Source of the DNA: Chryseosolibacter histidinae
Lineage (GTDB): Bacteria; Bacteroidota; Bacteroidia; Cytophagales; Cyclobacteriaceae
DNA: 64,000 nt
Direction: 5' to 3'
NCBI RefSeq assembly: GCF_018598225.1
Contig: NZ_JAHESF010000014.1
Coordinates: forward strand, 1-64,000
The notes under the pieces are model-generated. The model was not told where the DNA came from, did not search any database, and saw only the letters and a program-made list of their open reading frames with translations. Both the position numbers and the translations under genes were made by a program. This document shows positions 1 to 64,000 of this stretch, piece after piece. How positions within the stretch are numbered: the first letter of the stretch is position 1; each line of letters starts with the position of its first letter.

Positions 1-212
1 TTACAAAAGGGCGCAGGGTTTCGAAGCATCGCCGTAAAAACATCCTGAACAAGGTCTTGTGCCAGCTCCCTGGATTGCAGCATCTTCAACCCGGACGCAT
101 AGATGCCCCTGGCGTACCGGTCATAGATCATTTTGAAACCTTCCCTGTTTCCCTGACTCAAAAGCTTCAGGGCTCTGGCTTCATCATAATCATTTCTGTT
201 CTGAGAGTTCAT
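1..212 (-). CDS. ECF sigma-70 family RNA polymerase sigma factor, N-terminal part (runs off left edge)
   Basis: The reverse strand from the ATG at 212 encodes about 70 residues with no stop before the window edge. The sequence contains LKLLSQGNREGFKMIYDRYA and then RELAQDLVQDVF, the sigma-70 region 2 pattern (acidic residues around QDVF) of ECF sigma factors, which direct RNA polymerase to alternative promoters. The last dozen residues (TAMLRNPAPFC) fit the family less well than the preceding ones, so a frameshift close to the edge is possible. Only the N-terminus is visible, so regulon and partner cannot be judged. It lies outside the mobile element and is transcribed away from it. Confidence 0.6.
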   Translation of the reverse strand, partial: MNSQNRNDYDEARALKLLSQGNREGFKMIYDRYARGIYASGLKMLQSRELAQDLVQDVFTAMLRNPAPFC

Positions 213-513
213 AAGCGGGCTATTCTTATTACTTTCTATGAAGTTTTTATAACCAAATCCAGGATTCCTCCACCCTAAATCGGGTTAATTATAAATGAAT
301 TTACTCATAATAATCCCAAAAACATAAAAAATAATACCGAATTCGTAAACAAGAATTGAAAAAATGTATTATGAATTATGCCTTAACTATGATGAAATTG
401 ATACCCATAACGGGGATTGCCGGGCACGATTTGCCGGTTGTAGATTGCTGAAAGCGAATGCTTTGAAAGTGTTTTTTGTGGAGGGCGCTGAGGTCTTTCA
501 GCCATGAAAAAAT

Positions 514-548
514 AAGGGACTGCAACGAGATCATTCGTTCAGTCCCTT
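514..548 (-). terminator. Rho-independent terminator, probably the displaced native terminator of tRNA-Arg
   Basis: Arms aagggactg (514-522) and cagtccctt (540-548) form a perfect 9-bp stem. On the minus strand it is followed by TTATTTTTTC. It lies just beyond the left copy of the tRNA 3'-end repeat, in the position and orientation expected for the terminator that served tRNA-Arg before the element inserted. Confidence 0.75.
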
Positions 549-552
549 CCGT

Positions 553-573
553 GTGATCCGACAGGGACTCGAA
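553..573. repeat. Left attachment site (21-bp tRNA-Arg 3'-end duplicate)
   Basis: These 21 bases are identical to 19822-19842, where they form the acceptor 3' strand and part of the T arm of tRNA-Arg on the minus strand. Identity ends abruptly on both sides (552/19821 and 574/19843). Beside the left copy the displaced tRNA end reads A-CAC after the acceptor stem, not A-CCA. An integrase gene starts 170 bp inside this copy. Together these define the left boundary of an integrated element about 19.27 kb long. Confidence 0.9.
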
Positions 574-674
574 TGTTAATACAAACACTTTACAGCATGT
601 TTACAGTAAACGTAAAACCTAAATAAATACACGCAAAAAGGCTTATTTTTTAATAAAGTTATTATTTAACTTTA

Positions 675-735
675 CTCACACCTGAACTCACACCTCGGGT
701 AATAATTCAAAAACTGACACCTGAACTCACACCTG
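675..735 (+). repeat. Direct-repeat cluster (CACACCTGA type) upstream of the integrase
   Basis: An 18-bp direct repeat occurs at 678-695 and 717-734, built from four octamers close to CACACCTG at about 677, 690, 716 and 728. A related 12-mer, tttactcacacc, is found here (671-682) and again near the right end of the element (about 19730-19741). Repeats like these inside both ends fit arm-type integrase or excisionase binding sites; that role is inferred. Confidence 0.5.
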
Positions 736-742
736 AAATCCC

Positions 743-2149
743 ATGGAAAATCTGGAATTTAAAATCCAGTTAAAAGGCGGATCCGATACTGCCTTGGCTT
801 TCCTTGTTGCCTACAATAAAGCATTCAAGAATCATCGATTTATCTCGTCTACCGGCATTAAGGTGAGGGCCAAGGGATTTGACGCGGCCCGCCCGGGAGC
901 AGCGTTAAAACGAATTCTGCGTGCTGGCGAGGAAGCACACGAATCACTGATCAAGGACGGTCAGCCTGTGAACAATGATACCTTGAAAAAGCGGATAGAA
1001 CTGATTCGGTCGCGGATCGCCTGGGCAGGTAACGAACTTCTGACATGGGATGGCTCCAGCGTGCACCACTTCCCTATTCCTGACACTACTAACCGGCTGT
1101 CTTTGGAAAAGGCACTGCGGGTCGAGCTCTCGAAACAAAGGCCTGATTTCAAAAAAATCATCGATGCTCACCTGAACGCCGGTCAAAATGAATTGTTTGG
1201 TTTCTGGCAAGGAATCATCGACGGACAAATAAAACCCAGGCACGGTAAAAAGCTTCGTAAATCGACTATAACTGCAAAACGGCAGTCCATGATTGTCCTG
1301 AAAGAATTTGATCCCCTCGCCTCTTTTGACAAAATGGACATGAGGTTTTACAACACATTCACCGGCTGGATGGCTGATCAGAAGAACAAGGATGGATCCA
1401 CTCGATTTGATCCTAATACTGTGGGACGGCACATAAAGGAAATCAAGGCTGTGCTGAGATTAGCATACGCCAATGATTTGATGACAAATACGCGGTTTGA
1501 GATGTGGCCTGTTACCAAGGAAAAAAACGAAGTCGTTGCTCTCAGTAAGGAGGAACTATTGGGAATCAATAATCTCACGAAAATCAACGGCAAAGATTTG
1601 TCAAACACCCTGAATGACGTGAGAGACATATTCGTGATGGCATGCTTCCTCGGTCCTAGAATAAGCGACTTCAAAAACCTCCGCAAAGAGAGCCTGTTTA
1701 CTAACGCTGGAGTGCAATACTTTGAATATGTTCAAGAAAAGACCGGTACACGCGTAAAGATCCCGGTACATCCTATCGTCCAGGAAATCCTTAACAAGCG
1801 CGCTGGAGAATTTCCAAAAATGATAAGTGAGCAAAATTTCCGAGCGCACTTGAAGGACATTTGCAAAGCTGCAGAGTTAAATGACCGGGTTATCACAAAG
1901 ATCAGGAATGGCAAGCCCGAGTACAAACTGAAGTGGCAGGCAATAAGTCCACACAGCGCGCGACGTACTTTCGCCAGTAGCCTTTTTTATGGTTGGTTTT
2001 CCAAACCAATGCCGGCAAGTTTTTGCATGCGATATACAGGACATAAGTCAGAAAAATCTTTTATGATCTATATCGGAGCAAGTGAGAAAGACCTGGACGC
2101 AAAAGCGCTGGAGTATTTTGATTTGACACCTGAAATGAAAATAGCATGA
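743..2149 (+). CDS. int: Tyrosine site-specific recombinase (integrase) of the element
   Basis: This 468-aa protein matches the usual length of Bacteroidota tyrosine recombinases. The C-terminal catalytic domain shows the expected residues: R306 in GPRISD, H404 and R407 in HSARRTF, H434 in YTGH, and the presumed nucleophile Y443 in FMIYI. Residues 170-260 form the SAM-like core-binding domain, and the N-terminal 150 residues are an arm-binding-type region. It begins 170 bp from the left att copy, as expected for an enzyme that recombines attP with the tRNA-Arg 3' end. Its stop overlaps the next start (ATGA), so the two are translationally linked. Confidence 0.93.
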   Translation: MENLEFKIQLKGGSDTALAFLVAYNKAFKNHRFISSTGIKVRAKGFDAARPGAALKRILRAGEEAHESLIKDGQPVNNDTLKKRIELIRSRIAWAGNELLTWDGSSVHHFPIPDTTNRLSLEKALRVELSKQRPDFKKIIDAHLNAGQNELFGFWQGIIDGQIKPRHGKKLRKSTITAKRQSMIVLKEFDPLASFDKMDMRFYNTFTGWMADQKNKDGSTRFDPNTVGRHIKEIKAVLRLAYANDLMTNTRFEMWPVTKEKNEVVALSKEELLGINNLTKINGKDLSNTLNDVRDIFVMACFLGPRISDFKNLRKESLFTNAGVQYFEYVQEKTGTRVKIPVHPIVQEILNKRAGEFPKMISEQNFRAHLKDICKAAELNDRVITKIRNGKPEYKLKWQAISPHSARRTFASSLFYGWFSKPMPASFCMRYTGHKSEKSFMIYIGASEKDLDAKALEYFDLTPEMKIA

Positions 2150-2979
2150 GCAAAAAGCCTGCAAAGAATAATACAAAAGACACGATCGTACTTAAAAATC
2201 GAGAAACATTAAACGATCTATATATGAAGATGGGCATTGTAAGTTATTTCAATGATCCGGTCAAAATCCAATTGTTCTTTACTGGCAATGACCACTATTT
2301 GCAACAGGCTAAAGAAGACATTGTGATGATTAACGAAAACATCATTAGACCAAACGATAAAAATAAAAAGGTTGAAGAGAAGCAAGCATGGCGGACTAAC
2401 TCACTATCAATTGAACGTATTTACGAGGCAAGGGAAGAGGAATTGAAAGGTCTCTTTGAAATAAGATTCAATGAAGGAAAAACGTATAAGGGATTTATCA
2501 CGGAAAAACGATTTGCAGAATATGAATCTAAGGACCTTAGAACAACTCAGTCTAAATACTTCGGCTGGTTCCCTATTCTAAAGCAATGGGTAGAGTATCT
2601 TGAAGATATTGCAGGCATAGAGCATGTGGATTCCATACCTGTTGCGGAGCCTCAAAATATTGAGACACCCGAATTTTTAAATTTTGAATCTTTTTTGAAC
2701 GGCACTGGAAAAAAAGTGATTCCATTCCTGTCTAAAACATACCAATCGGCAAAACCACAGGATGCAGTACTTATGCTGTTCGCATTGGATAAATTAAATA
2801 TGCTTGTCCAGGGTGCACTTAACAATATAAGTGCCCTTAGTCAGGCTGTAGGTTATTTTTTAAGCAAACATTATACTCATCAATCATTTGATCACAACTT
2901 TAAGTTAAAAGATGATCCCTCCTTCAAGGCCAAGATTAATGCACACGCCGACAAAATAAAGACCAGTACGGCCAAATAA
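2146..2979 (+). CDS. Hypothetical protein, co-transcribed with the integrase
   Basis: The product is a 277-aa, mostly soluble charged protein. It has no signal peptide or membrane segment, and I recognise no conserved domain. The N-terminus is Lys/Asn rich and the middle has aromatic stretches such as KYFGWFPILKQWVEYLED. The start overlaps the integrase stop by 4 nt. This integrase-adjacent position is often filled by recombination-directionality or replication helpers, but nothing in the sequence shows that role. Confidence 0.7.
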   Translation: MSKKPAKNNTKDTIVLKNRETLNDLYMKMGIVSYFNDPVKIQLFFTGNDHYLQQAKEDIVMINENIIRPNDKNKKVEEKQAWRTNSLSIERIYEAREEELKGLFEIRFNEGKTYKGFITEKRFAEYESKDLRTTQSKYFGWFPILKQWVEYLEDIAGIEHVDSIPVAEPQNIETPEFLNFESFLNGTGKKVIPFLSKTYQSAKPQDAVLMLFALDKLNMLVQGALNNISALSQAVGYFLSKHYTHQSFDHNFKLKDDPSFKAKINAHADKIKTSTAK

Positions 2980-2992
2980 TTTTTTTGCTTTC

Positions 2993-3008
2993 TTTTTGCA
3001 TGCAAAAA
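2993..3008. promoter_or_regulatory. Perfect 16-bp palindrome, candidate operator
   Basis: tttttgcatgcaaaaa is a perfect palindrome located 50 bp before the next gene and just after the 2146-2979 stop, followed by a second half-site tgcaaaaaaa at 3010-3017. It could be the operator of the HTH protein encoded downstream, or part of a terminator. The AT-rich arms make either reading possible. Confidence 0.4.
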
Positions 3009-3058
3009 ATGCAAAAAAATCCTGTTGCTCCTTTGTTGTGTAAACAAACGCAAAGGAT

Positions 3059-3322
3059 ATGGAAAATCCGTTCGAAGAAATTACTCAGAAATTAGACACT
3101 CTAATTAAGGACGTTGCTGAATTAAAAAAGAACGGCCCCTGCCAGCCGTCTCGAATCACTTTCACTGAGTTTTGTAAGAGCCAGAATATTACCCGACCTA
3201 CCGGGTATGCGTGGGCCGATCGTGGCCTAATTAAAATGGAAAAAATTGGTGGTCGGAATTTCGTCATCTCTGATTCCATCCTTGTTAAATCCAAATACCA
3301 GCGCCAACCACAGCAAGCATAA
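3059..3322 (+). CDS. Small HTH (excisionase-like) DNA-binding protein 1
   Basis: The 87-aa product starts with a short amphipathic coiled-coil segment (KLDTLIKDVAELKK). It continues with a winged-helix core typical of the MerR-like/excisionase family: FTEFCKSQNITRPTGYAWADRGLIKMEKIGGRNFVISDSILV, in which a recognition helix is followed by a wing ending in a Y/F-I position. Proteins of this type in Bacteroidota elements act as Xis factors or small regulators. It is the first of five related proteins in this element. Confidence 0.7.
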   Translation: MENPFEEITQKLDTLIKDVAELKKNGPCQPSRITFTEFCKSQNITRPTGYAWADRGLIKMEKIGGRNFVISDSILVKSKYQRQPQQA

Positions 3323-3374
3323 AAAAAGCCCGGCGGCTAGGCCAAGGCTTTATGACATTGAAGAACTTAAAGTG

Positions 3375-3812
3375 ATGACAAAGATAACACTTGTTGATAT
3401 AATCTCATTCCGAGAGAGCATAATTTCTTCTCGAGATATCTTGAGAACCCAATTTGAACCAGTGAAGAGTTCAATCTTGGAACGGTTCGAAGACGCAGAT
3501 GTTCGGCTATCAACAACCGATGACCTGAACGTAATCCAGAGACTGGATGCCTTCCAGAAATTTCTCAAGGCCACATCCGAATACATTGACCTGCAAAACG
3601 ATTTTGTCGATCGCATCGTAGATGGCATCAGCAGCATTGATAATGTTTACTGGAACACGGTTTTCAATGGACAAAAGCTCGCAGATGAAAATCTATTCCT
3701 AAAGGCAACTTTATCAAATCTCCAAAAACAGCGGGACCTCTTGGTTGATGGATGGAGAGCAGAGCTCCATAAATGGAATAAGGACAGGATCTTAAAAATT
3801 ACTGCCGCATGA
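3375..3812 (+). CDS. Hypothetical protein upstream of repA
   Basis: The open frame extends upstream to 3246, but that would overlap the HTH gene by 77 bp. The ATG at 3375 gives a 145-aa protein and little overlap, so I prefer it. The product is helical and charged (for example EYIDLQNDFVDRIVDGISSI) with no domain I recognise. It overlaps the start of the RepA-like ATPase by 4 nt (ATGA), which suggests coupled expression in a replication module. Confidence 0.6.
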   Translation: MTKITLVDIISFRESIISSRDILRTQFEPVKSSILERFEDADVRLSTTDDLNVIQRLDAFQKFLKATSEYIDLQNDFVDRIVDGISSIDNVYWNTVFNGQKLADENLFLKATLSNLQKQRDLLVDGWRAELHKWNKDRILKITAA

Positions 3813-5026
3813 GTTTGACGGATGAACTGCGAGTGATCGAAAGTAAAAGTTCTAAGGCCAAATCTTTGATAGGCAGTTGCCCTGAAATGTCCTTCGCTTA
3901 CCAGACAAAGCAAGAAGTACCAGCTTTATCCGTAAATGGATCAATATGCGGATACCGCGGAGAAGTGGGAGCATTTATGGCGCTACCCGGTGTTGGTAAA
4001 ACATGCCTTACCAATGAGGGCCTGGTGGCCGCCTTCTTTGCTTCACGATATAGTTTACAGAACGTTGACTGTTTTGACATTAAATACAATTCAGTCGGGC
4101 GCAAATGCTTATTGGGTGATACGGAACGAACAGAAGGCGATTGTAGTAAAACTTATAACAACCTTTTTAAGCGACTTGGAAGCCCAACGTCAATTCTCTC
4201 GGATGATCACCAGCACATCAAAGACCTCACCCACCTTGTAATGGCAGAGATCGGAGATGTGAAAAAACTTCGAATGACGCTAGAGGAATATGTTGGAACT
4301 GGAGAATACGAGTTGGTAATACTCGATGGCATTCTCGATTTCACAATATCAATGCTGGACGATAAAGACGCAATGAAGGTTATTAAATGGATTAGAGCGC
4401 TGGCGGTAAAATATAATTGCCTCATCGTAACTACCATTCACCCAAATAAAGGAACGGATAGTCCTGCCGGGCATGTTGGTGCATTCCTGTATCGATGGTG
4501 CCGTTTTCTTTTACTGCTCCGCTCAACTTCCGACAAGAATATTAAGGAAGTCACTGCTGATTTTCCGTTTGCTAAACTTAGCCATGCAAATATCGCAGAA
4601 TTTGAACCGATATACTTCAGTTGGAATCCCAGCGCAGGCATGATGACCACCTGCCAAGCGCCGGCGCCTCCTACCTATAAGATCAACTTTCTCAAACAGG
4701 CTGTGATGGAATTGCGGTTGAATCACAACCAGATCCCATCGGCAGTCCTGAAGGAGAAGTATTGCCATCTCGCCGGGGTAAAGCCGGAGACAGCAAAGAA
4801 ACACATTTTAAAGGCAGTCGAAGATGGGCTCTTAATCCAATCCGGGGAAGGAAAAGCAACATGCTACCTTCCTGCTTCTGACTGGAATCTGTCCTCCACA
4901 TCTCATTCGGGTATTGACGCGCCCTATATATATAAGGGCGCGATACCCGAATCAGAGAGCCAGGATGCCAAATCCCCGAATGACACCCGCATTAATGGTA
5001 AAGGATACCCGAATGATTGGGATTGA
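3809..5026 (+). CDS. RepA-like RecA-fold ATPase (replicative helicase type)
   Basis: This 405-aa protein has a Walker A motif ALPGVGKT at residues 58-65 and a Walker B strand ELVILDG with D173. It is followed by IVTTIHPNKGT, a sensor-like region seen in AAA_25/RepA-type hexameric helicases of plasmids and satellites. Residues about 290-350 resemble a winged helix (AVLKEKYCHLAGVKPETAKK). In this family the ATPase unwinds or remodels the element's own origin. The last 40 codons overlap an iteron/dyad array, so the C-terminus (SESQDAKSPNDTRINGKGYP) is probably constrained by DNA function. The next gene starts 34 bp later, inside the repeats. Confidence 0.8.
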   Translation: MSLTDELRVIESKSSKAKSLIGSCPEMSFAYQTKQEVPALSVNGSICGYRGEVGAFMALPGVGKTCLTNEGLVAAFFASRYSLQNVDCFDIKYNSVGRKCLLGDTERTEGDCSKTYNNLFKRLGSPTSILSDDHQHIKDLTHLVMAEIGDVKKLRMTLEEYVGTGEYELVILDGILDFTISMLDDKDAMKVIKWIRALAVKYNCLIVTTIHPNKGTDSPAGHVGAFLYRWCRFLLLLRSTSDKNIKEVTADFPFAKLSHANIAEFEPIYFSWNPSAGMMTTCQAPAPPTYKINFLKQAVMELRLNHNQIPSAVLKEKYCHLAGVKPETAKKHILKAVEDGLLIQSGEGKATCYLPASDWNLSSTSHSGIDAPYIYKGAIPESESQDAKSPNDTRINGKGYPNDWD

Positions 5027-5095
5027 TACCCGAATGATACCCAATTAAACAGATACCCGAATGAGCAAAATTTTAACCCAACAATACCCGAATCA
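4903..5095. other. Candidate replication origin: iterons plus large dyad with AT-rich centre
   Basis: The 12-mer ATACCCGAATGA is perfect at 5005-5016, 5026-5037 and 5053-5064. One-mismatch copies lie at 4943-4954, 4972-4983 and 5084-5095, and a perfect inverted copy lies at 4903-4914. Between the inverted copy and the first direct copy are 8-bp arms cgcgccct (4918-4925) and agggcgcg (4935-4942) around atatatata. The whole of 4903-4954 is therefore a long dyad with a melting-prone centre. Placement across the 3' end of a RepA-like gene and the start of a nuclease gene fits an iteron origin. Function is inferred from the layout. Confidence 0.6.
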
Positions 5096-5612
5096 AGACC
5101 CGATGAACGCATTGAAAGAACTGCAAGACCTTCACCAGAACGATAAGAAGAAGCGGTATCCGAACGTACCTGATCATTGCCTTCCTAATTCTAAGTTCAC
5201 CGACACCACTGCCAACGGTCTCACAAAGGCAATAATCACCTGGCTGACTTTGAACGGGTGCTGGGCGACCAGGATCAATACCACGGGCCGGTTCTTGAAG
5301 GGCAACACGATTACTGATGCCGTAGGCCGTGCTCGGGTGATGAAGGGAGCCTGGATTCCCGGAACGACCCGGAATGGCACCGCGGACATTCATGCCATAA
5401 TCAATGGCCGGCATGTCTCCATTGAGGTAAAGATTGGTCGTGATCGAATGAGCCCGGCACAGCACAAAACGCAAGAGGCGATCGAACAGTGCGGAGGCGT
5501 TTACATTGTTGCTCGAACCTTTGATGAGTTCCTGCGATGGTGGAATAATTTCGTGCTACGAGAAAAAAGAGATTCACAAATCATGTTAAACGATAAAAGC
5601 AAAAGACTATGA
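5061..5612 (+). CDS. VRR-NUC domain nuclease
   Basis: This 183-aa protein carries a PD-(D/E)XK-type VRR-NUC core at about residues 98-155: GTADIHAIINGRHVSIEVKI, in which D and then E-V-K are the catalytic acidic/Lys residues, followed by the Q-rich helix MSPAQHKTQEAIEQCGGVYI. Such nucleases in phages and satellites act on branched or replicating DNA. The start codon at 5061 lies inside an origin iteron. A second ATG at 5103 would remove the overlap with most repeats. It overlaps the next small ORF by 4 nt (ATGA). Confidence 0.8.
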   Translation: MSKILTQQYPNQDPMNALKELQDLHQNDKKKRYPNVPDHCLPNSKFTDTTANGLTKAIITWLTLNGCWATRINTTGRFLKGNTITDAVGRARVMKGAWIPGTTRNGTADIHAIINGRHVSIEVKIGRDRMSPAQHKTQEAIEQCGGVYIVARTFDEFLRWWNNFVLREKRDSQIMLNDKSKRL

Positions 5613-5773
5613 AGAAGACATTGAATTCCGAACAATCCCTTGAGGAAGTGGAGCTGCTAAAAAGGTTAACTACAGGACCGATCACCTGGAATAGAATATT
5701 AACTGTTCATTTCAAGCTGTGGTGGTTGAAGCGGAAACGAGCATTGAAGGCACGTCTCAGAACTATTTCTTAA
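5609..5773 (+). CDS. Small basic orphan protein (54 aa)
   Basis: The ATG overlaps the nuclease stop (ATGA) and opens a 54-codon frame. It has an acidic N-terminal helix (SLEEVELLKRL) and a very basic, aromatic C-terminus (FKLWWLKRKRALKARLR). Overlapping starts of this kind are the rule in this operon, which supports it being real. I recognise no family. It could be a small DNA- or membrane-binding accessory protein. Confidence 0.45.
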   Translation: MKKTLNSEQSLEEVELLKRLTTGPITWNRILTVHFKLWWLKRKRALKARLRTIS

Positions 5774-5793
5774 TCATAAACAATAAACAAACC

Positions 5794-6411
5794 ATGAGTA
5801 CTACTAAAAACACTATCAGCTTCGATGAAGCTTCGTTCAACAATGACCTGCAGGCCCTAGAAAAAGTGAGGGATTGCTTCCAGGATCTTCTTACTGAGTT
5901 CAACAAGATGAAACTGTTCAAGATCTCCAGCATCCAAGAGCTATTAGACCTGATAGCAGGCCGGGATGAATACGTGCGCAAACGGCTTGAGGATATTGTC
6001 GAAGTTCCAAAGTTCGGAATGTTTGCGGTATCCAAGAAAAAGGCGGTGGAGTTGATCGAGCTGGACTTATTCGCAGTAAACCGATTAATAGATTTTTGCG
6101 CGGATTGTCGATTGGACTATAGCGTCCACCTCAACATCTCCGGGAAAGATGTCAGCATCAACCAGGAACAGATCGACCGGCTGAGAGATGGCTATTCCAT
6201 GACCGCGAGCTCGTCCGGACAGGTAGAGCTTTGGAAGGCTCACAATGCAGCCGCAGAGGCGCTGAACAAACTGAACGCTTTACTCCAACCTATGGGCTCG
6301 ACAATCACGAAGGAATCTGTGTACAAAGCGCTGTTCGCTGTCGACGAAGGAAAGGTAAGCCCCAACACCTGGTTCTATCAATCCAGAAGAAGGGAGTTTA
6401 ATAACATCTAG
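5794..6411 (+). CDS. Hypothetical helical protein
   Basis: An open frame begins at 5719, but the ATG at 5794 follows the preceding small ORF without overlap and is the better start (205 aa). The protein is predominantly helical with regularly spaced leucines (FNNDLQALEKVRDCFQDLL) and no membrane segment. No domain is recognised. It is the last gene before a structured intergenic region and the run of HTH genes. Confidence 0.6.
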   Translation: MSTTKNTISFDEASFNNDLQALEKVRDCFQDLLTEFNKMKLFKISSIQELLDLIAGRDEYVRKRLEDIVEVPKFGMFAVSKKKAVELIELDLFAVNRLIDFCADCRLDYSVHLNISGKDVSINQEQIDRLRDGYSMTASSSGQVELWKAHNAAAEALNKLNALLQPMGSTITKESVYKALFAVDEGKVSPNTWFYQSRRREFNNI

Positions 6412-6416
6412 CATGG

Positions 6417-6517
6417 GGTTTGTTTTGCCGCGGTGCGGTCATACCTGCGGAGGTTTTACCTATGCTGAGGGATACCGGCTCTCCCTAAAACCGGTTACCT
6501 TGTCTTCAAAACAAACT
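6417..6517 (+). ncRNA. Candidate structured RNA / regulatory 5' UTR
   Basis: Arms gtttgttttg (6418-6427) and caaaacaaac (6507-6516) form a perfect 10-bp stem that a G-T pair extends. They enclose about 80 nt with internal complementary segments: ccgc/gcgg at about 6428-6438, catacct/agg-tatg at about 6440-6464, and taccgg/ccggtta at about 6473-6496. The closing arm ends 3 nt before the ATG of the next gene, so folding would hide its initiation region. It matches no riboswitch class I know. Confidence 0.4.
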
Positions 6518-6519
6518 AA

Positions 6520-6804
6520 ATGACGAATGCTATGAAGACAACCAATGAAGAACAGGCGCAACACTTTATCCATCAAATGGAAGTAATACTTGCCCAGCTT
6601 AAAATATCTGTGGAAAATGAACTCCTGGTCCGCAAGCCGGTTGAAAAGCCAATGTTCGCCGAAGAGGCCTGCGCCTGGCTGGGCTGGTCACACGATAAAT
6701 TCTTCCGGATGGTAAAAGCCGGTGTGATCAAGGGCCACTGCAAAAAGTACGGCCATCCAATCTATCTAATGTCCGAGATCATTGAAGCGATAAAAAAGAA
6801 CTAA
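6520..6804 (+). CDS. Small HTH (excisionase-like) protein 2
   Basis: The 94-aa product has a helical N-terminus and a winged-helix core PMFAEEACAWLGWSHDKFFR, followed by MVKAGVIKGHCKKYGHPIYL and a C-terminal helix. This is the excisionase/HTH_17 pattern (EEA..WLG, then AGVIKG, then P.Y). ATGs at 6520 and 6532 are both possible. It is closely similar in layout to the next gene, which suggests tandem duplication. It probably regulates the element or acts as an Xis factor. Confidence 0.65.
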   Translation: MTNAMKTTNEEQAQHFIHQMEVILAQLKISVENELLVRKPVEKPMFAEEACAWLGWSHDKFFRMVKAGVIKGHCKKYGHPIYLMSEIIEAIKKN

Positions 6805-6819
6805 TTGACAAAAGTAACT

Positions 6820-7107
6820 ATGGAAACGAATCCACTTAGTGATGAGCAAATAGAGCGGTTAGCCATTGCATTGGTCGGCAAACTGAACAAGTACCTAGTA
6901 GTGGTGAGGCCAATGAACGGTAAGGAGGCAATAGCCTTCACCGGCAGAGGGGAGAGCACATTTTACCGCTGGGTTTCACTGGGGGTTATCAAACAGTACA
7001 GACCAGACCCCAACGGAGATCCGGTGTACTTCGCTGACCAGATAGTTGAGGGAATAAGGGAAGCCGGGAAGAGCAAGAAATCATACAATCCATTAAAGAA
7101 GAACTGA
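6820..7107 (+). CDS. Small HTH (excisionase-like) protein 3
   Basis: The frame can be read from a TTG at 6805, but the ATG at 6820 is the likely start (95 aa). The core GKEAIAFTGRGESTFYRWVS is followed by LGVIKQYRPDPNGDPVYFAD, so it repeats the helix, turn, wing and P-V-Y arrangement of its upstream neighbour. The C-terminus is Lys-rich. The stop of gene 2 and the start of this one are 15 bp apart. Confidence 0.65.
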   Translation: METNPLSDEQIERLAIALVGKLNKYLVVVRPMNGKEAIAFTGRGESTFYRWVSLGVIKQYRPDPNGDPVYFADQIVEGIREAGKSKKSYNPLKKN

Positions 7108-7131
7108 TGATTTGAAATAACCAAGCTCTTT

Positions 7132-7428
7132 ATGAAAACAATACAACTCGAAATCATTCCAGCGTCCTTCACAATCAAGGATGTGGACACGCTGTTATAT
7201 GCCCTGGAGACCAGAATCAAAGCCCGGGAGATCATGAACAAGGAAGAGGCGGCAGCATACTTATCCGGGATCAGTGTACGGATGTTAGAGAGGCTTTCAA
7301 AGGATGACATCATCCCCTGCCACTATGTACCTGGTACTTCTATAAGAGTGTGGTTGAAGTCTGAGCTGGTGGGGGTAGTAAAGACCTGGGGAAGTAAGAG
7401 AATTAGGAAGAAGAGCTCGCGGCAATGA
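7132..7428 (+). CDS. Small HTH (excisionase-like) protein 4
   Basis: The 98-aa product has the core MNKEEAAAYLSGISVRMLER followed by LSKDDIIPCHYVPGTSIRVW and ends in a basic tail (KRIRKKSSRQ). It is more diverged from the two preceding paralogues but keeps the same domain plan. The stop overlaps a possible 31-codon ORF by 4 nt. Confidence 0.6.
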   Translation: MKTIQLEIIPASFTIKDVDTLLYALETRIKAREIMNKEEAAAYLSGISVRMLERLSKDDIIPCHYVPGTSIRVWLKSELVGVVKTWGSKRIRKKSSRQ

Positions 7429-7520
7429 CACAAGAATGTACAATTGCCTGCCAAAAATGCAAAAGGTACTCCGGGACGAACCTCATCAGCGTGCAATGTA
7501 TGCGAAGCTGCGAAAAATAG
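7425..7520 (+). CDS. Possible cysteine-rich micro-protein (31 aa)
   Basis: An ATGA overlap with the preceding gene opens a 31-codon frame rich in Cys (CTIACQKC, then C.MRSC), a pattern that could bind zinc. The length is close to what chance allows, so the call rests only on the overlap and the Cys spacing. Confidence 0.25.
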   Translation: MTQECTIACQKCKRYSGTNLISVQCMRSCEK

Positions 7521-7546
7521 ATTGTACAGGGGTATTTCAATTTTCT

Positions 7547-7587
7547 GTTAACATGGTAAGAATGTTAACAAGTCATTAAAGTTAACA
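7547..7587. promoter_or_regulatory. Three phased GTTAACA sites, candidate operator
   Basis: gttaaca occurs at 7547-7553, 7564-7570 and 7581-7587, exactly 17 bp apart each time. Each contains the palindrome GTTAAC. The array ends 18 bp before the ATG at 7606 and follows a gene-free gap, so it is a plausible binding site for one of the HTH proteins just upstream. Confidence 0.4.
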
Positions 7588-7605
7588 TCTGAAATCAGAT
7601 CCATT

Positions 7606-8193
7606 ATGATAACCTACACAAGGAAGGAATTTATAGAATCATGTGGGCATCAATGGAATGATGCCTCGAGAGCAAAAATCTCAATGTGGGTCAAACGAGG
7701 AAATATTATCGAGCTGGACGGCAAGATTGATATTTCACATCCGCAAAACAAAGATTGGTTGTTGAAGAAACGGGCAGAAACCGAGACGCCGGAGCCTGCT
7801 CCCATGAACTCCGGTCGCCGCCCGGATCAGCTCAATGAGTTGGAGGTTGATTTTTGGCAATTTACAGATCAGGGTGTTTACCACGTTGAATCGGAAAAGT
7901 TACTCGCCGGCCTTATGAAACAAGTTCAGACGAGCTGTACGCCTATGCGGGCCATACCAGTAGACTTAGCCCACAACCTGAGCGCCGGTGCGGTTGTAGA
8001 AGTCATCAATGTGCTCTTAACGCGTGAGATAGCGTTAAGAGCGCAATACGGAATGGGAACCAGTCGCGCAGAGAAAAGTAAGCTCCTGAAGGAATTCACG
8101 GAGATAGCCAGGGAGCACATTGACGGCTGCCGACGTGAGATGGAGGAAACGATTGATGGAATACTTGAAGACCATGGCAACTCAGGGAATTGA
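7606..8193 (+). CDS. Hypothetical protein with N-terminal HTH-like region
   Basis: In this 195-aa product, residues 1-55 (TRKEFIESCGHQWNDASRAK, then ISMWVKRGNIIELDGKIDIS) look like a winged helix of the kind found in small phage DNA-binding proteins. The remainder is acidic and helical, with EITIAREHIDGCRREMEET-like heptads near the end. A small-terminase-type role is conceivable, but no large terminase subunit is present in the element. It opens a new transcription unit after the 17-bp phased repeats. Confidence 0.6.
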   Translation: MITYTRKEFIESCGHQWNDASRAKISMWVKRGNIIELDGKIDISHPQNKDWLLKKRAETETPEPAPMNSGRRPDQLNELEVDFWQFTDQGVYHVESEKLLAGLMKQVQTSCTPMRAIPVDLAHNLSAGAVVEVINVLLTREIALRAQYGMGTSRAEKSKLLKEFTEIAREHIDGCRREMEETIDGILEDHGNSGN

Positions 8194-8497
8194 GAACGCT
8201 GCAGAGATCGTAAGCCTGTGCGAAAAGTTTACGCCGGAGCAGCTCAAGCTGTATGCAAATCTTCTAAGGTCTGTTAGCCGGCTGACTGCAAACAGGAGCA
8301 AAGGAGGAAAATCCAAAGGTGATCAGGCATACCAAAGATTCAAAGTTTGGGCCGCTCAAAGCGGTTTTGATTTTGAAAATTACAAAACCACTGCACAGCT
8401 AAATCTTGCGACTATCATCACAACAAAGGGGTTCCCAATCTCTGAGAAGACCGCGGCCAAGTACCGGTTAAAATATCTCAGTGAAGAAAACAAGTAG
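8156..8497 (+). CDS. Hypothetical basic protein
   Basis: The frame is open from 8120, but the ATG at 8156 (113 aa, with ggagg 10 bp upstream) or 8174 gives less overlap with the preceding gene. The middle is Lys/Gly/Ser rich (NRSKGGKSKGDQAYQRFKVW) and the C-terminus resembles a helix-turn-helix (FPISEKTAAKYRLKYLSEEN). Function is unknown; DNA binding is plausible. A terminator directly overlaps its end. Confidence 0.5.
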   Translation: MEYLKTMATQGIENAAEIVSLCEKFTPEQLKLYANLLRSVSRLTANRSKGGKSKGDQAYQRFKVWAAQSGFDFENYKTTAQLNLATIITTKGFPISEKTAAKYRLKYLSEENK

Positions 8498-8520
8498 ATA
8501 TAGCAACATCTACTTGTTTT
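8487..8520 (+). terminator. Intrinsic terminator
   Basis: Arms aaaacaagtagat (8487-8499) and atctacttgtttt (8508-8520) form a perfect 13-bp stem with an 8-nt loop. The right arm ends in a T-run continuing with cctttcc. It closes the early (replication/regulation) part of the element and precedes the tail genes. Confidence 0.75.
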
Positions 8521-8584
8521 CCTTTCCATTACTTTTCTTCTCTTAGCCTCTCTTTCCAATCTTTGCTGTATCAATTCACTTGTG

Positions 8585-8785
8585 ATGGAACAGTTGAAAG
8601 AGATGGACACAGCACCCCTACCCAAAGTATACACGCCGGAAGAGGTGAGGACTATTTTCAATATCTCCGCGCCAACCTTTAGGGACTGGGTCCAGTCGGG
8701 CATATTCCAAAAAATTACAATCCCCGGAAAGCGTAGGGTTTTCATCACATCCCAATCTGTAGAGAAACTTATTTCCGGACGATGA
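8585..8785 (+). CDS. Small HTH (excisionase-like) protein 5
   Basis: The 66-aa product (ATG 8585; a GTG at 8582 is also in frame) has the core YTPEEVRTIFNISAPTFRDW followed by VQSGIFQKITIPGKRRVFIT. This is a compact HTH_17/excisionase domain with almost nothing else. Its stop overlaps the start of the baseplate gene (ATGA), so it may be a late-gene regulator or simply the leader gene of the tail operon. Confidence 0.65.
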   Translation: MEQLKEMDTAPLPKVYTPEEVRTIFNISAPTFRDWVQSGIFQKITIPGKRRVFITSQSVEKLISGR

Positions 8786-9960
8786 TTACAATTCCAACCG
8801 TCAAACAACTGTATGAAGACATCATAGCTGATCTCGAATCTGAGTATGGCGAAAGCATTCCTTCCTTTGGGAAAGTTTTTCTGCGCGGGCTGGCTGCAGT
8901 GCAAGCGATGAAGCTGAAACTTTACTATCTCAGCCATGCCAACCTTCAGAAAAATATCTTCGTCGATACAGCTGATCCGGAATCCGCCGGAGGCACTCTG
9001 GAGAGGTTTGGACGCATCAAGCTCGGACGAAACCCATTCCCAGCCCGTGCGGGCCAATACGAAATCCAAGTTACCGGAACACCCGGATCAGTGATCAACG
9101 CACTCACCACATTCAAGAGCGATGACACATCGAACAGTCCTGGAAAGCTGTACATCCTGGATAGTCCCTTTACTCTGGTGACCAATCCAGACACCTGCAA
9201 CGTTCGTGCATTGGAAGCCGGATTGGATAGCCAGTTGGATATCGGAGATACACTAACGGCTACTGCGCCCATCGCAGGAGTAAATAGAAGTGCCGAGGTG
9301 GTATCAGAAGTTGTGGAACCTTTTTCAGCGGAGACTACAGAAGATTATCGACAAGCTTCAATAGACGCTTATCAGCTTGAGCCCCAAGGTGGAGCGCCAT
9401 CCGATTTCAGATTGTGGGCAAAAGATGCGCAAGGTGTAAAACAAGCCTATCCTTACGCCAAGCCAGGTGTAACAGCCGAGATCAATCTTTACATTGAAGC
9501 CACAACAGCAGATTCAACAGACGGCAAAGGGACGCCATCTGCTGGATTACTGGCTGATGTGAAAGAGGTTGTAGAGTTTGACCCTGATACAACAAAATCT
9601 TTAGACGAGAGAGGCAGAAGGCCGATAGGAATTTTCCAAGTTCACTACTTACCAATTACTCCGTTAAATGTCGATATCAACGTTTCTGGATTCGTTGGAA
9701 TTACGCCATCTATTTTGGCTCAGATTGAAAATGCACTTGAGTTGGCCATTAGCAATATAAGGCCATTTATAGCAGGCGCAGATATTACCGAAAACAAGAA
9801 CGACATCCTTGCTATAAACAAGGTAATATCCATCATTCTTGAGGCAAGGCCTGGAAGCGTATTTGGTACAGTAGCATTAAACGTCGGCGGATCGCCAGCT
9901 AGTACATACCTTTTTACCGACGGGGAAATACCATTCTTAAATTCTGTAACCATTCCTTAA
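8782..9960 (+). CDS. Baseplate J-like tail protein (gp47 type)
   Basis: This 392-aa protein has the organisation of contractile-tail baseplate wedge proteins (phage Mu gp47, P2 gpJ). The N-terminal helix is TVKQLYEDIIADLESEYG. The conserved stretch ANLQKNIFVDTADPESAGGT, GRIKLGRNPFPA follows, then a beta-rich insertion. Further on come ETTEDYRQASIDAY and GGAPSDFRLWAKDAQGVKQA, and the C-terminus is rich in beta-alpha units. It builds the wedge that connects tail tube and fibres. It is followed 4 bp later by the propeller protein, the usual gp47-gp48 gene order. Confidence 0.85.
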   Translation: MITIPTVKQLYEDIIADLESEYGESIPSFGKVFLRGLAAVQAMKLKLYYLSHANLQKNIFVDTADPESAGGTLERFGRIKLGRNPFPARAGQYEIQVTGTPGSVINALTTFKSDDTSNSPGKLYILDSPFTLVTNPDTCNVRALEAGLDSQLDIGDTLTATAPIAGVNRSAEVVSEVVEPFSAETTEDYRQASIDAYQLEPQGGAPSDFRLWAKDAQGVKQAYPYAKPGVTAEINLYIEATTADSTDGKGTPSAGLLADVKEVVEFDPDTTKSLDERGRRPIGIFQVHYLPITPLNVDINVSGFVGITPSILAQIENALELAISNIRPFIAGADITENKNDILAINKVISIILEARPGSVFGTVALNVGGSPASTYLFTDGEIPFLNSVTIP

Positions 9961-9964
9961 GACG

Positions 9965-12900
9965 ATGGCATTAGAAGACACCATACTAAAGCTCACAAAG
10001 CAACTCTATCCAACGGGGAGGGCATTTAAAATGCCTGCTGTTAGCGTTTCAGGTGGCCGCTGGACTTCTCGTACTTCTGCCGCGGACAATAGCTGGAATT
10101 CAATTGCCTTTGGTAGTAATCTGTTCGTGGCTGTGTCATTAAATGGCACCGTAATGACGTCATCAGATGGCATAACTTGGACGCTCAGAACAGCCGCCGC
10201 TAGTAACTTGTGGCGCTCAGTGACCTACGGAAACGGCTTGTTCGTTGCCGTATCCTCGACAGGCGCAGGGAACCGAGTGATGACTTCGCCTGATGGGATT
10301 ACCTGGACATCAAGGTCGAGCGCGGCCGATAATGGCTGGAATTCAGTTAGCTATGGCAGCGGGCTATTTGTTGCCGTCTCTGACGGAGGAGCCAATCGCG
10401 TCATGACGTCGCCAGACGGGATCACGTGGACGAGTAGAAGTGCCTCCGCAGCGAATCAGTGGCAATCAGTCACATATGGTAATGGGACTTTCGTAGCGGT
10501 TGCTATATCCGGTACCGGCAATCGTGTAATGACCAGTCCAGACGGCATAACCTGGACCTCGAGAACAAGTGCTGCAGATAACTTCTGGCAATCGATAACG
10601 TATGGCAACAGTCTGTTCGTTGCTGTCTCTAATTCTGGAAGTAACAACCGTGTGATGACCTCGCCGGATGGCGTAACGTGGACGATAAGAACGAGCGCGT
10701 CTGGTAATGCCTGGCGGTCTGTTGCGTATGGATCCGGAAATTTCATAGCTGTGGCATCTTCAGGAACTGGTGACCGCGTGATGACCAGCGCAGATGGCAT
10801 CACCTGGACAAGCCGAACAAGTGCAGCGGATAATAGTTGGAATTCGGTGACCTTCGGAAAAGGGTTGTTTGTATCGGTGTCTTCAAGTGGCACAGGAAAT
10901 CGAGTAATGACCAATCAAGGTGCAGGTGGATTCTTGGAGCGCCTTCATAAAGGATTGGCACGGAGTGAAGCTCGCAGTTACAGAGATTCGGTTTCTATTT
11001 TAGATAGCATCCTTCCGGACAATGATAACTTCACAGCTGACGACGCTACGCAATGGGAACGTCGCCTTGGATTGATAACGAATGCATCAGTTTCGTTGTC
11101 GGATCGGAAGCTCGCTATTAAGCGGAAGATGCAACATCCCGGAAGTGTAAAGGCAAGACAACACTATTTGTATCTGCAGGGGCAACTTCAAGCTGCTGGT
11201 TTCAATGTAAATGTATTTGAGAATCGATTCCCAAGTGGGCTAGGTGGGTACACCACAGAGATATTTGGAGGTCTTATTAATATACCGGCTTGGACTTCAC
11301 GAACAAGCGCGGCGGATAACGAATGGCAATCTGTCGCTTTTGGGAATGGTATTTTCGTAGCGGTGGCTGCGACGGGCACGGGCAACCGTGTGATGACCAG
11401 TCCGGACGGGATCACGTGGACGAGTAGAACTGGCGCTGCAGATATTGCGTGGCGATCTGTCACTTATGCAAATAATATTTTTGTTGCAGTCGCCGCTTCA
11501 GGTACAGGGTTTCGCGCTATGACTTCGCCAGACGGAATAAATTGGACCAGCAGGGCCACCCCTGTTGATAACGAGTGGAGTTCAGTGACCTATGCAGCTG
11601 GACTATTTGTCGCTGTATCAGGGCCGTCAGGCACGGGCAACAGAGTGATGACAAGTCCGGATGGAATTAACTGGACCTCAAGAACCAGCGCAGCGGACAT
11701 ACAATGGAATTCAATTACCTATGGGAATGGTCTCTTTGTAGCTGTTGGTAATGCAGTGTCAGGATTTGGGCGCGTGATGACCTCACCGGACGGTATCACG
11801 TGGACATTAAGAAATGCAGCCTCTGCTATATCATGGACCAGCGTTTGCTTTGCAAAGCAGAAATTTATTGCAGTTGGAAACACTGGAACTGGAACCAGGA
11901 TGATGACTAGTCCGGACGGAATAACTTGGACGACTGTCGCAGGTATTGCAGATAAAGATTGGCGATCAATAGTTTTTGGTGCTGGTTGGTTTGTTGTTGT
12001 GAGCGCAGGCGCTGTCACAACAGATGCCGTTATGATTTCTCAAGATGGAATTAATTGGATAAGTCAGAATATCCCATTCGCAGTCACGTGGACGTCGGTC
12101 ACCTATGGCACTGGCCTGTTCGTGGCTGTCGCCGCATTCGGAACTGGAAATGGCGCAATGACATATACTTTAACCAATCAATACATATGCGCAAATCACA
12201 TTGATACACAAATAGATTCTTTGTTTCTGCTTTTAGACCAGGATAACCTAAAGACATCTTTTTTAATAGCTGATGAAATTAACAATGTTTTTAGTTGGAC
12301 TTTGAGAACGTCAGCTGCAGATAGCATATGGAACTCAGTTGCATATGGGAATTCAGTATTTGTCGCTGTTTCAGAGAACGGACCAGGAAATGATCATGTC
12401 ATGACTTCACCGAATGGCATAACCTGGACATTGCGAACAGCGGCAGGGAGTGATGAGTTATGGAGATCCGTGACGTTTGGTAACGGGATCTTTGTTGCGG
12501 TCGGTGGTAATTCTGCTATAATGACTTCTACCGATGGAATAACCTGGACCTCAAGAACAAGTCCAGTCAGTGGATCGTGGTATGCGGTCACTTATGGTAA
12601 TGGGTTGTTCGTCGTAGTTGAAGGAGCATCTGACGGAACGCGCGTTATTACTTCATCAGACGGAATAACGTGGACGCAGAGAACCGGGTCTGCTAATTTA
12701 GCCTGGAGATCCGTAACATATGGCGCAGGTCTCTTCGTAGCTGTAGCTCAAACAGGCACTGGCAACCGTGTCATGACTTCACCAGATGGCATCACCTGGA
12801 CAAGCCGAACAAGTGCAGCGGATAATAGTTGGCAATCGGTCACTTATGGCAATGGGCTTTTTGTCGCCGTAGCCGCATCAGGCACGGGAAACAGAGTAAT

Positions 12901-13282
12901 GACCAGCCCCGATGGAATAACTTGGACTTCTCGGACAAGCGCCGTTGACAACGCTTGGCGAAGTGTTACTTATGGCGCTGGTGTTTTTGTAGCTGTTGCA
13001 TCCACTGGAACAGGCAATAGAATAATGTTCTCTAATGACGGAATATCCTGGAGCATCACAACAAGCCCGGCCGACAACCAATGGTGGTCTGTATTGTACG
13101 CGAACAATATATTTGTTGCTGTTGCCAACTCAGGGGCTGGAGATCGGGTGATGACCTCAACATATGGCAGAAGTCCATCATTCGTCAATGTGGATGCAGA
13201 TAGAAAGGATGAATTCAGGCAGTTGATCTTGAAAACAAAACCAACACAGACGATTGGTTTCACATTTGTAAACTACATATGA
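9965..13282 (+). CDS. YmfQ/gp48-like tail-tip protein carrying three seven-repeat beta-propellers
   Basis: This 1105-aa protein has a tail-protein scaffold in pieces. Residues 1-32 (TILKLTKQLYPTGRAF), about 318-442 (FLERLHKGLARSEARSYRDS and ATQWERRLGL, the YmfQ/DUF2313 signature), 737-777 and 1069-1105. Between these pieces lie three blocks of 40-42-residue repeats, at about 33-317, 443-736 and 778-1068. Each block contains seven repeats on the pattern W-S-V-T-Y-G-x-G-L-F-V-A-V then MTSPDGITWT, an Asp-box-like turn. Seven blades per block imply three complete propellers inserted in surface loops. Family members without inserts are about 200 aa. The position after gp47 points to a receptor- or fibre-binding role. 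Confidence 0.85.
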   Translation: MALEDTILKLTKQLYPTGRAFKMPAVSVSGGRWTSRTSAADNSWNSIAFGSNLFVAVSLNGTVMTSSDGITWTLRTAAASNLWRSVTYGNGLFVAVSSTGAGNRVMTSPDGITWTSRSSAADNGWNSVSYGSGLFVAVSDGGANRVMTSPDGITWTSRSASAANQWQSVTYGNGTFVAVAISGTGNRVMTSPDGITWTSRTSAADNFWQSITYGNSLFVAVSNSGSNNRVMTSPDGVTWTIRTSASGNAWRSVAYGSGNFIAVASSGTGDRVMTSADGITWTSRTSAADNSWNSVTFGKGLFVSVSSSGTGNRVMTNQGAGGFLERLHKGLARSEARSYRDSVSILDSILPDNDNFTADDATQWERRLGLITNASVSLSDRKLAIKRKMQHPGSVKARQHYLYLQGQLQAAGFNVNVFENRFPSGLGGYTTEIFGGLINIPAWTSRTSAADNEWQSVAFGNGIFVAVAATGTGNRVMTSPDGITWTSRTGAADIAWRSVTYANNIFVAVAASGTGFRAMTSPDGINWTSRATPVDNEWSSVTYAAGLFVAVSGPSGTGNRVMTSPDGINWTSRTSAADIQWNSITYGNGLFVAVGNAVSGFGRVMTSPDGITWTLRNAASAISWTSVCFAKQKFIAVGNTGTGTRMMTSPDGITWTTVAGIADKDWRSIVFGAGWFVVVSAGAVTTDAVMISQDGINWISQNIPFAVTWTSVTYGTGLFVAVAAFGTGNGAMTYTLTNQYICANHIDTQIDSLFLLLDQDNLKTSFLIADEINNVFSWTLRTSAADSIWNSVAYGNSVFVAVSENGPGNDHVMTSPNGITWTLRTAAGSDELWRSVTFGNGIFVAVGGNSAIMTSTDGITWTSRTSPVSGSWYAVTYGNGLFVVVEGASDGTRVITSSDGITWTQRTGSANLAWRSVTYGAGLFVAVAQTGTGNRVMTSPDGITWTSRTSAADNSWQSVTYGNGLFVAVAASGTGNRVMTSPDGITWTSRTSAVDNAWRSVTYGAGVFVAVASTGTGNRIMFSNDGISWSITTSPADNQWWSVLYANNIFVAVANSGAGDRVMTSTYGRSPSFVNVDADRKDEFRQLILKTKPTQTIGFTFVNYI

Positions 13283-13326
13283 AAGACTTATTCGGGTTTG
13301 ATTTTAATACATAAACTAAAGAATCT

Positions 13327-13575
13327 ATGCTAACAGTATCTATTGGTTATTCTGATACTCAGAAGTATTTCAGTAAAACGCACAGCAATGTCCTGCCTGC
13401 TGGCTTTGAAATCATGGCGGATGAGGACCTGGAAAAGATCACAGATCCGGTATTGAAAATGTCATTGAAGGCGAGGAACGACATCAACAAAGCGGTGACC
13501 GCATCCATCACGCAGCGAACTGCAGCCTTTGAAGCTGAAGTAAGAGAGCTTCTCGGTCTTGATAAAACAGTTTAG
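13327..13575 (+). CDS. Small protein following the tail-tip gene
   Basis: The 82-aa product is unrecognised. It has a short beta-type start (MLTVSIGYSDTQKYF) followed by a long helical segment (DPVLKMSLKARNDINKAVTA). Its place 44 bp after the propeller gene, in the same direction, suggests a tail-associated or chaperone role, but that is positional inference only. Confidence 0.55.
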   Translation: MLTVSIGYSDTQKYFSKTHSNVLPAGFEIMADEDLEKITDPVLKMSLKARNDINKAVTASITQRTAAFEAEVRELLGLDKTV

Positions 13576-13588
13576 GAGGTAAAGCCTG

Positions 13589-13798
13589 TTACATACAGCC
13601 GAACCGGGCTTTATTTTCGTTCATTACTTCTATCGCCGCTACCAGGATCTGGGCATTAAAGGCTTTCTTGTTCAGCACTTTATTTACCCACGCGCGAGAC
13701 TTTCTTGATTTAGAGGCCACCTTGTCCTGATCACCGTCGAACAGCCAGGACTTTACTTCGTCTATCCTTGCTTCTAGTTGTGGAGGGAGTGATTTCAT
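13589..13798 (-). CDS. Small HTH-like orphan protein
   Basis: The 69-aa product contains DKVASKSRKSRAWVNKVLNK, which resembles the helix-turn-helix of XRE-like repressors, then FNAQILVAAIEVMNENKARF. It converges on the tail operon, with only 13 bp between the stops. It may be a short regulator; no family is recognised with confidence. Confidence 0.5.
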   Translation of the reverse strand: MKSLPPQLEARIDEVKSWLFDGDQDKVASKSRKSRAWVNKVLNKKAFNAQILVAAIEVMNENKARFGCM

Positions 13799-13825
13799 AA
13801 AAGTTGGATTTTCAGGAAGATAAAA

Positions 13826-13851
13826 AAAGCCCCGTGTTATCGGGGCTTTTG
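13826..13851. terminator. Intrinsic terminator
   Basis: Arms aaaagccccg (13826-13835) and cggggctttt (13842-13851) form a perfect 10-bp stem with T-rich flanks on both strands, so it can work in both directions. On the minus strand it ends the 13862-14702 gene pair. Confidence 0.8.
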
Positions 13852-13861
13852 GTTGCCCTTC

Positions 13862-14083
13862 TTAAAGGCAACCGCGAGAAATTATTGAATAAAAAATATC
13901 ACCATTGAGCAGTTCTATTTCTCGTTTATTAGCTTCCGATTGTGGCAGCGTTGATCTAATAAGTTCAAAAATTTCCCAGTTCACTTCCTGATTCACTTTC
14001 AGGTAGTCACGCAAGCGCTCCGGCTTAATGCCGTTTATTTTAAGTATGTCTATTAATCGCGTGTGTTCCACAGGAATGAGCAC
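13862..14083 (-). CDS. Small orphan protein
   Basis: The 73-aa product (HTRLIDILKINGIKPERLRD, then VNQEVNWEIFELIRSTLP) is helical and has the feel of a small HTH protein. No family is recognised. It is separated by 1 bp from the upstream 14085-14702 gene and ends at a terminator, so the two form an operon. Confidence 0.55.
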   Translation of the reverse strand: MLIPVEHTRLIDILKINGIKPERLRDYLKVNQEVNWEIFELIRSTLPQSEANKREIELLNGDIFYSIISRGCL

Positions 14084-14084
14084 T

Positions 14085-14702
14085 TTATTTTGCTTTGGAT
14101 TTCTTTCGACTGACCGAATCCCATATTCTCACTCGCTCTTCTAATATCCAGACAAATAGATCTGCCTGCTTTATTGGTGGTGTGTAGGTTGGTAGGTTAT
14201 TAAGATGCAATTCCATCCTGCTCAACTCTAAAGCGTTCCTAAGTAGTTTTACCACAGATCTGTACTCCTGAAAATGCTTCGATTCCACTTGGCTATCTAG
14301 TGCGATCATCTGGATGAAGCACAATTGGAGTATATCTCTAGCTTCTTTTGCACCATCGCCCTTCACATCCTCGGCATTCAGGCGACATCCATTAACTTTT
14401 GTTCCTTTGCCCATCAAAAAAGCACCGATCATTGAGGGGACTTGAGTAAGGTTCATTCTGTCAACTCTGGCCAAGGCTCTATCTATGTCACTCCTCATAC
14501 TGCCACTAGGCCATTTATTAATACCCCCGTCTATTTTTTCAAGAATGAAAAACGTGTCTTTTTCGCGTTTTCTGACTGTGTATAAAAATTTGGAAAGGGT
14601 GTGCCCCACGAAATGGAATTGCTCCAAAATCTGTATAATCGTTTTTTCAGCAAGCTCGAGTTTCTCCCTTCCTGATAAATCCTGGCTTTGTTTCTTTTTC
14701 AT
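14085..14702 (-). CDS. Hypothetical protein
   Basis: The 205-aa product is basic at both ends (MKKKQSQDLSGREKLELAEK and SVSRKKSKAK) with a helical middle. There are no signal peptide, transmembrane segment or catalytic motifs that I recognise. Together with the following small gene it forms a leftward unit divergent from the XRE-PIN cassette. Confidence 0.6.
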   Translation of the reverse strand: MKKKQSQDLSGREKLELAEKTIIQILEQFHFVGHTLSKFLYTVRKREKDTFFILEKIDGGINKWPSGSMRSDIDRALARVDRMNLTQVPSMIGAFLMGKGTKVNGCRLNAEDVKGDGAKEARDILQLCFIQMIALDSQVESKHFQEYRSVVKLLRNALELSRMELHLNNLPTYTPPIKQADLFVWILEERVRIWDSVSRKKSKAK

Positions 14703-14736
14703 AACTTTGTTGTGGTTAGTGTGTTGAACATTGACT

Positions 14737-14775
14737 AAGGGGCCGCCAAAGTTTTCCAGACACGAGCGGCCCCTT
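14737..14775. terminator. Inverted repeat / terminator-like hairpin
   Basis: Arms aaggggccgc (14737-14746) and gcggcccctt (14766-14775) are perfect complements, 19 nt apart. It lies in the promoter region between two divergent units, upstream of the leftward genes and before the AT-rich operators. A regulatory hairpin is as likely as a terminator. Confidence 0.5.
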
Positions 14776-14787
14776 TCTTGTGAGCAA

Positions 14788-14852
14788 ATATAGTATATAC
14801 TTAGTATATATCTAAAATATACTATATTTTATTATTAGTTTATATAGTATAT
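14788..14852. promoter_or_regulatory. Operator cluster ATATAGTATAT upstream of the XRE gene
   Basis: The 11-mer atatagtatat occurs at 14788-14798 and 14842-14852, with an exact inverted copy at 14817-14827 and a partial copy near 14803-14810. The last copy ends 7 bp before the ATG at 14860. An AT-rich array directly in front of a small XRE repressor gene is the classic layout of autoregulation. Confidence 0.55.
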
Positions 14853-14859
14853 TTGATGT

Positions 14860-15054
14860 ATGGATCAATTGAATAGGATACAGGAAGTAATAAACAAGAA
14901 AGGGATAACAGCTTATCGGCTGCACAAGGACACAGGGATTACTTATGCGCTGATTAGTGCTTATATTAAGAATTTGAGACAGCCAACGTTAGAAACCCTC
15001 AAAAGAATATCTGAAAGTCTTGGAGTAAAGGGCAGGGATTTGATTAACTTTTAG
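14860..15054 (+). CDS. XRE/Cro-CI family repressor
   Basis: The 64-aa product is a bare HTH_3 domain: IQEVINKKGITAYRLHKDTG, TYALISAYIKNLRQPTLETL, then KRISESLGVKGRDLINF. All five helices of the lambda-repressor fold are present and there is no effector domain. It probably binds the ATATAGTATAT sites directly upstream and controls the cassette that starts 3 bp after its stop. Confidence 0.85.
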   Translation: MDQLNRIQEVINKKGITAYRLHKDTGITYALISAYIKNLRQPTLETLKRISESLGVKGRDLINF

Positions 15055-15056
15055 AG

Positions 15057-15833
15057 ATGGAACTTAAAATAGATATACCGAGTATTATAGAGTTCAAACT
15101 TGAAGGTGGGCCTAATATTAAGCCTGAAGCATTTAAGGCCAGGGAAATCGCTACTATTATTTTAAGCCTAGAAGAATCTTTAAAGGCAATTGCTATTAAA
15201 GAAAACCCCGAATTAGACCCTGAGCAGCTTTTCATAAGTCTAGTTCATGTAAAAAGGGAGAGCAATGGGTTAGGTTTTTTTCCTAGTGTTAAACAACTTG
15301 GGGGAGCATTCTTAATACTCGCAAGTTGTGTTCAGGATCAATCATATGAACGACTTCCTTTGAGGGCAATCGAAGGGTTAAAAGATCTCCAAAAAATTAT
15401 CATACAAAAACCTAATTGTGTTGGCTCATTTGTATCTGGTCAGGAGCGAATATCACAAATAAAGCCGTCGACAAAAATTGAAGTTCCTGACTATGGGCAT
15501 GTCACTGGCGAGACAGTTCTTTACGGAGTGATTCAGCGTGTTGGAGGTGTTGTCCCGAAAATATTCCTAAGACAACATAATGGTGAATCTTTAAGTATTG
15601 ATGTAACTGAAGAAATAGCCAGAAAAGTAGGCTCGAGACTTTATACTGCTGTTGGATTGACAGGACTAGCTACATGGTCGCCGAATGATAATAAAATACT
15701 ATCGTTTAAGGTAAGCGGAATACTCGATTATGAGGAGGTGCCAAACATTCAGGCATTTTCCGAGTTAAGAAATAGAGTTGGGAAATATTGGGATGAAATA
15801 GAAAATATTGAACAGATGTTATCCTTAGAATAA
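15057..15833 (+). CDS. Uncharacterised protein paired with a PIN-domain protein
   Basis: This 258-aa soluble protein has a helical N-terminal half. A beta-rich C-terminal module (GETVLYGVIQRVGGVVPKIF, then SLSIDVTEEIARKVGSRLYT and VGLTGLATWS) reads like an OB- or SH3-like barrel. I do not recognise the family. It starts 2 bp after the XRE stop and ends 12 bp before the PIN gene, so the three genes form one unit. It could be the antitoxin, a sensor, or a substrate-recruiting partner of the nuclease. Confidence 0.65.
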   Translation: MELKIDIPSIIEFKLEGGPNIKPEAFKAREIATIILSLEESLKAIAIKENPELDPEQLFISLVHVKRESNGLGFFPSVKQLGGAFLILASCVQDQSYERLPLRAIEGLKDLQKIIIQKPNCVGSFVSGQERISQIKPSTKIEVPDYGHVTGETVLYGVIQRVGGVVPKIFLRQHNGESLSIDVTEEIARKVGSRLYTAVGLTGLATWSPNDNKILSFKVSGILDYEEVPNIQAFSELRNRVGKYWDEIENIEQMLSLE

Positions 15834-15845
15834 ACCCACCAACTG

Positions 15846-16337
15846 ATGGCTAACCTCGTATGTATTGATTCAATGATTTGTGTATGGGGAATAAAAAAGA
15901 AAGCTACGCAAGGTCAAGAGTTCATGGTAGCAAAAACCGAGGCTTTCTTAAAATCATTGGATGCACAGAATACAAAAATAATAATACCTGCTCCAGTCAT
16001 TACAGAAATTCTCTGCCCAGTTGACATAAGTCAAAGGGCAGGACTAATGTCATCGATAACAAAACATTTTATGATTGCGCCCTTGGATACGATGGCTGCC
16101 ATAAAGGCTGGAGAAATATGGAACGAAAACAAAGATAGCTGGAAGGAAATCTACGGCTCTTCAGAAGAAGAAGGTCTAAGGAATAGGTTTAAGTACGATA
16201 TACTAATCGCTGGGATTGCCATAACCAGGAATGTCTACTGCCTTTATTCAAATGATGCCCGCCTTCGAGGCATTTGCAGCAAACATATAGATACTCAAAG
16301 TTTGCCAGATATAGCGGTACAAAGAGAGTTATTCTGA
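15846..16337 (+). CDS. PIN-domain ribonuclease-like protein
   Basis: The 163-aa product has the acidic residues expected in PIN nucleases: D8 in CIDSMICVWG, E54 in PVITEIL, D118 in KYDILIAGIA, and D137 in SNDARLRG. PIN proteins of this size are typically metal-dependent RNases, for example VapC-type toxins. The neighbouring XRE and unknown genes suggest a toxin-antitoxin or defence cassette, but the partner is not a recognised VapB. Confidence 0.75.
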   Translation: MANLVCIDSMICVWGIKKKATQGQEFMVAKTEAFLKSLDAQNTKIIIPAPVITEILCPVDISQRAGLMSSITKHFMIAPLDTMAAIKAGEIWNENKDSWKEIYGSSEEEGLRNRFKYDILIAGIAITRNVYCLYSNDARLRGICSKHIDTQSLPDIAVQRELF

Positions 16338-16338
16338 A

Positions 16339-16404
16339 AACCGAACCCTGTTCAGGATCGCGGAAGCTTTAGGGGTAAATCCGAAGGAATTAATCAATAG
16401 CTAA
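16339..16404 (+). pseudogene. Orphan C-terminal fragment of a second XRE gene
   Basis: Directly after the PIN stop the DNA can be read as NRTLFRIAEALGVNPKELIN followed by a stop. This is unmistakably the C-terminal helix of an XRE repressor and aligns codon for codon with the end of the intact gene (TLETLKRISESLGVKGRDLI). It has no start or N-terminus. The stop abuts the ATG of the AlbA_2 gene, so an XRE gene once preceded that gene directly. Confidence 0.65.
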
Positions 16405-17343
16405 ATGAGAACAGACAACTGGTCGATAGAAAAAGTCATTAACCTTATCAGCGATCATGTCGAGGAAAGCACCCATTTGGAGTATAAGGCTGCTAAAGCG
16501 ATTGAAGACAAAGAGAGCATATCCATTGATGTCTCATCTTTTGCAAATGCGGGCGGTGGCGTAATTATCTATGGGATAAAAGAATCCAAGGAAAATAAGC
16601 ACCTTCCCGAACGCATTGATCCAATCGTTCGTAAAGACTTTTCAAAAGAAACACTTGAGCAAATAATTAATTCCAATATATTCCCTAAAGCCATAGTTCA
16701 GATAGAACCTTTAGAGATCGATGATCTGCACGTGGTCTATGTGGTTACTGTTCCGCAAGGTGAGACAGCACATCAAGCATCAGATTTTAGATACTATAGG
16801 AGGTATAACTTTCAAAAACTCCCAATGCAGGATTATGAGATTCGGGACATAATGAATCGAGTAAGGCATCCAAAAATCCGCCTACATTTAGAAATTGATG
16901 AGATTACACATACAAGTATTCATAATAGAGTAATAACCGGAGTTGGTTTGAAAATCTTTTTGGAAAATGAGGGCACGGTCCTTGCCAACTATGTTAACTA
17001 CGATTTAGTAATACCTTCTGCGCTGTTGTTGGAGCCCGACGGCTACAGACAAAAAATTATCCAAGGCATTCACATGCTTGAAATATCGGGGCAAAATATG
17101 GTCCGGGATTTATTGGATGTTGTTAATACGACACAGGGCCAGGAAGCGAAATTCGGCCCTGGCCGATACCACCCGATACTTCCAAAACGTAGTTTTTTTG
17201 AGAGGTCATTTCCCATAGTCACGCATCAATTGCAATTATTAAGACGACAAAAAGTTCCTATTTCCTGGACCGTTTATACAGACAATGCCGCCCCAGTTAC
17301 AAAGAATTTAACTCTTGCTGATATTGAGCACAAACACATGTAG
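16405..17343 (+). CDS. AlbA_2 (Schlafen-type) domain protein
   Basis: In this 312-aa protein, residues about 17-125 match the AlbA_2 domain: ESTHLEYKAAKAIEDKESI, DVSSFANAGGGVIIYGIKES, then PQGETAHQASDFRYYRRYNF. The family is linked to nucleic-acid binding or cleavage and is common in mobile elements and immune loci. The C-terminal 170 residues are beta-rich with no recognised domain. The start directly follows the orphan XRE fragment, suggesting an original XRE-AlbA_2 pair. Confidence 0.8.
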   Translation: MRTDNWSIEKVINLISDHVEESTHLEYKAAKAIEDKESISIDVSSFANAGGGVIIYGIKESKENKHLPERIDPIVRKDFSKETLEQIINSNIFPKAIVQIEPLEIDDLHVVYVVTVPQGETAHQASDFRYYRRYNFQKLPMQDYEIRDIMNRVRHPKIRLHLEIDEITHTSIHNRVITGVGLKIFLENEGTVLANYVNYDLVIPSALLLEPDGYRQKIIQGIHMLEISGQNMVRDLLDVVNTTQGQEAKFGPGRYHPILPKRSFFERSFPIVTHQLQLLRRQKVPISWTVYTDNAAPVTKNLTLADIEHKHM

Positions 17344-17480
17344 AAATCATCAGTCTTCAGGACAAGCAAAAGCCGGAGTAAAAAAACGCCGAGCTTATAA
17401 AATGGGCTATTGACAATAGATTGATAAAGGGGTAAGGGCCAAAGATTACGTGAGCAAGGAAGACCAGTATCAGGAGAGGT
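17344..17480 (+). other. Intergenic remnant
   Basis: There is no intact gene here. Two adjoining frames read protein-like text, KNAELIKWAIDNRLIKG and then VRAKDYVSKEDQYQE, separated by a frame change. This looks like the decayed end of an unidentified gene. Confidence 0.25.
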
Positions 17481-18011
17481 TTATTTTTTCTTTGCTTTGT
17501 ACAGGTTTTTTATTTCTTCCTTGCGACTGATGTTCTTTTTTTGCTGCCGGTGAATATCCAAATCCTTCACAAAATCAAATCTCTCTATTGAAGGGACGCG
17601 AAATGTCATTACCGTCTGTCCATTAACATTTGAAATTGCAAAGTCTCCCTTAGTTATGATATCCATCCCAAGCAAAAAGCCGGCGGAGGCATCATCACTA
17701 AGTTCTTCACATTCTGTTACGGGTAGAGTAAAAGAAACATTCTGATTATTGAGAACTATTTTTACAGCATAGACGGGAACTCCTGTTTTAACACCATGGA
17801 CCCCTTTAACATTTGTCTTGGTTACCGGTATCAATGCAAGTTTCTGAACTAAGGATTTTGTGATCGCAGATCCGGTCGCTCCAGTATCCCAGATAGCTTT
17901 CGTGCTTTCCTTTTGGTTGGTAAGCGTGTTGTAAATATCAATGGGTGATTCAATAACCCTGGCTATGCCATTGTTGGCTCGAGTTAAGGCATGGACAGTA
18001 ACTTGCATCAA
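17481..18011 (-). CDS. Retropepsin-like aspartic protease
   Basis: The 176-aa product has the single-domain aspartyl protease hallmark WDTGATGSAI (D42-T-G) and the second family motif GFLLGMDIITKGDFAI (about 111-126). Such half-size enzymes work as dimers. There is no signal peptide, so the protease is cytoplasmic; the C-terminus is Lys-rich. It overlaps the upstream small gene by 4 nt, so the two are a unit. The substrate is unknown. It lies in the element's cargo zone, opposite in direction to the AlbA_2 gene. Confidence 0.8.
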   Translation of the reverse strand: MMQVTVHALTRANNGIARVIESPIDIYNTLTNQKESTKAIWDTGATGSAITKSLVQKLALIPVTKTNVKGVHGVKTGVPVYAVKIVLNNQNVSFTLPVTECEELSDDASAGFLLGMDIITKGDFAISNVNGQTVMTFRVPSIERFDFVKDLDIHRQQKKNISRKEEIKNLYKAKKK

Positions 18012-18274
18012 TTAAATATAGCTCGGGTATGAAAAGTTTGGGTATAAGCTTCTTCACCAGGAAGACATTCTTGAATCAAAAACTTACCAGCTTCAAACTT
18101 ATTCTGAGATTCAGAAAGAGCTTTCTCAAAAGAATCGTAGGCTCCAACCACTTTCTCCCCCACAATGACAATAAATTGACCTTTATATTTTTCCACCAAC
18201 TCTTTTTGATGTGTCAGGTAGTATTTGAATTCTTGTTCCAGCATAACGTGCATTTTTAGAAAGGGCAACCACAA
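18008..18274 (-). CDS. DUF5678-like small protein, partner of the retropepsin-like protease
   Basis: The 88-aa product (starts possible at residues 1, 9 or 11) contains LVEKYKGQFIVIVGEKVVGA followed by YDSFEKALSESQNKFEAG, the compact alpha-beta pattern of DUF5678-type proteins. It overlaps the protease start by 4 nt. A protease substrate, inhibitor or antitoxin role is possible; none is shown. Confidence 0.6.
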   Translation of the reverse strand: MWLPFLKMHVMLEQEFKYYLTHQKELVEKYKGQFIVIVGEKVVGAYDSFEKALSESQNKFEAGKFLIQECLPGEEAYTQTFHTRAIFN

Positions 18275-18436
18275 AGATATCTGATAAACGCTCGGCGTTT
18301 CAGTCCATAGTCAAAAAAAATTCGACCCCTCGAAATTCACCTAAAAACAGGCCTTTTTTTGTAAGATGGGGCTGTATTTCCACATAATGTTATAATGTAT
18401 CCACGTTGAATATTCTGCCTAGCAAAAAATACAAAA

Positions 18437-18472
18437 CCCATCCATCCGCCTGGTTAGGGCAGAATGGATGGG
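18437..18472. repeat. Inverted repeat in gene-free segment
   Basis: Arms cccatccat (18437-18445) and atggatggg (18464-18472) are perfect complements around an 18-nt loop. They lie in the 252-bp gap between the protease pair and the HTH/coiled-coil gene, just beyond the end of the latter (minus strand). No T-run follows closely. Confidence 0.4.
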
Positions 18473-18526
18473 CTCCATATAGACTAAATATAAGCTCTTT
18501 CCGTGATATCGTCAAGAGAGTGGGTA

Positions 18527-19651
18527 TCACGTCATCCAAGAACCAGTACTGGCTGGGGGATCCGAAAAGGCCAATCTGCTTCTGTCAACCTCTTTCAGTA
18601 GCTCATCTTCAGCCTCAATCAGAGGATCATACCAGTCTGCCTTCTTTCGCGCCCATTCAACGTAAACTTTAAGCTCATCGGTCAATCGATCCTGGCTGAG
18701 TGCGCTGGCCTCAACCTTGTCAATGTAATTGCGGATAACCCTCGCTTCAAATTCTCGGCTCGCAGCATTAAGAAGTCTTTTAAAATCTAACAGCTCTCTT
18801 TGTTTCCGCTCTTTGACTTCTCGGGCCTCACGCTCTATTCGCTCGCACTCTTCGCGATATTTGCGATTTCGTTCGCGGACTTCAAGTAAGAGCCTAATGT
18901 CCTCTTCAACAGTGGCAACTATTTTAGAAAGTTTTTGCTCAATGCGCTTTTCTCCATCAATAAAGCGACGCCACCCGTTAGTGCCCTCAACTTCAAAGAA
19001 AAATTTCCCGGTAGGATTGCTTTTTACACGACCCCCCTCTCCTTCTTGTGATTCAATTATTTCAGATAATCGAAACCGCCGGATTTCACCGTTCACAGCA
19101 AAGCTGCTTTCGCGGACTTCGTGTCCTCTTTTCAAAAACAATTTGAATAGGCAGTCGAAAAATATTAACGCCCTTCTGACATTTCGCGGAGCCAGCTCTA
19201 TTGATAGCTTGCCGGTGTTGTAAATTGTACCGGTTCGAAGTAGCTGTCTTGTCTGGTCATAATTCCTTTCCTTAAATGCAAGCTTGGTTTCAAGTGTTAA
19301 TGGATGAGGTTTTATCAGTCTCTCAGGGATTCGCAGATCCGCTGCATGATCTTCTTCAATTCGCCGCTGTAAAAGTGTCAACGGGCTTAGCAAACTCTCC
19401 CCGTCCACACGCTTTTGCAACGTGATAGTTAATTGCTTGCCAATAAAGTTTCCTGATAGCGGTGCTCTTTTGGCTTTCTTTCCGGTTTCTATTTTTCGCC
19501 AGTAACCGGGATAAGGTGTCGGTACACCTAAACGCAAACACATCTTTCTGATGCCGGTGTCTGAGATCTTATACTTTCTTGAAATAGTAAGCATTGGTTC
19601 AGACCAGACCAGCTCATATAATTCTTGACGATTAAGGGTGATCTTTTCCAT
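18527..19651 (-). CDS. HTH / coiled-coil protein of the element's right end
   Basis: In this 374-aa protein, residues 1-60 (LNRQELYELVWSEPMLTISR, then KYKISDTGIRKMCLRLGVPT and PYPGYWRKIETGKKA) form a conserved resolvase-like HTH seen in a widespread uncharacterised family found in prophages and islands. Residues about 230-310 are a strong, highly charged coiled coil (RNRKYREECERIEREAREVK). The function of the family is unknown. The start is 170 bp from the right att site, so it faces inward from the right boundary. Confidence 0.65.
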   Translation of the reverse strand: MEKITLNRQELYELVWSEPMLTISRKYKISDTGIRKMCLRLGVPTPYPGYWRKIETGKKAKRAPLSGNFIGKQLTITLQKRVDGESLLSPLTLLQRRIEEDHAADLRIPERLIKPHPLTLETKLAFKERNYDQTRQLLRTGTIYNTGKLSIELAPRNVRRALIFFDCLFKLFLKRGHEVRESSFAVNGEIRRFRLSEIIESQEGEGGRVKSNPTGKFFFEVEGTNGWRRFIDGEKRIEQKLSKIVATVEEDIRLLLEVRERNRKYREECERIEREAREVKERKQRELLDFKRLLNAASREFEARVIRNYIDKVEASALSQDRLTDELKVYVEWARKKADWYDPLIEAEDELLKEVDRSRLAFSDPPASTGSWMT

Positions 19652-19774
19652 TACGGAAAATACAAAACTCGCGCAAGGAGATCTTCAATGACCGCAAGCC
19701 CGCTTGAGAGAAGTAAATGATATTTGTTATTTACTCACACCCATACTGATTCCTAAAGGTTGAGCAGAAAAGAA

Positions 19775-19807
19775 AAAAGCCCGTAATACTATGATTACCA
19801 GGCTTTT
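19775..19807 (-). terminator. Element-supplied terminator behind tRNA-Arg
   Basis: Arms aaaagcccgtaat (19775-19787) and attaccaggctttt (19794-19807) form a stem with one small bulge. On the minus strand it is followed by a T-run. It lies 15 bp beyond the tRNA 3' end, inside the element, so it replaces the terminator that was displaced to 514-548. Confidence 0.65.
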
Positions 19808-19821
19808 GCCACTTTACAGTG

Positions 19822-19842
19822 GTGATCCGACAGGGACTCGAA
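19822..19842. repeat. Right attachment site within tRNA-Arg 3' end
   Basis: This is the 21-bp copy identical to 553-573. It covers the acceptor 3' strand and part of the T arm of tRNA-Arg. The element side supplies the bases that complete an encoded CCA (19820-19822 on the minus strand). Confidence 0.9.
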
Positions 19843-19896
19843 CCCCGAACCTACAGCTTAGAAGGCTGTTGCTCTATCCAGTTGAGCTATCGGACC
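19823..19896 (-). tRNA. tRNA-Arg (anticodon TCT)
   Basis: The 74-nt gene folds into a full cloverleaf. The acceptor GGTCCGA pairs with TCGGATC, the D arm is GCTC/GAGC, the anticodon stem ACAGC/GCTGT encloses CTTCTAA, and the T arm CGGGG-TTCGAGT-CCCTG is followed by discriminator A. An encoded CCA extends it to 19820. This is the insertion target of the 19-kb element, and its 3' end is supplied by the element. Confidence 0.95.
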
Positions 19897-19979
19897 GAAA
19901 ATGTAGTCCGTTCGAACCACGGATTGTTAGATGCGCAGCCCGCCTTGCTCCGCCTGTTGGCGGATACGACGGATGAAAG

Positions 19980-20068
19980 CGGAGAAGGGGGGATTCGAAC
20001 CCCCGGTACGTTTTAAGGCGTACGACAGTTTAGCAAACTGCTGGTTTAAGCCTCTCACCCACCTCTCC
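19980..20068 (-). tRNA. tRNA-Ser (anticodon GCT)
   Basis: The 89-nt gene has the long variable arm of class II tRNAs. The acceptor GGAGAGG pairs with CTTCTCC, the anticodon loop is TTTGCTAA, and the T loop is TTCGAAT. It is co-oriented with tRNA-Arg, 84 bp upstream, and probably transcribed with it. Confidence 0.93.
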
Positions 20069-20226
20069 AATGACTAAAACTTAAATTTCTTCTTCCGAAA
20101 TCATTAACCTGGTCTCCGGATCAGACGATTTTGCCGTCCGGCCAGGCTATTCCCGGAAAACGAAGTGCAAATATAAAGGTTGAAAACAAACTGCCTAGGA
20201 AATCGGTTTAAATTCTAAATTTAAGC

Positions 20227-20727
20227 GTGGTTAAAATTCTGCAAGCCTCCCCGAACGACATCCCGGCTATACGATCAATGGCCGAAGAGACCTGGTGGCC
20301 GACGTACTCGCCCATCTTAACCTTTGAACAGATCCGGTACATGCTTGACGCCATTTATTCTGCCGAAGCCCTGCAGCGCACAATGGAAAACGGCTCCCAA
20401 ACCTTTATTATCCTTCACGATGAAAGAGGTCCCCAGGGGTTCGCCTCCTACGGTCCCAAACCTGGTAGTGCGGATGTGATCAAACTTCACAAGATCTATG
20501 TGCTGCCCGACAATCATGGCAAAGGCTACGGAAAATTGCTGATCGACGAAGTCAAAAAAAGGACCCTGGCGTTGAAGATAAATACCCTCGACCTGAATGT
20601 GAACCGGTATAATAAAGCGAAATCCTTCTATGAAAAGATCGGCTTCCAGGTGATCGGCGAAGAGGACGTGCCCATTGGCCCGTATTGGATGAACGATTAC
20701 ATCATGCGTCTGCAGTTGGAGGTATAA
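20227..20727 (+). CDS. GNAT family N-acetyltransferase
   Basis: The 166-aa product (GTG start at 20227) is a single GNAT domain. The acetyl-CoA pyrophosphate loop is visible as YVLPDNHGKGYGKLLIDEVK, and LNVNRYNKAKSFYEKIGFQV is the C-terminal motif B helix and strand. The substrate cannot be told; stand-alone members acetylate small molecules or protein N-termini. It faces away from the tRNAs. Confidence 0.85.
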   Translation: MVKILQASPNDIPAIRSMAEETWWPTYSPILTFEQIRYMLDAIYSAEALQRTMENGSQTFIILHDERGPQGFASYGPKPGSADVIKLHKIYVLPDNHGKGYGKLLIDEVKKRTLALKINTLDLNVNRYNKAKSFYEKIGFQVIGEEDVPIGPYWMNDYIMRLQLEV

Positions 20728-20843
20728 GCATCCAGCTTCCGGCAAACCTCCTTAGTTTAATTTTCCAGTGAGAAAATCAGATGGCGCCATCAATTGCCTG
20801 CGGGCGGAAGGCTGGGGCATTATTTTTTGGCACCAGGCCTGTT

Positions 20844-21026
20844 ATGAAACCCAAGAAAAATAGTGGAAATCAGGATGCAGCGGCGAGCCCTCCGCATGCC
20901 GGCAAGAAAAGTAAAAGCGCAGGTCAGGCTGTTTCCGGACATCCTGATAGCGAGGGGGGCAGCAGGCAGGGAAACATTGGTCACCAGCACAATGCTGAAG
21001 CCGGAAGAGGTGACCGCCAGACATAG
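20844..21026 (+). CDS. Small hydrophilic protein
   Basis: A 60-codon frame from the ATG at 20844 gives a very hydrophilic, disordered product (KPKKNSGNQDAAASPPHAGK) with no hydrophobic core. It lies 27 bp before a second small hydrophilic ORF, and a terminator follows the pair. The reading is uncertain because other frames here are also open. Confidence 0.35.
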   Translation: MKPKKNSGNQDAAASPPHAGKKSKSAGQAVSGHPDSEGGSRQGNIGHQHNAEAGRGDRQT

Positions 21027-21053
21027 TATTGAAAAATCAAAAATTACAAGCAT

Positions 21054-21275
21054 ATGGCAAAATCAAATGTAAGAAGGGAAGATCATGGCGACGGAGCTGA
21101 TTTTGTAAATCTTCAACGCACCACGGATGAAGCAAAAAAAGAAAGAATCAAAGGTCAACACGGCTCCGATAAGTTGCCACCAGAGCAGGCCAACCGAGAG
21201 AGGAACCGTGTACATAAGACGGACGTATCGAAAAAGAAGACCGGCGGTGGTAAGCAGGTGACGCCTGGTACCTGA
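21054..21275 (+). CDS. Small hydrophilic protein
   Basis: The 73-aa, charged product (DHGDGADFVNLQRTTDEAKK) lacks hydrophobic segments, like stress-related disordered proteins. It ends 9 bp before a strong terminator, which supports it being expressed. No family is recognised. Confidence 0.45.
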   Translation: MAKSNVRREDHGDGADFVNLQRTTDEAKKERIKGQHGSDKLPPEQANRERNRVHKTDVSKKKTGGGKQVTPGT

Positions 21276-21284
21276 CTGAATATT

Positions 21285-21324
21285 CAACGGAGATGGCCCT
21301 GGGGAGTCGTCTCCGTTGTTTTTT
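21285..21324 (+). terminator. Intrinsic terminator
   Basis: Arms caacggaga (21285-21293) and tctccgttg (21310-21318) form a perfect 9-bp stem followed by a run of six T. It ends the small-ORF unit. Confidence 0.8.
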
Positions 21325-21534
21325 GAAATTTAGGCCGATTTTCTCCACTTTAATACCAGTTTCCAGTTCAGCGTTGTGTTATAGCACTTTGGACCTATCC
21401 GCCCTGAATAGTCAGTTCACCTAGTATTTGAGGCTCTCTAACTAAACCGGCTACCCGGTAACTGGCAACCGGCAACCTTTTCGGTATTGCAGAAACCCCG
21501 TGTGAATTGTTAATTGCGGAATAAACTTAAAAAT

Positions 21535-22503
21535 GTGAACTGGTACAGGAGTTTTGGTATAACGGAAATTGTGTTCATAACAGCTTTTCTGGTCTTCTAC
21601 ATGCTGTATCTCACGCGGGTGATCGGCATCGCCAAGCGGCTCAAGACTCCTTTTGCAACCGTATTTATCAAGTTGTTCCTCCGCACCCTCTATTTTGCGC
21701 TGCTGCTCATTGCCATGCTCGGACCTTCTTTCGGAGGTTCGAAAAAAGAGGTAAAATCGATCGGTAAGGACATCATGATCTGCGTCGATCTCTCCAAGTC
21801 GATGGATGCCTACGATATCCAGCCCACGCGCCTGGAGAAGATCAAACACGAAATGAAAAAGCTCGTGCAGGCCTTCAACTCAGACCGCATCGGCGTGATC
21901 ATCTTCGGGGCGGAGGCATTCATGCAATGTCCCCTCACTTACGATCAGAATGCGCTGAACCTCTTCATCGAGACCATGAACACCAGCCTGGTGCCGGCTT
22001 CCGGTACAGACTTCGGTCCTCCCCTGCGTATGGCTCTGAAAAAGCTCCAGGACGAAGCCGAAAATGCCTCGCAGGCCAAATCGAAAGTAATTATTCTCAT
22101 CAGCGATGGTGAAGATTTTGGGGAAGAAACGAACGATATTGCCAAGGACATAGATCAGCAGGACATCAAGCTGTTCACGCTGGGCATCGGCACCGAAAGA
22201 GGCGGGAACATCTATGCGGGCACCGGCGTTAAAAAAGACCGCGAAGGCAATGCCGTGCTCACGAAGCTCAATTCCAGCTCGCTGAAATCGCTCGCCAATA
22301 AAACGGGCGGACAGTATTTTGAGATCAACGAAACTAAAAATGATATTTCGCGATTGATCAATACGATAAGCAAGATCGAAGGTGAGCTGCGGGATGCCCG
22401 GTACGTGGATGTGACGGCCAACAAATACATTTATTTCCTGGCCGCTGCCGCACTGCTCTTTGCCTTGGATATTCTCATTAACATCAGAACCGTAAGGATA
22501 TGA
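21535..22503 (+). CDS. BatB-like von Willebrand factor A membrane protein
   Basis: The GTG at 21535 gives 322 aa and an NWYRSFGITE start typical of Bacteroidota BatB; a TTG at 21514 is also in frame. It has two N-terminal membrane segments (VFITAFLVFYMLYL and TLYFALLLIAMLG) and a vWA domain with MIDAS motif DLSKSM, plus a C-terminal membrane segment (FLAAAALLFALDILI). Bat proteins form an envelope complex of unclear function linked to stress tolerance. The stop overlaps the next start (ATGA), giving the usual batB-batC order. Confidence 0.85.
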   Translation: MNWYRSFGITEIVFITAFLVFYMLYLTRVIGIAKRLKTPFATVFIKLFLRTLYFALLLIAMLGPSFGGSKKEVKSIGKDIMICVDLSKSMDAYDIQPTRLEKIKHEMKKLVQAFNSDRIGVIIFGAEAFMQCPLTYDQNALNLFIETMNTSLVPASGTDFGPPLRMALKKLQDEAENASQAKSKVIILISDGEDFGEETNDIAKDIDQQDIKLFTLGIGTERGGNIYAGTGVKKDREGNAVLTKLNSSSLKSLANKTGGQYFEINETKNDISRLINTISKIEGELRDARYVDVTANKYIYFLAAAALLFALDILINIRTVRI

Positions 22504-23363
22504 AGTACGCGCTGGTCATTTTGCTTGCATTGCTGATCAACGACCCGGTGAAGATCAGCCGGATCAATTCCGCCAAAGCGGATGCTAAAAAAGCATTTCA
22601 GTCGGGCGATTATAAGGCGGCTGCTGACAAATACACATACCTGATAGATTCGATGGGCGTAAAAGAAGACGAGGTGTTGCTGAACCGCGCCCATGCCTAC
22701 TATCTGATGAAAGATACCGCCAACGCTGCCACGCAATACCAGCGCCTGACGCAGAGCATCAACAAGGAGGTGTCGTCCAAGGCCAACCAGCAACTGGGCC
22801 TGATCACAAACAGCCAGAACAAGGCCGAACAGGCACTGAACTATTTCAAGCAGGCCATTAAAGCGGATCCCACCAACAACGATGCGCGCTACAATTACGA
22901 GATGCTGAAGAAAAAACTGGACGAGAAGAAGAAACAGGAGCAACAACAAAACAAGGATCAGAACAAAGACCAGCAGAATAAAGAGCAGAACAAGGAAGAA
23001 CAGAAGAACGAGCAGGATAAGAAAAACGAGCAGAACAAACAGGACGAGAACAAAGAGAACAAGGAAAATAAAGAGAATAAGGATCAGCAGAAAAAAGACC
23101 AACAGCAAAAAGAGCAGCAGGAGAAAGAACAAAAAGAACAGGAACAGAAAGAGCAGCAGGAAAAAGAGCAACAGGAAAAGGATCAAAAAGACCAGCAAAA
23201 AAAAGATCAGAACCTGGACAAGCAAAAGCTTGAACAAATGAAGATCAGTGAAGAAAAGGCCCGGATGATCCTGGAAGCCATGAAGAACCAGGAAAAACAA
23301 TACCTGCAGCAAAATAAACGCAAGGCCACTAAGTCCCGAGACCGGACCAAACCAGACTGGTAG
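22500..23363 (+). CDS. BatC-like TPR protein with Gln/Lys/Glu-rich low-complexity tail
   Basis: The 287-aa product has a hydrophobic N-terminal anchor followed by TPR-like repeats (KKAFQSGDYKAAADKYTYLI, then RAHAYYLMKDTANAATQYQR and ALNYFKQAIKADPTNNDARY). From about residue 140 to 245 it is almost entirely K, Q, E, N and D, a long charged coil. TPR partners of Bat vWA proteins are thought to assemble the complex. The low-complexity DNA (about 22920-23225) is prone to length change. Confidence 0.8.
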   Translation: MKYALVILLALLINDPVKISRINSAKADAKKAFQSGDYKAAADKYTYLIDSMGVKEDEVLLNRAHAYYLMKDTANAATQYQRLTQSINKEVSSKANQQLGLITNSQNKAEQALNYFKQAIKADPTNNDARYNYEMLKKKLDEKKKQEQQQNKDQNKDQQNKEQNKEEQKNEQDKKNEQNKQDENKENKENKENKDQQKKDQQQKEQQEKEQKEQEQKEQQEKEQQEKDQKDQQKKDQNLDKQKLEQMKISEEKARMILEAMKNQEKQYLQQNKRKATKSRDRTKPDW

Positions 23364-23432
23364 AATGGTCCACAGCCCACGGACCATAGTCCACGGTTAA
23401 AATACCATGGACCATTGACTATGGACTATCGA
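23364..23432. repeat. Self-similar intergenic repeat (ccatggacc family)
   Basis: The gap before the thiolase is filled with near-copies of one short phrase (ccacggaccatagtccacgg, then accatggaccattgactatg). Related text occurs at 47412-47460, 61713-61750 and 62175-62220. It is a dispersed intergenic repeat with no coding content. Confidence 0.6.
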
Positions 23433-23480
23433 CTTTTCCCTATTTTTACCGCCGTTAAATCGTTTGAAATCCATTAAATC

Positions 23481-24659
23481 ATGAAAGAGGTATATATCGT
23501 TTCTGCCGTGCGCACACCTATCGGAAGCTTTGGAGGAAGCCTGGCTTCGCTGACGGCCATTCAGCTGGGAGCAGCGGCAGTGAAAGGTGCTATAGAAAGA
23601 TCGAAGGTAGATGCTAAACTGATCCAGGAGGTGTTTATCGGCAACGTGATCTCTGCTGGTCTTGGTCAGGCTCCCGCCACGCAGGTAGCGGTAGGCGCCG
23701 GGTTGGGTTATGAGATCCCCTGCACCACCATCAACAAGGTCTGCGCTTCGGGCATGAAGGCCGTGATGATGGGTGCACAATCAATCATGCTCGGGCACAA
23801 CGATGTGGTTGTAGCGGGTGGGACAGAGAGCATGAGCAACGTGCCCTATTACCTCTTGAAAGCGCGTACAGGTTACAAGTACGGCAACGGCGAACTGATC
23901 GACGGCCTTCAGTACGATGGCCTGACGGATGTTTATAACCACTGTGCCATGGGCGTTTGTGCCGATAACACAGCCAAAGAGATGAACATCAGCCGCCAGG
24001 ATCAGGACAATTACGCCATCAACTCTTATAAGCGGTCGGCCAGTGCGTGGACTGCCGGCAAATTCAAAGACGAAGTTATTCCCGTAGAGATCAAAGACCG
24101 CAAGGGAAACGTTACTGCTGTTGCGGAAGACGAAGAGTACAAGAATGTATTTTTCGATAAGATCCCGGGTCTGAAACCCGCCTTCACGAAAGACGGAACC
24201 GTAACCGCCGCCAACGCCTCTACCCTGAACGACGGCGCTTCTGCGCTGATGCTGGTGAGCAAGGAAAAAGCACAGGAGCTTGGCCTTAAACCCATCGCCA
24301 GGATCAGAGGTTTTGCAGATGCGGCGCAGGACCCCATGTGGTTCACCACTACCCCTTCGATCGCCATACCCAAGGCGATGAAGCTTGCAGGCGTGGATAA
24401 GAAAGACGTCGGCTATTACGAGATCAACGAAGCATTTTCGGCTGTTGCCATTGCCAACAACATGAAGCTGGGCATCGATCCGGCGAAAGCCAATGTTAAT
24501 GGCGGCGCAGTGGCTTTGGGACATCCGCTGGGCGCTTCCGGTGCCAGGATCGTCACCACGCTGGTAAACGTGCTAAAGCAAAACAATGCAGCCATTGGTG
24601 TAGCCGGGATCTGCAATGGCGGTGGCGGCGCATCAGCCATGGTGATTGAAATGCTATAG
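23481..24659 (+). CDS. Acetyl-CoA C-acetyltransferase (thiolase)
   Basis: The 392-aa product has the normal thiolase length. The nucleophile is C88 in NKVCASGMKA, the GHPLGASG motif supplies the His, and the C-terminal CNGGGGASAM holds the second catalytic Cys. It joins two acetyl-CoA (or cleaves acetoacetyl-CoA) in fatty-acid or short-chain metabolism. It is single and monocistronic. A weak TTG (23415) and TATTTTTA (23441) pair lies upstream. Confidence 0.95.
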   Translation: MKEVYIVSAVRTPIGSFGGSLASLTAIQLGAAAVKGAIERSKVDAKLIQEVFIGNVISAGLGQAPATQVAVGAGLGYEIPCTTINKVCASGMKAVMMGAQSIMLGHNDVVVAGGTESMSNVPYYLLKARTGYKYGNGELIDGLQYDGLTDVYNHCAMGVCADNTAKEMNISRQDQDNYAINSYKRSASAWTAGKFKDEVIPVEIKDRKGNVTAVAEDEEYKNVFFDKIPGLKPAFTKDGTVTAANASTLNDGASALMLVSKEKAQELGLKPIARIRGFADAAQDPMWFTTTPSIAIPKAMKLAGVDKKDVGYYEINEAFSAVAIANNMKLGIDPAKANVNGGAVALGHPLGASGARIVTTLVNVLKQNNAAIGVAGICNGGGGASAMVIEML

Positions 24660-24721
24660 AAACAGATCGTACAACAATCCAGACAGCCTTGCGTTATCCG
24701 CATGGCTGTTTTATTTTTAAG

Positions 24722-26053
24722 ATGAACCCGAAAGTTAGTATGAAGAGATTTGCAGCATCGTGCCTGCTCACCCTCGTAACGTTTGCGGCCTTCTGCCAGA
24801 AGGAAGTGCGCACCTATTACGATCCGCAGAAAAAAAAGCCGCAGGAGAGTTATTTCGTCTCCAATGCCGACAACTCCGTGTACGTGGGTAAATACAAACG
24901 CTTCTACGAAAATGGTAATCTCATGGTGGAAGGCTTCTTCGATGACGGCAAAAAATCAGGGCAGTTCACCGAGTTCCACGAGAATGGAAAGCCGGCGCGC
25001 AAGCTGAACTATGTGAACGGGCTCCGCCATGGGGTGGTGGAAGTATACAACGATGAAGGCGCTGCCGTACAGAAAGCGTATTATCAGAACGACATTCTCA
25101 CCGATAGCATTCAATCGTTCTTCGATAACGGCGACATCAAAGGCGAAACCTATTTTGTAAAAGGGAAACCTGAAGGATTGGTGAAGGAGTATTATCCTAA
25201 CGGGAAGCTAAAAAAGGAGATGCACTATAAGAAAGGGAAACCCAACGGCATCACCCGCAGCTTCTACGCCGACGGCAAGGTTGAAACAGAAGCCAACTAC
25301 GAAAACGGTGTGTTGAAGGGATTTTATAAAACCTATTACACCAACGGGCAGCTCGAAACCGTGTCTACCATGCAGGAGGGATCCAAGAACGGCCAGTACA
25401 AGAATTACGATCGCGAAGGACATCTCATTTTGGAAGGCAGTTTTCTCAATGGCAAGCTCGAAGGTGACAATCTCGCCTACTTCGCCAACGGTGCAGTGGC
25501 CCATCGTTTCCTGTATAAGGATGGAAAAAAATCCGGAACGAATTACACCTACCACCCCAACGGGAAGACCAGTGTAAAGGAGGTTGCTTCAGCCAACGGC
25601 ATGGAGATCACCCAATACAATTATGACGAGAACGAAATGCTGACTTCTGAAAAAAGATTTCGGGAAGAAAAACCTCATGGCACCTGGGTCTTTTATTTCG
25701 AAGGAACCAAAACCGTGAAGCAAAAGCAGACCTACGAAAACGGGAAGCTCACGGGAACACGTTACACTTATTACAGCAATGGCAAACTCGCCCGGGAGGA
25801 GGAGTTCAAGTTCAACCTGCTGGCGGGCCCCTTTAAAACATTTTATGAAGACGGAGGCAAGGAGTCGGTGGGTGAATACCGTTCGAACCGCAAGCATGGG
25901 CTTTATACGGGATATTATCCCAATGGAAAGATCAAAGAGCAGGGCGAGTATATCGCTGACAAGAAGCACAAGGAATGGAAGGAGTACGATGAGCAGGGGA
26001 ATCTGACGCGAACGCTGCTTTACCGGGCAGGGATCCTTGTTAATACGAAGTAG
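24722..26053 (+). CDS. Secreted MORN/YwqK-type repeat protein
   Basis: The 443-aa product (ATG 24722; ATG 24740 also possible) has a signal peptide MKRFAASCLLTLVTFAAFCQ. It is then built of at least a dozen repeats of the form YYPNGKLKKEMHYKKGKPNG (about 22-24 aa), the MORN-like repeat named 'YwqK family antitoxin' in databases. It is probably exported and involved in surface or envelope interactions; the antitoxin label need not apply. Confidence 0.75.
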   Translation: MNPKVSMKRFAASCLLTLVTFAAFCQKEVRTYYDPQKKKPQESYFVSNADNSVYVGKYKRFYENGNLMVEGFFDDGKKSGQFTEFHENGKPARKLNYVNGLRHGVVEVYNDEGAAVQKAYYQNDILTDSIQSFFDNGDIKGETYFVKGKPEGLVKEYYPNGKLKKEMHYKKGKPNGITRSFYADGKVETEANYENGVLKGFYKTYYTNGQLETVSTMQEGSKNGQYKNYDREGHLILEGSFLNGKLEGDNLAYFANGAVAHRFLYKDGKKSGTNYTYHPNGKTSVKEVASANGMEITQYNYDENEMLTSEKRFREEKPHGTWVFYFEGTKTVKQKQTYENGKLTGTRYTYYSNGKLAREEEFKFNLLAGPFKTFYEDGGKESVGEYRSNRKHGLYTGYYPNGKIKEQGEYIADKKHKEWKEYDEQGNLTRTLLYRAGILVNTK

Positions 26054-26063
26054 ACAGGGTGAG

Positions 26064-26167
26064 CTCAGCGTATCCATCCCGGCCTGCGCCCATGCCAGGC
26101 CATTACCTCCGCTGAAGCTACGGCGATCGAAGTAAGATAGACCGACGTCCGGTATGGATATGCTGAG
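26064..26167 (+). ncRNA. Long intergenic hairpin, candidate structured RNA or repeat
   Basis: Arms 26064-26082 and 26149-26167 pair over about 18 of 19 positions, with one G-T wobble. They enclose a second small stem (ggcctg/caggcc at 26081-26101). The hairpin lies between the MORN gene and purC. No T-run follows, so it is not a simple terminator. Confidence 0.4.
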
Positions 26168-26251
26168 GTGTGAGAAGAAAGACTTTGCCTTCCGGGAAAA
26201 AGATTTTAAAGTTCATTTTTTAAACCGTTAATTTGAACCTTGATCAGTACT

Positions 26252-27214
26252 ATGCAAGCTATCAAGGAGACAAATTTCAAATTTCCCGGTCAGACAGGTT
26301 TTTACAGCGGGAAGGTTCGTGACGTCTATTATTTTGGCGACCTCATGGCGATGGTGGCCACTGACCGCATCTCTGCTTTTGATGTGATCCTGCCCCGTGC
26401 CATTCCTGATAAGGGAAGGGTGCTGAACCAGATCGCCGCCTTCAATCTTTCGGCGACGAAGGACATCGTTCCGAACTGGGTCATTGCCACACCCGACCCG
26501 AATGTAACGGTAGGCTTCAAGTGCGAGCCGTTTCCGGTAGAAATGGTGGTACGCGGATACCTTGCCGGGCATGCCGCCCGCGAATACAAAGCTGGAAAAA
26601 GAACACTCTGCGGTGTTACGCTTCCTGAAGGTTTAAAGGAAAACGACAAGCTCCCCCACCCGATCATCACCCCCACTACCAAAGCCAAGGTAGGGCACGA
26701 TGAAGATATCTCGCGCGAAGAGATCCTGAAAAGAGGGCTTGTAAGCGAGGCTGATTACAAAATGTTGGAAGACTATACGCTGAAGTTGTATAAAAAAGGA
26801 ACAGAGCTGGCAGCCCAACGGAATCTTATTCTCGTGGACACCAAGTACGAGTTCGGAAAACACAATGGCACCATTTACCTGATCGACGAAGTGCATACAC
26901 CCGATTCATCGCGCTATTTTTACGCAGAAGGTTATGAAGCAAGGCAGAAAGCGGGTGAAGCCCAGAAGCAGCTGTCGAAGGAATTTGTGCGTCAATGGCT
27001 GATCGAAAACGGATTCCAGGGCAAAGACGGCCAACAGGTTCCGCTGATGACTGACGAAATAGTATCCTCAATATCAGCACGTTATAAGGAGCTTTACCAG
27101 CAGGTGCGCGGTGAATCCCTGGACCCGGTAGACTACGCCGCCATCCTTCCCCGGGTCGAGCGGAACGTCATTAATTCGATAAATTCCATTAACTTACAAA
27201 CGCTGAAAAAATAA
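26252..27214 (+). CDS. purC: Phosphoribosylaminoimidazole-succinocarboxamide synthase
   Basis: The 320-aa product (ATG 26252; an in-frame TTG lies at 26240) is a complete SAICAR synthetase that condenses CAIR with aspartate in purine synthesis. Signatures are [31 protein letters not shown] and the ATP-site LVDTKYEFG, with [16 protein letters not shown] near the C-terminal half. It is of the longer eukaryotic-like type usual in Bacteroidota. Confidence 0.95.
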
Positions 27215-27296
27215 GAAATTGCATTTATATTGCGGGTGGAATGCTTACGTTTTAGGTTAAAACGGCGGTTTTCCAGGACCAGTGAATTCTTAATAC

Positions 27297-27677
27297 ATGA
27301 AATATACCATCGACAAGCAGGAAAAATACAGTTTACTACGCCTTCATGAGGAAAAACTGGACTCGAGCGTAGCCCCGAACCTGAAATCCGAACTGATCAC
27401 CCTGCATGCAGAGGGCGTTCGCAACATCATTCTCGACCTTTCGGAAGTTAAGTATACCGACTCTTCGGGCCTCAGTGCCCTGCTGGTGGGCAACCGGATT
27501 GTTCAAGAGGATGGCGGCATCTTTGTGCTGGCCTGTCTCTCTGATCACACCACCAAGCTGATCAAAATATCTCAGCTCGACAGCGTACTCAACATCCTAC
27601 CCAAAGTAGAGGAAGCCATCGACGCGGTGTTCATGCACGAGATCGAAAAGGATCTGAAAGACAGCGACGGGAACTAA
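27297..27677 (+). CDS. STAS-domain anti-anti-sigma factor-like protein
   Basis: The 126-aa STAS domain has the phosphoacceptor region YTDSSGLSAL (S56/S57) and the beta strand IILDLSEVK. Family members bind and release a kinase-type anti-sigma factor. No kinase or phosphatase partner is adjacent. It follows purC by 82 bp. Confidence 0.85.
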   Translation: MKYTIDKQEKYSLLRLHEEKLDSSVAPNLKSELITLHAEGVRNIILDLSEVKYTDSSGLSALLVGNRIVQEDGGIFVLACLSDHTTKLIKISQLDSVLNILPKVEEAIDAVFMHEIEKDLKDSDGN

Positions 27678-27780
27678 GCTGATCCCGTATCACACAATAT
27701 TCGCACAATATTTGCCAATGACCGGAACCTGCGTTTTGGTCATTTCTTTTTTGTTCGTTATTTGAGAAGAGTTCCATGGC

Positions 27781-28698
27781 ATGAGCTTCAACGTCACCAT
27801 ACTCGGTTCCAGCGGCGCACTTCCGGCTTACGGAAGGTTTCCCTCCGCACAACTTGTAGAGATCCAGAACCGGCATTTTCTGGTTGACTGCGGGGAAGGA
27901 ACGCAGATGCAGCTCATGCGTTTCCAGGCGAACCTGCACCGCATCAATCACATTTTCATCAGCCACCTGCATGGCGATCATTACCTCGGTCTCATGGGCC
28001 TGATCTTCACCATGCACCTGCTGCGAAGAACCAACGACCTCCACCTCTACAGCCACGCCGGCCTCGATGAGATCATCACGGCACAGCTGCGGCATTCGCG
28101 GTCTGCGCCAAATTTCAAAATGATCTTTCACCGCCTCGAAAAAGGTGCCCAGGAGATCATCTATGAAGACGATGCCCTGACCGTTGAGACCATTCCCTTG
28201 TTACACAAGCTTCACTGCTCCGGGTTCCTGTTTCGTGAGAAGATAAAACCCAGGCGCGTGAACAAGGAGAAGCTGCCACAGGGACTGTTGCTGAAGCAGA
28301 TCGCCAACCTCAAGAAAGGTTACGACGTGATCGACGAAACAGGGAATATCCTGTATAAGAATGAAGACCTCACCTATCCACCCCGCAGGTCGAGAAGTTA
28401 CGCCTACTGCTCCGACACTGCCTACAACGAGCTGATCATCGACCAGCTTAAAAATATCGATCTGCTCTACCACGAAGCCACCTTCACTGTAGACGAAGAA
28501 GCAAAAGCCATTGAAACGCAGCACAGCACGGCGGCACAGGCGGCGCTCTTCGCCAAAAAAGCGGAAGTAACCAAACTCCTGGTAGGCCATTTCTCTGCCC
28601 GATACAAAGACCTGGCCCCGATACTGGAAGAAGCGAAGAAGGTCTTCGAAAACTGCGAGCTGGCGATTGAGGGAGGCGTGTTCACAGTTAAAGATTGA
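27781..28698 (+). CDS. rnz: Ribonuclease Z
   Basis: The 305-aa product has the metallo-beta-lactamase zinc motif HLHGDH (H62, H64, D66, H67) and the C-terminal phosphodiesterase-family motifs CSDTAYNE and HSTAAQAALFA. It cuts the 3' trailer of tRNA precursors, which matters here because tRNAs without an encoded CCA need it together with the cca enzyme. Confidence 0.95.
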   Translation: MSFNVTILGSSGALPAYGRFPSAQLVEIQNRHFLVDCGEGTQMQLMRFQANLHRINHIFISHLHGDHYLGLMGLIFTMHLLRRTNDLHLYSHAGLDEIITAQLRHSRSAPNFKMIFHRLEKGAQEIIYEDDALTVETIPLLHKLHCSGFLFREKIKPRRVNKEKLPQGLLLKQIANLKKGYDVIDETGNILYKNEDLTYPPRRSRSYAYCSDTAYNELIIDQLKNIDLLYHEATFTVDEEAKAIETQHSTAAQAALFAKKAEVTKLLVGHFSARYKDLAPILEEAKKVFENCELAIEGGVFTVKD

Positions 28699-28790
28699 AA
28701 GTTTGAAGTTTAAAGTTGAGTTGGAGCACACAACTCGACTGGATTTTAAACTTTAAACTTTAAACTTTAAATTTTAAGCTTAAACTTGTC
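28699..28790. repeat. Self-similar intergenic repeat (tttaaactttaaac family)
   Basis: The spacer consists of variants of gtttgaagtttaaagttgag and its reverse complement ttttaaactttaaac repeated four times. It could fold into a long AT-rich hairpin. There is no coding content. Confidence 0.6.
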
Positions 28791-28792
28791 AG

Positions 28793-29572
28793 ATGGAAAT
28801 CACCCTAGACCGGAAGCGCAACAGGCTTTTTATCATTCTTTGTGGCATCTTCATCACGAATACCCTGCTGGCGGAGATCATTGGCGTCAAGATCTTTTCG
28901 GCCGAAGCCATGGCCGGGCTGAAACCCGCCAACCTCAACATTCTTGGTTTTACAATGGACTTCAACCTGACAGCGGGAGCGTTGATCTGGCCGGTAGTGT
29001 TCATCACCACAGATTTGATCAACGAATATTTTGGCAAACCCGGGGTGAAACGTATCAGCTACTTCACGGCGCTATTGATCACCTATGCCTTCGTAGTCAT
29101 GTACCTTTCCATGAAGCTGCCCCCTGCGGAATGGTGGGTGACGGGCAAAGATGCCAATGGCAACGACGTGAATATGGACATTGCCTTCAACAAGATCATG
29201 GGCCAGGGCCAGCGCATCATCATCGGCTCGCTCACCGCTTTTATCATCGGGCAGCTGGTGGATGTTTTTGTCTTCCAGAAGCTTCGAAGGGTTACGGGCA
29301 ACAAGCAACTCTGGCTTCGTGCCACGGGCTCCACGCTGGTATCGCAGCTGGTAGACAGTTTTGTGGTGTTATTCATTGCGTTCTACGGTGTGTTCTCCAA
29401 CCAGCAGATCATTGCTATCGGCATCACCAATTACATCTACAAATTTGCCGTGGCCGTGTTGCTCACACCGCTGATCTACCTCGGCCATTCCCTCATCGAT
29501 AACTACCTGGGCAAGGAGAATGCGGAAAAGATCGCAGCGCATGCTGCAGAGAACAGTAAAGGTTTCTTCTAA
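28793..29572 (+). CDS. Queuosine precursor transporter (YhhQ/VUT family)
   Basis: The 259-aa product has about six membrane segments (LFIILCGIFITNTLLAEIIG; AGALIWPVVFITTDLI; ALLITYAFVVMYLSM; IIIGSLTAFIIGQLVDVF and two more). It carries the family motifs TTDLINEYFG and STLVSQLVDSFVVLFIAFYG. It imports queuine precursors such as preQ0/preQ1 through the inner membrane. It converges with the rRNA methyltransferase, overlapping by 4 nt. Confidence 0.9.
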   Translation: MEITLDRKRNRLFIILCGIFITNTLLAEIIGVKIFSAEAMAGLKPANLNILGFTMDFNLTAGALIWPVVFITTDLINEYFGKPGVKRISYFTALLITYAFVVMYLSMKLPPAEWWVTGKDANGNDVNMDIAFNKIMGQGQRIIIGSLTAFIIGQLVDVFVFQKLRRVTGNKQLWLRATGSTLVSQLVDSFVVLFIAFYGVFSNQQIIAIGITNYIYKFAVAVLLTPLIYLGHSLIDNYLGKENAEKIAAHAAENSKGFF

Positions 29573-30300
29573 CCTCTTCTGAGGTTATCGCAGATAATGG
29601 CGGTGGCAATGGCGGCGTTGAGGGACTCGGCCTCGCCATAACGGGGAATGGTGATCTTGTCTGTGATATACCGGTCGAGGGTGGGGCTGATGCCGCGCGA
29701 CTCGTTCCCGATCACCACCAGGCCACCGGATGCGAAGCTGACGTCGTGGATGTTCTTACCATCGAGGAACGCACCGAAGACCTTATGCCGGACTCCATTC
29801 AGGTACTGAGGCAGATCGGTATAAAAGACGTTTACACGGGTGAATGAGCCCATGGTGGCACTGATCACCTTGGGATTGTAAAAATCGGCAGTCTCCGCGG
29901 AAGCGATGATCTTGTGGATACCGTACCAGTCTGCCGTGCGGATGATGGTACCCAGGTTGCCAGGGTCGCGGATATCGTCGAGTACTAACGCAAATTCCTG
30001 GTCGGCAACGCTGATGATATTGTTGGGCTTCATGCGGGCGATGGCCAGGGCCGAATTGTTGGTCTGAAATTCCCCCAGCCCCTGAAGCTCGGCGTCAGAG
30101 ACCTCGATGCGCTCACCAGGCGCGCCATGCGGGATGCTTTCCAGAAAATCGCGGGTTCCTAGTACCTGAACTACCTCAAAATCAGAGCGTAACAATTCTA
30201 GCACACTTTTCGCTCCTTCTATCATAAAACATTGCTCCTGTTTTCGGTATTTCTTTACTTGCAGGGATTTGATGAATTTTGCGTTCGCTTTCGACAGCAT
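29569..30300 (-). CDS. TrmH/SpoU family rRNA 2'-O-methyltransferase
   Basis: The 243-aa SPOUT enzyme has an N-terminal substrate-binding region (RKQEQCFMIEGAKSVLELL) and knot motifs LDDIRDPGNLGTIIRTADWY, VVIGNESRGI and IPRYGEAESLNAAIATAI. It uses S-adenosylmethionine to methylate a ribose, most often in 23S rRNA. It diverges from the BamA-like gene with only about 9 bp between starts. Confidence 0.9.
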   Translation of the reverse strand: MLSKANAKFIKSLQVKKYRKQEQCFMIEGAKSVLELLRSDFEVVQVLGTRDFLESIPHGAPGERIEVSDAELQGLGEFQTNNSALAIARMKPNNIISVADQEFALVLDDIRDPGNLGTIIRTADWYGIHKIIASAETADFYNPKVISATMGSFTRVNVFYTDLPQYLNGVRHKVFGAFLDGKNIHDVSFASGGLVVIGNESRGISPTLDRYITDKITIPRYGEAESLNAAIATAIICDNLRRG

Positions 30301-30309
30301 TTACAAAGA

Positions 30310-32781
30310 TTGATTACGACGAAAAGTAAATATTTTATCTTAATTCTGGTGCCTGTGCTGCTCACGGGCTGTTTAGGCACCCAGCATCTCAAAGAAGGTC
30401 AAAAGCGACTGATCCAGCAAAGTGTAAAGGCTCCCGAGGGCATTGATCACGAAGCGCTGCGCAATCTTTACGCCCAGCGTCCAAACCGCCGGCTGCTGGG
30501 ACTGCCGATCTATCACCTGGTAGGCATCTACTACTGGGGCGAAAAAACCTACGACCGCGAAAAATACGTCCGCAAAAAGGAAAAGGTAGAGCAGAAGTTC
30601 AATGCCAAGATCGCGGGAACCTCATCGCAGCGTAAGATCAACAACTACCAGTTCCGGAAGCAGAAGAAGATGGACCGCCTGAACTCGTTCATTGAGAATG
30701 GCAACCATTTTATGCAGTGGGGTGAGCAGGTGGCCGTGTTCGACAGCGGACTGGTGGAAACCACCATCAACCGTTTCAGGAATTACCTGTTCTCCGAAGG
30801 TTATTTTCACAATCACGTGACTACCAAAACCACGTCGCTGGGCAAATTCGTGAGCGTTTCGTACCGGGTTGAAGCCTCTGCCCCATACATGATCGACACT
30901 ATCTTCTACCGGATCTCCGACAGCTCCGTTTATCGTTTGATCAAAAATTCCGGGACACAGAGCTATATCAGAAAAAACCACCGGTACAGGCAGGAGGATT
31001 TTGAGAAAGAACGCGAACGTTTAGACCTGCTCTTAAAAGACAACGGCTACTTTGACTTCAGCAGGCAGTATGTGGATTTTTCTATCGACACAGCCATGCG
31101 GGGCAATCGAAAGGTGGCGGTGATGATCGAAGTGCTGGACCCGGCCAAACGCGGCTACCACAAGCAGTTCCGCATAGATTCAGTGCGGTTCACGGCAGAT
31201 GCAGGGGTGACAAACCCGGGATTTGAACGCACGACCCGCACTTACCGCGATGTGCAGTATAGCTCGTATCACGATTATTACAGCCTCAAGATCCTCAGCC
31301 AACGCCTCTTCCTCTCCCCTGAAAATCTGTATAGCCTTACAAAGACCTACGAATCGCAAAGGCAGCTCGCCAACCTCGATGCATTCAAATTTGTGAACAT
31401 CAATTACGATACATCGGGCGGGAAGTTCATTGCTAACATCTTTGCCAGTCCGCTGAAACGGTACGAATGGACGAATGAATTGGGTGTGAACGTTACGCAG
31501 GGATATCCCGGTCCTTTTTACAGCGTCAGTCTCAAAAAACGCAACATCTTCAGGGGGCTAGAAAACCTGGAGCTGAGCGGGAGGTTCGGCGTGGAAGGCG
31601 TAGCATCGGCTACGGAAGAGCTCAACGTTTACAAGAGCATAGAAGCCAGCGCCAACGCCGCCCTCATCTTTCCACAATTTATCTGGCCGTTCCGGGAGGC
31701 AACCCAGATCAGGCTCGGCAAGTATAACCCCAAAACCCGTTTATCGCTCGGATATACCTATACCGACCGGCCGGAGTACCGGCGAACCAGCACCACCTTT
31801 TCGAATACCTATACGTGGCAAAACCAGCGGACCACACAATACTCGCTTGCGCTGACCAACATCAGTTTGATCGATTCCAAAAATATCTCTGCTGGCTTTA
31901 AACAACGCCTCCACGAGCTCGACAGTCTCGGCAACTATAACCTTGCCCGTTCTTTCGATCCTTCATTCGTGAGCAGCATGATCTTTAGCATCACCTGGAA
32001 CCGTGACTATGGAAGCCTTGACAAACACTCGATCTTCATCCGGTCGCAGTTCGAAACCGGCGGAACCACACTCAACCTGATCGACACAGACATCATCACG
32101 GATCAGGGATTGAAGTACTTCAAATACCTCAGGTTCAGCTTTGATGTCAGGCGTGTGAGGATCCTCAACAAATGGGCGCAGCTGGCCTACCGGTTCAATA
32201 CAGGGATCGCCTACTCGTACGGATCGAACAACTCGCTGCCTTATGAAAAGTACTATTTTGCCGGTGGAAGCAGAAGCGTGCGCGCCTGGAGGCCAAGACG
32301 ACTCGGGCTTGGAAGCCTACCTCCACCGTTGGCTGCCAATCCCGTTGTGGACGGTACCTTCAGCTACCAGTTCGAAAGACCGGGCGAGATCCTGATGGAA
32401 GGAAGCCTCGAGCTTCGAACCAAGCTGGTAGGATTCATTGACGGCGCTGTGTTCGTAGATGCTGGCAATGTATGGACGTTCAAGCAGCAAAAAGAAGCTA
32501 CCGGAACGGGTAACTCACAATTCAAAGGTGGTAGTTTTTACAAGGAGCTGGGTATCGGCACGGGCTTCGGACTACGTTTTGACTTCACCTTCCTCATCCT
32601 TTGCTTCGATGTGGGCATCAAGGCATACGATCCTGCCCGCGATCCGGGAGACCGGTTTGTGCTCGACAAAGTAAGGTTCTTTAAACCTTATGCGAGAAAA
32701 GTGGGCGAAGGCGAGAATACCCGGTATCTGAACATTAAAGAACCGGTGATCTATAATATTGGGATAGGATATCCTTTTTAA
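30310..32781 (+). CDS. BamA/TamA-family outer-membrane protein, lipoprotein N-terminus
   Basis: The frame is open from 30232, but the TTG at 30310 avoids overlap with the divergent methyltransferase and puts the signal sequence YFILILVPVLLTGC with a lipobox Cys directly at the N-terminus (824 aa). POTRA-like regions follow, then a C-terminal barrel with YYFAGGSRSVRAWRPRRLG and a final aromatic residue (GIGYPF), as in Bac_surface_Ag proteins. It probably inserts outer-membrane proteins or exports substrates. Confidence 0.85.
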   Translation: MITTKSKYFILILVPVLLTGCLGTQHLKEGQKRLIQQSVKAPEGIDHEALRNLYAQRPNRRLLGLPIYHLVGIYYWGEKTYDREKYVRKKEKVEQKFNAKIAGTSSQRKINNYQFRKQKKMDRLNSFIENGNHFMQWGEQVAVFDSGLVETTINRFRNYLFSEGYFHNHVTTKTTSLGKFVSVSYRVEASAPYMIDTIFYRISDSSVYRLIKNSGTQSYIRKNHRYRQEDFEKERERLDLLLKDNGYFDFSRQYVDFSIDTAMRGNRKVAVMIEVLDPAKRGYHKQFRIDSVRFTADAGVTNPGFERTTRTYRDVQYSSYHDYYSLKILSQRLFLSPENLYSLTKTYESQRQLANLDAFKFVNINYDTSGGKFIANIFASPLKRYEWTNELGVNVTQGYPGPFYSVSLKKRNIFRGLENLELSGRFGVEGVASATEELNVYKSIEASANAALIFPQFIWPFREATQIRLGKYNPKTRLSLGYTYTDRPEYRRTSTTFSNTYTWQNQRTTQYSLALTNISLIDSKNISAGFKQRLHELDSLGNYNLARSFDPSFVSSMIFSITWNRDYGSLDKHSIFIRSQFETGGTTLNLIDTDIITDQGLKYFKYLRFSFDVRRVRILNKWAQLAYRFNTGIAYSYGSNNSLPYEKYYFAGGSRSVRAWRPRRLGLGSLPPPLAANPVVDGTFSYQFERPGEILMEGSLELRTKLVGFIDGAVFVDAGNVWTFKQQKEATGTGNSQFKGGSFYKELGIGTGFGLRFDFTFLILCFDVGIKAYDPARDPGDRFVLDKVRFFKPYARKVGEGENTRYLNIKEPVIYNIGIGYPF

Positions 32782-32802
32782 TGGTTGCCGGTTGGGGCGA
32801 GT

Positions 32803-32843
32803 GAGTTATAAGTACGAGGTACGATTTACGAGGTACGATCGTG
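32803..32843. repeat. Self-similar intergenic repeat (tacgaggtacga family)
   Basis: Near-copies of agtacgaggtacgatttacg follow the BamA-like gene. The same family is seen at 49299-49330 and 53637-53655. These are dispersed intergenic repeats. Confidence 0.55.
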
Positions 32844-32893
32844 TTCTACCCATTATCTGCTGATGATTGCCTATTGCAACTGCCTACTGTTCT

Positions 32894-35002
32894 TCAGAAT
32901 GTTAGCAATTTTCGGAGCTCGGTCTTCACTTTGTCTGCGTTGGGCAGCATCATTTTTTCGAGGTCGGCGTTGAGTGCAATAGCCGGGAGGTTGGCGGCAC
33001 CAAACGTCCATACGGGTGCGTCGAGGTAGCGAAAACATTCTTTCGAGATCCGGCCGGCAAGTGATTCAGCGAAGGAGTTGAGCAATGGTTCTTCTGTGAG
33101 CACGAAAGCGCGATTGTGTTTCTTTACTTCACTGGCAATGATATCCCAGTCGATGGGGTTCAGGGTACGCAAATCAACGATCGTGATCTGTTCTGAAAAA
33201 TCCCTGGAGGCTTCTTTCGCCCAGTATACACCCATGCCATAAGTGATGACCACAGCTGCCCCTCCTGCAGCTATGTTTTCTTCTGATGCCTGCTGAACGA
33301 TGTTTGCCTTGCCCAGCGGAATGATATAATCTTCATCGGGCTCCACGGTCTTAGCTTCGCCTGTACCGGGCACTTTTGACCAGTAAAGTCCTTTATGCTC
33401 GAGCAGCACCACGGGGTTAGGATCGTAAAAGGAGGCCTTCAAAAGTCCTTTCATGTCTGCAGCATTAGAGGGATAAACGACTTTGATACCGCGGATGGTA
33501 AGCAAGGTAGACTCCACACTTCCTGAATGATAGGGACCACCTCCACCATAGGCGCCGATGGGCACACGGATGAGTGACTGAATGGGGAACTTGCCTTTTG
33601 ATAAGTAACAACTTTTTGAAAGCTCCTCCACCAGCTGATTCATGGCCGGCCAGATGTAATCTGCAAACTGGATCTCTACGATGGGCTTCGCTCCCACCGC
33701 GGACATTCCCGCGGTAGACCCGACAATGTAGGCTTCCTGGATCGGCGTATTAAAAACGCGTTCATCTCCATATTTTTGCGCGAGTGTTGCAGCCTCGCGA
33801 AATACACCTCCCAACCTGCGGCCTACATCCTGTCCATAAAAAAGCGCTTCGGGGTGTTTCTTCAGCAGCTCATCCACGGCATGCAGGGCGGCATCGACCA
33901 TAACAACCTTCTCGCCATTCTGTGGTGACCGCACTCCGCTCTCCTCTGTGATGGTTGCAGGTGCGAACTCATGGGTGTCGAAATCATCCACGTCGGCCGA
34001 TGGCGCACTGATGGCTCTCTCATAATCTTTGGTCACTCGTGCTGTGGCCCGTTCTTGTGCCTGCTCCAGCACTTCTTCCGACTCTCCTGTCTCCAACAAA
34101 TATTGCCTGAGCCTTTCAATGGGATCCGATTTTCTGTGCAACTCCAGGTCTTCACCACGGTACCATTCCCGTCTCACACCTGAGGTATGGTGGCCCAGCA
34201 ACGGGCATTTTGCGTGCACCAGTATCGGGCTTCTTTTTTTCCTCACATGGTCGATGGCTTTTTTCATACCGAGGTAGGAGTCGACAAAATCGGCACCATC
34301 TACAGCCATGCGCTCCATTCCTTTGAAACCCGCGGCATACTCATAGGCATCCATGGCGCGCATTTCCTTTCCTGTTGCAGAGATCCCCCAATCGTTGTCC
34401 TGAACAAGATAGATCACCGGTAATTTTTTCAGTACGGCCATCTGAAAGGCTTCCGCTACTTCGCCTTCTGTGACGGAGCCATCGCCCAGGGAACAAAGCA
34501 CCAGAGGGTTTTCATCTGATTTCAGTATTCCCTGTGATTCAAGGTAGGCTATGCCATGTGCCATGCCAGTGGCGGGGATGGCCTGCATACCTGTAGCTGA
34601 ACTTTGATGCGGAATGGTGGGAAAGCCCTCACGTTTCAGACTGGGATGTCCATAATAGGTTCGTCCACCGGAGAAAGGATCGTCGCGCTTGGCCATCAGC
34701 TGAAGCATGAGCTCATAGGGCTCGAGGCCCATGCCCAGCAACATCGACTCATCCCTGTAATAAGGTGAAGCGTAGTCGCAGGGTTTCAATTGCATACCTG
34801 CCGCCAGTTGTATTGCTTCATGGCCGCGTGAAGTGCTGTGAACGTACCGGCTACAGACCTCGCGGTTCTCGTCGTACATATCAGCCATCCGTTTTACCGT
34901 ACACATAAGCTCATACGCTCTTAATAAAATATCCGGAGGCAGTTCAGGCTTACCGGGTCTTAATCTCTTATTTTGTGATTTTGCGCGCTGAGCAATAGCC
35001 AT
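32894..35002 (-). CDS. 2-oxoacid dehydrogenase E1, fused alpha and beta subunits
   Basis: The 702-aa product contains both E1 halves. The alpha half holds the thiamine-diphosphate motif (GDGSVTEGEVAEAFQMAVL and HHTSGVRREW). The beta half contains FYGQDVGRRLGGVF, TPIQEAYIVGSTAGMSAVG and VVLLEHKGLYWSK. It decarboxylates branched-chain or related 2-oxoacids as part of a lipoyl complex. The E2 and E3 genes are not adjacent. The fusion is common in Bacteroidota. Confidence 0.92.
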   Translation of the reverse strand: MAIAQRAKSQNKRLRPGKPELPPDILLRAYELMCTVKRMADMYDENREVCSRYVHSTSRGHEAIQLAAGMQLKPCDYASPYYRDESMLLGMGLEPYELMLQLMAKRDDPFSGGRTYYGHPSLKREGFPTIPHQSSATGMQAIPATGMAHGIAYLESQGILKSDENPLVLCSLGDGSVTEGEVAEAFQMAVLKKLPVIYLVQDNDWGISATGKEMRAMDAYEYAAGFKGMERMAVDGADFVDSYLGMKKAIDHVRKKRSPILVHAKCPLLGHHTSGVRREWYRGEDLELHRKSDPIERLRQYLLETGESEEVLEQAQERATARVTKDYERAISAPSADVDDFDTHEFAPATITEESGVRSPQNGEKVVMVDAALHAVDELLKKHPEALFYGQDVGRRLGGVFREAATLAQKYGDERVFNTPIQEAYIVGSTAGMSAVGAKPIVEIQFADYIWPAMNQLVEELSKSCYLSKGKFPIQSLIRVPIGAYGGGGPYHSGSVESTLLTIRGIKVVYPSNAADMKGLLKASFYDPNPVVLLEHKGLYWSKVPGTGEAKTVEPDEDYIIPLGKANIVQQASEENIAAGGAAVVITYGMGVYWAKEASRDFSEQITIVDLRTLNPIDWDIIASEVKKHNRAFVLTEEPLLNSFAESLAGRISKECFRYLDAPVWTFGAANLPAIALNADLEKMMLPNADKVKTELRKLLTF

Positions 35003-35096
35003 CTTTCAAAATTTGGTCTCGGCCTAAAGATAATGCATTTTGGAAATTCAAACGATTGAAAAACGTTTTCAGGCTATGACCCGGCGCTGCGGTTTA

Positions 35097-35127
35097 TTGG
35101 CAGATACAATGATTCGTGGCATCTTTG
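35097..35127 (+). promoter_or_regulatory. Possible promoter for hemF
   Basis: TTG at 35097-35099, then 20 bp, then catctttg at 35120-35127, which is one base off the Bacteroidota -7 consensus TAnnTTTG. The hemF ATG follows 34 bp later. Confidence 0.35.
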
Positions 35128-35161
35128 CGCCAGGTTGTATCATCATTTTCAGCCACCAGAA

Positions 35162-36073
35162 ATGAACGGTCCCGATAAAGAAGAGATCCAGGAATGGTTT
35201 AAAACGCTGCAGCAGGAGATCTGCGAGCAGTTGGAGCATGCCGACGGAAAAGGCAAATTCATCAGCGACGCATGGGAGCGTCCGGGCGGGGGTGGCGGTA
35301 TTTCGCGGGTCTTAACGGAGGGCAACGTCATTGAAAAAGGCGGCGTGAATTTTTCGGCTGTCTGGGGAAAAACACCCGAGCCTACCTTAAAGACACTGAA
35401 TCTCCCACCAGGAGTTCACCCTGACTTTTTTGCCTGCGGGGTTTCCATCGTGTTACATCCTTTCAGTCCGATGGTTCCCATTATCCACATGAACGTACGG
35501 TATTTCGAGATGTCTAACGGCACGTGGTGGTTTGGCGGTGGCATTGATCTTACCCCTCACTATGTGGATGAAGGCGACGCACAGTATTTTCACCACAAGC
35601 TGAAGGCTGTTTGTGACCAGCATCACACTTCCTATTATCCGGAATTTAAGAAGTGGGCCGACGATTATTTTTTTATCCGGCACCGACAGGAAACACGGGG
35701 TATCGGCGGTATCTTCTTCGATCACCTGAAAGATGATCATGGCTTTACAAAACGCTCGAGGTTCGCTTTTGTTCAGAGCGTAGGATCTGCGTTCGCGCCG
35801 ATCTACACACATTACATGAAAAAGAACAAATCGTTACCCTACGGTGAACAGGAAAAACAATGGCAGTATTTACGAAGGGGCCGGTATGTTGAGTTCAACC
35901 TGGTTTGGGACCGCGGCACGAAGTTCGGGCTGGAGACCGATGGCAGAACGGAATCCATCCTGATGAGCTTACCACCACAGGCACAATGGGTATATAGTCA
36001 TAAGGTAGCTCCAGGTTCTCCAGAGCAGAAAACATTGTCACTCCTGAAAAAAGGGATTGATTGGGTGGCCTAA
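35162..36073 (+). CDS. hemF: Oxygen-dependent coproporphyrinogen III oxidase
   Basis: The 303-aa product (ATG 35162) has the hemF signature regions: GGGGISRVL, HMNVRYFEMSNGTWWFGGGI with DLTPHY, and RGIGGIFFDHLKDD. The C-terminal RRGRYVEFNLVWDRGTKFGL and ESILMSLPP follow. It oxidatively decarboxylates coproporphyrinogen III to protoporphyrinogen IX in haem synthesis. Confidence 0.95.
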   Translation: MNGPDKEEIQEWFKTLQQEICEQLEHADGKGKFISDAWERPGGGGGISRVLTEGNVIEKGGVNFSAVWGKTPEPTLKTLNLPPGVHPDFFACGVSIVLHPFSPMVPIIHMNVRYFEMSNGTWWFGGGIDLTPHYVDEGDAQYFHHKLKAVCDQHHTSYYPEFKKWADDYFFIRHRQETRGIGGIFFDHLKDDHGFTKRSRFAFVQSVGSAFAPIYTHYMKKNKSLPYGEQEKQWQYLRRGRYVEFNLVWDRGTKFGLETDGRTESILMSLPPQAQWVYSHKVAPGSPEQKTLSLLKKGIDWVA

Positions 36074-36106
36074 ACCTCCACCGCATATTACAGCTTAATT
36101 GAAAAG

Positions 36107-37666
36107 ATGAACCCCACACTCAAGCTGGTGCTCCATGCGGGCGTATCAGCAACGACACCTGAATCGCGCGCAAGGGCTATTATTCTCTGCAATACGATCG
36201 CCCTTATAGCCGTCACGCTCTCGTCCGTTTTCCTCGTTTATTATGCCATGAACGGATGGGGAACGAATGATTCGATCATTCTCTTCGCCATCGTCGTGAT
36301 GTCGAGCATCCCGCTTTTGAATTTCCTCGGGATGACCAATATCAGCAGGTTCCTGCTTCCCCTGGTACTCCCAGTAACCAGCATAGCAATCCTGATGCTG
36401 GTGCGCTTCCAGCAGCCTGAAAGATTTACTTACATACGCAGTCCTGGAATATTCTGTGTTGTTCTTACCACGGCCGTGATACCGGTACTGATCTTTTCTA
36501 CCCGTGAGAAAAGGCTGATGTTCAGCTGCCTGGCCATCAACTTTATCCTTTTTGCTTCGCTCGATGTACTGCTGCGTTATTACAGTGTGCTTCACGCAGT
36601 GCCTACCGTCAACCAATACATCACGGCCAACCTTTCGATGCTGATCACCTACGCGCTGCTGGTGGGCAGTGTGATGTCGTTGAAAGAGATCACCGACGAA
36701 TACGAGCTTAAAAATGCGCAGCTCATCCAAAACCTGAACAAAAAGAACGATGAGTTTGCCCAGGCCAACCAGGAGCTGCACGAGCTGAACAAGAATATCG
36801 AAACCCAGAATGAAGAGATCCAGGCACAGAGTGAAGAGTTGATCCAGAGCCAGGACAGCCTGATCCTGGCAAACCGCCAGATAGAACGCCAGAACCTGAA
36901 GCTCGAGCAGCAGAATGAGCTGCTGTCGAAATCGCTGGATGAAAAAAGTAAGGACCTCTTGCTGACCAACCAGCAGCTTGTGGCGCACAATAATGAACTG
37001 CAGCAATTTTCTTATACCATCTCGCACAATTTGCGCGGACCGGTTGCCAGCATGCTGGGCCTGATCAACATTTATCACCACGCCAATACCGAAGAGGAGG
37101 GCAAACAGATCCTGACACTGCTGCAACAGTCGACCGAGTCGCTTGAGACCGTGATCAGGGACCTGAATAAGATCATCGACATCCGCAATGACAAGTTCTC
37201 GATCTTTGAAGAGTTCTCACTGGACCAGGAACTGAATCTCATCAAAAAAACGCTCAACCCTTTTATCAGGGGCAACGAAGCAGAGATCGACAGCCATTTC
37301 GAGATAGATCGGATTATCTCCGTCAAAGCCTATATTAACAGTATTCTTTACAATCTCATCAGCAACGCGATCCAGTACAGGTCATTTGATCGTAAGCCGC
37401 AGGTGCGGATCTCGTCGCGGACCGTAAATGGACACTTGCTGTTGGAAGTGTCGGACAACGGACTGGGGATCGACCTGAGCAAATTCAGCGGAGAGATGTT
37501 CAAACTTTACAAGCGATTCCATACCCACACACAGGGAAAAGGATTGGGTCTGTACCTTGTAAAACAGCAAGTGGAAAAACTGAACGGACAGATCGAGATT
37601 GACAGTAAGCCGGATGAAGGATCAACCTTCCGGATACGTCTTCCGCTTAAAACAGAAATCCGCTGA
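36107..37666 (+). CDS. Membrane sensor histidine kinase
   Basis: The 519-aa product has six to seven membrane helices in residues 20-200, a long Gln/Asn/Glu-rich coiled coil (about 205-290), a HisKA domain with H307 in FSYTISHNLRGP, and a HATPase_c domain with ILYNLISNAIQY and GLGIDLSKF, then GKGLGLYLVKQQVE. No response regulator is adjacent. The stimulus is unknown. Confidence 0.9.
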   Translation: MNPTLKLVLHAGVSATTPESRARAIILCNTIALIAVTLSSVFLVYYAMNGWGTNDSIILFAIVVMSSIPLLNFLGMTNISRFLLPLVLPVTSIAILMLVRFQQPERFTYIRSPGIFCVVLTTAVIPVLIFSTREKRLMFSCLAINFILFASLDVLLRYYSVLHAVPTVNQYITANLSMLITYALLVGSVMSLKEITDEYELKNAQLIQNLNKKNDEFAQANQELHELNKNIETQNEEIQAQSEELIQSQDSLILANRQIERQNLKLEQQNELLSKSLDEKSKDLLLTNQQLVAHNNELQQFSYTISHNLRGPVASMLGLINIYHHANTEEEGKQILTLLQQSTESLETVIRDLNKIIDIRNDKFSIFEEFSLDQELNLIKKTLNPFIRGNEAEIDSHFEIDRIISVKAYINSILYNLISNAIQYRSFDRKPQVRISSRTVNGHLLLEVSDNGLGIDLSKFSGEMFKLYKRFHTHTQGKGLGLYLVKQQVEKLNGQIEIDSKPDEGSTFRIRLPLKTEIR

Positions 37667-37669
37667 CCG

Positions 37670-38452
37670 CTATTTGTCTTTGGTCTTATTTTTTGCCTGC
37701 AGCTGGAATACCTGGAACGCGAGCTGGTCTACAAGTGACGCCGGGCCGGACTCGGGTTCTGGGAACTGTTGAGAAAAGTAAGCTTTCGCCGCCCAGATCT
37801 CCAGTACATCTTCTGCCTTGACGGAGAAGGGTTCGTATGAGCGGTTGTCGGACACCAGTAACAACTTTCCCTGCTGATCTGCAAAATTGAAAACGCGTTT
37901 AAAAACGATTCCCTCGTGGCTGGTCACCAGCACATAAAGTTTTCCATTTTTGATGGTCTTGGTGTCTTCGATATATTCTCCGAAAATAATGCTGCCGGGT
38001 TGCACGGGGAGCATGGACTCGCCCTGGATCTCGAAGGCGCGGTAAGTTCTGTTCTTCGGTAAAACCGGGAGGCTGATCTTGGGCAGGTCTTTCACATATT
38101 CGGGGTCCTGATAACCGGACAAATAACCTGCAGAAGCCTTCTGAGTGACCAGTTCGACATTCTCCTTATTATTCTGATCTACCGTGATGGCGAGGATCTC
38201 TTTGCCCCGGCCAGCGGTCTTTGCTTTCCACTCTTTCTGCGGCAAAAGACTAAGGTCTTTATTAACAAGGTGGTCCAGGCTCACATTGAAGATCTTAGAG
38301 ATCTCCACCAAACTGGATACGGGTGGTGTGGAGCGTTCTTCTTCATAGGCGCCTACGGCGGCCTGCTTTAGCCCCAATTTTTCAGCGAGCTGTTTTTGAG
38401 TCAGTCCTTGCTGGACGCGCAAGAATTTGAGATTCCGGTTTACGATAGCCAT
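37670..38452 (-). CDS. XRE-S24 (LexA/CI-like) autocleaving repressor
   Basis: In this 260-aa protein, residues 5-60 are a CI-type HTH (GLTQKQLAEKLGLKQAAVGA). The C-terminal S24 domain has S146 in GESMLP and K185 in IVFKRVF. A-G at 108-109 (KASAGYLSG) is the likely self-cleavage site. Such proteins act as DNA-damage-inducible repressors. It is divergent from DNA polymerase IV, with a strong dyad in the shared promoter region. Confidence 0.9.
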   Translation of the reverse strand: MAIVNRNLKFLRVQQGLTQKQLAEKLGLKQAAVGAYEEERSTPPVSSLVEISKIFNVSLDHLVNKDLSLLPQKEWKAKTAGRGKEILAITVDQNNKENVELVTQKASAGYLSGYQDPEYVKDLPKISLPVLPKNRTYRAFEIQGESMLPVQPGSIIFGEYIEDTKTIKNGKLYVLVTSHEGIVFKRVFNFADQQGKLLLVSDNRSYEPFSVKAEDVLEIWAAKAYFSQQFPEPESGPASLVDQLAFQVFQLQAKNKTKDK

Positions 38453-38490
38453 GAATATTAGTTTTTGCCAAGCACATAAAATTACCTGTG

Positions 38491-38515
38491 CCGTTCCGCA
38501 ATACCAGCGGAACGG
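38491..38515. promoter_or_regulatory. Dyad operator between the S24 repressor and DNA polymerase IV
   Basis: ccgttccgc (38491-38499) and gcggaacgg (38507-38515) are perfect 9-bp arms around a 7-bp spacer. The site sits 39 bp upstream of the repressor start and about 136 bp before polymerase IV. The likely ligand is the neighbouring repressor, which would make both promoters damage-inducible. Confidence 0.65.
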
Positions 38516-38650
38516 TCACAAAAGTAATCACAACTAAACCCAAAACCTTTACCTGTAGAGATAAAGGGTTGCTATGGCAAACAACGTTACAAAACTAAAA
38601 AAATTAGTTGATGATGCAAGGAGAATACTAATAAATTTAGATATTTGGGT

Positions 38651-39844
38651 GTGGAAAGAAATGTAATACATCTGGATCTGGACGCCTTTTTTGTGGCGGT
38701 GGAATGCAAGCGGGATACGCGGCTGAAGGGGAAACCACTGATCATCGGTGGAAGCAGCCGCAGGGGCGTGGTGGCGGCCTGCAGTTACGAGACCAGGAAG
38801 TTCGGTGTTCATTCAGCCATGCCCATGTACCTGGCGTTGCAGCTTTGCCCTGATGCAAAAGTCATCTCCGGAGATATGGAGGCATACAGCCAGGCATCGC
38901 ACGAAGTGACTCAGGTCATTGCCGCACAGGCACCTGCCTTTGAAAAATCTTCCATCGATGAATTTTACATTGACGCCAGTGGCATGGACCGCTACTTCGG
39001 CGCTTTCAAATGGGCGAAAGAGCTTAGAAAAAAAATTGCAACAGAAAGCGGTCTTCCCATCTCCCTGGGGATGTCTGTGAACAAGCTTGTTTCCAAGGTG
39101 GCTACGGCAGAATATAAACCTAATGCAGAAGCGCATATCACTGCTGGCAAAGAAGGAGATTTCCTGGATCCTCTCGCTGTTGAAAAGATCCCGATGGTTG
39201 GAAAGCAGACAGCTTCCTTCCTTTATGATATGGGGGTTCGCACAGTGCGCACATTACGCGAGATGCCGATCCAGTTCCTGGTAAGCGCCTTTGGCAAAAA
39301 TGGTTTTTCGCTCTGGAATAAAGCGCGTGGTATCGATACCTCTCCCGTTGTACCTTATAGTGAGCAAAAATCGATCTCTACAGAGTGCACTTTCGAGAAC
39401 GATACCATCGATATAAAGAAGTTAAAGAACATCCTTATCGCCATGGTCGAGAAGGTTGCTTTCAACCTGCGCGATCAGAAGAAGCTGGCATCGTGTGTCA
39501 CGGTGAAGATCCGTTATGCGAACTTCGATACGGAGACCAAGCAGGTACAAATCCCATACACCTCCTCTGATCATGTGCTGCTGCGCGTTGTCTCGGAGTT
39601 GTTCGAGAAGCTCTATAGCCGACGCATGCTGTTGCGGCTGGTGGGGGTACGGCTAAGCGGGCTGGTGCATGGCAATCATCAGATCAGCCTTTTTGACGAC
39701 ACTGCCGAGAACATCAACCTTTACCAGGCGATTGACCACATCAAACACAAACACGGCGTTGAGAAGCTCATCCGTGCCAATACCATTGACGTAAACAAAC
39801 GCGTAAGGATGGAGCTCAACATGTTTAAAGGGACAATAAGATGA
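38651..39844 (+). CDS. dinB: DNA polymerase IV (Y-family)
   Basis: The 397-aa product (GTG 38651 preferred over TTG 38645) begins HLDLDAFFVAVE. It has the second catalytic site SSIDEFYID, the helix-hairpin-helix region (VEKIPMVGKQTASFLYDMGV), and a little-finger domain. It copies damaged DNA without proofreading. It leads the rightward damage-response cluster. Confidence 0.93.
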   Translation: MERNVIHLDLDAFFVAVECKRDTRLKGKPLIIGGSSRRGVVAACSYETRKFGVHSAMPMYLALQLCPDAKVISGDMEAYSQASHEVTQVIAAQAPAFEKSSIDEFYIDASGMDRYFGAFKWAKELRKKIATESGLPISLGMSVNKLVSKVATAEYKPNAEAHITAGKEGDFLDPLAVEKIPMVGKQTASFLYDMGVRTVRTLREMPIQFLVSAFGKNGFSLWNKARGIDTSPVVPYSEQKSISTECTFENDTIDIKKLKNILIAMVEKVAFNLRDQKKLASCVTVKIRYANFDTETKQVQIPYTSSDHVLLRVVSELFEKLYSRRMLLRLVGVRLSGLVHGNHQISLFDDTAENINLYQAIDHIKHKHGVEKLIRANTIDVNKRVRMELNMFKGTIR

Positions 39845-40012
39845 ATATTAATACATCCGCATTGGCTGACAGGGTGGTCGCAGAAGCTTTGTCTACAGCG
39901 GCGAGAATCGGAGGATATTGCGATACAAACATCTGTTCGAGGATCGCATGGAGCAGTACCTGGCAAATGTGAATAGTAAAAGAGTCAGATCAGTATCAAA
40001 GAATAAAAGTTT

Positions 40013-40558
40013 ATGCATATGAAGACATCCATCGTCAATTTCGAACCATCCGTAAAGGAGCTTTTTTTTCTCATCTCTCCTCCCCGGCACATCATGAGTG
40101 ACGTATCCGTGTTGAAGGATGACGTGCATTATCTCATTGGTCGTCAGCTGGAGGACCGACACGCCATTGCTCACATCTCCTTATTCAAGTATAATGATGA
40201 GCATCTTCATGACATCGTTAAGCATGTGGAAGACAAGGCTGCACATTTTAAACCGTTCAATATCTTCTTAAAGGGCTTCGGAGTCTTTTATAATGGCTCG
40301 AAGCGATGTGTTTATATGGATATCGTCAATAAATACCCTATCCAAGACATCTTTGAAAAGCTGGTAAAAGAAAATGCATCGTATACGCCGCACATTTCGA
40401 TCGCCAGAAACCTGGCTATGGATGATTTTCTCCGATGCTGGCCATACCTGAAGGGTTTGAACTACAGCAACCAGCACTTTCTCTGCGACAGGATTACGGT
40501 GTTGGCGAGGACCGATCAAAAATGGATGCATTATAAGGACATCCTGTTCGATCAATAA
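40013..40558 (+). CDS. 2H phosphoesterase (2'-5' RNA ligase-like)
   Basis: The 181-aa product has the paired H-x-S motifs of the 2H superfamily: HISLFKY near residue 55 and HISIAR near residue 128. Family members hydrolyse or ligate 2'-5' or cyclic phosphates in RNA. It sits between polymerase IV and RecQ. The start overlaps a short upstream frame (39918-40022) by 4 nt. Confidence 0.85.
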   Translation: MHMKTSIVNFEPSVKELFFLISPPRHIMSDVSVLKDDVHYLIGRQLEDRHAIAHISLFKYNDEHLHDIVKHVEDKAAHFKPFNIFLKGFGVFYNGSKRCVYMDIVNKYPIQDIFEKLVKENASYTPHISIARNLAMDDFLRCWPYLKGLNYSNQHFLCDRITVLARTDQKWMHYKDILFDQ

Positions 40559-40614
40559 GTCGTCCAAGCCCGCTACATGTCGTACTGAGGTGCTTATTTA
40601 TTCGATGCACCGCT

Positions 40615-40641
40615 GCAATGCTGGCCAGCCTGCAGCATTGC
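40615..40641. repeat. Inverted repeat before recQ
   Basis: gcaatgctg (40615-40623) and cagcattgc (40633-40641) are perfect arms around a 9-nt centre. They lie in the 159-bp gap between the 2H gene and recQ. A terminator or an operator is possible. Confidence 0.4.
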
Positions 40642-40717
40642 TCCGCACATCGCATACACCATGTTGGTCGTGATGTATTGGCAGGTATTCATTTTTACAT
40701 TTTTTAAAAACTATAAT

Positions 40718-43081
40718 ATGTACCCTCTCTATATTCTTCAAAAACAATTCGGTTATGCTTCGTTCAGAATGAAGCAGGAAGCGATTATCAATCATGTGCT
40801 GCAGAAGAAAGACACTTTTGTGCTCATGCCTACAGGTGGTGGGAAGTCGCTCTGCTATCAGATACCGGCGCTGCTTTTTGACGGCCTCTCTCTCGTGATA
40901 TCTCCACTGATCGCGCTCATGAAAGATCAGGTGGATGCGCTGCGTGTGAACGGCATCGAGGCGGCCTATCTCAATTCAACACAATCGCCTCAGGAGCAAA
41001 AGGCAATTCTGGACAAGGCCAGGGAAAAGAAGCTGAAGCTGCTTTACCTCGCGCCGGAGAAGTTGTTGAGCAGTGATAAGCACACTTCTCTGCTCGAAAC
41101 ACTTCAAACATTCAGCATCAGCCTTATCGCCATTGACGAGGCACACTGCATTTCTCAATGGGGGCACGATTTCAGGCCCGAGTACCTCATGCTGGCGCAA
41201 CTGAAAAAGGCGTTTCCCAACGCGCCGATGATCGCGCTCACAGCTACGGCAGATCAACTTACCCAAAAGGATATCATCGAGAAGCTGGAATTAAAAGACC
41301 CCGCTGTTTTTATTTCCAGCTTCAACAGGCCGAATATCCGGTACACCGTGGAGCCTAAACAGGGAAGCTTTGAAAGGCTGCTCCGTTTCCTTGAGCCGCG
41401 TAAAGAAGCGCAAGGTATTATTTACTGTTTGTCCAGACGATCTACGGAAAAACTTGCTGACGATCTTTCGCGACATGGTTTTAAATCCCTCCCCTATCAT
41501 GCGGGCATGGAGCGGGAGCAACGGGCGAGGAATCAGGAAATGTTCTTGCGCGAAGATGTCAGGATCATGGTGGCAACCATCGCCTTTGGCATGGGGATCG
41601 ATAAATCAAATGTGCGTTATGTGGTGCACATGGACCTTCCGAAGAGCATCGAGAGTTACTATCAGGAAACAGGGCGTGCTGGCCGTGACGGGCTCGACAG
41701 TGAAGCGCTGTTGTTCTATTCACCCGGCGACCTGGCCCGGCTGAAGCACTTTGTTGTGATCGATGACAACGCAGACCAAACGAAGATCGCCCTGAAAAAA
41801 CTGGAACAGATGGGGCAGTTCGGCGAGCTCAGCACCTGCCGCAGAAAGTATCTGCTGAACTATTTCGAGGAACAGGCCCCTGAACATTGTGGCAACTGCG
41901 ATATCTGCCTCAGCCAGGTTGAATCATTCGACGAGACACCGCTGGCGCAAAAAGTGCTTGCTGCCTTATCGCAGCTGCAGGAAAAATTCGGCGCTGGCTA
42001 CCTGATCGATTTTATGCACGGTGCATCCTCTTCCAGGATGCAAGAGCAGCATATGACGTTGAGCACATATGGCTGTGGTGCGGATATCGCCAGAGAAGAA
42101 TGGCAACGGATCATTGACGACCTGGTGTCACGCCGATACCTGATCAAACTGCATGGGTCTTATCCCAAGCTGAAGATCACCGCAAGGGGCCAGCGTGTTC
42201 TGGAAGGCCTGGAAAAAGTAATTCTCACAAGGTTCAAGGAAAAGCCGGCGCCTGAAGCTACGGAAAAGCTTGTTTACGAAAAAGAGCTTCTGCTGCAGCT
42301 CAAAAATCTTCGCAAGCAGTTGGCCGCGGCAGAACAATCACCTGCCTATGTGGTGCTCTCCGATGCCTCGTTGCTGGAAATTGCCACTTACCTGCCTCAC
42401 ACAAAAGAAGGTATGGGCAGGATCTCCGGTTTTGGCCAAATGAAACTTGAAAGGTATGGCAAGTCGTTCTGCGATGTAGTAAACGCCTACTGTCTTGAAC
42501 ATCAACTGCAGTCGCGCATTCATCTGAAGTCCCCAAAACGCCCGCGCAAGGAGCGATATGAACGTGACAACCTTACCAAACAGGAAACTTATAAACTATT
42601 CAAAGCGGGATATTCCGTGGGAATGATCGCGGCACAACGCAACCTGAGTCACACCACCATTGAATCTCATCTCGCTTTCTACGTTCAGCAAGGTAAAATT
42701 ACGATCGCGCAGCTGATCGATGTGGAAAAGATCCCTGTGATCCGCAAGGCCATCGAGGATACCGGCGGGAAAGCGCTGACGCCCATCAAAGAATCGCTCG
42801 GCGAAAATTACTCCTTTGCCGAGATCAGATACGTGATGGCACACATCGAACACATGAAGCTCGAGGAACCGGTAGAATACGCTTACCCGCCGTCCTATGG
42901 CTATTCAGGGTTCTCATGCCTGGTATTGGAGCCACAAGGCATCTATGCCGGATACCGGTTGAAGTATCAACTTAACGTTCAAGGCATCACCGTGCAGGGA
43001 ACACGCGGAGGCCGCAAGGTATTGCACCTATCCAATGCTGCCGGGTATGCCGGAAGTAGAACAAGATCGATCGCCGCATAA
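40718..43081 (+). CDS. recQ: ATP-dependent DNA helicase RecQ with C-terminal extension
   Basis: The 787-aa product (ATG 40718; the frame is open from 40661) has Walker A PTGGGKSL, the DEAH box IDEAHCISQWGHDFRPEY, helicase C-terminal GRAGRDGLDSEALLFY, and a zinc-binding CRRKYLLNYFEEQAPEHC-GNCDIC. An RQC winged helix, an HRDC domain and an HTH module (NLTKQETYKLFKAGYSVGMI) follow. The last 60 residues after the HTH are an extra module I do not recognise. Confidence 0.93.
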   Translation: MYPLYILQKQFGYASFRMKQEAIINHVLQKKDTFVLMPTGGGKSLCYQIPALLFDGLSLVISPLIALMKDQVDALRVNGIEAAYLNSTQSPQEQKAILDKAREKKLKLLYLAPEKLLSSDKHTSLLETLQTFSISLIAIDEAHCISQWGHDFRPEYLMLAQLKKAFPNAPMIALTATADQLTQKDIIEKLELKDPAVFISSFNRPNIRYTVEPKQGSFERLLRFLEPRKEAQGIIYCLSRRSTEKLADDLSRHGFKSLPYHAGMEREQRARNQEMFLREDVRIMVATIAFGMGIDKSNVRYVVHMDLPKSIESYYQETGRAGRDGLDSEALLFYSPGDLARLKHFVVIDDNADQTKIALKKLEQMGQFGELSTCRRKYLLNYFEEQAPEHCGNCDICLSQVESFDETPLAQKVLAALSQLQEKFGAGYLIDFMHGASSSRMQEQHMTLSTYGCGADIAREEWQRIIDDLVSRRYLIKLHGSYPKLKITARGQRVLEGLEKVILTRFKEKPAPEATEKLVYEKELLLQLKNLRKQLAAAEQSPAYVVLSDASLLEIATYLPHTKEGMGRISGFGQMKLERYGKSFCDVVNAYCLEHQLQSRIHLKSPKRPRKERYERDNLTKQETYKLFKAGYSVGMIAAQRNLSHTTIESHLAFYVQQGKITIAQLIDVEKIPVIRKAIEDTGGKALTPIKESLGENYSFAEIRYVMAHIEHMKLEEPVEYAYPPSYGYSGFSCLVLEPQGIYAGYRLKYQLNVQGITVQGTRGGRKVLHLSNAAGYAGSRTRSIAA

Positions 43082-43098
43082 TCATCAATGAACAGCAG

Positions 43099-46000
43099 AT
43101 GTATCTCAACTGTCATACCGGCTTCAGTTTCAAATACGGGACGTTACCCGTGGGGAAACTTTTTGAAGAAGCAAAACGCTGCGGCGTAACGAAGCTAGTG
43201 CTCACTGAAATAAACAATACCGCTTCCTATATGGAAATGCTGCGGATATGCGCAAAAAACGCACCCAGTGAGAATGGCCTCACCAAATTCGGGGAGGAAG
43301 CTCATGCGTTGGAGATTGCCGTGGGTATTGAGTTCAGGAGAGACCATGAGCTGCTTTACATCATCATCGCCAAAAACAACGAGGGGTTTGAAAAACTGAA
43401 CCGGTTCCTGTCATACTGCAACCGGGAAGAAAAAAACTTCCCTTTGCGGGCGCCGAAGATCGACGATACCTTCGTGATCTATCCCCTGGGAAAAATTGAT
43501 CCTGAACAGCTCGGCAGCCATGAATACATCGGCGTTCGCAGACATCAGCTAAACCAGTATGCCATTCACCGCTCGCAGCAAGACACGGCCAACAAATTTG
43601 TGATCCTTCATCCTGTCACTTTTCTTCCGCCAGAAGAAAAAAAAGGCAAGCCGGTGAACAAAGACTTCAATGCACACCGGCTGCTGCGCGCCATCGCCAA
43701 CAATACGCTGCTCAGCAAATTGCCGGAACATCAACAGGCTCACCGCGATGAGTTCATGATTCCCGAAGACGAGCTCGTTCAATACTTCGAAGGTTATCCT
43801 GAATTGCTTGCTAATACTAAATCTTTACTCGAACAATGTTCCATCGCGTGTAAGCAGGGTGAGGATAAGAACAAAAAGTTCATTAAAGGAAGCAAGGAGA
43901 AGGACCTGGAATTCCTGCGGGAAGAAACATTGAAAGGATACCGGAAGATCTTCGGAGACAACGACATTATATGGCATGAGCGTATTGAAAAGGAGCTAGC
44001 CGTGATCGAACGAAAATCATTCACCGCATATTACCTCATCACCTACGACCTCATCACTTATGCCAAACAAAACGGCTTCGAGTTTGTGGGCCGGGGCAGC
44101 GGTGCCAACAGTACAGTAGCCTACTGCCTGGGTATTACCAACGTTAACCCTATTGAGCTGAACCTGTATTTTGAACGGTTCCTGAACGAGGAGCGGGTTA
44201 CACCACCTGACTTCGACATCGATTTTTCATGGGACAACCGTGATGCCATTTACGACTACATTTTCCGTACGTATGACTATGACCACGTTTGCCTGCTGGG
44301 CACTCATGTAACGTACCAGAGCCGGTCCATTGTACGTGAGCTGGCTAAGGTTTTCGGTCTGCCGAAAGAAGAGATCGATGAGCTCGTTGACGATCCGGGC
44401 AGGTATGGCGCGCGTGACCACATTACGGAAATGGTTATCAACTACGCCAAATACATCATCGCAAAAGAATTGCCGGCCAATCTCTCCATTCATGCGGGCG
44501 GCGTTCTTATCACCGAAAAACCGATCTATGCTTATACGGCTACGGATCTTCCACCGAAGGGGTATCCCGTTTCACATTTCGAGATGCACAGTGCGGAGGA
44601 TTTCGGGATCTACAAGTTTGACATCCTCAGCCAGCGCGGCCTGGGTCACATCAAAGAGACCGTGAAACACGTCAAACGCAACAAGGGGATCGACGTGGAT
44701 GTGAACCGGTTCGATGATTTTAAAAAAGATGAAAAGATCAAAGCGCTTCTGCGGGGCAGCAGTGCTATCGGATGTTTTTATGTTGAATCCCCGGCCATGC
44801 GCATGCTGCTGGGCAAGCTCCGGTGTGACGATTACCTCACGCTTGTAGCGGCGAGCTCGATCATCAGGCCGGGCGTGGCCAGCTCGGGAATGATGCGTTC
44901 GTATATTGAGCGGTATCACGCCGTACGCAACGGAAAACCTTACAAGGCCATTCATGAAAAAATGGATGAGCTCATGAAAGAGACCTACGGCGTGATGGTC
45001 TACCAGGAAGATGTGATCAAGGTGGCGCACGAGTTCGCCGGCATCACACTCACAGAAGCTGACGTGCTGCGCAGGGGGATGTCGGGTAAGTACCGTTCGC
45101 GGGAAGAGTTTCAGCGTGTGAAGGCTCGCTTCTTCGAGGAATGCCGGAAGCGTGGATACGAACAACACGTTATTGACAGGGTGTGGTACGAGATCGAAAG
45201 CTTCTCAGGTTACTCTTTTGCCAAGGGCCACTCCGCAAGCTATGCCGTTGAAAGTTACCAAAGCCTTTTTCTAAAGGCGCATTATCCCCTGGAATTTATG
45301 GTGGGCGTGATCAACAACTTCGGTGGGTTTTACAAAACCGAGTTTTATTTTCATGAAGCGCGGATGAACGGTGGGCGGATTGAAGCCCCTTGTGTGAATA
45401 ACAGTGAACATCTCACCACCATTTACGGCGACCGCATATACATAGGTTTTATCCACATCAAAAGCCTGGAGGCAAAGGTCGCGAGCACCATAGGCGTCGA
45501 GCGTGAAAAAAACGGTCCCTACAAAAGCCTGGATAATTTTCTCCACAGAACTGTTATCACCCTGGAGCAACTGCGCATTCTCATCCGCATCGGGGCATTC
45601 CGCTTCACAGGAAAAAGCAAACAACGTCTCTTGTGGGAAGCCCTGCTTTTTTTCAGCAACATGAAATCCCGGAACAGAGCCGAAGAACTTTTCGAAACAG
45701 AGCCGCGTGAATATCCACTGCCCACCCTTACCCGAAACGAGATGGAAGACGCGTTTGACGAGCTGGAACTGCTCGGGTTTCCGCTCTGCGATCCTTTTAA
45801 ACTTCTGGCTACTTCCGACCGCGGCAACACCATCGCCAGGGAGCTGATGCATAAGGTGGGAAAACAGGTACACATCATCGGATACGTTGTTACCACAAAA
45901 GATGCGCGTACAAAAAGCAATGAAGCCATGCACTTCGGTACCTTCTTCGATCGCAACGGAGAAGTATTTGACACGGTTCATTTCCCTCAGGTCGCCAGCC

Positions 46001-46191
46001 GATATCCTTTCAGGGGCAGGGGTTTTTATATGATCCGGGGAAAAGTGACGGAAGATTTTGGCGTGGCTACGATCGAAGTAAGCTTTATGGAAAAGCTTCC
46101 GATGATCCATAAACGCGCCGAAGAATTCATGCGGGAGTCCGCCCCGTACAATGGGCCAGCGGCTGTATCCGGACATCCAACGCGTGACTAA
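43099..46191 (+). CDS. DnaE-like DNA polymerase III alpha subunit, error-prone type
   Basis: The 1030-aa product is shorter than replicative DnaE (about 1160 aa or more). The PHP domain starts LNCHTGFSFKYG, where the usual first metal-binding H is N. The polymerase core has PPDFDIDFSWDNRDAIYDYI, GRGSGANSTVAYCLG and FAKGHSASYAVESYQSLFLK. Bacteroidota often pair such a polymerase with DNA polymerase IV and an S24 repressor in an SOS mutagenesis cassette. It is 18 bp downstream of recQ. Confidence 0.9.
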   Translation: MYLNCHTGFSFKYGTLPVGKLFEEAKRCGVTKLVLTEINNTASYMEMLRICAKNAPSENGLTKFGEEAHALEIAVGIEFRRDHELLYIIIAKNNEGFEKLNRFLSYCNREEKNFPLRAPKIDDTFVIYPLGKIDPEQLGSHEYIGVRRHQLNQYAIHRSQQDTANKFVILHPVTFLPPEEKKGKPVNKDFNAHRLLRAIANNTLLSKLPEHQQAHRDEFMIPEDELVQYFEGYPELLANTKSLLEQCSIACKQGEDKNKKFIKGSKEKDLEFLREETLKGYRKIFGDNDIIWHERIEKELAVIERKSFTAYYLITYDLITYAKQNGFEFVGRGSGANSTVAYCLGITNVNPIELNLYFERFLNEERVTPPDFDIDFSWDNRDAIYDYIFRTYDYDHVCLLGTHVTYQSRSIVRELAKVFGLPKEEIDELVDDPGRYGARDHITEMVINYAKYIIAKELPANLSIHAGGVLITEKPIYAYTATDLPPKGYPVSHFEMHSAEDFGIYKFDILSQRGLGHIKETVKHVKRNKGIDVDVNRFDDFKKDEKIKALLRGSSAIGCFYVESPAMRMLLGKLRCDDYLTLVAASSIIRPGVASSGMMRSYIERYHAVRNGKPYKAIHEKMDELMKETYGVMVYQEDVIKVAHEFAGITLTEADVLRRGMSGKYRSREEFQRVKARFFEECRKRGYEQHVIDRVWYEIESFSGYSFAKGHSASYAVESYQSLFLKAHYPLEFMVGVINNFGGFYKTEFYFHEARMNGGRIEAPCVNNSEHLTTIYGDRIYIGFIHIKSLEAKVASTIGVEREKNGPYKSLDNFLHRTVITLEQLRILIRIGAFRFTGKSKQRLLWEALLFFSNMKSRNRAEELFETEPREYPLPTLTRNEMEDAFDELELLGFPLCDPFKLLATSDRGNTIARELMHKVGKQVHIIGYVVTTKDARTKSNEAMHFGTFFDRNGEVFDTVHFPQVASRYPFRGRGFYMIRGKVTEDFGVATIEVSFMEKLPMIHKRAEEFMRESAPYNGPAAVSGHPTRD

Positions 46192-46268
46192 CAGCCGGGC
46201 ATAACATTTTTAGCGAGCATGTCTGCTTTCCATACAAGTTGGTTAAGGAGGAGTTAAACGGGTAAGAT

Positions 46269-47039
46269 ATGATAAGCATCATCATTCCAGTATGCAATGA
46301 AGAGAAGACAATCCGCAACACCATCGATTATCTCTATGCGCATACACCTTACAAAAGATTACTGAAAGAAGTGATTGTGGTGGACGGGGGCAGCACAGAC
46401 AAAACTGTAGCCGAAGCCGAAAAAACGGGCGCCACCGTCATGTTCTCCCCTCGCAAGGGACGGGCAGCACAGCTCAACTATGGTGCGGAACAGGCTTCGG
46501 GCAAGATCCTGTACTTTCTTCAGGCCAACGCACTTCCTCCCGAGGGTTTTATCAGCGAAATCGCGAAAGCATTCTCCAAAGGTTACGCCTGTGGAACATT
46601 TCCCATGAAATTCAATTACAGGCATTGGCTATTGAACATGTTGTGCTGGTATGCCAACAAAGCATCTTCACCGGTATGCCTGAGCGACCAGGGCTTCTTT
46701 GTTACAAAAGAGCTTTTCGAAAAAACCGGCGGCATGCGGGAAGATCACCTGGTAATGGCTAACCAGGAGATGATCCAACGCCTTAAACGTTATACAAATT
46801 TTGCGCTCATGAAAGGCAACATTACCTGTGCCGCTACCCGGTATCTGCGTTCGGGCATCTTGCGTACGGAAGCCATTCATACGCTGGTGTTTCTGATGCA
46901 TCGCATGGGCTATCCGCAAAACAAGCTCACCCGTCTTTACCGGAGATTCCTGCGTTGGAATATCGGGCCGAAGCCGGAACCGACCGTAACGCAACAACCC
47001 CTGCCTGTGGAGAAAGAGCTCACGATCGCATCACAATAG
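46269..47039 (+). CDS. Family 2 glycosyltransferase (TIGR04283-like)
   Basis: The 256-aa product has a GT-A N-terminal half: IIPVCNEEKTIRNTIDYLYA and VVDGGSTDKT. At the position where the family normally has the metal-binding DxD (often FLHADT), this protein reads FLQANALPP, so the acidic pair is missing. The downstream acceptor region (GMREDHLVMANQEMIQRLKR) looks normal. It may work with altered chemistry or be a sugar-binding relic. Confidence 0.8.
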   Translation: MISIIIPVCNEEKTIRNTIDYLYAHTPYKRLLKEVIVVDGGSTDKTVAEAEKTGATVMFSPRKGRAAQLNYGAEQASGKILYFLQANALPPEGFISEIAKAFSKGYACGTFPMKFNYRHWLLNMLCWYANKASSPVCLSDQGFFVTKELFEKTGGMREDHLVMANQEMIQRLKRYTNFALMKGNITCAATRYLRSGILRTEAIHTLVFLMHRMGYPQNKLTRLYRRFLRWNIGPKPEPTVTQQPLPVEKELTIASQ

Positions 47040-47375
47040 CTTTTTGTACGCCGCTTCATCGAAGCCAAGGGCTAATACTTTATTATCTTTTTCGATCAGT
47101 GGTCTTTTGATCACGCTGGTTTTTTCCATCATCAATGCGATGGCTGCGGCCTCATTCGTGACTTTCGCCCGCATGGACTCATCCAGCTGGCGCCAGGTAG
47201 TACCTCTTGTATTCACGAGACTCTCCCACCCCACCTGCTTGCTCCACTGTTTCAGCTTGGCTTCCGAAATACCCTTAGTCTTGTAATCGTGAAACTCGAT
47301 CTCAACGGCATTCTTTTCCAGCCAGTCAAGGGCACTTTTCACAGTGTTGCAGTTCTTGATCCCGTAAACGGTCAT
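47031..47375 (-). CDS. ArsC/Spx family reductase-like protein (YffB type)
   Basis: The 114-aa product has a thioredoxin-like fold start (MTVYGIKNCNTVKSALDWLE) with one Cys (C9) and R in IKRPLIE. The YffB subgroup uses a single Cys and is glutathione-linked rather than a true arsenate reductase. Its 3' end overlaps that of the GT2 gene by 9 bp. Confidence 0.8.
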   Translation of the reverse strand: MTVYGIKNCNTVKSALDWLEKNAVEIEFHDYKTKGISEAKLKQWSKQVGWESLVNTRGTTWRQLDESMRAKVTNEAAAIALMMEKTSVIKRPLIEKDNKVLALGFDEAAYKKLL

Positions 47376-47411
47376 GTGTTGTTGGTTTGATTAGATCTTT
47401 GGTGAATTGTG

Positions 47412-47460
47412 TTCTATTCAGTTCATGGTTCATGGTCTATGGCCCACAGTCCATGGAATC
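47412..47460. repeat. Self-similar intergenic repeat (ccatggacc family)
   Basis: tcatggttcatggtctatgg followed by cagtccatggaat belongs to the same family as 23364-23432. Confidence 0.5.
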
Positions 47461-47467
47461 CCCATGC

Positions 47468-48478
47468 TCAAAAACTATTCTTCAATTCGAAGGCTTTCGT
47501 CAGTCTGCGGATCAGCCGGGTAGATTCATCGAAGTCCAGCGTCTGCTGCCCATCGGAAGCTGCCTCTTCCGGCTTCTGGTGTGTTTCGTAAATGATCCCG
47601 TCGGCTCCAGCCATCACCGCAGCCAGGGCAACGGGTTCCACAAACTCACGAATACCGATGCCATGCGATGGGTCTGCAATCACAGGCAAGTGTGTTTTTT
47701 CTTTCAGGATGGGAATGGCGTTCACATCCATGGTATTTCGGCTCGCCTTTTCGTAGGTGCGGATACCCCGTTCACACAACATCAGTTTTTCATTGCCCGC
47801 AGAAAAAACATATTCTGCCGAATACAACAGCTCTTCTATGGTACCGGAAATACCACGTTTGATCATCACCGGCTTGTCTACCTTACCGAGCTCGTCCAGC
47901 AAATTGAAGTTCTGTGTATTTCGCGCACCAACCTGGAAGATATCCACATAGTCGTACATGGCTTCGATCTGGCTTACCTGCATCACTTCGCTGATGATCT
48001 TGATACCTGCTTCGCGTGCCAGCGTATACCACATTTTTAAACCTTCCACACCCAGCCCCCTAAAGGCATAAGGTGAACTTCGCGGCTTGAATACGCCACC
48101 CCGCATGATACGCACATTGTTCTGCCTAAGGTGATCCATCGTAAGCCTGACCTGTTGCTCGTTCTCGATGGAACAGGGGCCTGCCATGATCGACAAACTG
48201 CCATTACCGATCACCACACCGTCACCCAGTTCCACCTGTGTTCTTCCCACTTTCCACTTTCTTGACACCAGCTTGTAATCGTCCGATACCCGGTGAATAT
48301 CAACAATGCCGGGCATATGACCGAGCTGACGGATGTCAAACTCCTTTTTACCGATGCCTACCAGGTACCTGCTCTTGTGTGTGGTCACCTCTGTTGTCTT
48401 GTATTCGAGGCTTTTGATCTTTGCCACGATGGCTTCTTTTTCGGAGGCCGTTACTTCGGGTGCAAGCTGTATGATCAT
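47468..48478 (-). CDS. aroF: 3-deoxy-7-phosphoheptulonate synthase (type I beta)
   Basis: The 336-aa product has an N-terminal ferredoxin-like regulatory domain (residues 1-68, VTASEKEAIVAKIKSLEYKT), then the synthase barrel: SIMAGPCSIEN, KPRSSPYAFRGLGVEGL, MIKRGISGT and PVIADPSHGIG. It condenses PEP with erythrose-4-phosphate at the head of the aromatic pathway. It starts immediately next to the trpA stop, so the operon also feeds chorismate supply. Confidence 0.93.
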   Translation of the reverse strand: MIIQLAPEVTASEKEAIVAKIKSLEYKTTEVTTHKSRYLVGIGKKEFDIRQLGHMPGIVDIHRVSDDYKLVSRKWKVGRTQVELGDGVVIGNGSLSIMAGPCSIENEQQVRLTMDHLRQNNVRIMRGGVFKPRSSPYAFRGLGVEGLKMWYTLAREAGIKIISEVMQVSQIEAMYDYVDIFQVGARNTQNFNLLDELGKVDKPVMIKRGISGTIEELLYSAEYVFSAGNEKLMLCERGIRTYEKASRNTMDVNAIPILKEKTHLPVIADPSHGIGIREFVEPVALAAVMAGADGIIYETHQKPEEAASDGQQTLDFDESTRLIRRLTKAFELKNSF

Positions 48479-49258
48479 CTAGTTTCCTTTTAAATTTTTC
48501 ACGAACACTTCGATATCTTTCTTCTGATCTTTCGACTCTTTGAGCAGGTTGATGAACGCGCTGCCCACGATCGCTCCCGCTCCATAGGTTGAAGCTTTCG
48601 AAAAAGTGGAACGATCCGAGATGCCGAAACCGATGAGGAACGGATTATTCAGCTGCATGCCCTGAAGACGCCGGAAGTAATCCACCTGCTCTGAAGTGAA
48701 ATCGCCTTTTGCGCCTGTAGTGCTCGACGCAGACACGGCATAGATGAACCCGTCACTCACAGCGTCGATCCGGCGAATACGGTCTTCTGACGTGGTGGGA
48801 GAAATAAGAAAAGTGTTACAAAGATTTGCAGCCCGAAACAGGTCTTTGTACTGCTCCTCGTATTCATACAACGGCATGTCTGGAATGATCAAACCATCCA
48901 CACCGGCAAGCGCGGCATCTTTCACAAATTCTTTCACGCCATACTGCATCACAGGATTCAGGTATCCCATAAGAATGATCGGAACCTTCGCCTGCTTCCG
49001 GATCTCCTTTACCTGCTCGATCAGCAATCGCAGGTTCATACCATTGTCAAGGGCTGTTTTATTGCTTTGCTGGATCGTAGGGCCATCTGCCACCGGGTCG
49101 GAGAATGGGATGCCTATTTCAATAATATCGGCGCCAGCCTTCTCCAGGTTCAGGGCGATGGGAACAGTGTCGTTCAGGGAGGGGAACCCAGCAGTATAGA
49201 AAACTGAAAGGACCTCCCCTTTTTTGCTTCTGAACAAATCGGTAATTCTGTTTTTCAT
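48479..49258 (-). CDS. trpA: Tryptophan synthase alpha chain
   Basis: The 259-aa TIM barrel has catalytic Glu in IIEIGIPFSDPVADGPTIQ with the nearby Asp. PILMGYLNPVMQYG and GFGISDR follow. It cleaves indole-glycerol phosphate to indole, passed to TrpB. It is the last trp gene before aroF. Confidence 0.95.
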   Translation of the reverse strand: MKNRITDLFRSKKGEVLSVFYTAGFPSLNDTVPIALNLEKAGADIIEIGIPFSDPVADGPTIQQSNKTALDNGMNLRLLIEQVKEIRKQAKVPIILMGYLNPVMQYGVKEFVKDAALAGVDGLIIPDMPLYEYEEQYKDLFRAANLCNTFLISPTTSEDRIRRIDAVSDGFIYAVSASSTTGAKGDFTSEQVDYFRRLQGMQLNNPFLIGFGISDRSTFSKASTYGAGAIVGSAFINLLKESKDQKKDIEVFVKNLKGN

Positions 49259-49298
49259 GATCCTGCTTTAGTAATTTCTGTGTTTAATCAAAGAATCT

Positions 49299-49330
49299 TT
49301 AAGGTACGAGATACGAGGTACGAAGTACAT
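49299..49330. repeat. Self-similar intergenic repeat (tacgaggtacga family)
   Basis: aaggtacgagatacgaggta then cgaagtaca lies between trpB and trpA and is related to 32803-32843 and 53637-53655. Confidence 0.5.
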
Positions 49331-49343
49331 AAATACACGTGCG

Positions 49344-50525
49344 TCAATATTTTCCCCAGCGGATGTAGGTCTCGAGATCCTTGTCTCCTCTGCCTGAGAG
49401 GTTGATGATCACCACGTCATCGGCATCAAACTCGAACTGAGACAACACGGCAACGGCATGGGCAGACTCGATTGCCGGGATAATACCTTCAAGCCTGCTC
49501 AGCGCTATGCCTGCATTCATCGCCTCGTCGTCCGTAGCGCTCACGAACTTTACGCGCCCTACGTCAAAGAGGTGCGCGTGGATCGGGCCGATACCCGGGT
49601 AATCAAGACCGGCGGAGATCGAATATGGCTCTATTACCTGACCATCGTCCGTCTGCATGAGTAAGGTTTTGCTGCCATGCAATACGCCCGGTTTACCCAA
49701 GGCGGTGGTCGCTGCGGATTCACCGGAATCGACACCCTTTCCGGCAGCTTCCACGGCTACAAGATTCACATGCTCGTCTTCAAGAAAATGATAAAATGCT
49801 CCCGCTGCATTGCTGCCGCCACCAACACAAGCGAATACGTAGTCGGGAAACGGATTTCCCTGCGCTTCTGTGAGCTGTTTTTTGATCTCGTCGCTGATCA
49901 CGGACTGAAACCGCGCTACCATGTCTGGGTAAGGATGTGGCCCCACCACCGAACCGATGATGTAGTGTGTATCAGTAGGATGATTGATCCAGTGGCGCAT
50001 AGCCTCGTTGGTGGCATCCTTCAGGGTCATGTTACCGCTTACGGCAGGCACCACCGTCGCCCCCAGAATACGCATACGCTCAACGTTAGGACGCTGACGC
50101 TCCATATCCACTTTCCCCATGTACACCACACACTCCATGCCCATCAGAGCACATACCGTGGCCGTGGCAACACCGTGCTGACCGGCGCCGGTTTCCGCGA
50201 TGATCTTTTGCTTGCCCAGTTGCTTAGCCAGCAGGATCTGCCCAATGGTATTGTTCACCTTGTGCGCCCCGGTATGACAAAGGTCTTCGCGCTTCAGGTA
50301 TATCTGAGCCTTGTATTTTTCGGATAATCGCTTTGCATAGTACAATGGTGTGGGGCGGCCTACGTAGTCTTTCAGGAGACCATGAAACTCTTTTTGAAAT
50401 TCCTCGCCCTGGATTATCCGCAGATAATTATTTCTAAGCTCCTCCACATTCGGATACAACATTTCGGGGATATAGGCCCCTCCAAATTTTCCGTAGTAAC
50501 CTCGCGCGTCGACCGTATAGTTCAT
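49344..50525 (-). CDS. trpB: Tryptophan synthase beta chain
   Basis: The 393-aa product has the PLP lysine in [13 protein letters not shown] and the glycine-rich [13 protein letters not shown] phosphate site. [10 protein letters not shown] and [11 protein letters not shown] lie near the end. It condenses indole with serine. Confidence 0.95.
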
Positions 50526-50543
50526 AGTTTAAGAATTTAGAAT

Positions 50544-51167
50544 TTAGGAGATAGAATTTAGAACATGAATGATGGTACCGATCTTTTGCGTATCCTTCAT
50601 TGCAGGGCTTTCTTCCACGCCGCTATTGATATCTATGGCGTGGATGTTCATTCCTTTGAGCGCTTGAATAGCTTCCACATTATCAGGACCTATACCACCG
50701 CTGAGAAAAAAGGGCACTTTCTGATTGTATTGTTCCAGCACCTTCCAGTCAAAAGCGGTGGCGTTTCCGCCGTAATATTTTCCTTTTGTATCGAACAGAA
50801 AAAAATCTGCTACTTCTTCGTAAGGCCGGGTCTGGTTAAAATCAAAATCGTCGTCTACAGAAAACACCTTGATCACGCCAACACCCTCCTGGCGAAGGGC
50901 TTTGCACTGTGCAACGGTCTCACCTCCATGCAGCTGAACATATTTCAACGCATAGCGATCAACTTTTTCCATGATCAGGGATACCGGATCGTTCACAAAA
51001 ACCCCTACCCTGCTGATCGACGATGGAAGCGCGGGGACCTTGAAATCGTCTCCCACATACCGGGGCGATCTCGGATAAAAAATAAAGCCCATGTACTGCG
51101 GATGCAGCGCCGCTACCGCGAGAATATTCTTCTCGTCCCGCATACCACAGATCTTAAGCTTCATCAT
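50544..51167 (-). CDS. trpF: Phosphoribosylanthranilate isomerase
   Basis: The 207-aa product starts KLKICGMRDEKNI with the general-base Cys in KICG, then VQLHGGET and LSGGIGPDNV. It converts PRA to CdRP. It is separated by 6 bp from trpC. Confidence 0.92.
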   Translation of the reverse strand: MMKLKICGMRDEKNILAVAALHPQYMGFIFYPRSPRYVGDDFKVPALPSSISRVGVFVNDPVSLIMEKVDRYALKYVQLHGGETVAQCKALRQEGVGVIKVFSVDDDFDFNQTRPYEEVADFFLFDTKGKYYGGNATAFDWKVLEQYNQKVPFFLSGGIGPDNVEAIQALKGMNIHAIDINSGVEESPAMKDTQKIGTIIHVLNSIS

Positions 51168-51173
51168 ACGATC

Positions 51174-51986
51174 TTAAACTTTCTGTTTTTTATTCTCCAG
51201 CTTCCGCAGCTCGTCCATAAATATCTTGGCTTCTTCTTCGGGCCTGCTGTGCTTCATAAAGTTCTCACCGATCAGAAAACCTTCGTAGCCGAACTTCTTT
51301 AACTCAACGATGGCCGCAGGAGAAGAGATCCCGCTTTCAGATACTGCGGCAACTTCTTTGGGGATGAGTGCCGACAGCCGTTTCGATACTTCGATGCTCA
51401 CTTCAAAAGTTTTCAGGTTACGGTTATTGACACCGATAAGGTCTGCTCCGGAATCAAGATGCTTTTTTAACTCGTCTTCGTCATGCACCTCCAGCAACAC
51501 TTCCAGCCCCAGGCTATGAGCAAAGGTTGTCAGCGATTTGGTCACTTTAGGTTCCAGCACAGCGGCAATGAGCAGGATAACATCAGCACCTATGGATTTC
51601 GCTTCAATGATCTGGTATTCATCGATGGTGAAATCCTTTCGCAACACAGGGCAAAAGTTATATTTCCGCACCACCTTCAGGTCTTCGTTGCTGCCGCCGA
51701 AAAACTTTTTGTCGGTGAGCACAGAAAGCGCGGAAGCACCGGCCTGCATGTAACCGATCGTGGTACGTTCAACAGACGCGTGGGCATTGATCACTCCCTT
51801 CGAAGGCGACTTGCGCTTGAACTCGGCGATGATGCCGGTCTTATCTTCACGCCTGACATATTTTTTCAGCGAAACTGTAGGAGAAGAAAAGTAGATGCTC
51901 TGCTCCAGCAGCTTCACAGGGTAAAGACTTTTCGCTTCACTTACTTCCTTCTGTTTGTGCGCTATGATCTCGTCCAGGATATTCAT
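51174..51986 (-). CDS. trpC: Indole-3-glycerol phosphate synthase
   Basis: The 270-aa product (start at 51986, MNILDEIIAHK; the frame is open to 52004) has IIAEFKRKSPSKG, VLTDKKFFGGS, LRKDFTIDEYQI and GVNNRNLKTF. It forms the indole ring from CdRP. Confidence 0.93.
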   Translation of the reverse strand: MNILDEIIAHKQKEVSEAKSLYPVKLLEQSIYFSSPTVSLKKYVRREDKTGIIAEFKRKSPSKGVINAHASVERTTIGYMQAGASALSVLTDKKFFGGSNEDLKVVRKYNFCPVLRKDFTIDEYQIIEAKSIGADVILLIAAVLEPKVTKSLTTFAHSLGLEVLLEVHDEDELKKHLDSGADLIGVNNRNLKTFEVSIEVSKRLSALIPKEVAAVSESGISSPAAIVELKKFGYEGFLIGENFMKHSRPEEEAKIFMDELRKLENKKQKV

Positions 51987-52004
51987 GTTGTATATTGGTA
52001 TCAA

Positions 52005-52994
52005 TTATTGTTCTTCGATCAGCTTCTTAAAAGCGTTCAGTGCTTTGCCTGAGATCAGGGCCTCACGTGCCTTGACAACCGCCGCGCCCAGTCCATCTTT
52101 CCTGTTGGCGGCATAAAGCGCCATGGCTGCGTTGGCTGTCACTGCACTGTTCTGCGCTTCGGTTCCTTTACCTTCGAGTACGCTCATAAAGATCTTCGCG
52201 GATTCTTCTACCGATTGACCTCCGCGGATATCGTCGTACTTCAGGTTCGGCAAGCCGAAATCCGCGGGCTCGATGATCTTTTCGCCATCGTTGTGAAAGA
52301 ACTTGACAGGTCCAGTCAGTGAAACCTCATCATACCCGTCGATGGAATGGAGGATGAGAAAATCCTTCGAAGTGTTCTGATACAGATAACCGTATTGTCG
52401 TGCCAATTCCAGGCTGAAGACACCAACAAGCTGCCGCTTGGGAAAGGCAGGGTTCACCATGGGGCCTAGCATGTTAAAGAAAGTTTTTACCCCCAGGTCT
52501 TTCCGGATCGGCGCCACGTTCTTCATGGCCGGATGGAACAGCGGCGCGTGCATGAAGCAGATGTTGGCTCGGTCGAGGCTGCGCTTCAGGGCGTCGATAT
52601 CGTTAGTAAACTTATAGCCAAAATGCTCCAGCACATTCGAAGAGCCGCACGCTGACGATACTCCATAGTTGCCGTGCTTGGCTACCGGTTGCCCTGCGGC
52701 AGCGACTACAAACGACGAGAGTGTGGAAATGTTAAATGTATTCTTCCCGTCACCGCCAGTGCCGCACACATCCATTACGGGCTGATCGAATTCCGCGCGA
52801 ACGCAAAGCTCAAGCATAGCATCCCTGAACCCCTGGAGTTCCTCCACGGTGATACTCCTCATCATATAAACAGTCATGAAGGCTGTTGTCTGACTGGGAT
52901 TATATTTTCCCGACGCAAGGTCTACCAGCACCTGGCGTGCCGTATCCTTGGTCAGTGACTTGTGGTCGATAAGCTCGTTCAATATGGTTTTCAT
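52005..52994 (-). CDS. trpD: Anthranilate phosphoribosyltransferase
   Basis: The 329-aa product has the PRPP motif DVCGTGGDGKNTFNIST, KHGNYGVSS with SACGSSNVLEHFG, and FNMLGPMVNP. It adds PRPP to anthranilate. Confidence 0.95.
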   Translation of the reverse strand: MKTILNELIDHKSLTKDTARQVLVDLASGKYNPSQTTAFMTVYMMRSITVEELQGFRDAMLELCVRAEFDQPVMDVCGTGGDGKNTFNISTLSSFVVAAAGQPVAKHGNYGVSSACGSSNVLEHFGYKFTNDIDALKRSLDRANICFMHAPLFHPAMKNVAPIRKDLGVKTFFNMLGPMVNPAFPKRQLVGVFSLELARQYGYLYQNTSKDFLILHSIDGYDEVSLTGPVKFFHNDGEKIIEPADFGLPNLKYDDIRGGQSVEESAKIFMSVLEGKGTEAQNSAVTANAAMALYAANRKDGLGAAVVKAREALISGKALNAFKKLIEEQ

Positions 52995-53036
52995 AACTCG
53001 TTGTTGCGTTTGCTGATACTTACTACATCCTGATAT

Positions 53037-53603
53037 CTATTTTCGCAGCCAGTTTTCGATCATCCGCGGACCTTCAGGGGTCATGATAGACTCAGGATGA
53101 AACTGCACACCTTTAACGTCGTGGCTCAGGTGGCGAAGTCCCATCACGAGCCCCTCGTCGTTCACGGCAGTCACTTTCAGATTGCCGTTGATGCTTTCCG
53201 GTACCACAGCCCAGGAGTGATAGTGCGTAGCCTGAAATCTTCCGGATACACCTTTGAACAGGTATTCATCAGCATCTTTGACTTCAACCGTGGAGGTTAC
53301 GCCGTGCAGCACCTTGGGAATGTTGAACAGCCTGGCACCATAGACCTCTCCTATGCCCTGGTGCCCCAGGCATACGCCCAGGATACTTTTGGAAGGGCCG
53401 TATTCGCGAATGACCTGTTTCATGATGCCTGCTTCATCAGGGATACCGGGGCCTGGCGACAAAAGGATCTTGTCATATTTCTTCACCTCCTCCAGCGCGA
53501 TCTTGTCGTTCCTGTAAATATCCATCGCATAACCCAACGCACGGATGATATGCACGAGATTGTAGGTGAAGGAGTCGTAATTATCGAGAACCAGTATTTT
53601 CAT
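53037..53603 (-). CDS. trpG: Anthranilate synthase glutamine amidotransferase component
   Basis: The 188-aa class I amidotransferase has nucleophile Cys in LGVCLGHQGIGE and His/Glu in GVQFHPESIMT. It supplies ammonia to TrpE. A tacgaggttacg repeat follows the 5' side at 53637-53655. Confidence 0.93.
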   Translation of the reverse strand: MKILVLDNYDSFTYNLVHIIRALGYAMDIYRNDKIALEEVKKYDKILLSPGPGIPDEAGIMKQVIREYGPSKSILGVCLGHQGIGEVYGARLFNIPKVLHGVTSTVEVKDADEYLFKGVSGRFQATHYHSWAVVPESINGNLKVTAVNDEGLVMGLRHLSHDVKGVQFHPESIMTPEGPRMIENWLRK

Positions 53604-53654
53604 TTCAGTTTTGTTTTTTGACTTTCACGTCTGTTTTAAGGTACGAGGTTACGA

Positions 53655-55070
53655 CTAGAGTTTTTCGGCCATGTGTACAGCCTTTCGCAACGCTGTGAGT
53701 TTGTTATTCACTTCCTGCAGCTCGCTTTCGGCTTTTGACTTGGCTACAACGCCGGCACCGGCCTGATAGATCAGCCTGTTACCGTGGCTCAGGAAGGTAC
53801 GGATCATGATCGCATGATTGAAGGAGTTATCGAATCCCAGGAAGCCAATAGCCCCTCCGTAAAAACCACGGTTCACATTCTCGTATTTATCGATCAACGT
53901 CATGGCCATGTGTTTGGGAGCGCCTGAAAGTGTACCCGCGGGAAAGGTATCGGCGGCAATGCGGATCACGGATGAATCATCCTTCACTTTTCCGGTGACT
54001 TTTGAAACGAGGTGAATCACATGCGAGTAGAACTGGATCTCCTTGAACACCTCCACATTCACGTGCGCAGCGTTCCGGCTCATGTCATTGCGGGCAAGGT
54101 CCACCAGCATGACGTGCTCCGCATTCTCTTTTTCATCGGCGGCAAGCTTGTTTGCGAGCTCTGCATCTTCCTGGTCATTACCAGACCTTCTGAACGTACC
54201 GGCTATGGGATAGATATTGGCGATGTTCTGATTCACCTGCAGCTGGGCTTCGGGCGAAGACCCAAAAAGCTTGAAGCTGCCATAGTCGAAATAGAACAGG
54301 TACGGCGAAGGGTTGATGGAACGAAGCGCCCTGTAAACGTTGAACTCATCGCCCCTGAATCCGCAGGTAAACCTTCGCGACAACACGATCTGAAAAACAT
54401 CGCCACGAAAACAATGTTCTTTCCCTTTTTCGATGATCCTGAGAAACTCATCGTCAGAGAAATTTGATTCCTCACCATTGGTGAGTGAGAATTTATAGGT
54501 AGAGAAGCGATTGCTGAAGATGATCTGCTCGATCCTGGACAGGCCATCGGCTTCATTTTTGAGACCTGCGCCATTCTCGACCTTATGCTCGAACAGGCTC
54601 AGCTCATTAGAGAAATGGTCCACCACAATGATGTAGCGATACAGTTTGTAAAGTACGTCGGGGATAAAGGTTTGTCGCGCTGTAATGGACACATCTTCAA
54701 AGAACCGGACAGAGTCATAAGCGAAGTAGCCGAATAGTCCGCAGTTCACATATTTTGTCGCAGCGGGTGCAGTGATCTCGAATGAGTTCTTGAAGGCCTC
54801 GAGGCTTTCGATCACCTGTCCGGTGCCGGAGATCGTTTGCTGCATAGCCTTGCCGTCGGGAAAACGGGTTTCGATCACATTGTTTTTCACCTCGAATGAA
54901 GCGATGGCATCGCAGCAGATGAAGGAAAGGCTGTTCTCATGGCCATGGTAATCTGAACTTTCCAGCAGGATACTTCCGGCAAAAACATCTCTTAGCTTCA
55001 GATAGATGTTCACCGGCGTCAGCGTATCGGCCAGTAGCTTTTTCGAGAATGTTGAAATTTTATATTTCAT
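53655..55070 (-). CDS. trpE: Anthranilate synthase component I
   Basis: The 471-aa product (start 55070, MKYKISTF; the frame is open to 55094) has the tryptophan-feedback motif LLESSDYHG near the N-terminus and the chorismate site in the second half: FQIVLSRRF, SPSPYLFYF-like text, AGTFRRSGND, and ELVPAGTLSGAPK-type FPAGTLSGAPKHMAM. The LLESS motif suggests feedback control. It heads trpEGDCFBA-aroF. Confidence 0.95.
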   Translation of the reverse strand: MKYKISTFSKKLLADTLTPVNIYLKLRDVFAGSILLESSDYHGHENSLSFICCDAIASFEVKNNVIETRFPDGKAMQQTISGTGQVIESLEAFKNSFEITAPAATKYVNCGLFGYFAYDSVRFFEDVSITARQTFIPDVLYKLYRYIIVVDHFSNELSLFEHKVENGAGLKNEADGLSRIEQIIFSNRFSTYKFSLTNGEESNFSDDEFLRIIEKGKEHCFRGDVFQIVLSRRFTCGFRGDEFNVYRALRSINPSPYLFYFDYGSFKLFGSSPEAQLQVNQNIANIYPIAGTFRRSGNDQEDAELANKLAADEKENAEHVMLVDLARNDMSRNAAHVNVEVFKEIQFYSHVIHLVSKVTGKVKDDSSVIRIAADTFPAGTLSGAPKHMAMTLIDKYENVNRGFYGGAIGFLGFDNSFNHAIMIRTFLSHGNRLIYQAGAGVVAKSKAESELQEVNNKLTALRKAVHMAEKL

Positions 55071-55113
55071 AGTTTGTTTGTTCACCCACCTCACCCGTCT
55101 CGCTGCGCTGACA

Positions 55114-55136
55114 CCCTCTCCATTGTATGGAGAGGG
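55114..55136 (-). promoter_or_regulatory. Hairpin in the trpE leader
   Basis: ccctctccat (55114-55123) and atggagaggg (55127-55136) form a perfect 10-bp stem with a 3-nt loop, 44 bp before the trpE start on the minus strand. No T-run follows and no Trp-rich leader peptide is seen, so classical attenuation is not supported. Confidence 0.4.
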
Positions 55137-55158
55137 AGAGTGGAGACGTTAAAATAAA

Positions 55159-55186
55159 GAAGGCCTGCTGTGAACAGCAGGCCTTC
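55159..55186 (-). terminator. Intrinsic terminator of the bTHX gene
   Basis: gaaggcctgctg (55159-55170) and cagcaggccttc (55175-55186) form a perfect 12-bp stem with a 4-nt loop; on the minus strand TTTATTTT follows. It separates bTHX from trpE. Confidence 0.85.
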
Positions 55187-55275
55187 GGCTTATTGGAAAA
55201 TCATAACAAGGCTGTTCACAAATCGAATCTCGACTTATGCCACCACCAAGCTATGTTTGTAAATCTCATCATGAA

Positions 55276-55455
55276 TTAAGCTTCCGCTTTTTTCTTAATT
55301 GTTCTTTTTTGTTTTGTAGCACCGTCAGCAGGCGCTGCAGTTTTCTTTGAGGCAGTTCTTTTAAGTTTAGCCTTGATAGCCTTACGGTTTCTTGCATTGC
55401 CGTAAGAGCCTTTGGTTATTTTTCCTTTTTTGGATTTTTTGTCTCCTCTTCCCAT
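55276..55455 (-). CDS. 30S ribosomal protein bTHX
   Basis: A 59-codon gene. The product starts MGRGDKKSKKGKITKGSYGN and continues basic to the end (RTIKKKAEA). The MG(K/R)GDKK(S/T)..GKI..GS(Y/F)G pattern is diagnostic for bTHX, a small 30S protein that sits in the head of the subunit. The C-terminal 35 residues are an extra Lys/Ala tail. It ends at the terminator at 55159-55186. Confidence 0.9.
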   Translation of the reverse strand: MGRGDKKSKKGKITKGSYGNARNRKAIKAKLKRTASKKTAAPADGATKQKRTIKKKAEA

Positions 55456-55623
55456 GAATTAATATTTGATGGGGCAATAATAACAAAGTCTTTATTCATT
55501 ACAAATTTTCTTTCAGAATTTAAGCGACAGGGTATGCTCGAGGTTCCGGCAGATCGCGCGGATCTACGCTGAAAAAATCTGCGAAAATCAGCGTAATCAG
55601 CGGGAAATGCATTTTTTTACTTT

Positions 55624-55974
55624 TCAATTATCCCACCTGTTTTCAAGCTCATTGATCTTCATGATCAGGCGGATCACGGCATGGCGTGCACTGTTTTGCG
55701 ACGGGTTATGGTATGAGGGATGATCGGACGGAGGATAGAGCGGCAGCTTGATCATCACTGTTTTAGGATACATATCCCGTAGTTTTTCTATGTTCTCCGG
55801 ATCGCTGAACTGGTCTTCCGAAAAGGCAATGAGCAGCGGTGGCTCCTCCGTTTTATTGTCAAAATTAAGATCGGGGTAAAATCGTGTGAGCTTGTAGCCC
55901 AGGTTTTTGATCCGATGTTCGAGATCGTTATTGTACAGTCCTATCAGCCAGGCTGTCTTGTATGATGTAAGCAT
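55624..55974 (-). CDS. Hypothetical protein
   Basis: The 116-aa product (KTAWLIGLYNNDLEHRIKNL, then TVMIKLPLYPPSDHPSYHNP) has an alternating beta-alpha pattern resembling a diverged receiver or Rossmann-like domain, but no phospho-acceptor site is obvious. It is monocistronic. Confidence 0.55.
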   Translation of the reverse strand: MLTSYKTAWLIGLYNNDLEHRIKNLGYKLTRFYPDLNFDNKTEEPPLLIAFSEDQFSDPENIEKLRDMYPKTVMIKLPLYPPSDHPSYHNPSQNSARHAVIRLIMKINELENRWDN

Positions 55975-56282
55975 TCCCTTCTAGGTTTGGGAGGGCAATT
56001 CTCTAATACCGTACCAAAACGAATTACGTGATCCATCATGCGTGAAATGGGCGAAATGCCGGCGGCACGATTCCCAATGTGAGAGGAAACTATTAAAAAG
56101 GAGCCAGAAGCCAGGAGTCAGAAGTCAGAAGAAGAAGTAAGGAGTAAGAATTAAGGAGTAAGTTGGGTAGCTGGCACCTAACGATCGATAGCGATACATA
56201 TTGAAACCACGAGAGGTATTTGTCACTTCGTGGCTTATTCAGAATCTTAGTGTCTCGGTGGGACTAAGAGGTAGTATGAAAA
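55975..56282. other. Gene-free 308-bp spacer with self-similar repeat
   Basis: There is no coding feature. It contains a tract of near-copies of gccaggagtcagaagtcaga and then gtaaggagtaagaattaagg (about 56095-56162), an intergenic repeat family like those at 23364 and 57069. Confidence 0.5.
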
Positions 56283-56825
56283 TCAAAGTGGTAGCCTGAA
56301 CAAGGCGCAGTCCTTAGGCTGATTTTCCTGGTTGACGAAGCGGAACCACTTTTCGAGGCGGGCTTCTTCCACTAATCCGCTCTTACGCAGTACTTTAATA
56401 GAGGCCGTATTTTCAAGGTCGACAAAAGTACCGATTCGGAACAGCGACGGAAAGGTTCGCAGCAACGCCATCATACTTGTACATGCTTCGGTAGCATAAC
56501 CGTTGCCCCATGCAGAGGGACTCAGAATATAACCAAACTGGATCTTGCCCTGGTCATGCATAACACCGATAGACCCGATCATCTTTTCACTCTCCTTCAA
56601 CCGGATCGAGAAAGAATAGTCTGTGCCCTCTCTCCAACTATGAACAGCGTACTGCAGAAAGCCCCGCGTATCCTCCAACCGTTGATGCGTTGGCCACGCC
56701 ATGAACTTTGTAGCCTCAGGTTTGCTGGCGTAGGTATAGAAAATTTCTTCGGCATCTTCGTACCTTAGCCGCCGGAGCCATAACCGTTCGGTCTCAATTT
56801 TTTCAGGGAAGTTCAGTAGACCCAT
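56283..56825 (-). CDS. RimJ/RimL-type GNAT acetyltransferase
   Basis: The 180-aa product (start 56825 avoids overlap with the divergent gene) starts FPEKIETERLWLRRLRYEDA. It has SAWGNGYATEA for acetyl-CoA binding and SIKVLRKSGLVEEARLEKWF. Members acetylate ribosomal proteins or antibiotics; the substrate is unknown. Confidence 0.85.
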   Translation of the reverse strand: MGLLNFPEKIETERLWLRRLRYEDAEEIFYTYASKPEATKFMAWPTHQRLEDTRGFLQYAVHSWREGTDYSFSIRLKESEKMIGSIGVMHDQGKIQFGYILSPSAWGNGYATEACTSMMALLRTFPSLFRIGTFVDLENTASIKVLRKSGLVEEARLEKWFRFVNQENQPKDCALFRLPL

Positions 56826-56842
56826 GGTCAAAGAAAGCAACA

Positions 56843-57085
56843 ATGCCAAAAGACAGCAATATCGTTCATCAATATTTTAGAAAGGAGCTCGAAGACCTCA
56901 CCATCCTGGTCCGGGTCAACCCCATCCAGCTGAAAGGTATGGAGATCACACTTTCCAAAGACGGGCAGCCGGAAGTTCGTGAGCTCGAGTTCGATGATGA
57001 GATATTCGAAGACCTGAAAGCCGACGGTTTTACAGAGGCCAGTCCGCTGGAATTCAATCTTTATTACTCAGGATTAATGGATTGA
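56843..57085 (+). CDS. Conserved hypothetical protein
   Basis: The 80-aa acidic product (FRKELEDLTILVRVNPIQLK, then REYEFDDEIFEDLKADGF-like text) is of unknown role. It diverges from the acetyltransferase. Confidence 0.6.
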   Translation: MPKDSNIVHQYFRKELEDLTILVRVNPIQLKGMEITLSKDGQPEVRELEFDDEIFEDLKADGFTEASPLEFNLYYSGLMD

Positions 57086-57275
57086 CAGGATTTACAGGAT
57101 GACCACCAGGATTTAAGGATTTACAGGATAAACAGGATTATTGAGTTTGCGGCAACATGACAGCGTCTTTGCAATTGACGGTTCAAGTGTTTATAGCCGG
57201 TACGGATTAACATTCTGCTCCTATCCTGTATCTGCTAATCCTATTATCCATCCTGTAAATCCAACAAATCCTGGT
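57069..57275. repeat. Inverted copies of an aggatttacaggat repeat
   Basis: A tract of near-copies of aggatttacaggataaacag (57069-57145) is matched by inverted text atcctgtaaatccaacaaat at about 57243-57275. The two face each other across about 100 bp immediately upstream of the SRP RNA promoter. Confidence 0.5.
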
Positions 57276-57282
57276 CTATTAC

Positions 57283-57312
57283 TTGCGTTTGAACTCCAGT
57301 GCTGTATCTTTG
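57283..57312 (+). promoter_or_regulatory. Bacteroidota promoter of the SRP RNA
   Basis: TTG at 57283-57285, 19 bp, then TATCTTTG at 57305-57312, an exact TAnnTTTG. The RNA starts 7 bp later. Confidence 0.65.
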
Positions 57313-57318
57313 CCCCCC

Positions 57319-57410
57319 GGCAAGCCGGCACGACCAGCTCCTGCTGAACTCCCCCAGGACCGGAAGGTAGCAAGGGTAGGCGGTTGTAGCGGTGCGATGT
57401 TCGGTTTGCC
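57319..57410 (+). ncRNA. ffs: Signal recognition particle RNA (small bacterial type)
   Basis: About 92 nt. The ends pair as GGCAAGCCG with CGGTTTGCC, and a T-run follows at 57411. The conserved apical loop reads AGGACCGGAAGGTAGCAAGG, the GGAAG...AGCA signature bound by Ffh. It guides membrane and secreted proteins to the translocon. Confidence 0.92.
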
Positions 57411-57515
57411 TTTTTTTATTCCCTTCTTCGGAAAATCTCCTGCAAAAATCTGCCTATAAACAATTTGGGAGAACCTAGTTTGACTATTTTTACCGGGTAA
57501 ACCACTTAACTGAAC

Positions 57516-58172
57516 ATGAAATTTTTCATCGACACTGCAAATCTTAACGAGATCAAGGAAGCTTATGACCTCGGTGTACTGGATGGGGTAACCACCAACC
57601 CGTCGCTGATGGCCAAAGAAGGTATCAAGGGCACTGACAATATCAAAGCACACTATAAGGCTATCTGTAATATTGTAGACAACAACGTGAGCGCCGAAGT
57701 GATCGCCACCGACTTCGATAACATTATCAAGGAAGGGAAAGAGCTGGCCAAGATCGACGACAAGATCGTAGTGAAAGTGCCGATGATCAAAGACGGTGTG
57801 AAAGCCATCAAGAAATTCTCCAGCGAAGGCATCCGTACCAACTGTACACTGGTGTTCTCTCCCGGGCAGGCTATTCTGGCTGCCAAGGCTGGCGCGAGCT
57901 ACGTATCGCCTTTCATCGGACGCCTGGACGATATCGCTCACGACGGCATGGACCTGATCGCACAGCTGCGTCAGATCTATGACAACTACGCGTTCGATAC
58001 CGAGATCCTAGCTGCCTCGGTACGCCACACGATCCACCTGATCCAGTGCGCTGAGATCGGAGCCGACATTGTTACCTGTCCGCTGAACGTGATCACAGGT
58101 CTGCTGAAACATCCCCTGACCGACGCGGGACTGGAGAAATTCCTTGCCGACCACAAGAAGGTGAACGGTTAA
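57516..58172 (+). CDS. fsa: Transaldolase / fructose-6-phosphate aldolase family
   Basis: The 218-aa short transaldolase starts [20 protein letters not shown] with GVTTNPSL. The Schiff-base Lys is K87 in [10 protein letters not shown], and [14 protein letters not shown] is conserved. It transfers a dihydroxyacetone unit between sugar phosphates in the pentose-phosphate pathway. Confidence 0.93.
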
Positions 58173-58193
58173 TGTGATCCTTAACGACCGACT

Positions 58194-58901
58194 ATGTTCT
58201 CATCCGATCCTGTAGTTCAGGTAAACGACGCCAGCATCTTTCATGATCATCATACGGTGCTGAGCAATATCAATTTCGAGATCGAAAAAGGTGAATTCGT
58301 TTATCTCGTTGGGCGAACAGGATCCGGAAAATCATCGCTGCTAAAAACCTTATATGCGGATCTTTCACTACGCCTGGGCGATGTTCAGATCGCCGGGCAT
58401 AAGATCCGTGGTATCAAAGCCGCCGACGTTCCGATGCTCAGGAGGAAGCTCGGCATCATCTTCCAGGATTTTCAGCTTTTCAACGACCGCACCGTGGGTG
58501 ACAACCTGCTGTTTGTCATGAAAGCTACCGGCTGGAAAGACAGCGCCAAGATGAAGGCCCGGCTCTCGGAAGTGTTGATGCAAGTGGGGTTGGGTTCCGT
58601 TGAAAAGAAAATGCCACATCAGCTGTCGGGCGGCGAGCAGCAGCGTGTGGTGATCGCACGGGCGCTGGTGAATGAACCTCAGATCCTGCTGGCAGACGAG
58701 CCCACGGGAAACCTGGACCCTGAAGTCTCCAACGGCATCATGCGCATCTTCCAGCAGATCAATAAAAGTGGAACCGCCGTCCTGATGGCCACGCACAGCT
58801 ACGGACTGATCAAAAGATTTCCTGCACGAATACTGAAATGTGAAGAAGGCCAGGTATTGGATTCAGCGAAGGAGAATTTTGAGCTAACACACGATTATTG
58901 A
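58194..58901 (+). CDS. ftsE: FtsE-like cell-division ABC ATPase
   Basis: The 235-aa ABC protein has Walker A GRTGSGKSS, signature QLSGGEQQRV, Walker B ILLADEPTGN and H-loop MATHSYG. FtsE with FtsX controls peptidoglycan hydrolases at the septum. FtsX is not adjacent in this window, which is common in Bacteroidota. Confidence 0.9.
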   Translation: MFSSDPVVQVNDASIFHDHHTVLSNINFEIEKGEFVYLVGRTGSGKSSLLKTLYADLSLRLGDVQIAGHKIRGIKAADVPMLRRKLGIIFQDFQLFNDRTVGDNLLFVMKATGWKDSAKMKARLSEVLMQVGLGSVEKKMPHQLSGGEQQRVVIARALVNEPQILLADEPTGNLDPEVSNGIMRIFQQINKSGTAVLMATHSYGLIKRFPARILKCEEGQVLDSAKENFELTHDY

Positions 58902-58908
58902 TAACCAA

Positions 58909-59433
58909 TCACGTATTCGCTTTCGGTTTCTCTTCTTTAGGTTTGTCTTCCAGCTCGAGCTTGTGAATGTGTTGATTAAGCAGGTCTATCTGTACCAGTA
59001 AGTTCAGCACCAGGGCATCTTTCACTTTCTGGCTCGGGCGGTTCTTCATTTCTTCTTTCAGCACCATGTACATGGCTTCGAGTTGCTGAAAATCGTGTGT
59101 GAAACCATTCAGACCTTCGCTGCGCTGGAATTCTCCGATCAGCTCTACTTTTTCAGAGATCTGTTGTACGTAGAATGCCTCAACGTCGCTGAATTCTTTT
59201 AGCGCAATATCGTTTTGCTTTATTGTTTGTGTTTTGGGGATCAGCAGATAGGCAGACAGGGCCATGAAGACAACGGCGGCAGCTCTCCACAACGTCACAG
59301 AATTCCATAACGATCTGCTCTTCGTAAATGACAGGGAGCTTTCAATGTTGTTCCATACTTTTCCTGAAGGCTCTTTATCGTCAAAGGCCTCCCTGTTCTG
59401 ACGTACAAACTCTTCCAGCCGATCTTCTCTCAT
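58909..59433 (-). CDS. Probable anti-sigma factor
   Basis: The 174-aa product has a cytoplasmic N-terminus, one membrane segment (LWRAAAVVFMALSAYLLIPK) and a long charged extracytoplasmic helix. It overlaps the sigma gene by 4 nt (ATGA), the usual sigma then anti-sigma layout, so it probably holds that sigma factor inactive. Confidence 0.75.
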   Translation of the reverse strand: MREDRLEEFVRQNREAFDDKEPSGKVWNNIESSLSFTKSRSLWNSVTLWRAAAVVFMALSAYLLIPKTQTIKQNDIALKEFSDVEAFYVQQISEKVELIGEFQRSEGLNGFTHDFQQLEAMYMVLKEEMKNRPSQKVKDALVLNLLVQIDLLNQHIHKLELEDKPKEEKPKANT

Positions 59434-60059
59434 ACGTTTATGGTCGTTAGTATTTCCTTCAACTTGTTCTTGGCCCTGTTCAGCTGCGACTTCGAAGTAG
59501 ATTCGCTGATGTGCATGATCTCGGCGATCTCCTGGTGATCGTAGCCTTCCAGCAAATATAACGAGAGCACTGCTCTGTATCCATCAGGCAACTGGCCGAT
59601 AGCCTTTCTCACCCGATCAACGGTCAACTCTTCCTTATACTCCACCGGTGCTTCTTCCTCGGCAACATCCCATTGCTCGTTGTCGGGCATGGTTTCGTGC
59701 CTTCTCTTCTTCAGGATATTGATCGCCTTGTTCACCACGATCCGTTTCAGCCATGCACCGAAGGCCGCATCGCCGCGATAGTTTTCGAGGTTCCGGAAGG
59801 CGCTGATGAACGCCTCCTGTAAAGCATCTTCGGCGTCTTCTTCTCTGCCGGTGATGCGGTAGCCGACATTGAACATGGCTTTCTTGTAAAGCTTATAAAG
59901 CCTGAAATGCGCGTCACGGTCACCCGCTTTGCACCTGGTGATCAATTCCTCATGAATGTTCAGCAACTGTCGCTCCAAAAAAATCGCGGAATTCGTTATA
60001 AATGACAAGATAAGCATTAAAAGGTTGCGCTGGGATGCTTCAATCATCAGGGGGCACAT
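59430..60059 (-). CDS. ECF sigma-70 family RNA polymerase sigma factor
   Basis: The product is 209 aa (a later start at 60017 or beyond is likely, since the first 25 residues are hydrophobic and unlike the family). Region 2 is DAEDALQEAFISAFRNLENY and region 4 is QLPDGYRAVLSLYLLEGYDH with HISESTSKSQLNRAKNKLKE. It is coupled to the anti-sigma gene. Confidence 0.9.
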   Translation of the reverse strand: MCPLMIEASQRNLLMLILSFITNSAIFLERQLLNIHEELITRCKAGDRDAHFRLYKLYKKAMFNVGYRITGREEDAEDALQEAFISAFRNLENYRGDAAFGAWLKRIVVNKAINILKKRRHETMPDNEQWDVAEEEAPVEYKEELTVDRVRKAIGQLPDGYRAVLSLYLLEGYDHQEIAEIMHISESTSKSQLNRAKNKLKEILTTINV

Positions 60060-60266
60060 GTAAACAACTGGTAATCAGTTGAATAATTTTCAAAAACAAT
60101 GGATTTACAAAGCACCATGCTCACGACTTACGCACACAGCACGCTAACCCGAGATCCTTCGCTCCCGCAGGCCTCCACACCTGCATCGCTCAGGATACCG
60201 GTTTCAGCGTGAAGAGCGCGCTTTTCAAAGCCCTTGCCTGAACTGTATTTAAGGGTGGACCTGAAT

Positions 60267-61688
60267 TCAGTCCGTTTGTACGGGCTCTAGTCCTTTCTCT
60301 TTAGCGATCCTCATCAACAGGGCAAGGGCTTCCTCACGGTCGTTACGGATCTCCCCTTCCAGAATTGCTTCCTTGATCCGCTCCTTGAGATCGCCGATGA
60401 TGCGGCTGGGCGGAAGGTTGAACATTTTGATGATCTCATCGCCTGTCACCGGCGGCTGGAAATTACGGATGTGATCCTTCTCCTCCACTTCCTTCATCTT
60501 CTGCTCCACCAGGTCAAAGTTCTTCAGGAACTTATCTACCTTCTGCAGGTTCTTCGACGTGATGTCTGCGCGGCAAAGCTTCATCAATGCATCGATGGCA
60601 TCGCCGGCATCGAAAAGTAATCTGCGGATAGCCGAATCGGTAACTTCTTTGGCCAGCGGTATCGGGCGAAGGTGAAGCCGCACCAGTGTTTGCACAAATG
60701 TCATACGTTCATCCATCGGCAACTTCAGCTTCCTGAAAATGCCGGGGGTCATACGCGCGCCCTTCTCTTCATGCCCGTGAAAAGTCCAGCCGTGCACTTT
60801 ATCGTACCGCTTCGTGGCAGGTTTGGCGATATCGTGAAGGATGGCAGCCCACCGCAACCAGAGATCATCAGAGACTTTCGATACATTATCGAGCACCTGC
60901 AGGGTGTGAAAGAAATTATCCTTATGCGCATTGTTGCCGATGTACTCGACGCCATGCAATGCCACCATCTCGGGAAAGAACTCCTTCAGCAGCTTGCTGT
61001 GGAAAAGCAGCTTGAACCCATACGACGGCACGGGACTCATGATGATCTTGTTGAGCTCGTCGGTAATGCGCTCCTGCGATACGATCTTGAGCCGGGGTGC
61101 CTGCTCCATGAGCGAGCTGAAGGTATCTGCCTCGATATCAAAATTGAGCTGCGAGGCGAAGCGCACAGCCCTCATCATACGCAACGGATCGTCGGAGAAC
61201 GTGATGGCGGGATCCAGCGGCGTGCGGATGATCTTTCGCTTCATATCGCCGATGCCATCAAAGGGGTCGATCAGCTCGCCGTAGGTCTTCTGGTTCACGC
61301 TGATGGCCAGGGCGTTGATGGTGAAGTCCCTGCGTTTCTGATCGTCTTCCAGGGTGCCGTCTTCAACGATAGGTTTTCTGGAATCGCTGCGATAAGACTC
61401 TTTGCGGGCCCCGACAAACTCCAGCTCCATGTCGTCGAACCTGATCTGCGCCGTTCCAAAATTCTTAAATACGGCCACGTTAACGGAAGGCCCCAGCTCG
61501 GCTGCCACTGCTTCGGCCAGCGCTATGCCACTGCCCACGGCCACAAAATCGATGTCTTTCGATGGTCGCTTGAGCAGTATATCGCGTACATACCCTCCTA
61601 CCACATAGGCCTCAAGTCCAAGTTTGTCTGCTGCTGTTCCTACGGTCTTAAATATGCTGTACCCGTCAAGCGAAGAAGCTAAGTTCAT
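60267..61688 (-). CDS. cca: CCA tRNA nucleotidyltransferase
   Basis: The 473-aa product has nucleotidyltransferase start YVVGGYVRDILLKRPSKDID (D45, D47), RRDFTINALA, RFASQLNFDIE, and an HD domain LHDIAKP. It adds or repairs 3' CCA on tRNAs. It is needed here because tRNA-Ser, and the displaced end of tRNA-Arg, lack an encoded CCA. Confidence 0.93.
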   Translation of the reverse strand: MNLASSLDGYSIFKTVGTAADKLGLEAYVVGGYVRDILLKRPSKDIDFVAVGSGIALAEAVAAELGPSVNVAVFKNFGTAQIRFDDMELEFVGARKESYRSDSRKPIVEDGTLEDDQKRRDFTINALAISVNQKTYGELIDPFDGIGDMKRKIIRTPLDPAITFSDDPLRMMRAVRFASQLNFDIEADTFSSLMEQAPRLKIVSQERITDELNKIIMSPVPSYGFKLLFHSKLLKEFFPEMVALHGVEYIGNNAHKDNFFHTLQVLDNVSKVSDDLWLRWAAILHDIAKPATKRYDKVHGWTFHGHEEKGARMTPGIFRKLKLPMDERMTFVQTLVRLHLRPIPLAKEVTDSAIRRLLFDAGDAIDALMKLCRADITSKNLQKVDKFLKNFDLVEQKMKEVEEKDHIRNFQPPVTGDEIIKMFNLPPSRIIGDLKERIKEAILEGEIRNDREEALALLMRIAKEKGLEPVQTD

Positions 61689-62220
61689 TGCTCAAAGGTA
61701 GAAAAATCAAGAGAAGAGTCCACAGACGACGGTCCACGGTCCACGGCATCCGCTCTTCGAAGACGTCATCCAGAGCGGTGGCGGGCGCCGTGGGTAGTGC
61801 GAGCGAAGGATCCCCGGAAAACCTACTGCGTACCTAATTCGGAGCACATGTCTCGAAGCGCACGTCATCTTAATGGGATTCTTCGCTCCCCTCAACCAGC
61901 CCTTACTCCTCGCTCCCAATGACGTGCCATCAGGAGGCTCCTATGGAGCCCAATATGAACCAACCATTCCATTCTTAAACAGGGAGCTCCATCCGGAGCT
62001 AAATGCATTTCACTCCGATAGGAGTGCCCTGTCTATAGAATAGATCAATTGCCCAATCGGCTCCATAGGAGCCTCCTGAAATTCGTAATTTGAAATGCCA
62101 GCGTAAAAGGAACGCGCGCGTCATTCTTATCATCGCTACAGCCTTCTGCTGGATAAATTCTCTGAATGACGGATCAAAAAAGACTCGTCCGTGGACTGTC
62201 GACTGTGGTCTGTGGACTTT
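61689..62220. repeat. Gene-free 532-bp spacer with nested inverted repeat (MITE-like)
   Basis: A perfect 21-bp inverted repeat lies at 61930-61950 and 62059-62079 (arms read like tcaggaggctcctatggagc). It encloses an imperfect second pair, agggagctcc at 61981-61990 and ggagtgccct at 62021-62030, and several gctcc/ggagc palindromes, about 150 bp in all. No gene or transposase is present. ccatggacc-family text flanks both sides (61713-61750, 62175-62220). Confidence 0.6.
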
Positions 62221-63246
62221 TCAATCCTTCACGAAAGTGGGGCAAGGAATATACTTCTGCCTCTTCACTTTGGCGCGGGAGGTGGCGATGTCGAGCTTGA
62301 ATTTCAGGGCTACTTCGTGCGAGCCTCCGGAGATCGGGCCAAGCTCCGAGACGGTGACATCGTAGCTGTAGGTGACCTCGAACTTCTGGAGCTGAAATCC
62401 GAGGATGACCACAACGGCATCCTGGCTCACGTTGTCGGCCTTGTTCTGGAGGATGGGAATACCTCGATACCACGCCCCGATCACAACAGGTTCATAGAAG
62501 AAGTATGTGCCCAGGTCGAACTGATCGAAGTTACCCTGGTGCTTGTATACGAACGAAGGCATGATGGCAGCGACCCTGTCTTTTTTAAACACGCCATGAT
62601 ACAAAGGTATGCGAACCCCGCCATGCATGGAGGTCTTCACGGGGATCTGGGCTTCTTCGTTGATAAGCGACCGGTTCGGATTGTTCAGGTGCCAGGCAGA
62701 AAAGCCTAGCCAGAACTTGCGGCTGTAGGCAAGCATTCCACCACCGAAATCAAAATAGGATGTGCTCTGCAGGTTCGAAAAGACGGGATCATCTGAAGGT
62801 ACGCCGCTGTCTGCATCAAACATCAGCTGATCGCCAAAGACCAGCTTGCTGAAGTCTATGTTTCTGTAACCCAGTCCGAAATTCAAACCTGACGAAAGCA
62901 CCCATTTGTCATTCAGGTTCACTTTATAGGCATACTGAAAATTCAGCGTAGTAGACTTCAGGTTAGCGGTGCCGGCCTTATCCGTCATGATCATCACACC
63001 CAAACCACTGTTCAGGTGCTCGAGGTTGTAATCGTACGACAGGGCGTAGGTCACAAAGCCATTGGTGATGTTAGGCCACTGGTTGCGATGGTTGGCGATG
63101 ATGCGGTGATCTGATGACGTTCCTGTAAACGCAGGGTTTAACACCAGCGGCGCAGCATAATATTGGGAGAACTCCGGATCCTGCCCGAAACAAAGCTGTG
63201 CCACTGAAAGGCAAATCAAAAAACAAAAAACACTTTTCATGCTCAT
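62221..63246 (-). CDS. PorP/SprF-family type IX secretion-associated membrane protein
   Basis: The 341-aa product has a signal peptide (SVFCFLICLSVAQLCFGQDP) followed by PEFSQYYAAPLVLNPAFTGT, the PorP/SprF hallmark, and an outer-membrane beta-barrel pattern. In gliding Bacteroidota these proteins anchor or help surface-deposit T9SS type B substrates. It overlaps the upstream gene by 4 nt, its likely substrate. Confidence 0.9.
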   Translation of the reverse strand: MSMKSVFCFLICLSVAQLCFGQDPEFSQYYAAPLVLNPAFTGTSSDHRIIANHRNQWPNITNGFVTYALSYDYNLEHLNSGLGVMIMTDKAGTANLKSTTLNFQYAYKVNLNDKWVLSSGLNFGLGYRNIDFSKLVFGDQLMFDADSGVPSDDPVFSNLQSTSYFDFGGGMLAYSRKFWLGFSAWHLNNPNRSLINEEAQIPVKTSMHGGVRIPLYHGVFKKDRVAAIMPSFVYKHQGNFDQFDLGTYFFYEPVVIGAWYRGIPILQNKADNVSQDAVVVILGFQLQKFEVTYSYDVTVSELGPISGGSHEVALKFKLDIATSRAKVKRQKYIPCPTFVKD

Positions 63247-64000
63247 CGGATCAAATGAATATCTCCTACCCTGGTGATCGTTTCGCCGCTGCTGTATTTG
63301 GCCACGATCTTATATACATACACGTCCTGCTGGCAGAGCCTGCCCTGGTAGTATCCATCCCATCCACGCGCCGCATCCGTTGTTTCAAACAGAAGTTGTC
63401 CCCAGCGGTTGAACACCAGCATCTGGAATTCGGTGACACCATAGAGAATGGGCAGGAAAACATCATTCTGTCCTAAGCTGTTACCAGGGCCCGAGAGGTT
63501 GGGCGAGAACGCGTTCGGGATCAGCAGTTGCCCTGACCGCACAGTCTGAACGCCGGCTTCAAACTTCGTTGTATCAGAACATCCTTCGGCGTTGGTGGCG
63601 ACCAGCATCACATCAAAGCTGCCTTCGGCTTTGTAAACATGTTCAGGCTCAAAATCGGTTGAGGTAGTTCCATCGCCGAAATGCCACACGTAGCTGGTGG
63701 CACCGAAGCTTTGGTTGTCGGTGTAGAGCTTCCCCCCCGGGAACTGGATCTGTCTCGGTTTCACGTTGAACCGGGCGCTGGGCGAGTCAAACACTTCAAT
63801 GATGAGCTGCTTGGTGATCTGCGTTGTTTCACCGGCGACATTCGCAGCAGTAAGTGTAACGGTATATACACCCGGCTCATAATAAGTATAGGAAGGATTC
63901 ACCGCTTTTGAGGTTCCCTGATCCATCCCGAACTGCCACAAATAGCTCGACTCGTCGGCATACTTCGAACGATTGGTAAAATTCACCGTGAGCGGGGCAC
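63243..64000 (-). CDS. PKD-domain surface protein with gliding-motility C-terminal signal (partial)
   Basis: The gene runs off the right edge; its 252 visible residues have no start (APLTVNFTN reads into the window). At least two PKD domains are visible (YTYYEPGVYTVTLTAANVAG and SYVWHFGDGTTSTDFEPEHV). They are followed by LLIPNAFSPNLSGPGNSLGQ, FQMLVFNRWGQLLFET and GWDGYYQGRLCQQDVYVYKI, the CHU_C/gliding-motility C-terminal domain that targets type IX secretion. The PorP-like partner follows directly. Confidence 0.9.
   Translation of the reverse strand, partial: APLTVNFTNRSKYADESSYLWQFGMDQGTSKAVNPSYTYYEPGVYTVTLTAANVAGETTQITKQLIIEVFDSPSARFNVKPRQIQFPGGKLYTDNQSFGATSYVWHFGDGTTSTDFEPEHVYKAEGSFDVMLVATNAEGCSDTTKFEAGVQTVRSGQLLIPNAFSPNLSGPGNSLGQNDVFLPILYGVTEFQMLVFNRWGQLLFETTDAARGWDGYYQGRLCQQDVYVYKIVAKYSSGETITRVGDIHLIR

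Follow-up and report, generated by a model that had tools for sequence, protein, structure and literature searches.

The window, a 64,000-nucleotide stretch of contig NZ_JAHESF010000014.1 of Chryseosolibacter histidinae, harbors an integrated element of 19,269 bp at a tRNA-Arg site with 21-bp repeats at both ends, so that the 19 kb extent given in an earlier sequence-only reading was right. Only 552 bp precede the element on the contig; attL and attR both lie inside it, and assembly truncation was rejected as an explanation on this ground. The same tRNA-Arg was found without the element in both congeneric genomes compared. The element contains 26 open reading frames (ORFs), and no broken gene was noticed among them. 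Its features are as follows.

553..573, no strand: attL, 21-bp direct repeat of the tRNA-Arg 3' end
743..2149, plus strand: tyrosine recombinase (integrase); SAM_5 E 1e-8, PHROG 1 E 5e-18
2146..2979, plus strand: 277-aa protein, overlapping the integrase stop
3059..3322, plus strand: 87-aa protein, weakly HTH_17-like (E 0.036, below cut-off)
3246..3812, plus strand: 188-aa ORF, no family
3809..5026, plus strand: AAA_25 ATPase, DnaB/primase-helicase-like; Pfam E 5e-8, PHROG 19 E 6e-6
5061..5612, plus strand: VRR-NUC-like nuclease; Pfam E 0.026 (below cut-off), PHROG 93 endonuclease E 1e-10
5719..6411, plus strand: 230-aa protein (p230); relative in genome G216, 25% identity, E 1.7e-14
6520..7428, plus strand: three small proteins (94, 100 and 98 aa), two of them matching PHROG excisionases weakly (E 0.026 each)
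7464..7508, plus strand: probable cos site, AGGTACTCC-N20-GCAATGTATGCGAAGC, just upstream of TerS
7533..7587, plus strand: cosB-like stretch, TATTTC 24 nt after cosN and three GTTAACA repeats
7606..8193, plus strand: small terminase subunit (TerS), 195 aa; phage-only profile E 1.2e-13
8120..8497, plus strand: 125-aa protein, no relatives found
8486..8521, plus strand: terminator-like 14-bp hairpin separating the TerS and J units
8582..8785, plus strand: HTH_17 protein, 67 aa (leader HTH); Pfam HTH_17 E 2e-7, stop overlapping the J start
8782..9960, plus strand: baseplate J / gp47-like wedge protein, 392 aa; Baseplate_J E 9e-20, PHROG 6 baseplate wedge E 6e-33
9965..13282, plus strand: gp48-like tail-tip protein, 1,105 aa; phrog_4920 E 3e-42, phage-family profile E 4e-96
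13327..13575, plus strand: 82-aa follower; weak match to the G216 TerS, E 0.0016
13589..14702, minus strand: three ORFs (69, 73 and 205 aa), a regulatory block by position only
14860..15054, plus strand: Xre/Cro-type repressor, E 6e-10
15057..17343, plus strand: 258-aa ORF, VapC-like PIN protein and Schlafen/AlbA_2 protein; cargo
17481..19651, minus strand: aspartyl protease-like, 88-aa and 374-aa proteins; cargo
19822..19842, no strand: attR, inside the 3' end of tRNA-Arg (19820-19896, minus strand)

The J-like and gp48-like pair with its leader HTH and small follower, on which the earlier reading had centered, is present in full with all frames open, including the entire 3.3 kb of gp48. The gp48-like protein matched Pfam Phage_Mu_Gp48 at E 7e-4, below the Pfam cut-off, and its phage core is interrupted by three Asp-box propeller-like inserts; the tail-end parts of the element probably hold the cell-recognition domains. 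Prediction of the gp48 structure from the single sequence gave a mean pLDDT of 38, too low to be of use, and sequence searches for solved structures returned no relative of gp48 and one weak relative of J (9g8s, E 9e-4). The Cellulophaga phi38:2 and Flavobacterium FCOV-F56 myophages share the J-gp48 order, with 40-41% identity in J and 47-49% in gp48 over ∼105 core residues, but differ in having full virion modules, genomes of 46-54 kb and a gp48 of 253-263 aa. J and gp48 are nearest to the same phage contigs (21 compared). Interruption of the pair in relatives, considered in the earlier reading, was not seen: 82 of the 86 J loci show both genes, and in each of these gp48 starts 1,117-1,214 bp after J. 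The J loci fetched from elsewhere each have further virion genes; J of this type occurred in one of 245 genomes of the bacterial family and one of 395 of the class (overlapping draws). As judged from the alignments, J and gp48 show phage-like constraint, with one of 74 conserved columns changed in J (rank 8 of 80) and one of 38, a gap, in the gp48 core (rank 22 of 75). The dS between the gp48 propeller blades is saturated and no ratio is claimed. The TerS profile did not confirm the match of the 82-aa follower to the G216 TerS (E 0.37).

That the element carries only distal tail genes, as formerly proposed, was sound for the pair and for the absences described below; the TerS gene (7606-8193) and the cos site (7464-7508) had been overlooked. 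With the phage-only TerS profile, the next-best ORF of the element scored E 0.37. PHROG 57 ("terminase small subunit") is matched by 13 of the 23 TerS family members, the window TerS not being among them; the latter shares 13-24% identity with other TerS and deviates at five of nine conserved columns (rank 12 of 13). Its structural model (pLDDT 79, pTM 0.36) had no PDB relative by Foldseek at E 0.001 (best E 1.6), and no convincing solved-structure relative was obtained by sequence. In the J-type phages, the TerS gene lies directly upstream of a gpA-type large subunit (TerL); in the element, the profile searches found TerS and no TerL. PICIs encode their own TerS and take TerL from the helper, and a similar pairing may apply here. 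The region has seven terminator-like sites, where shuffled sequences average 5.5.

The sequence at 7464-7508 is probably the cos site of the J-type phage family, with 7496-7508 as the probable cohesive end. The cos pattern, written after seeing the window, matched once in the window and in none of 100 shuffled sequences. As evidence independent of this, a looser two-part form occurred in 21 IMG/VR stretches, with TerS downstream in 16 and the right end of the contig in the remaining five, and four J contigs start at the cos point. Among 395 genomes of the class, cos was present in C. histidinae only. Searched by itself, the 15-base cos core hit 22 places, whose contexts lack the left box; these hits were read as chance. 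The GTTAACA repeats are possible TerS-binding sites; such iteration beside cos is weak evidence for the window alone, being equalled in 20 of 300 shuffles, and no clear repeats were found beside cos in the phage region L145.

Left of cos, the integrase matched Pfam Phage_integrase below the family cut-off. The AAA_25 ATPase is probably a replication protein; with regard to the primase/replication initiator module of PICIs, it is the only replication-type gene recognised by Pfam and PHROG. With regard to the AlpA- or Stl-type regulation of PICIs, the element has proteins of the HTH_17 and Xre types. The three small proteins at 6520..7428 may have an AlpA-like role. Relatives of the AAA, 277-aa and 230-aa genes were absent from the 11 cos contigs (∼8 distinct) with at least 4 kb upstream, and queries of viral contigs with the AAA, TerS and integrase genes and with the nuclease alignment confirmed no close relative of the element. 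AAA relatives with 28-33% identity occur at eight places in genomes G267 and G282; these were not counted as satellites, since the 20-kb stretches contain no J, gp48 or TerS relative. AAA relatives also turn up in gut-phage records and plasmids. On the right, the genes at 15057..17343 are possibly defence or toxin-antitoxin cargo, the PIN protein matching its NCBIfam model at E 2e-4, below cut-off.

Virion genes were sought with 17 profiles built from L004 (TerS, TerL, sheath, tube, tape measure, gp25-like, J, gp48, portal, protease and seven others), those of sheath and tube being named by phi38:2 annotation and position. On the 26 ORFs only TerS, J and gp48 were matched, the next best being E 0.013; TerL, portal, sheath, tube and tape measure were not found with these profiles from phages having the same J, nor was the gp25-like wedge gene that precedes J in those phages. 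Profiles of phi38:2 and FCOV-F56 proteins, including the major capsid protein, produced no convincing hit, the best for the capsid being E 0.38, and the gp30 structural family matched the aspartyl protease-like ORF weakly (E 0.0048). PHROG scans of all 26 ORFs likewise revealed neither tape-measure-type genes nor Sid/Psu/Delta-type (P4-like) capsid genes. The claim that the 19 kb lack capsid, portal, large terminase, tube and sheath genes thus holds as far as the profiles tested. As regards capsid or terminase genes among the orphan ORFs, a terminase gene was found, though no capsid gene; the gene encodes the small and not the large subunit, and its presence favors a satellite. A helper prophage, envisaged earlier, was not found in the C. 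histidinae genome, nor was a TerL in a search that covered the gpA type.

Two relatives were identified in genomes of the same bacterial family. The G216 relative (6,150 bp) has an integrase, HTH, VRR nuclease (44% identity), p230, variant cos and TerS, with no J, gp48 or TerL found; an ORF without recognised similarity occupies the position equivalent to the 277-aa gene, and the integrases of the two elements have no recognisable similarity. Its cos, with the left box one base off, was spotted by eye and was missed by the automatic search (fixed spacing, ≤5 mismatches). The G078 relative (7,589 bp) has an integrase, HTH, VRR nuclease and a TerS of another family; no tail gene was found and no cos of the window type was seen in the stretch. 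Since both share core parts without a tail gene, J-gp48 is an accessory in the window element. VRR relatives also occur in G338, G287 and G341, the G341 copy having three internal stops; the window TerS type was not found in these, and other TerS types were looked for in two G338 and three G287 proteins. The VRR relative of an Adhaeribacter plasmid sits in the plasmid replication region, and hence the nuclease alone is no satellite marker.

Three general satellite traits are present, namely an integrated element with its own att sites and integrase, a helper-type packaging signal and packaging protein, and the lack of a whole-virion gene set. Owing to cos and TerS together with integrase, replication-like and regulatory genes, the element looks like a cos/TerS phage satellite rather than a phage remnant, and the earlier satellite reading is strongly supported by the same-family cos and TerS, the complete att ends and the core-sharing relatives without tail genes. 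Most likely, a helper myophage packages the element, which would equip the tails with an element-made J-gp48 tip. We assign a probability of about 0.6 to the reading in which the element forms a chimeric tip as a satellite whose helpers are Bacteroidota myophages, relatives of Cellulophaga phi38:2 and Flavobacterium FCV-1. The element, seated at tRNA-Arg, would be excised by its own integrase and, induced by helper infection, would replicate through the AAA ATPase. Its TerS would bind the repeats beside the helper-type cos and recruit the helper gpA-type TerL, filling helper heads with element DNA; at 38.5 kb, a dimer would be ∼82% the length of a phage genome of 47 kb, so that heads of full size could accommodate it. 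The element J would dock on the helper baseplate and gp48 would present three propellers as the cell-binding tip, so that the particles would combine the head, tube and sheath of the helper with the element tip. A possible replacement of the helper tail tip with redirected host range, as first suggested, fits this anatomy.

The pair could instead be a weapon of a working cos/TerS satellite that itself uses the helper tip, competing with or poisoning helper baseplates. Tail assembly is blocked by satellites or prophages elsewhere, as reported for Tai (PMC11364771) and PLE11 Rta (PMC12987554), and surplus wedge proteins could titrate partners. Nevertheless, neither J nor gp48 is truncated, both show the conservation of virion proteins, and a 1,105-aa three-propeller tip would be a costly poison; we consider this role unlikely. 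Somewhat more doubtful is that J-gp48 is a passenger from phage recombination with no present role in a working satellite. A single J-gp48-carrying element was found, so that retention of the pair within a satellite lineage cannot be shown; the pair is missing from both relatives known from that bacterial family. Against this, the change in one of 74 J columns fits at most ∼0.06 neutral replacements per site (Poisson upper bound 4.7/74), while the J end branch is 0.38 (median 0.27), and all 3.3 kb of gp48 are open; acquisition not long ago from a phage outside the sample would be compatible with this as well.

It is improbable that the element is a temperate J-family phage that lost the genes from TerL to gp25-like and those after gp48. 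The order of cos, TerS, J and gp48 is that of phages, and upstream of some cos sites lies an integrase (L159, L145/L161) or a VRR-like nuclease (L155/L156), by weak matches (E 3e-5 to 3e-4). On the other hand, the G216 and G078 relatives, in which no tail gene was found, share core parts, the AAA, 277-aa and 230-aa genes are without relatives in the 11 cos contigs, no broken gene was noticed, the att ends are intact and a new HTH gene abuts J. A decayed prophage was rejected as the main reading, and the "remnant of a tail" offered earlier is disfavored by the phage-like constraint, the intact ends and frames and early genes not found in sampled phages of the J family. A tailocin or contractile injection device, suggested by baseplate genes in a chromosome, can practically be dismissed, as sheath, tube and tape measure were not found and the element has cos and TerS.

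Among known systems, the PLE chimeric tails (2026) are the nearest precedent for the proposed satellite with its own tip. PLE of Vibrio cholerae is likewise a chromosomal myophage satellite encoding some tail proteins, and its own tape measure, chaperone and hub are built into otherwise helper-made tails, PLE11 virions being the precedent for chimeric satellite tails (PMC12987554). The window element, compared by description, differs in having wedge J and a propeller tip gp48 and in the host phylum. PICIs/SaPIs (see also PMC11364771) similarly have an integrase at one end, an att site, HTH regulators, a replication protein and their own small terminase; the window element differs in being cos-type and presumably relying on the helper for a gpA-type large subunit, in its tail-tip genes and in that no stl/str or pri-rep module was recognised. 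The cf-PICIs also code part of their own particle, but they are described as making the head and borrowing the tail (PMC10690885), whereas the window element brings a tail tip and no head gene was found; of the cf-PICI set (own capsid, portal, both terminase subunits), the capsid, portal, protease and TerL profiles were negative. Some cf-PICIs are listed with predicted tmp genes (PMC12987554, Extended Data Fig. 10 legend). The 16.8-kb AH14b satellite of Pseudomonas has one tail-gene homologue (tail assembly protein I), described as outside the mature tail, and no terminase is reported there (PMC4936722). PICMI integrates next to fis (PMC10803314), and the window element at tRNA-Arg. The temperate phage set (TerL, portal, capsid, full tail) is incomplete in the element by profile searches. 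In the literature searched (titles and abstract beginnings, among the matches listed), no description of satellites in Bacteroidota was found; one candidate, PMC12946183, concerns lateral transduction.

A broader proposal, put forward tentatively and at somewhat under even odds, is that the satellite has its own receptor-binding J-gp48 tip, so that the cells entered would be set by the satellite and may differ from those of the helper; it would belong to a modular group of Bacteroidota satellites that place varied add-ons between TerS and attR and exchange TerS itself according to helper type. Satellites are generally taken to reach only cells within reach of the helper's tail. The cos motif, the TerS profile and the G216 and G078 relatives make such a satellite group searchable, and the element provides a genetic handle on how a satellite benefits from modifying tails, an issue that the PLE work leaves unanswered. 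If the proposal is true, a tip-supplying satellite could enter other cells, and neither the hosts within its reach nor the dispersal of its cargo would depend on the helper.

The element is complete and 19,269 bp long, as set by 21-bp direct repeats, and the tRNA-Arg gene was found without the element in both other genomes compared from the genus. The left flank extends for only 552 bp, base 1 of the window being base 1 of the contig, and it showed no match to the flank of the congeners. The leader HTH gene, J-like gene, gp48-like gene and small follower of the sequence-only reading were all found to be present, with open frames throughout and with the HTH_17 gene overlapping the J start by 4 bases. 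The features are as follows.

Features of the element (window positions)
553-573 and 19822-19842, 21-bp direct repeat, the right copy within the 3' end of tRNA-Arg
7464-7508, AGGTACTCC-N20-GCAATGTATGCGAAGC, cos motif upstream of the TerS gene
7606-8193, TerS (small terminase subunit), 195 aa
8582-8785, HTH_17 protein, 67 aa
8782-9960, baseplate J protein
9965-13282, gp48-like protein, 1,105 aa
13327-13575, follower of the gp48-like gene, 82 aa
14860-19651, Xre repressor, 258-aa protein of unknown function, VapC-like PIN protein, Schlafen/AlbA protein and aspartyl protease

The genes at 14860-19651 are possible defence cargo; PADLOC gave no clear system match for this region.

The element had been read as carrying only distal tail genes, an account which overlooked TerS and cos, both outside 8585-13575. 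By itself the 195-aa protein matched no family, but it did match the gene directly upstream of TerL (large terminase subunit) in J-bearing phages; a phage-only TerS profile scored it at E 1.2e-13, the second-best ORF of the element reaching 0.37. In the TerS alignment of 23 members, PHROG 5193 was matched by 22 and PHROG 57 "terminase small subunit" by 13, the window TerS directly matching neither. A 100-aa HTH-like ORF of the element also showed a weak PHROG match to "terminase small subunit" (E 0.045).

The cos pattern matched once in the window and in none of 100 shuffles; since it was written after viewing the window, evidence from other genomes is the stronger test. A looser pattern was found in 21 IMG/VR stretches, three pairs of which look like copies (18 of the 21 phage regions being distinct). 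A TerS gene follows cos in 16 stretches, and 15 of these also show TerL (L151, the other one, is truncated); the remaining five end only a few bases from the motif, all at right contig ends. Four J-bearing contigs (L030, L045, L064, and L080) start at ATG-A/T-ATGCGAAGC. That contigs both start and end at a single point of a single motif suggests cohesive ends, and the shared 13 bases ATNNATGCGAAGC are, judged from sequence, probably the overhang. TATTTC was located 24 nt past the motif in the window, in 8/18 distinct phage regions and in the related element of genome G216. Iterated short words follow cos (GTTAACA in the window, other words in other phages), an arrangement we take to be reminiscent of lambda cosB; the window repeats alone are weak, being equaled in 20/300 shuffles, and one phage region lacks a clear repeat. 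Among 395 genomes of the class, the cos pattern was found only in the window's own genome.

The TerS profile identified two of 390 genomes of the family, that of the window and G216. The G216 element (L172:1134-7327, G216:C40) spans 6,150 bp between 44-bp repeats at tRNA-Thr and, with about eight genes, is a minimal form of the cos/TerS satellite. It carries integrase, a 236-aa ORF, HTH_17 protein, a 229-aa ORF, VRR-NUC-like (VRR) nuclease, a protein related to the 230-aa one of the window, variant cos, and TerS (PHROG 5193, E 7e-10; PHROG 57, 0.024). Its nuclease is 44% and its 230-aa-protein relative 25% identical to those of the window, the HTH proteins match only weakly (E 0.0027), and the integrases share no recognizable similarity. 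Its cos, missed by the automatic fixed-spacing search and found by eye, differs at three positions of the cosN box, and the left box is shifted by one base. No J, gp48, TerL or other virion gene was found in it. The nuclease profile identified five of 172 genomes of the order, G078 among them; in three others no TerS of the window type was found. The element of G078 (L181, reverse strand, 1982-9616; G078:C34) lies at tRNA-Asn and measures 7,589 bp. Its integrase, HTH protein and 229-aa protein resemble those of G216 rather than the window's, which does not hold for its nuclease; its TerS belongs to another family (PHROG 51, E 5e-27) and precedes two proteins of no assigned role. Two more partial tRNA-end copies to its left are perhaps scars of earlier elements. 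From sequence, the core of the group appears to be nuclease, cos, TerS, and integrase at a tRNA, with J-gp48 as an accessory peculiar to the element of the window. Neither G216 nor G078 showed the AAA protein; relatives of it occur in G267 and G282, without TerS of the window type. Four places in each of these two genomes (L104-L111) carry an AAA relative (28-33% identity), some with an integrase/helicase gene nearby; contents vary, and these are perhaps integrative elements. Separately, in a phage of the family (L155:5961-6380, minus strand; also L156) a gene for a VRR-like nuclease (E 3e-4) directly precedes cos and TerS, a possible source of the order nuclease-cos-TerS in the satellite.

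The proposed HMM comparison with virion families was carried out on the 26 element ORFs with 17 family profiles grown from phage locus L004 over all fetched loci; only TerS, J, and gp48 matched (next best E 0.013). In L004, Pfam named the gpA-type TerL (two domains), lambda-type portal, tape-measure-like minor tail protein, gp44-like hub, and Clp-type protease; sheath, tube, and gp25-like proteins had no Pfam match and were named by phi38:2 annotation and position. Of the further profiles built from annotated proteins of the myophages phi38:2 and FCOV-F56, major capsid (18 rows) gave no score better than E 0.38, and structural gp30 gave the aspartyl-protease-like ORF a weak score (E 0.0048). 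PHROG scans, which covered the whole set of 26 ORFs, turned up no head or tail family other than J and gp48. Within the reach of these profiles and scans, the reported absence of capsid, portal, large terminase, tube, and sheath genes was borne out; a small terminase is present.

Element J is 40-42.5% identical to Flavobacterium and Cellulophaga phages (best 20 of 173 matching records) and up to 63% identical to uncultured phages. In the J tree it is nested among phages as sister to L019 (support 83/79), and its end branch measures 0.38 (median 0.27). At least one further virion gene was found at every fetched J locus elsewhere. Of 86 loci with J, 82 show both genes, and in all of these J start to gp48 start measured 1,117-1,214 bp; the interruption of the tail pair in relatives, raised earlier as a counter-indication, was not seen. 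Among 21 contigs compared, the same ones were closest to both element J and gp48, consistent with their having been acquired together. Counting only columns with conservation of at least 90%, J departs from the phage consensus at 1/74 (rank 8 of 80) and the gp48 core at 1/38, a gap (rank 22 of 75); these few changes argue against long decay. TerS departs from it at 5/9 (rank 12 of 13), which could be specialization or relaxed constraint, the open frame and matching cos favoring specialization. A contig labeled Phycisphaerales (L006), whose label may be wrong, carries a J of the same kind that groups among those of other phage contigs. The host genome has a second Baseplate_J match (G000:C35:108117-108623, L003); the frame around it is 1,268 aa long and may belong to a contractile injection system.

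The gp48 core profile (236 positions) matched the window protein over four separate segments (residues 2-28, 320-462, 720-772, and 1071-1105; the third weak), which jointly cover profile positions 2-236 bar one, so that the core is present and split at three places. The inserts contain 18 S-x-D/N-G-x-x-W boxes, six in each, and from their length we guess seven blades per insert; Pfam gave DUF6242 and EPTP repeats. Other gp48 proteins of the family have 218-588 aa (12/82 exceed 290 aa), and five long ones (L004, L017, L054, L064, and L080) have a single insert close to the second position. Unrelated phages also have propellers of this sort, in one case annotated as tail fiber, and gp48 likely presents a receptor-binding domain. 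In some phages a single domain is inserted into gp48 or appended to it (L004:11180-12661, NHL-like; L036:6200-7966; L054:10173-11735), which makes the gp48 loops look like a general docking place for additional domains.

In PMC12987554, Western blot and mass spectrometry showed that PLE satellites form chimeric tails containing a tape measure and hub of their own, and mutants showed the tape-measure gene to be important for transfer. According to that paper, tape measures had not been reported from any other satellite; cf-PICIs with predicted tape measures are listed in the legend of its Extended Data Fig. 10. No description of a satellite with wedge and receptor-tip genes was found, in a search of mainly open-access papers that does not prove absence.

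It is highly likely that the element is a cos/TerS satellite, with a probability of about 0.9 by judgment rather than computation. Its att ends, integrase, TerS, cos motif, tail pair, lack of the other virion genes searched for, and tail-less relatives were observed, and no gpA-type TerL was found in the host genome; the course from induction to tip is inferred. An incoming myophage would induce the element, which would replicate, and its TerS would recruit the helper TerL to the element's cos. The packaged form would be a dimer of 38.5 kb in heads of normal size, the phages having 46-54 kb, presumably through a minimum fill as in lambda. The tails would bear the element's J-gp48, in which J would need to fit the helper gp25-like and hub proteins, in keeping with its high conservation, and gp48 carries the variable propellers. 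By the same uncomputed judgment, tip replacement has somewhat better than an even chance, and a host range of the element independent of its helper's has a somewhat less than even one.
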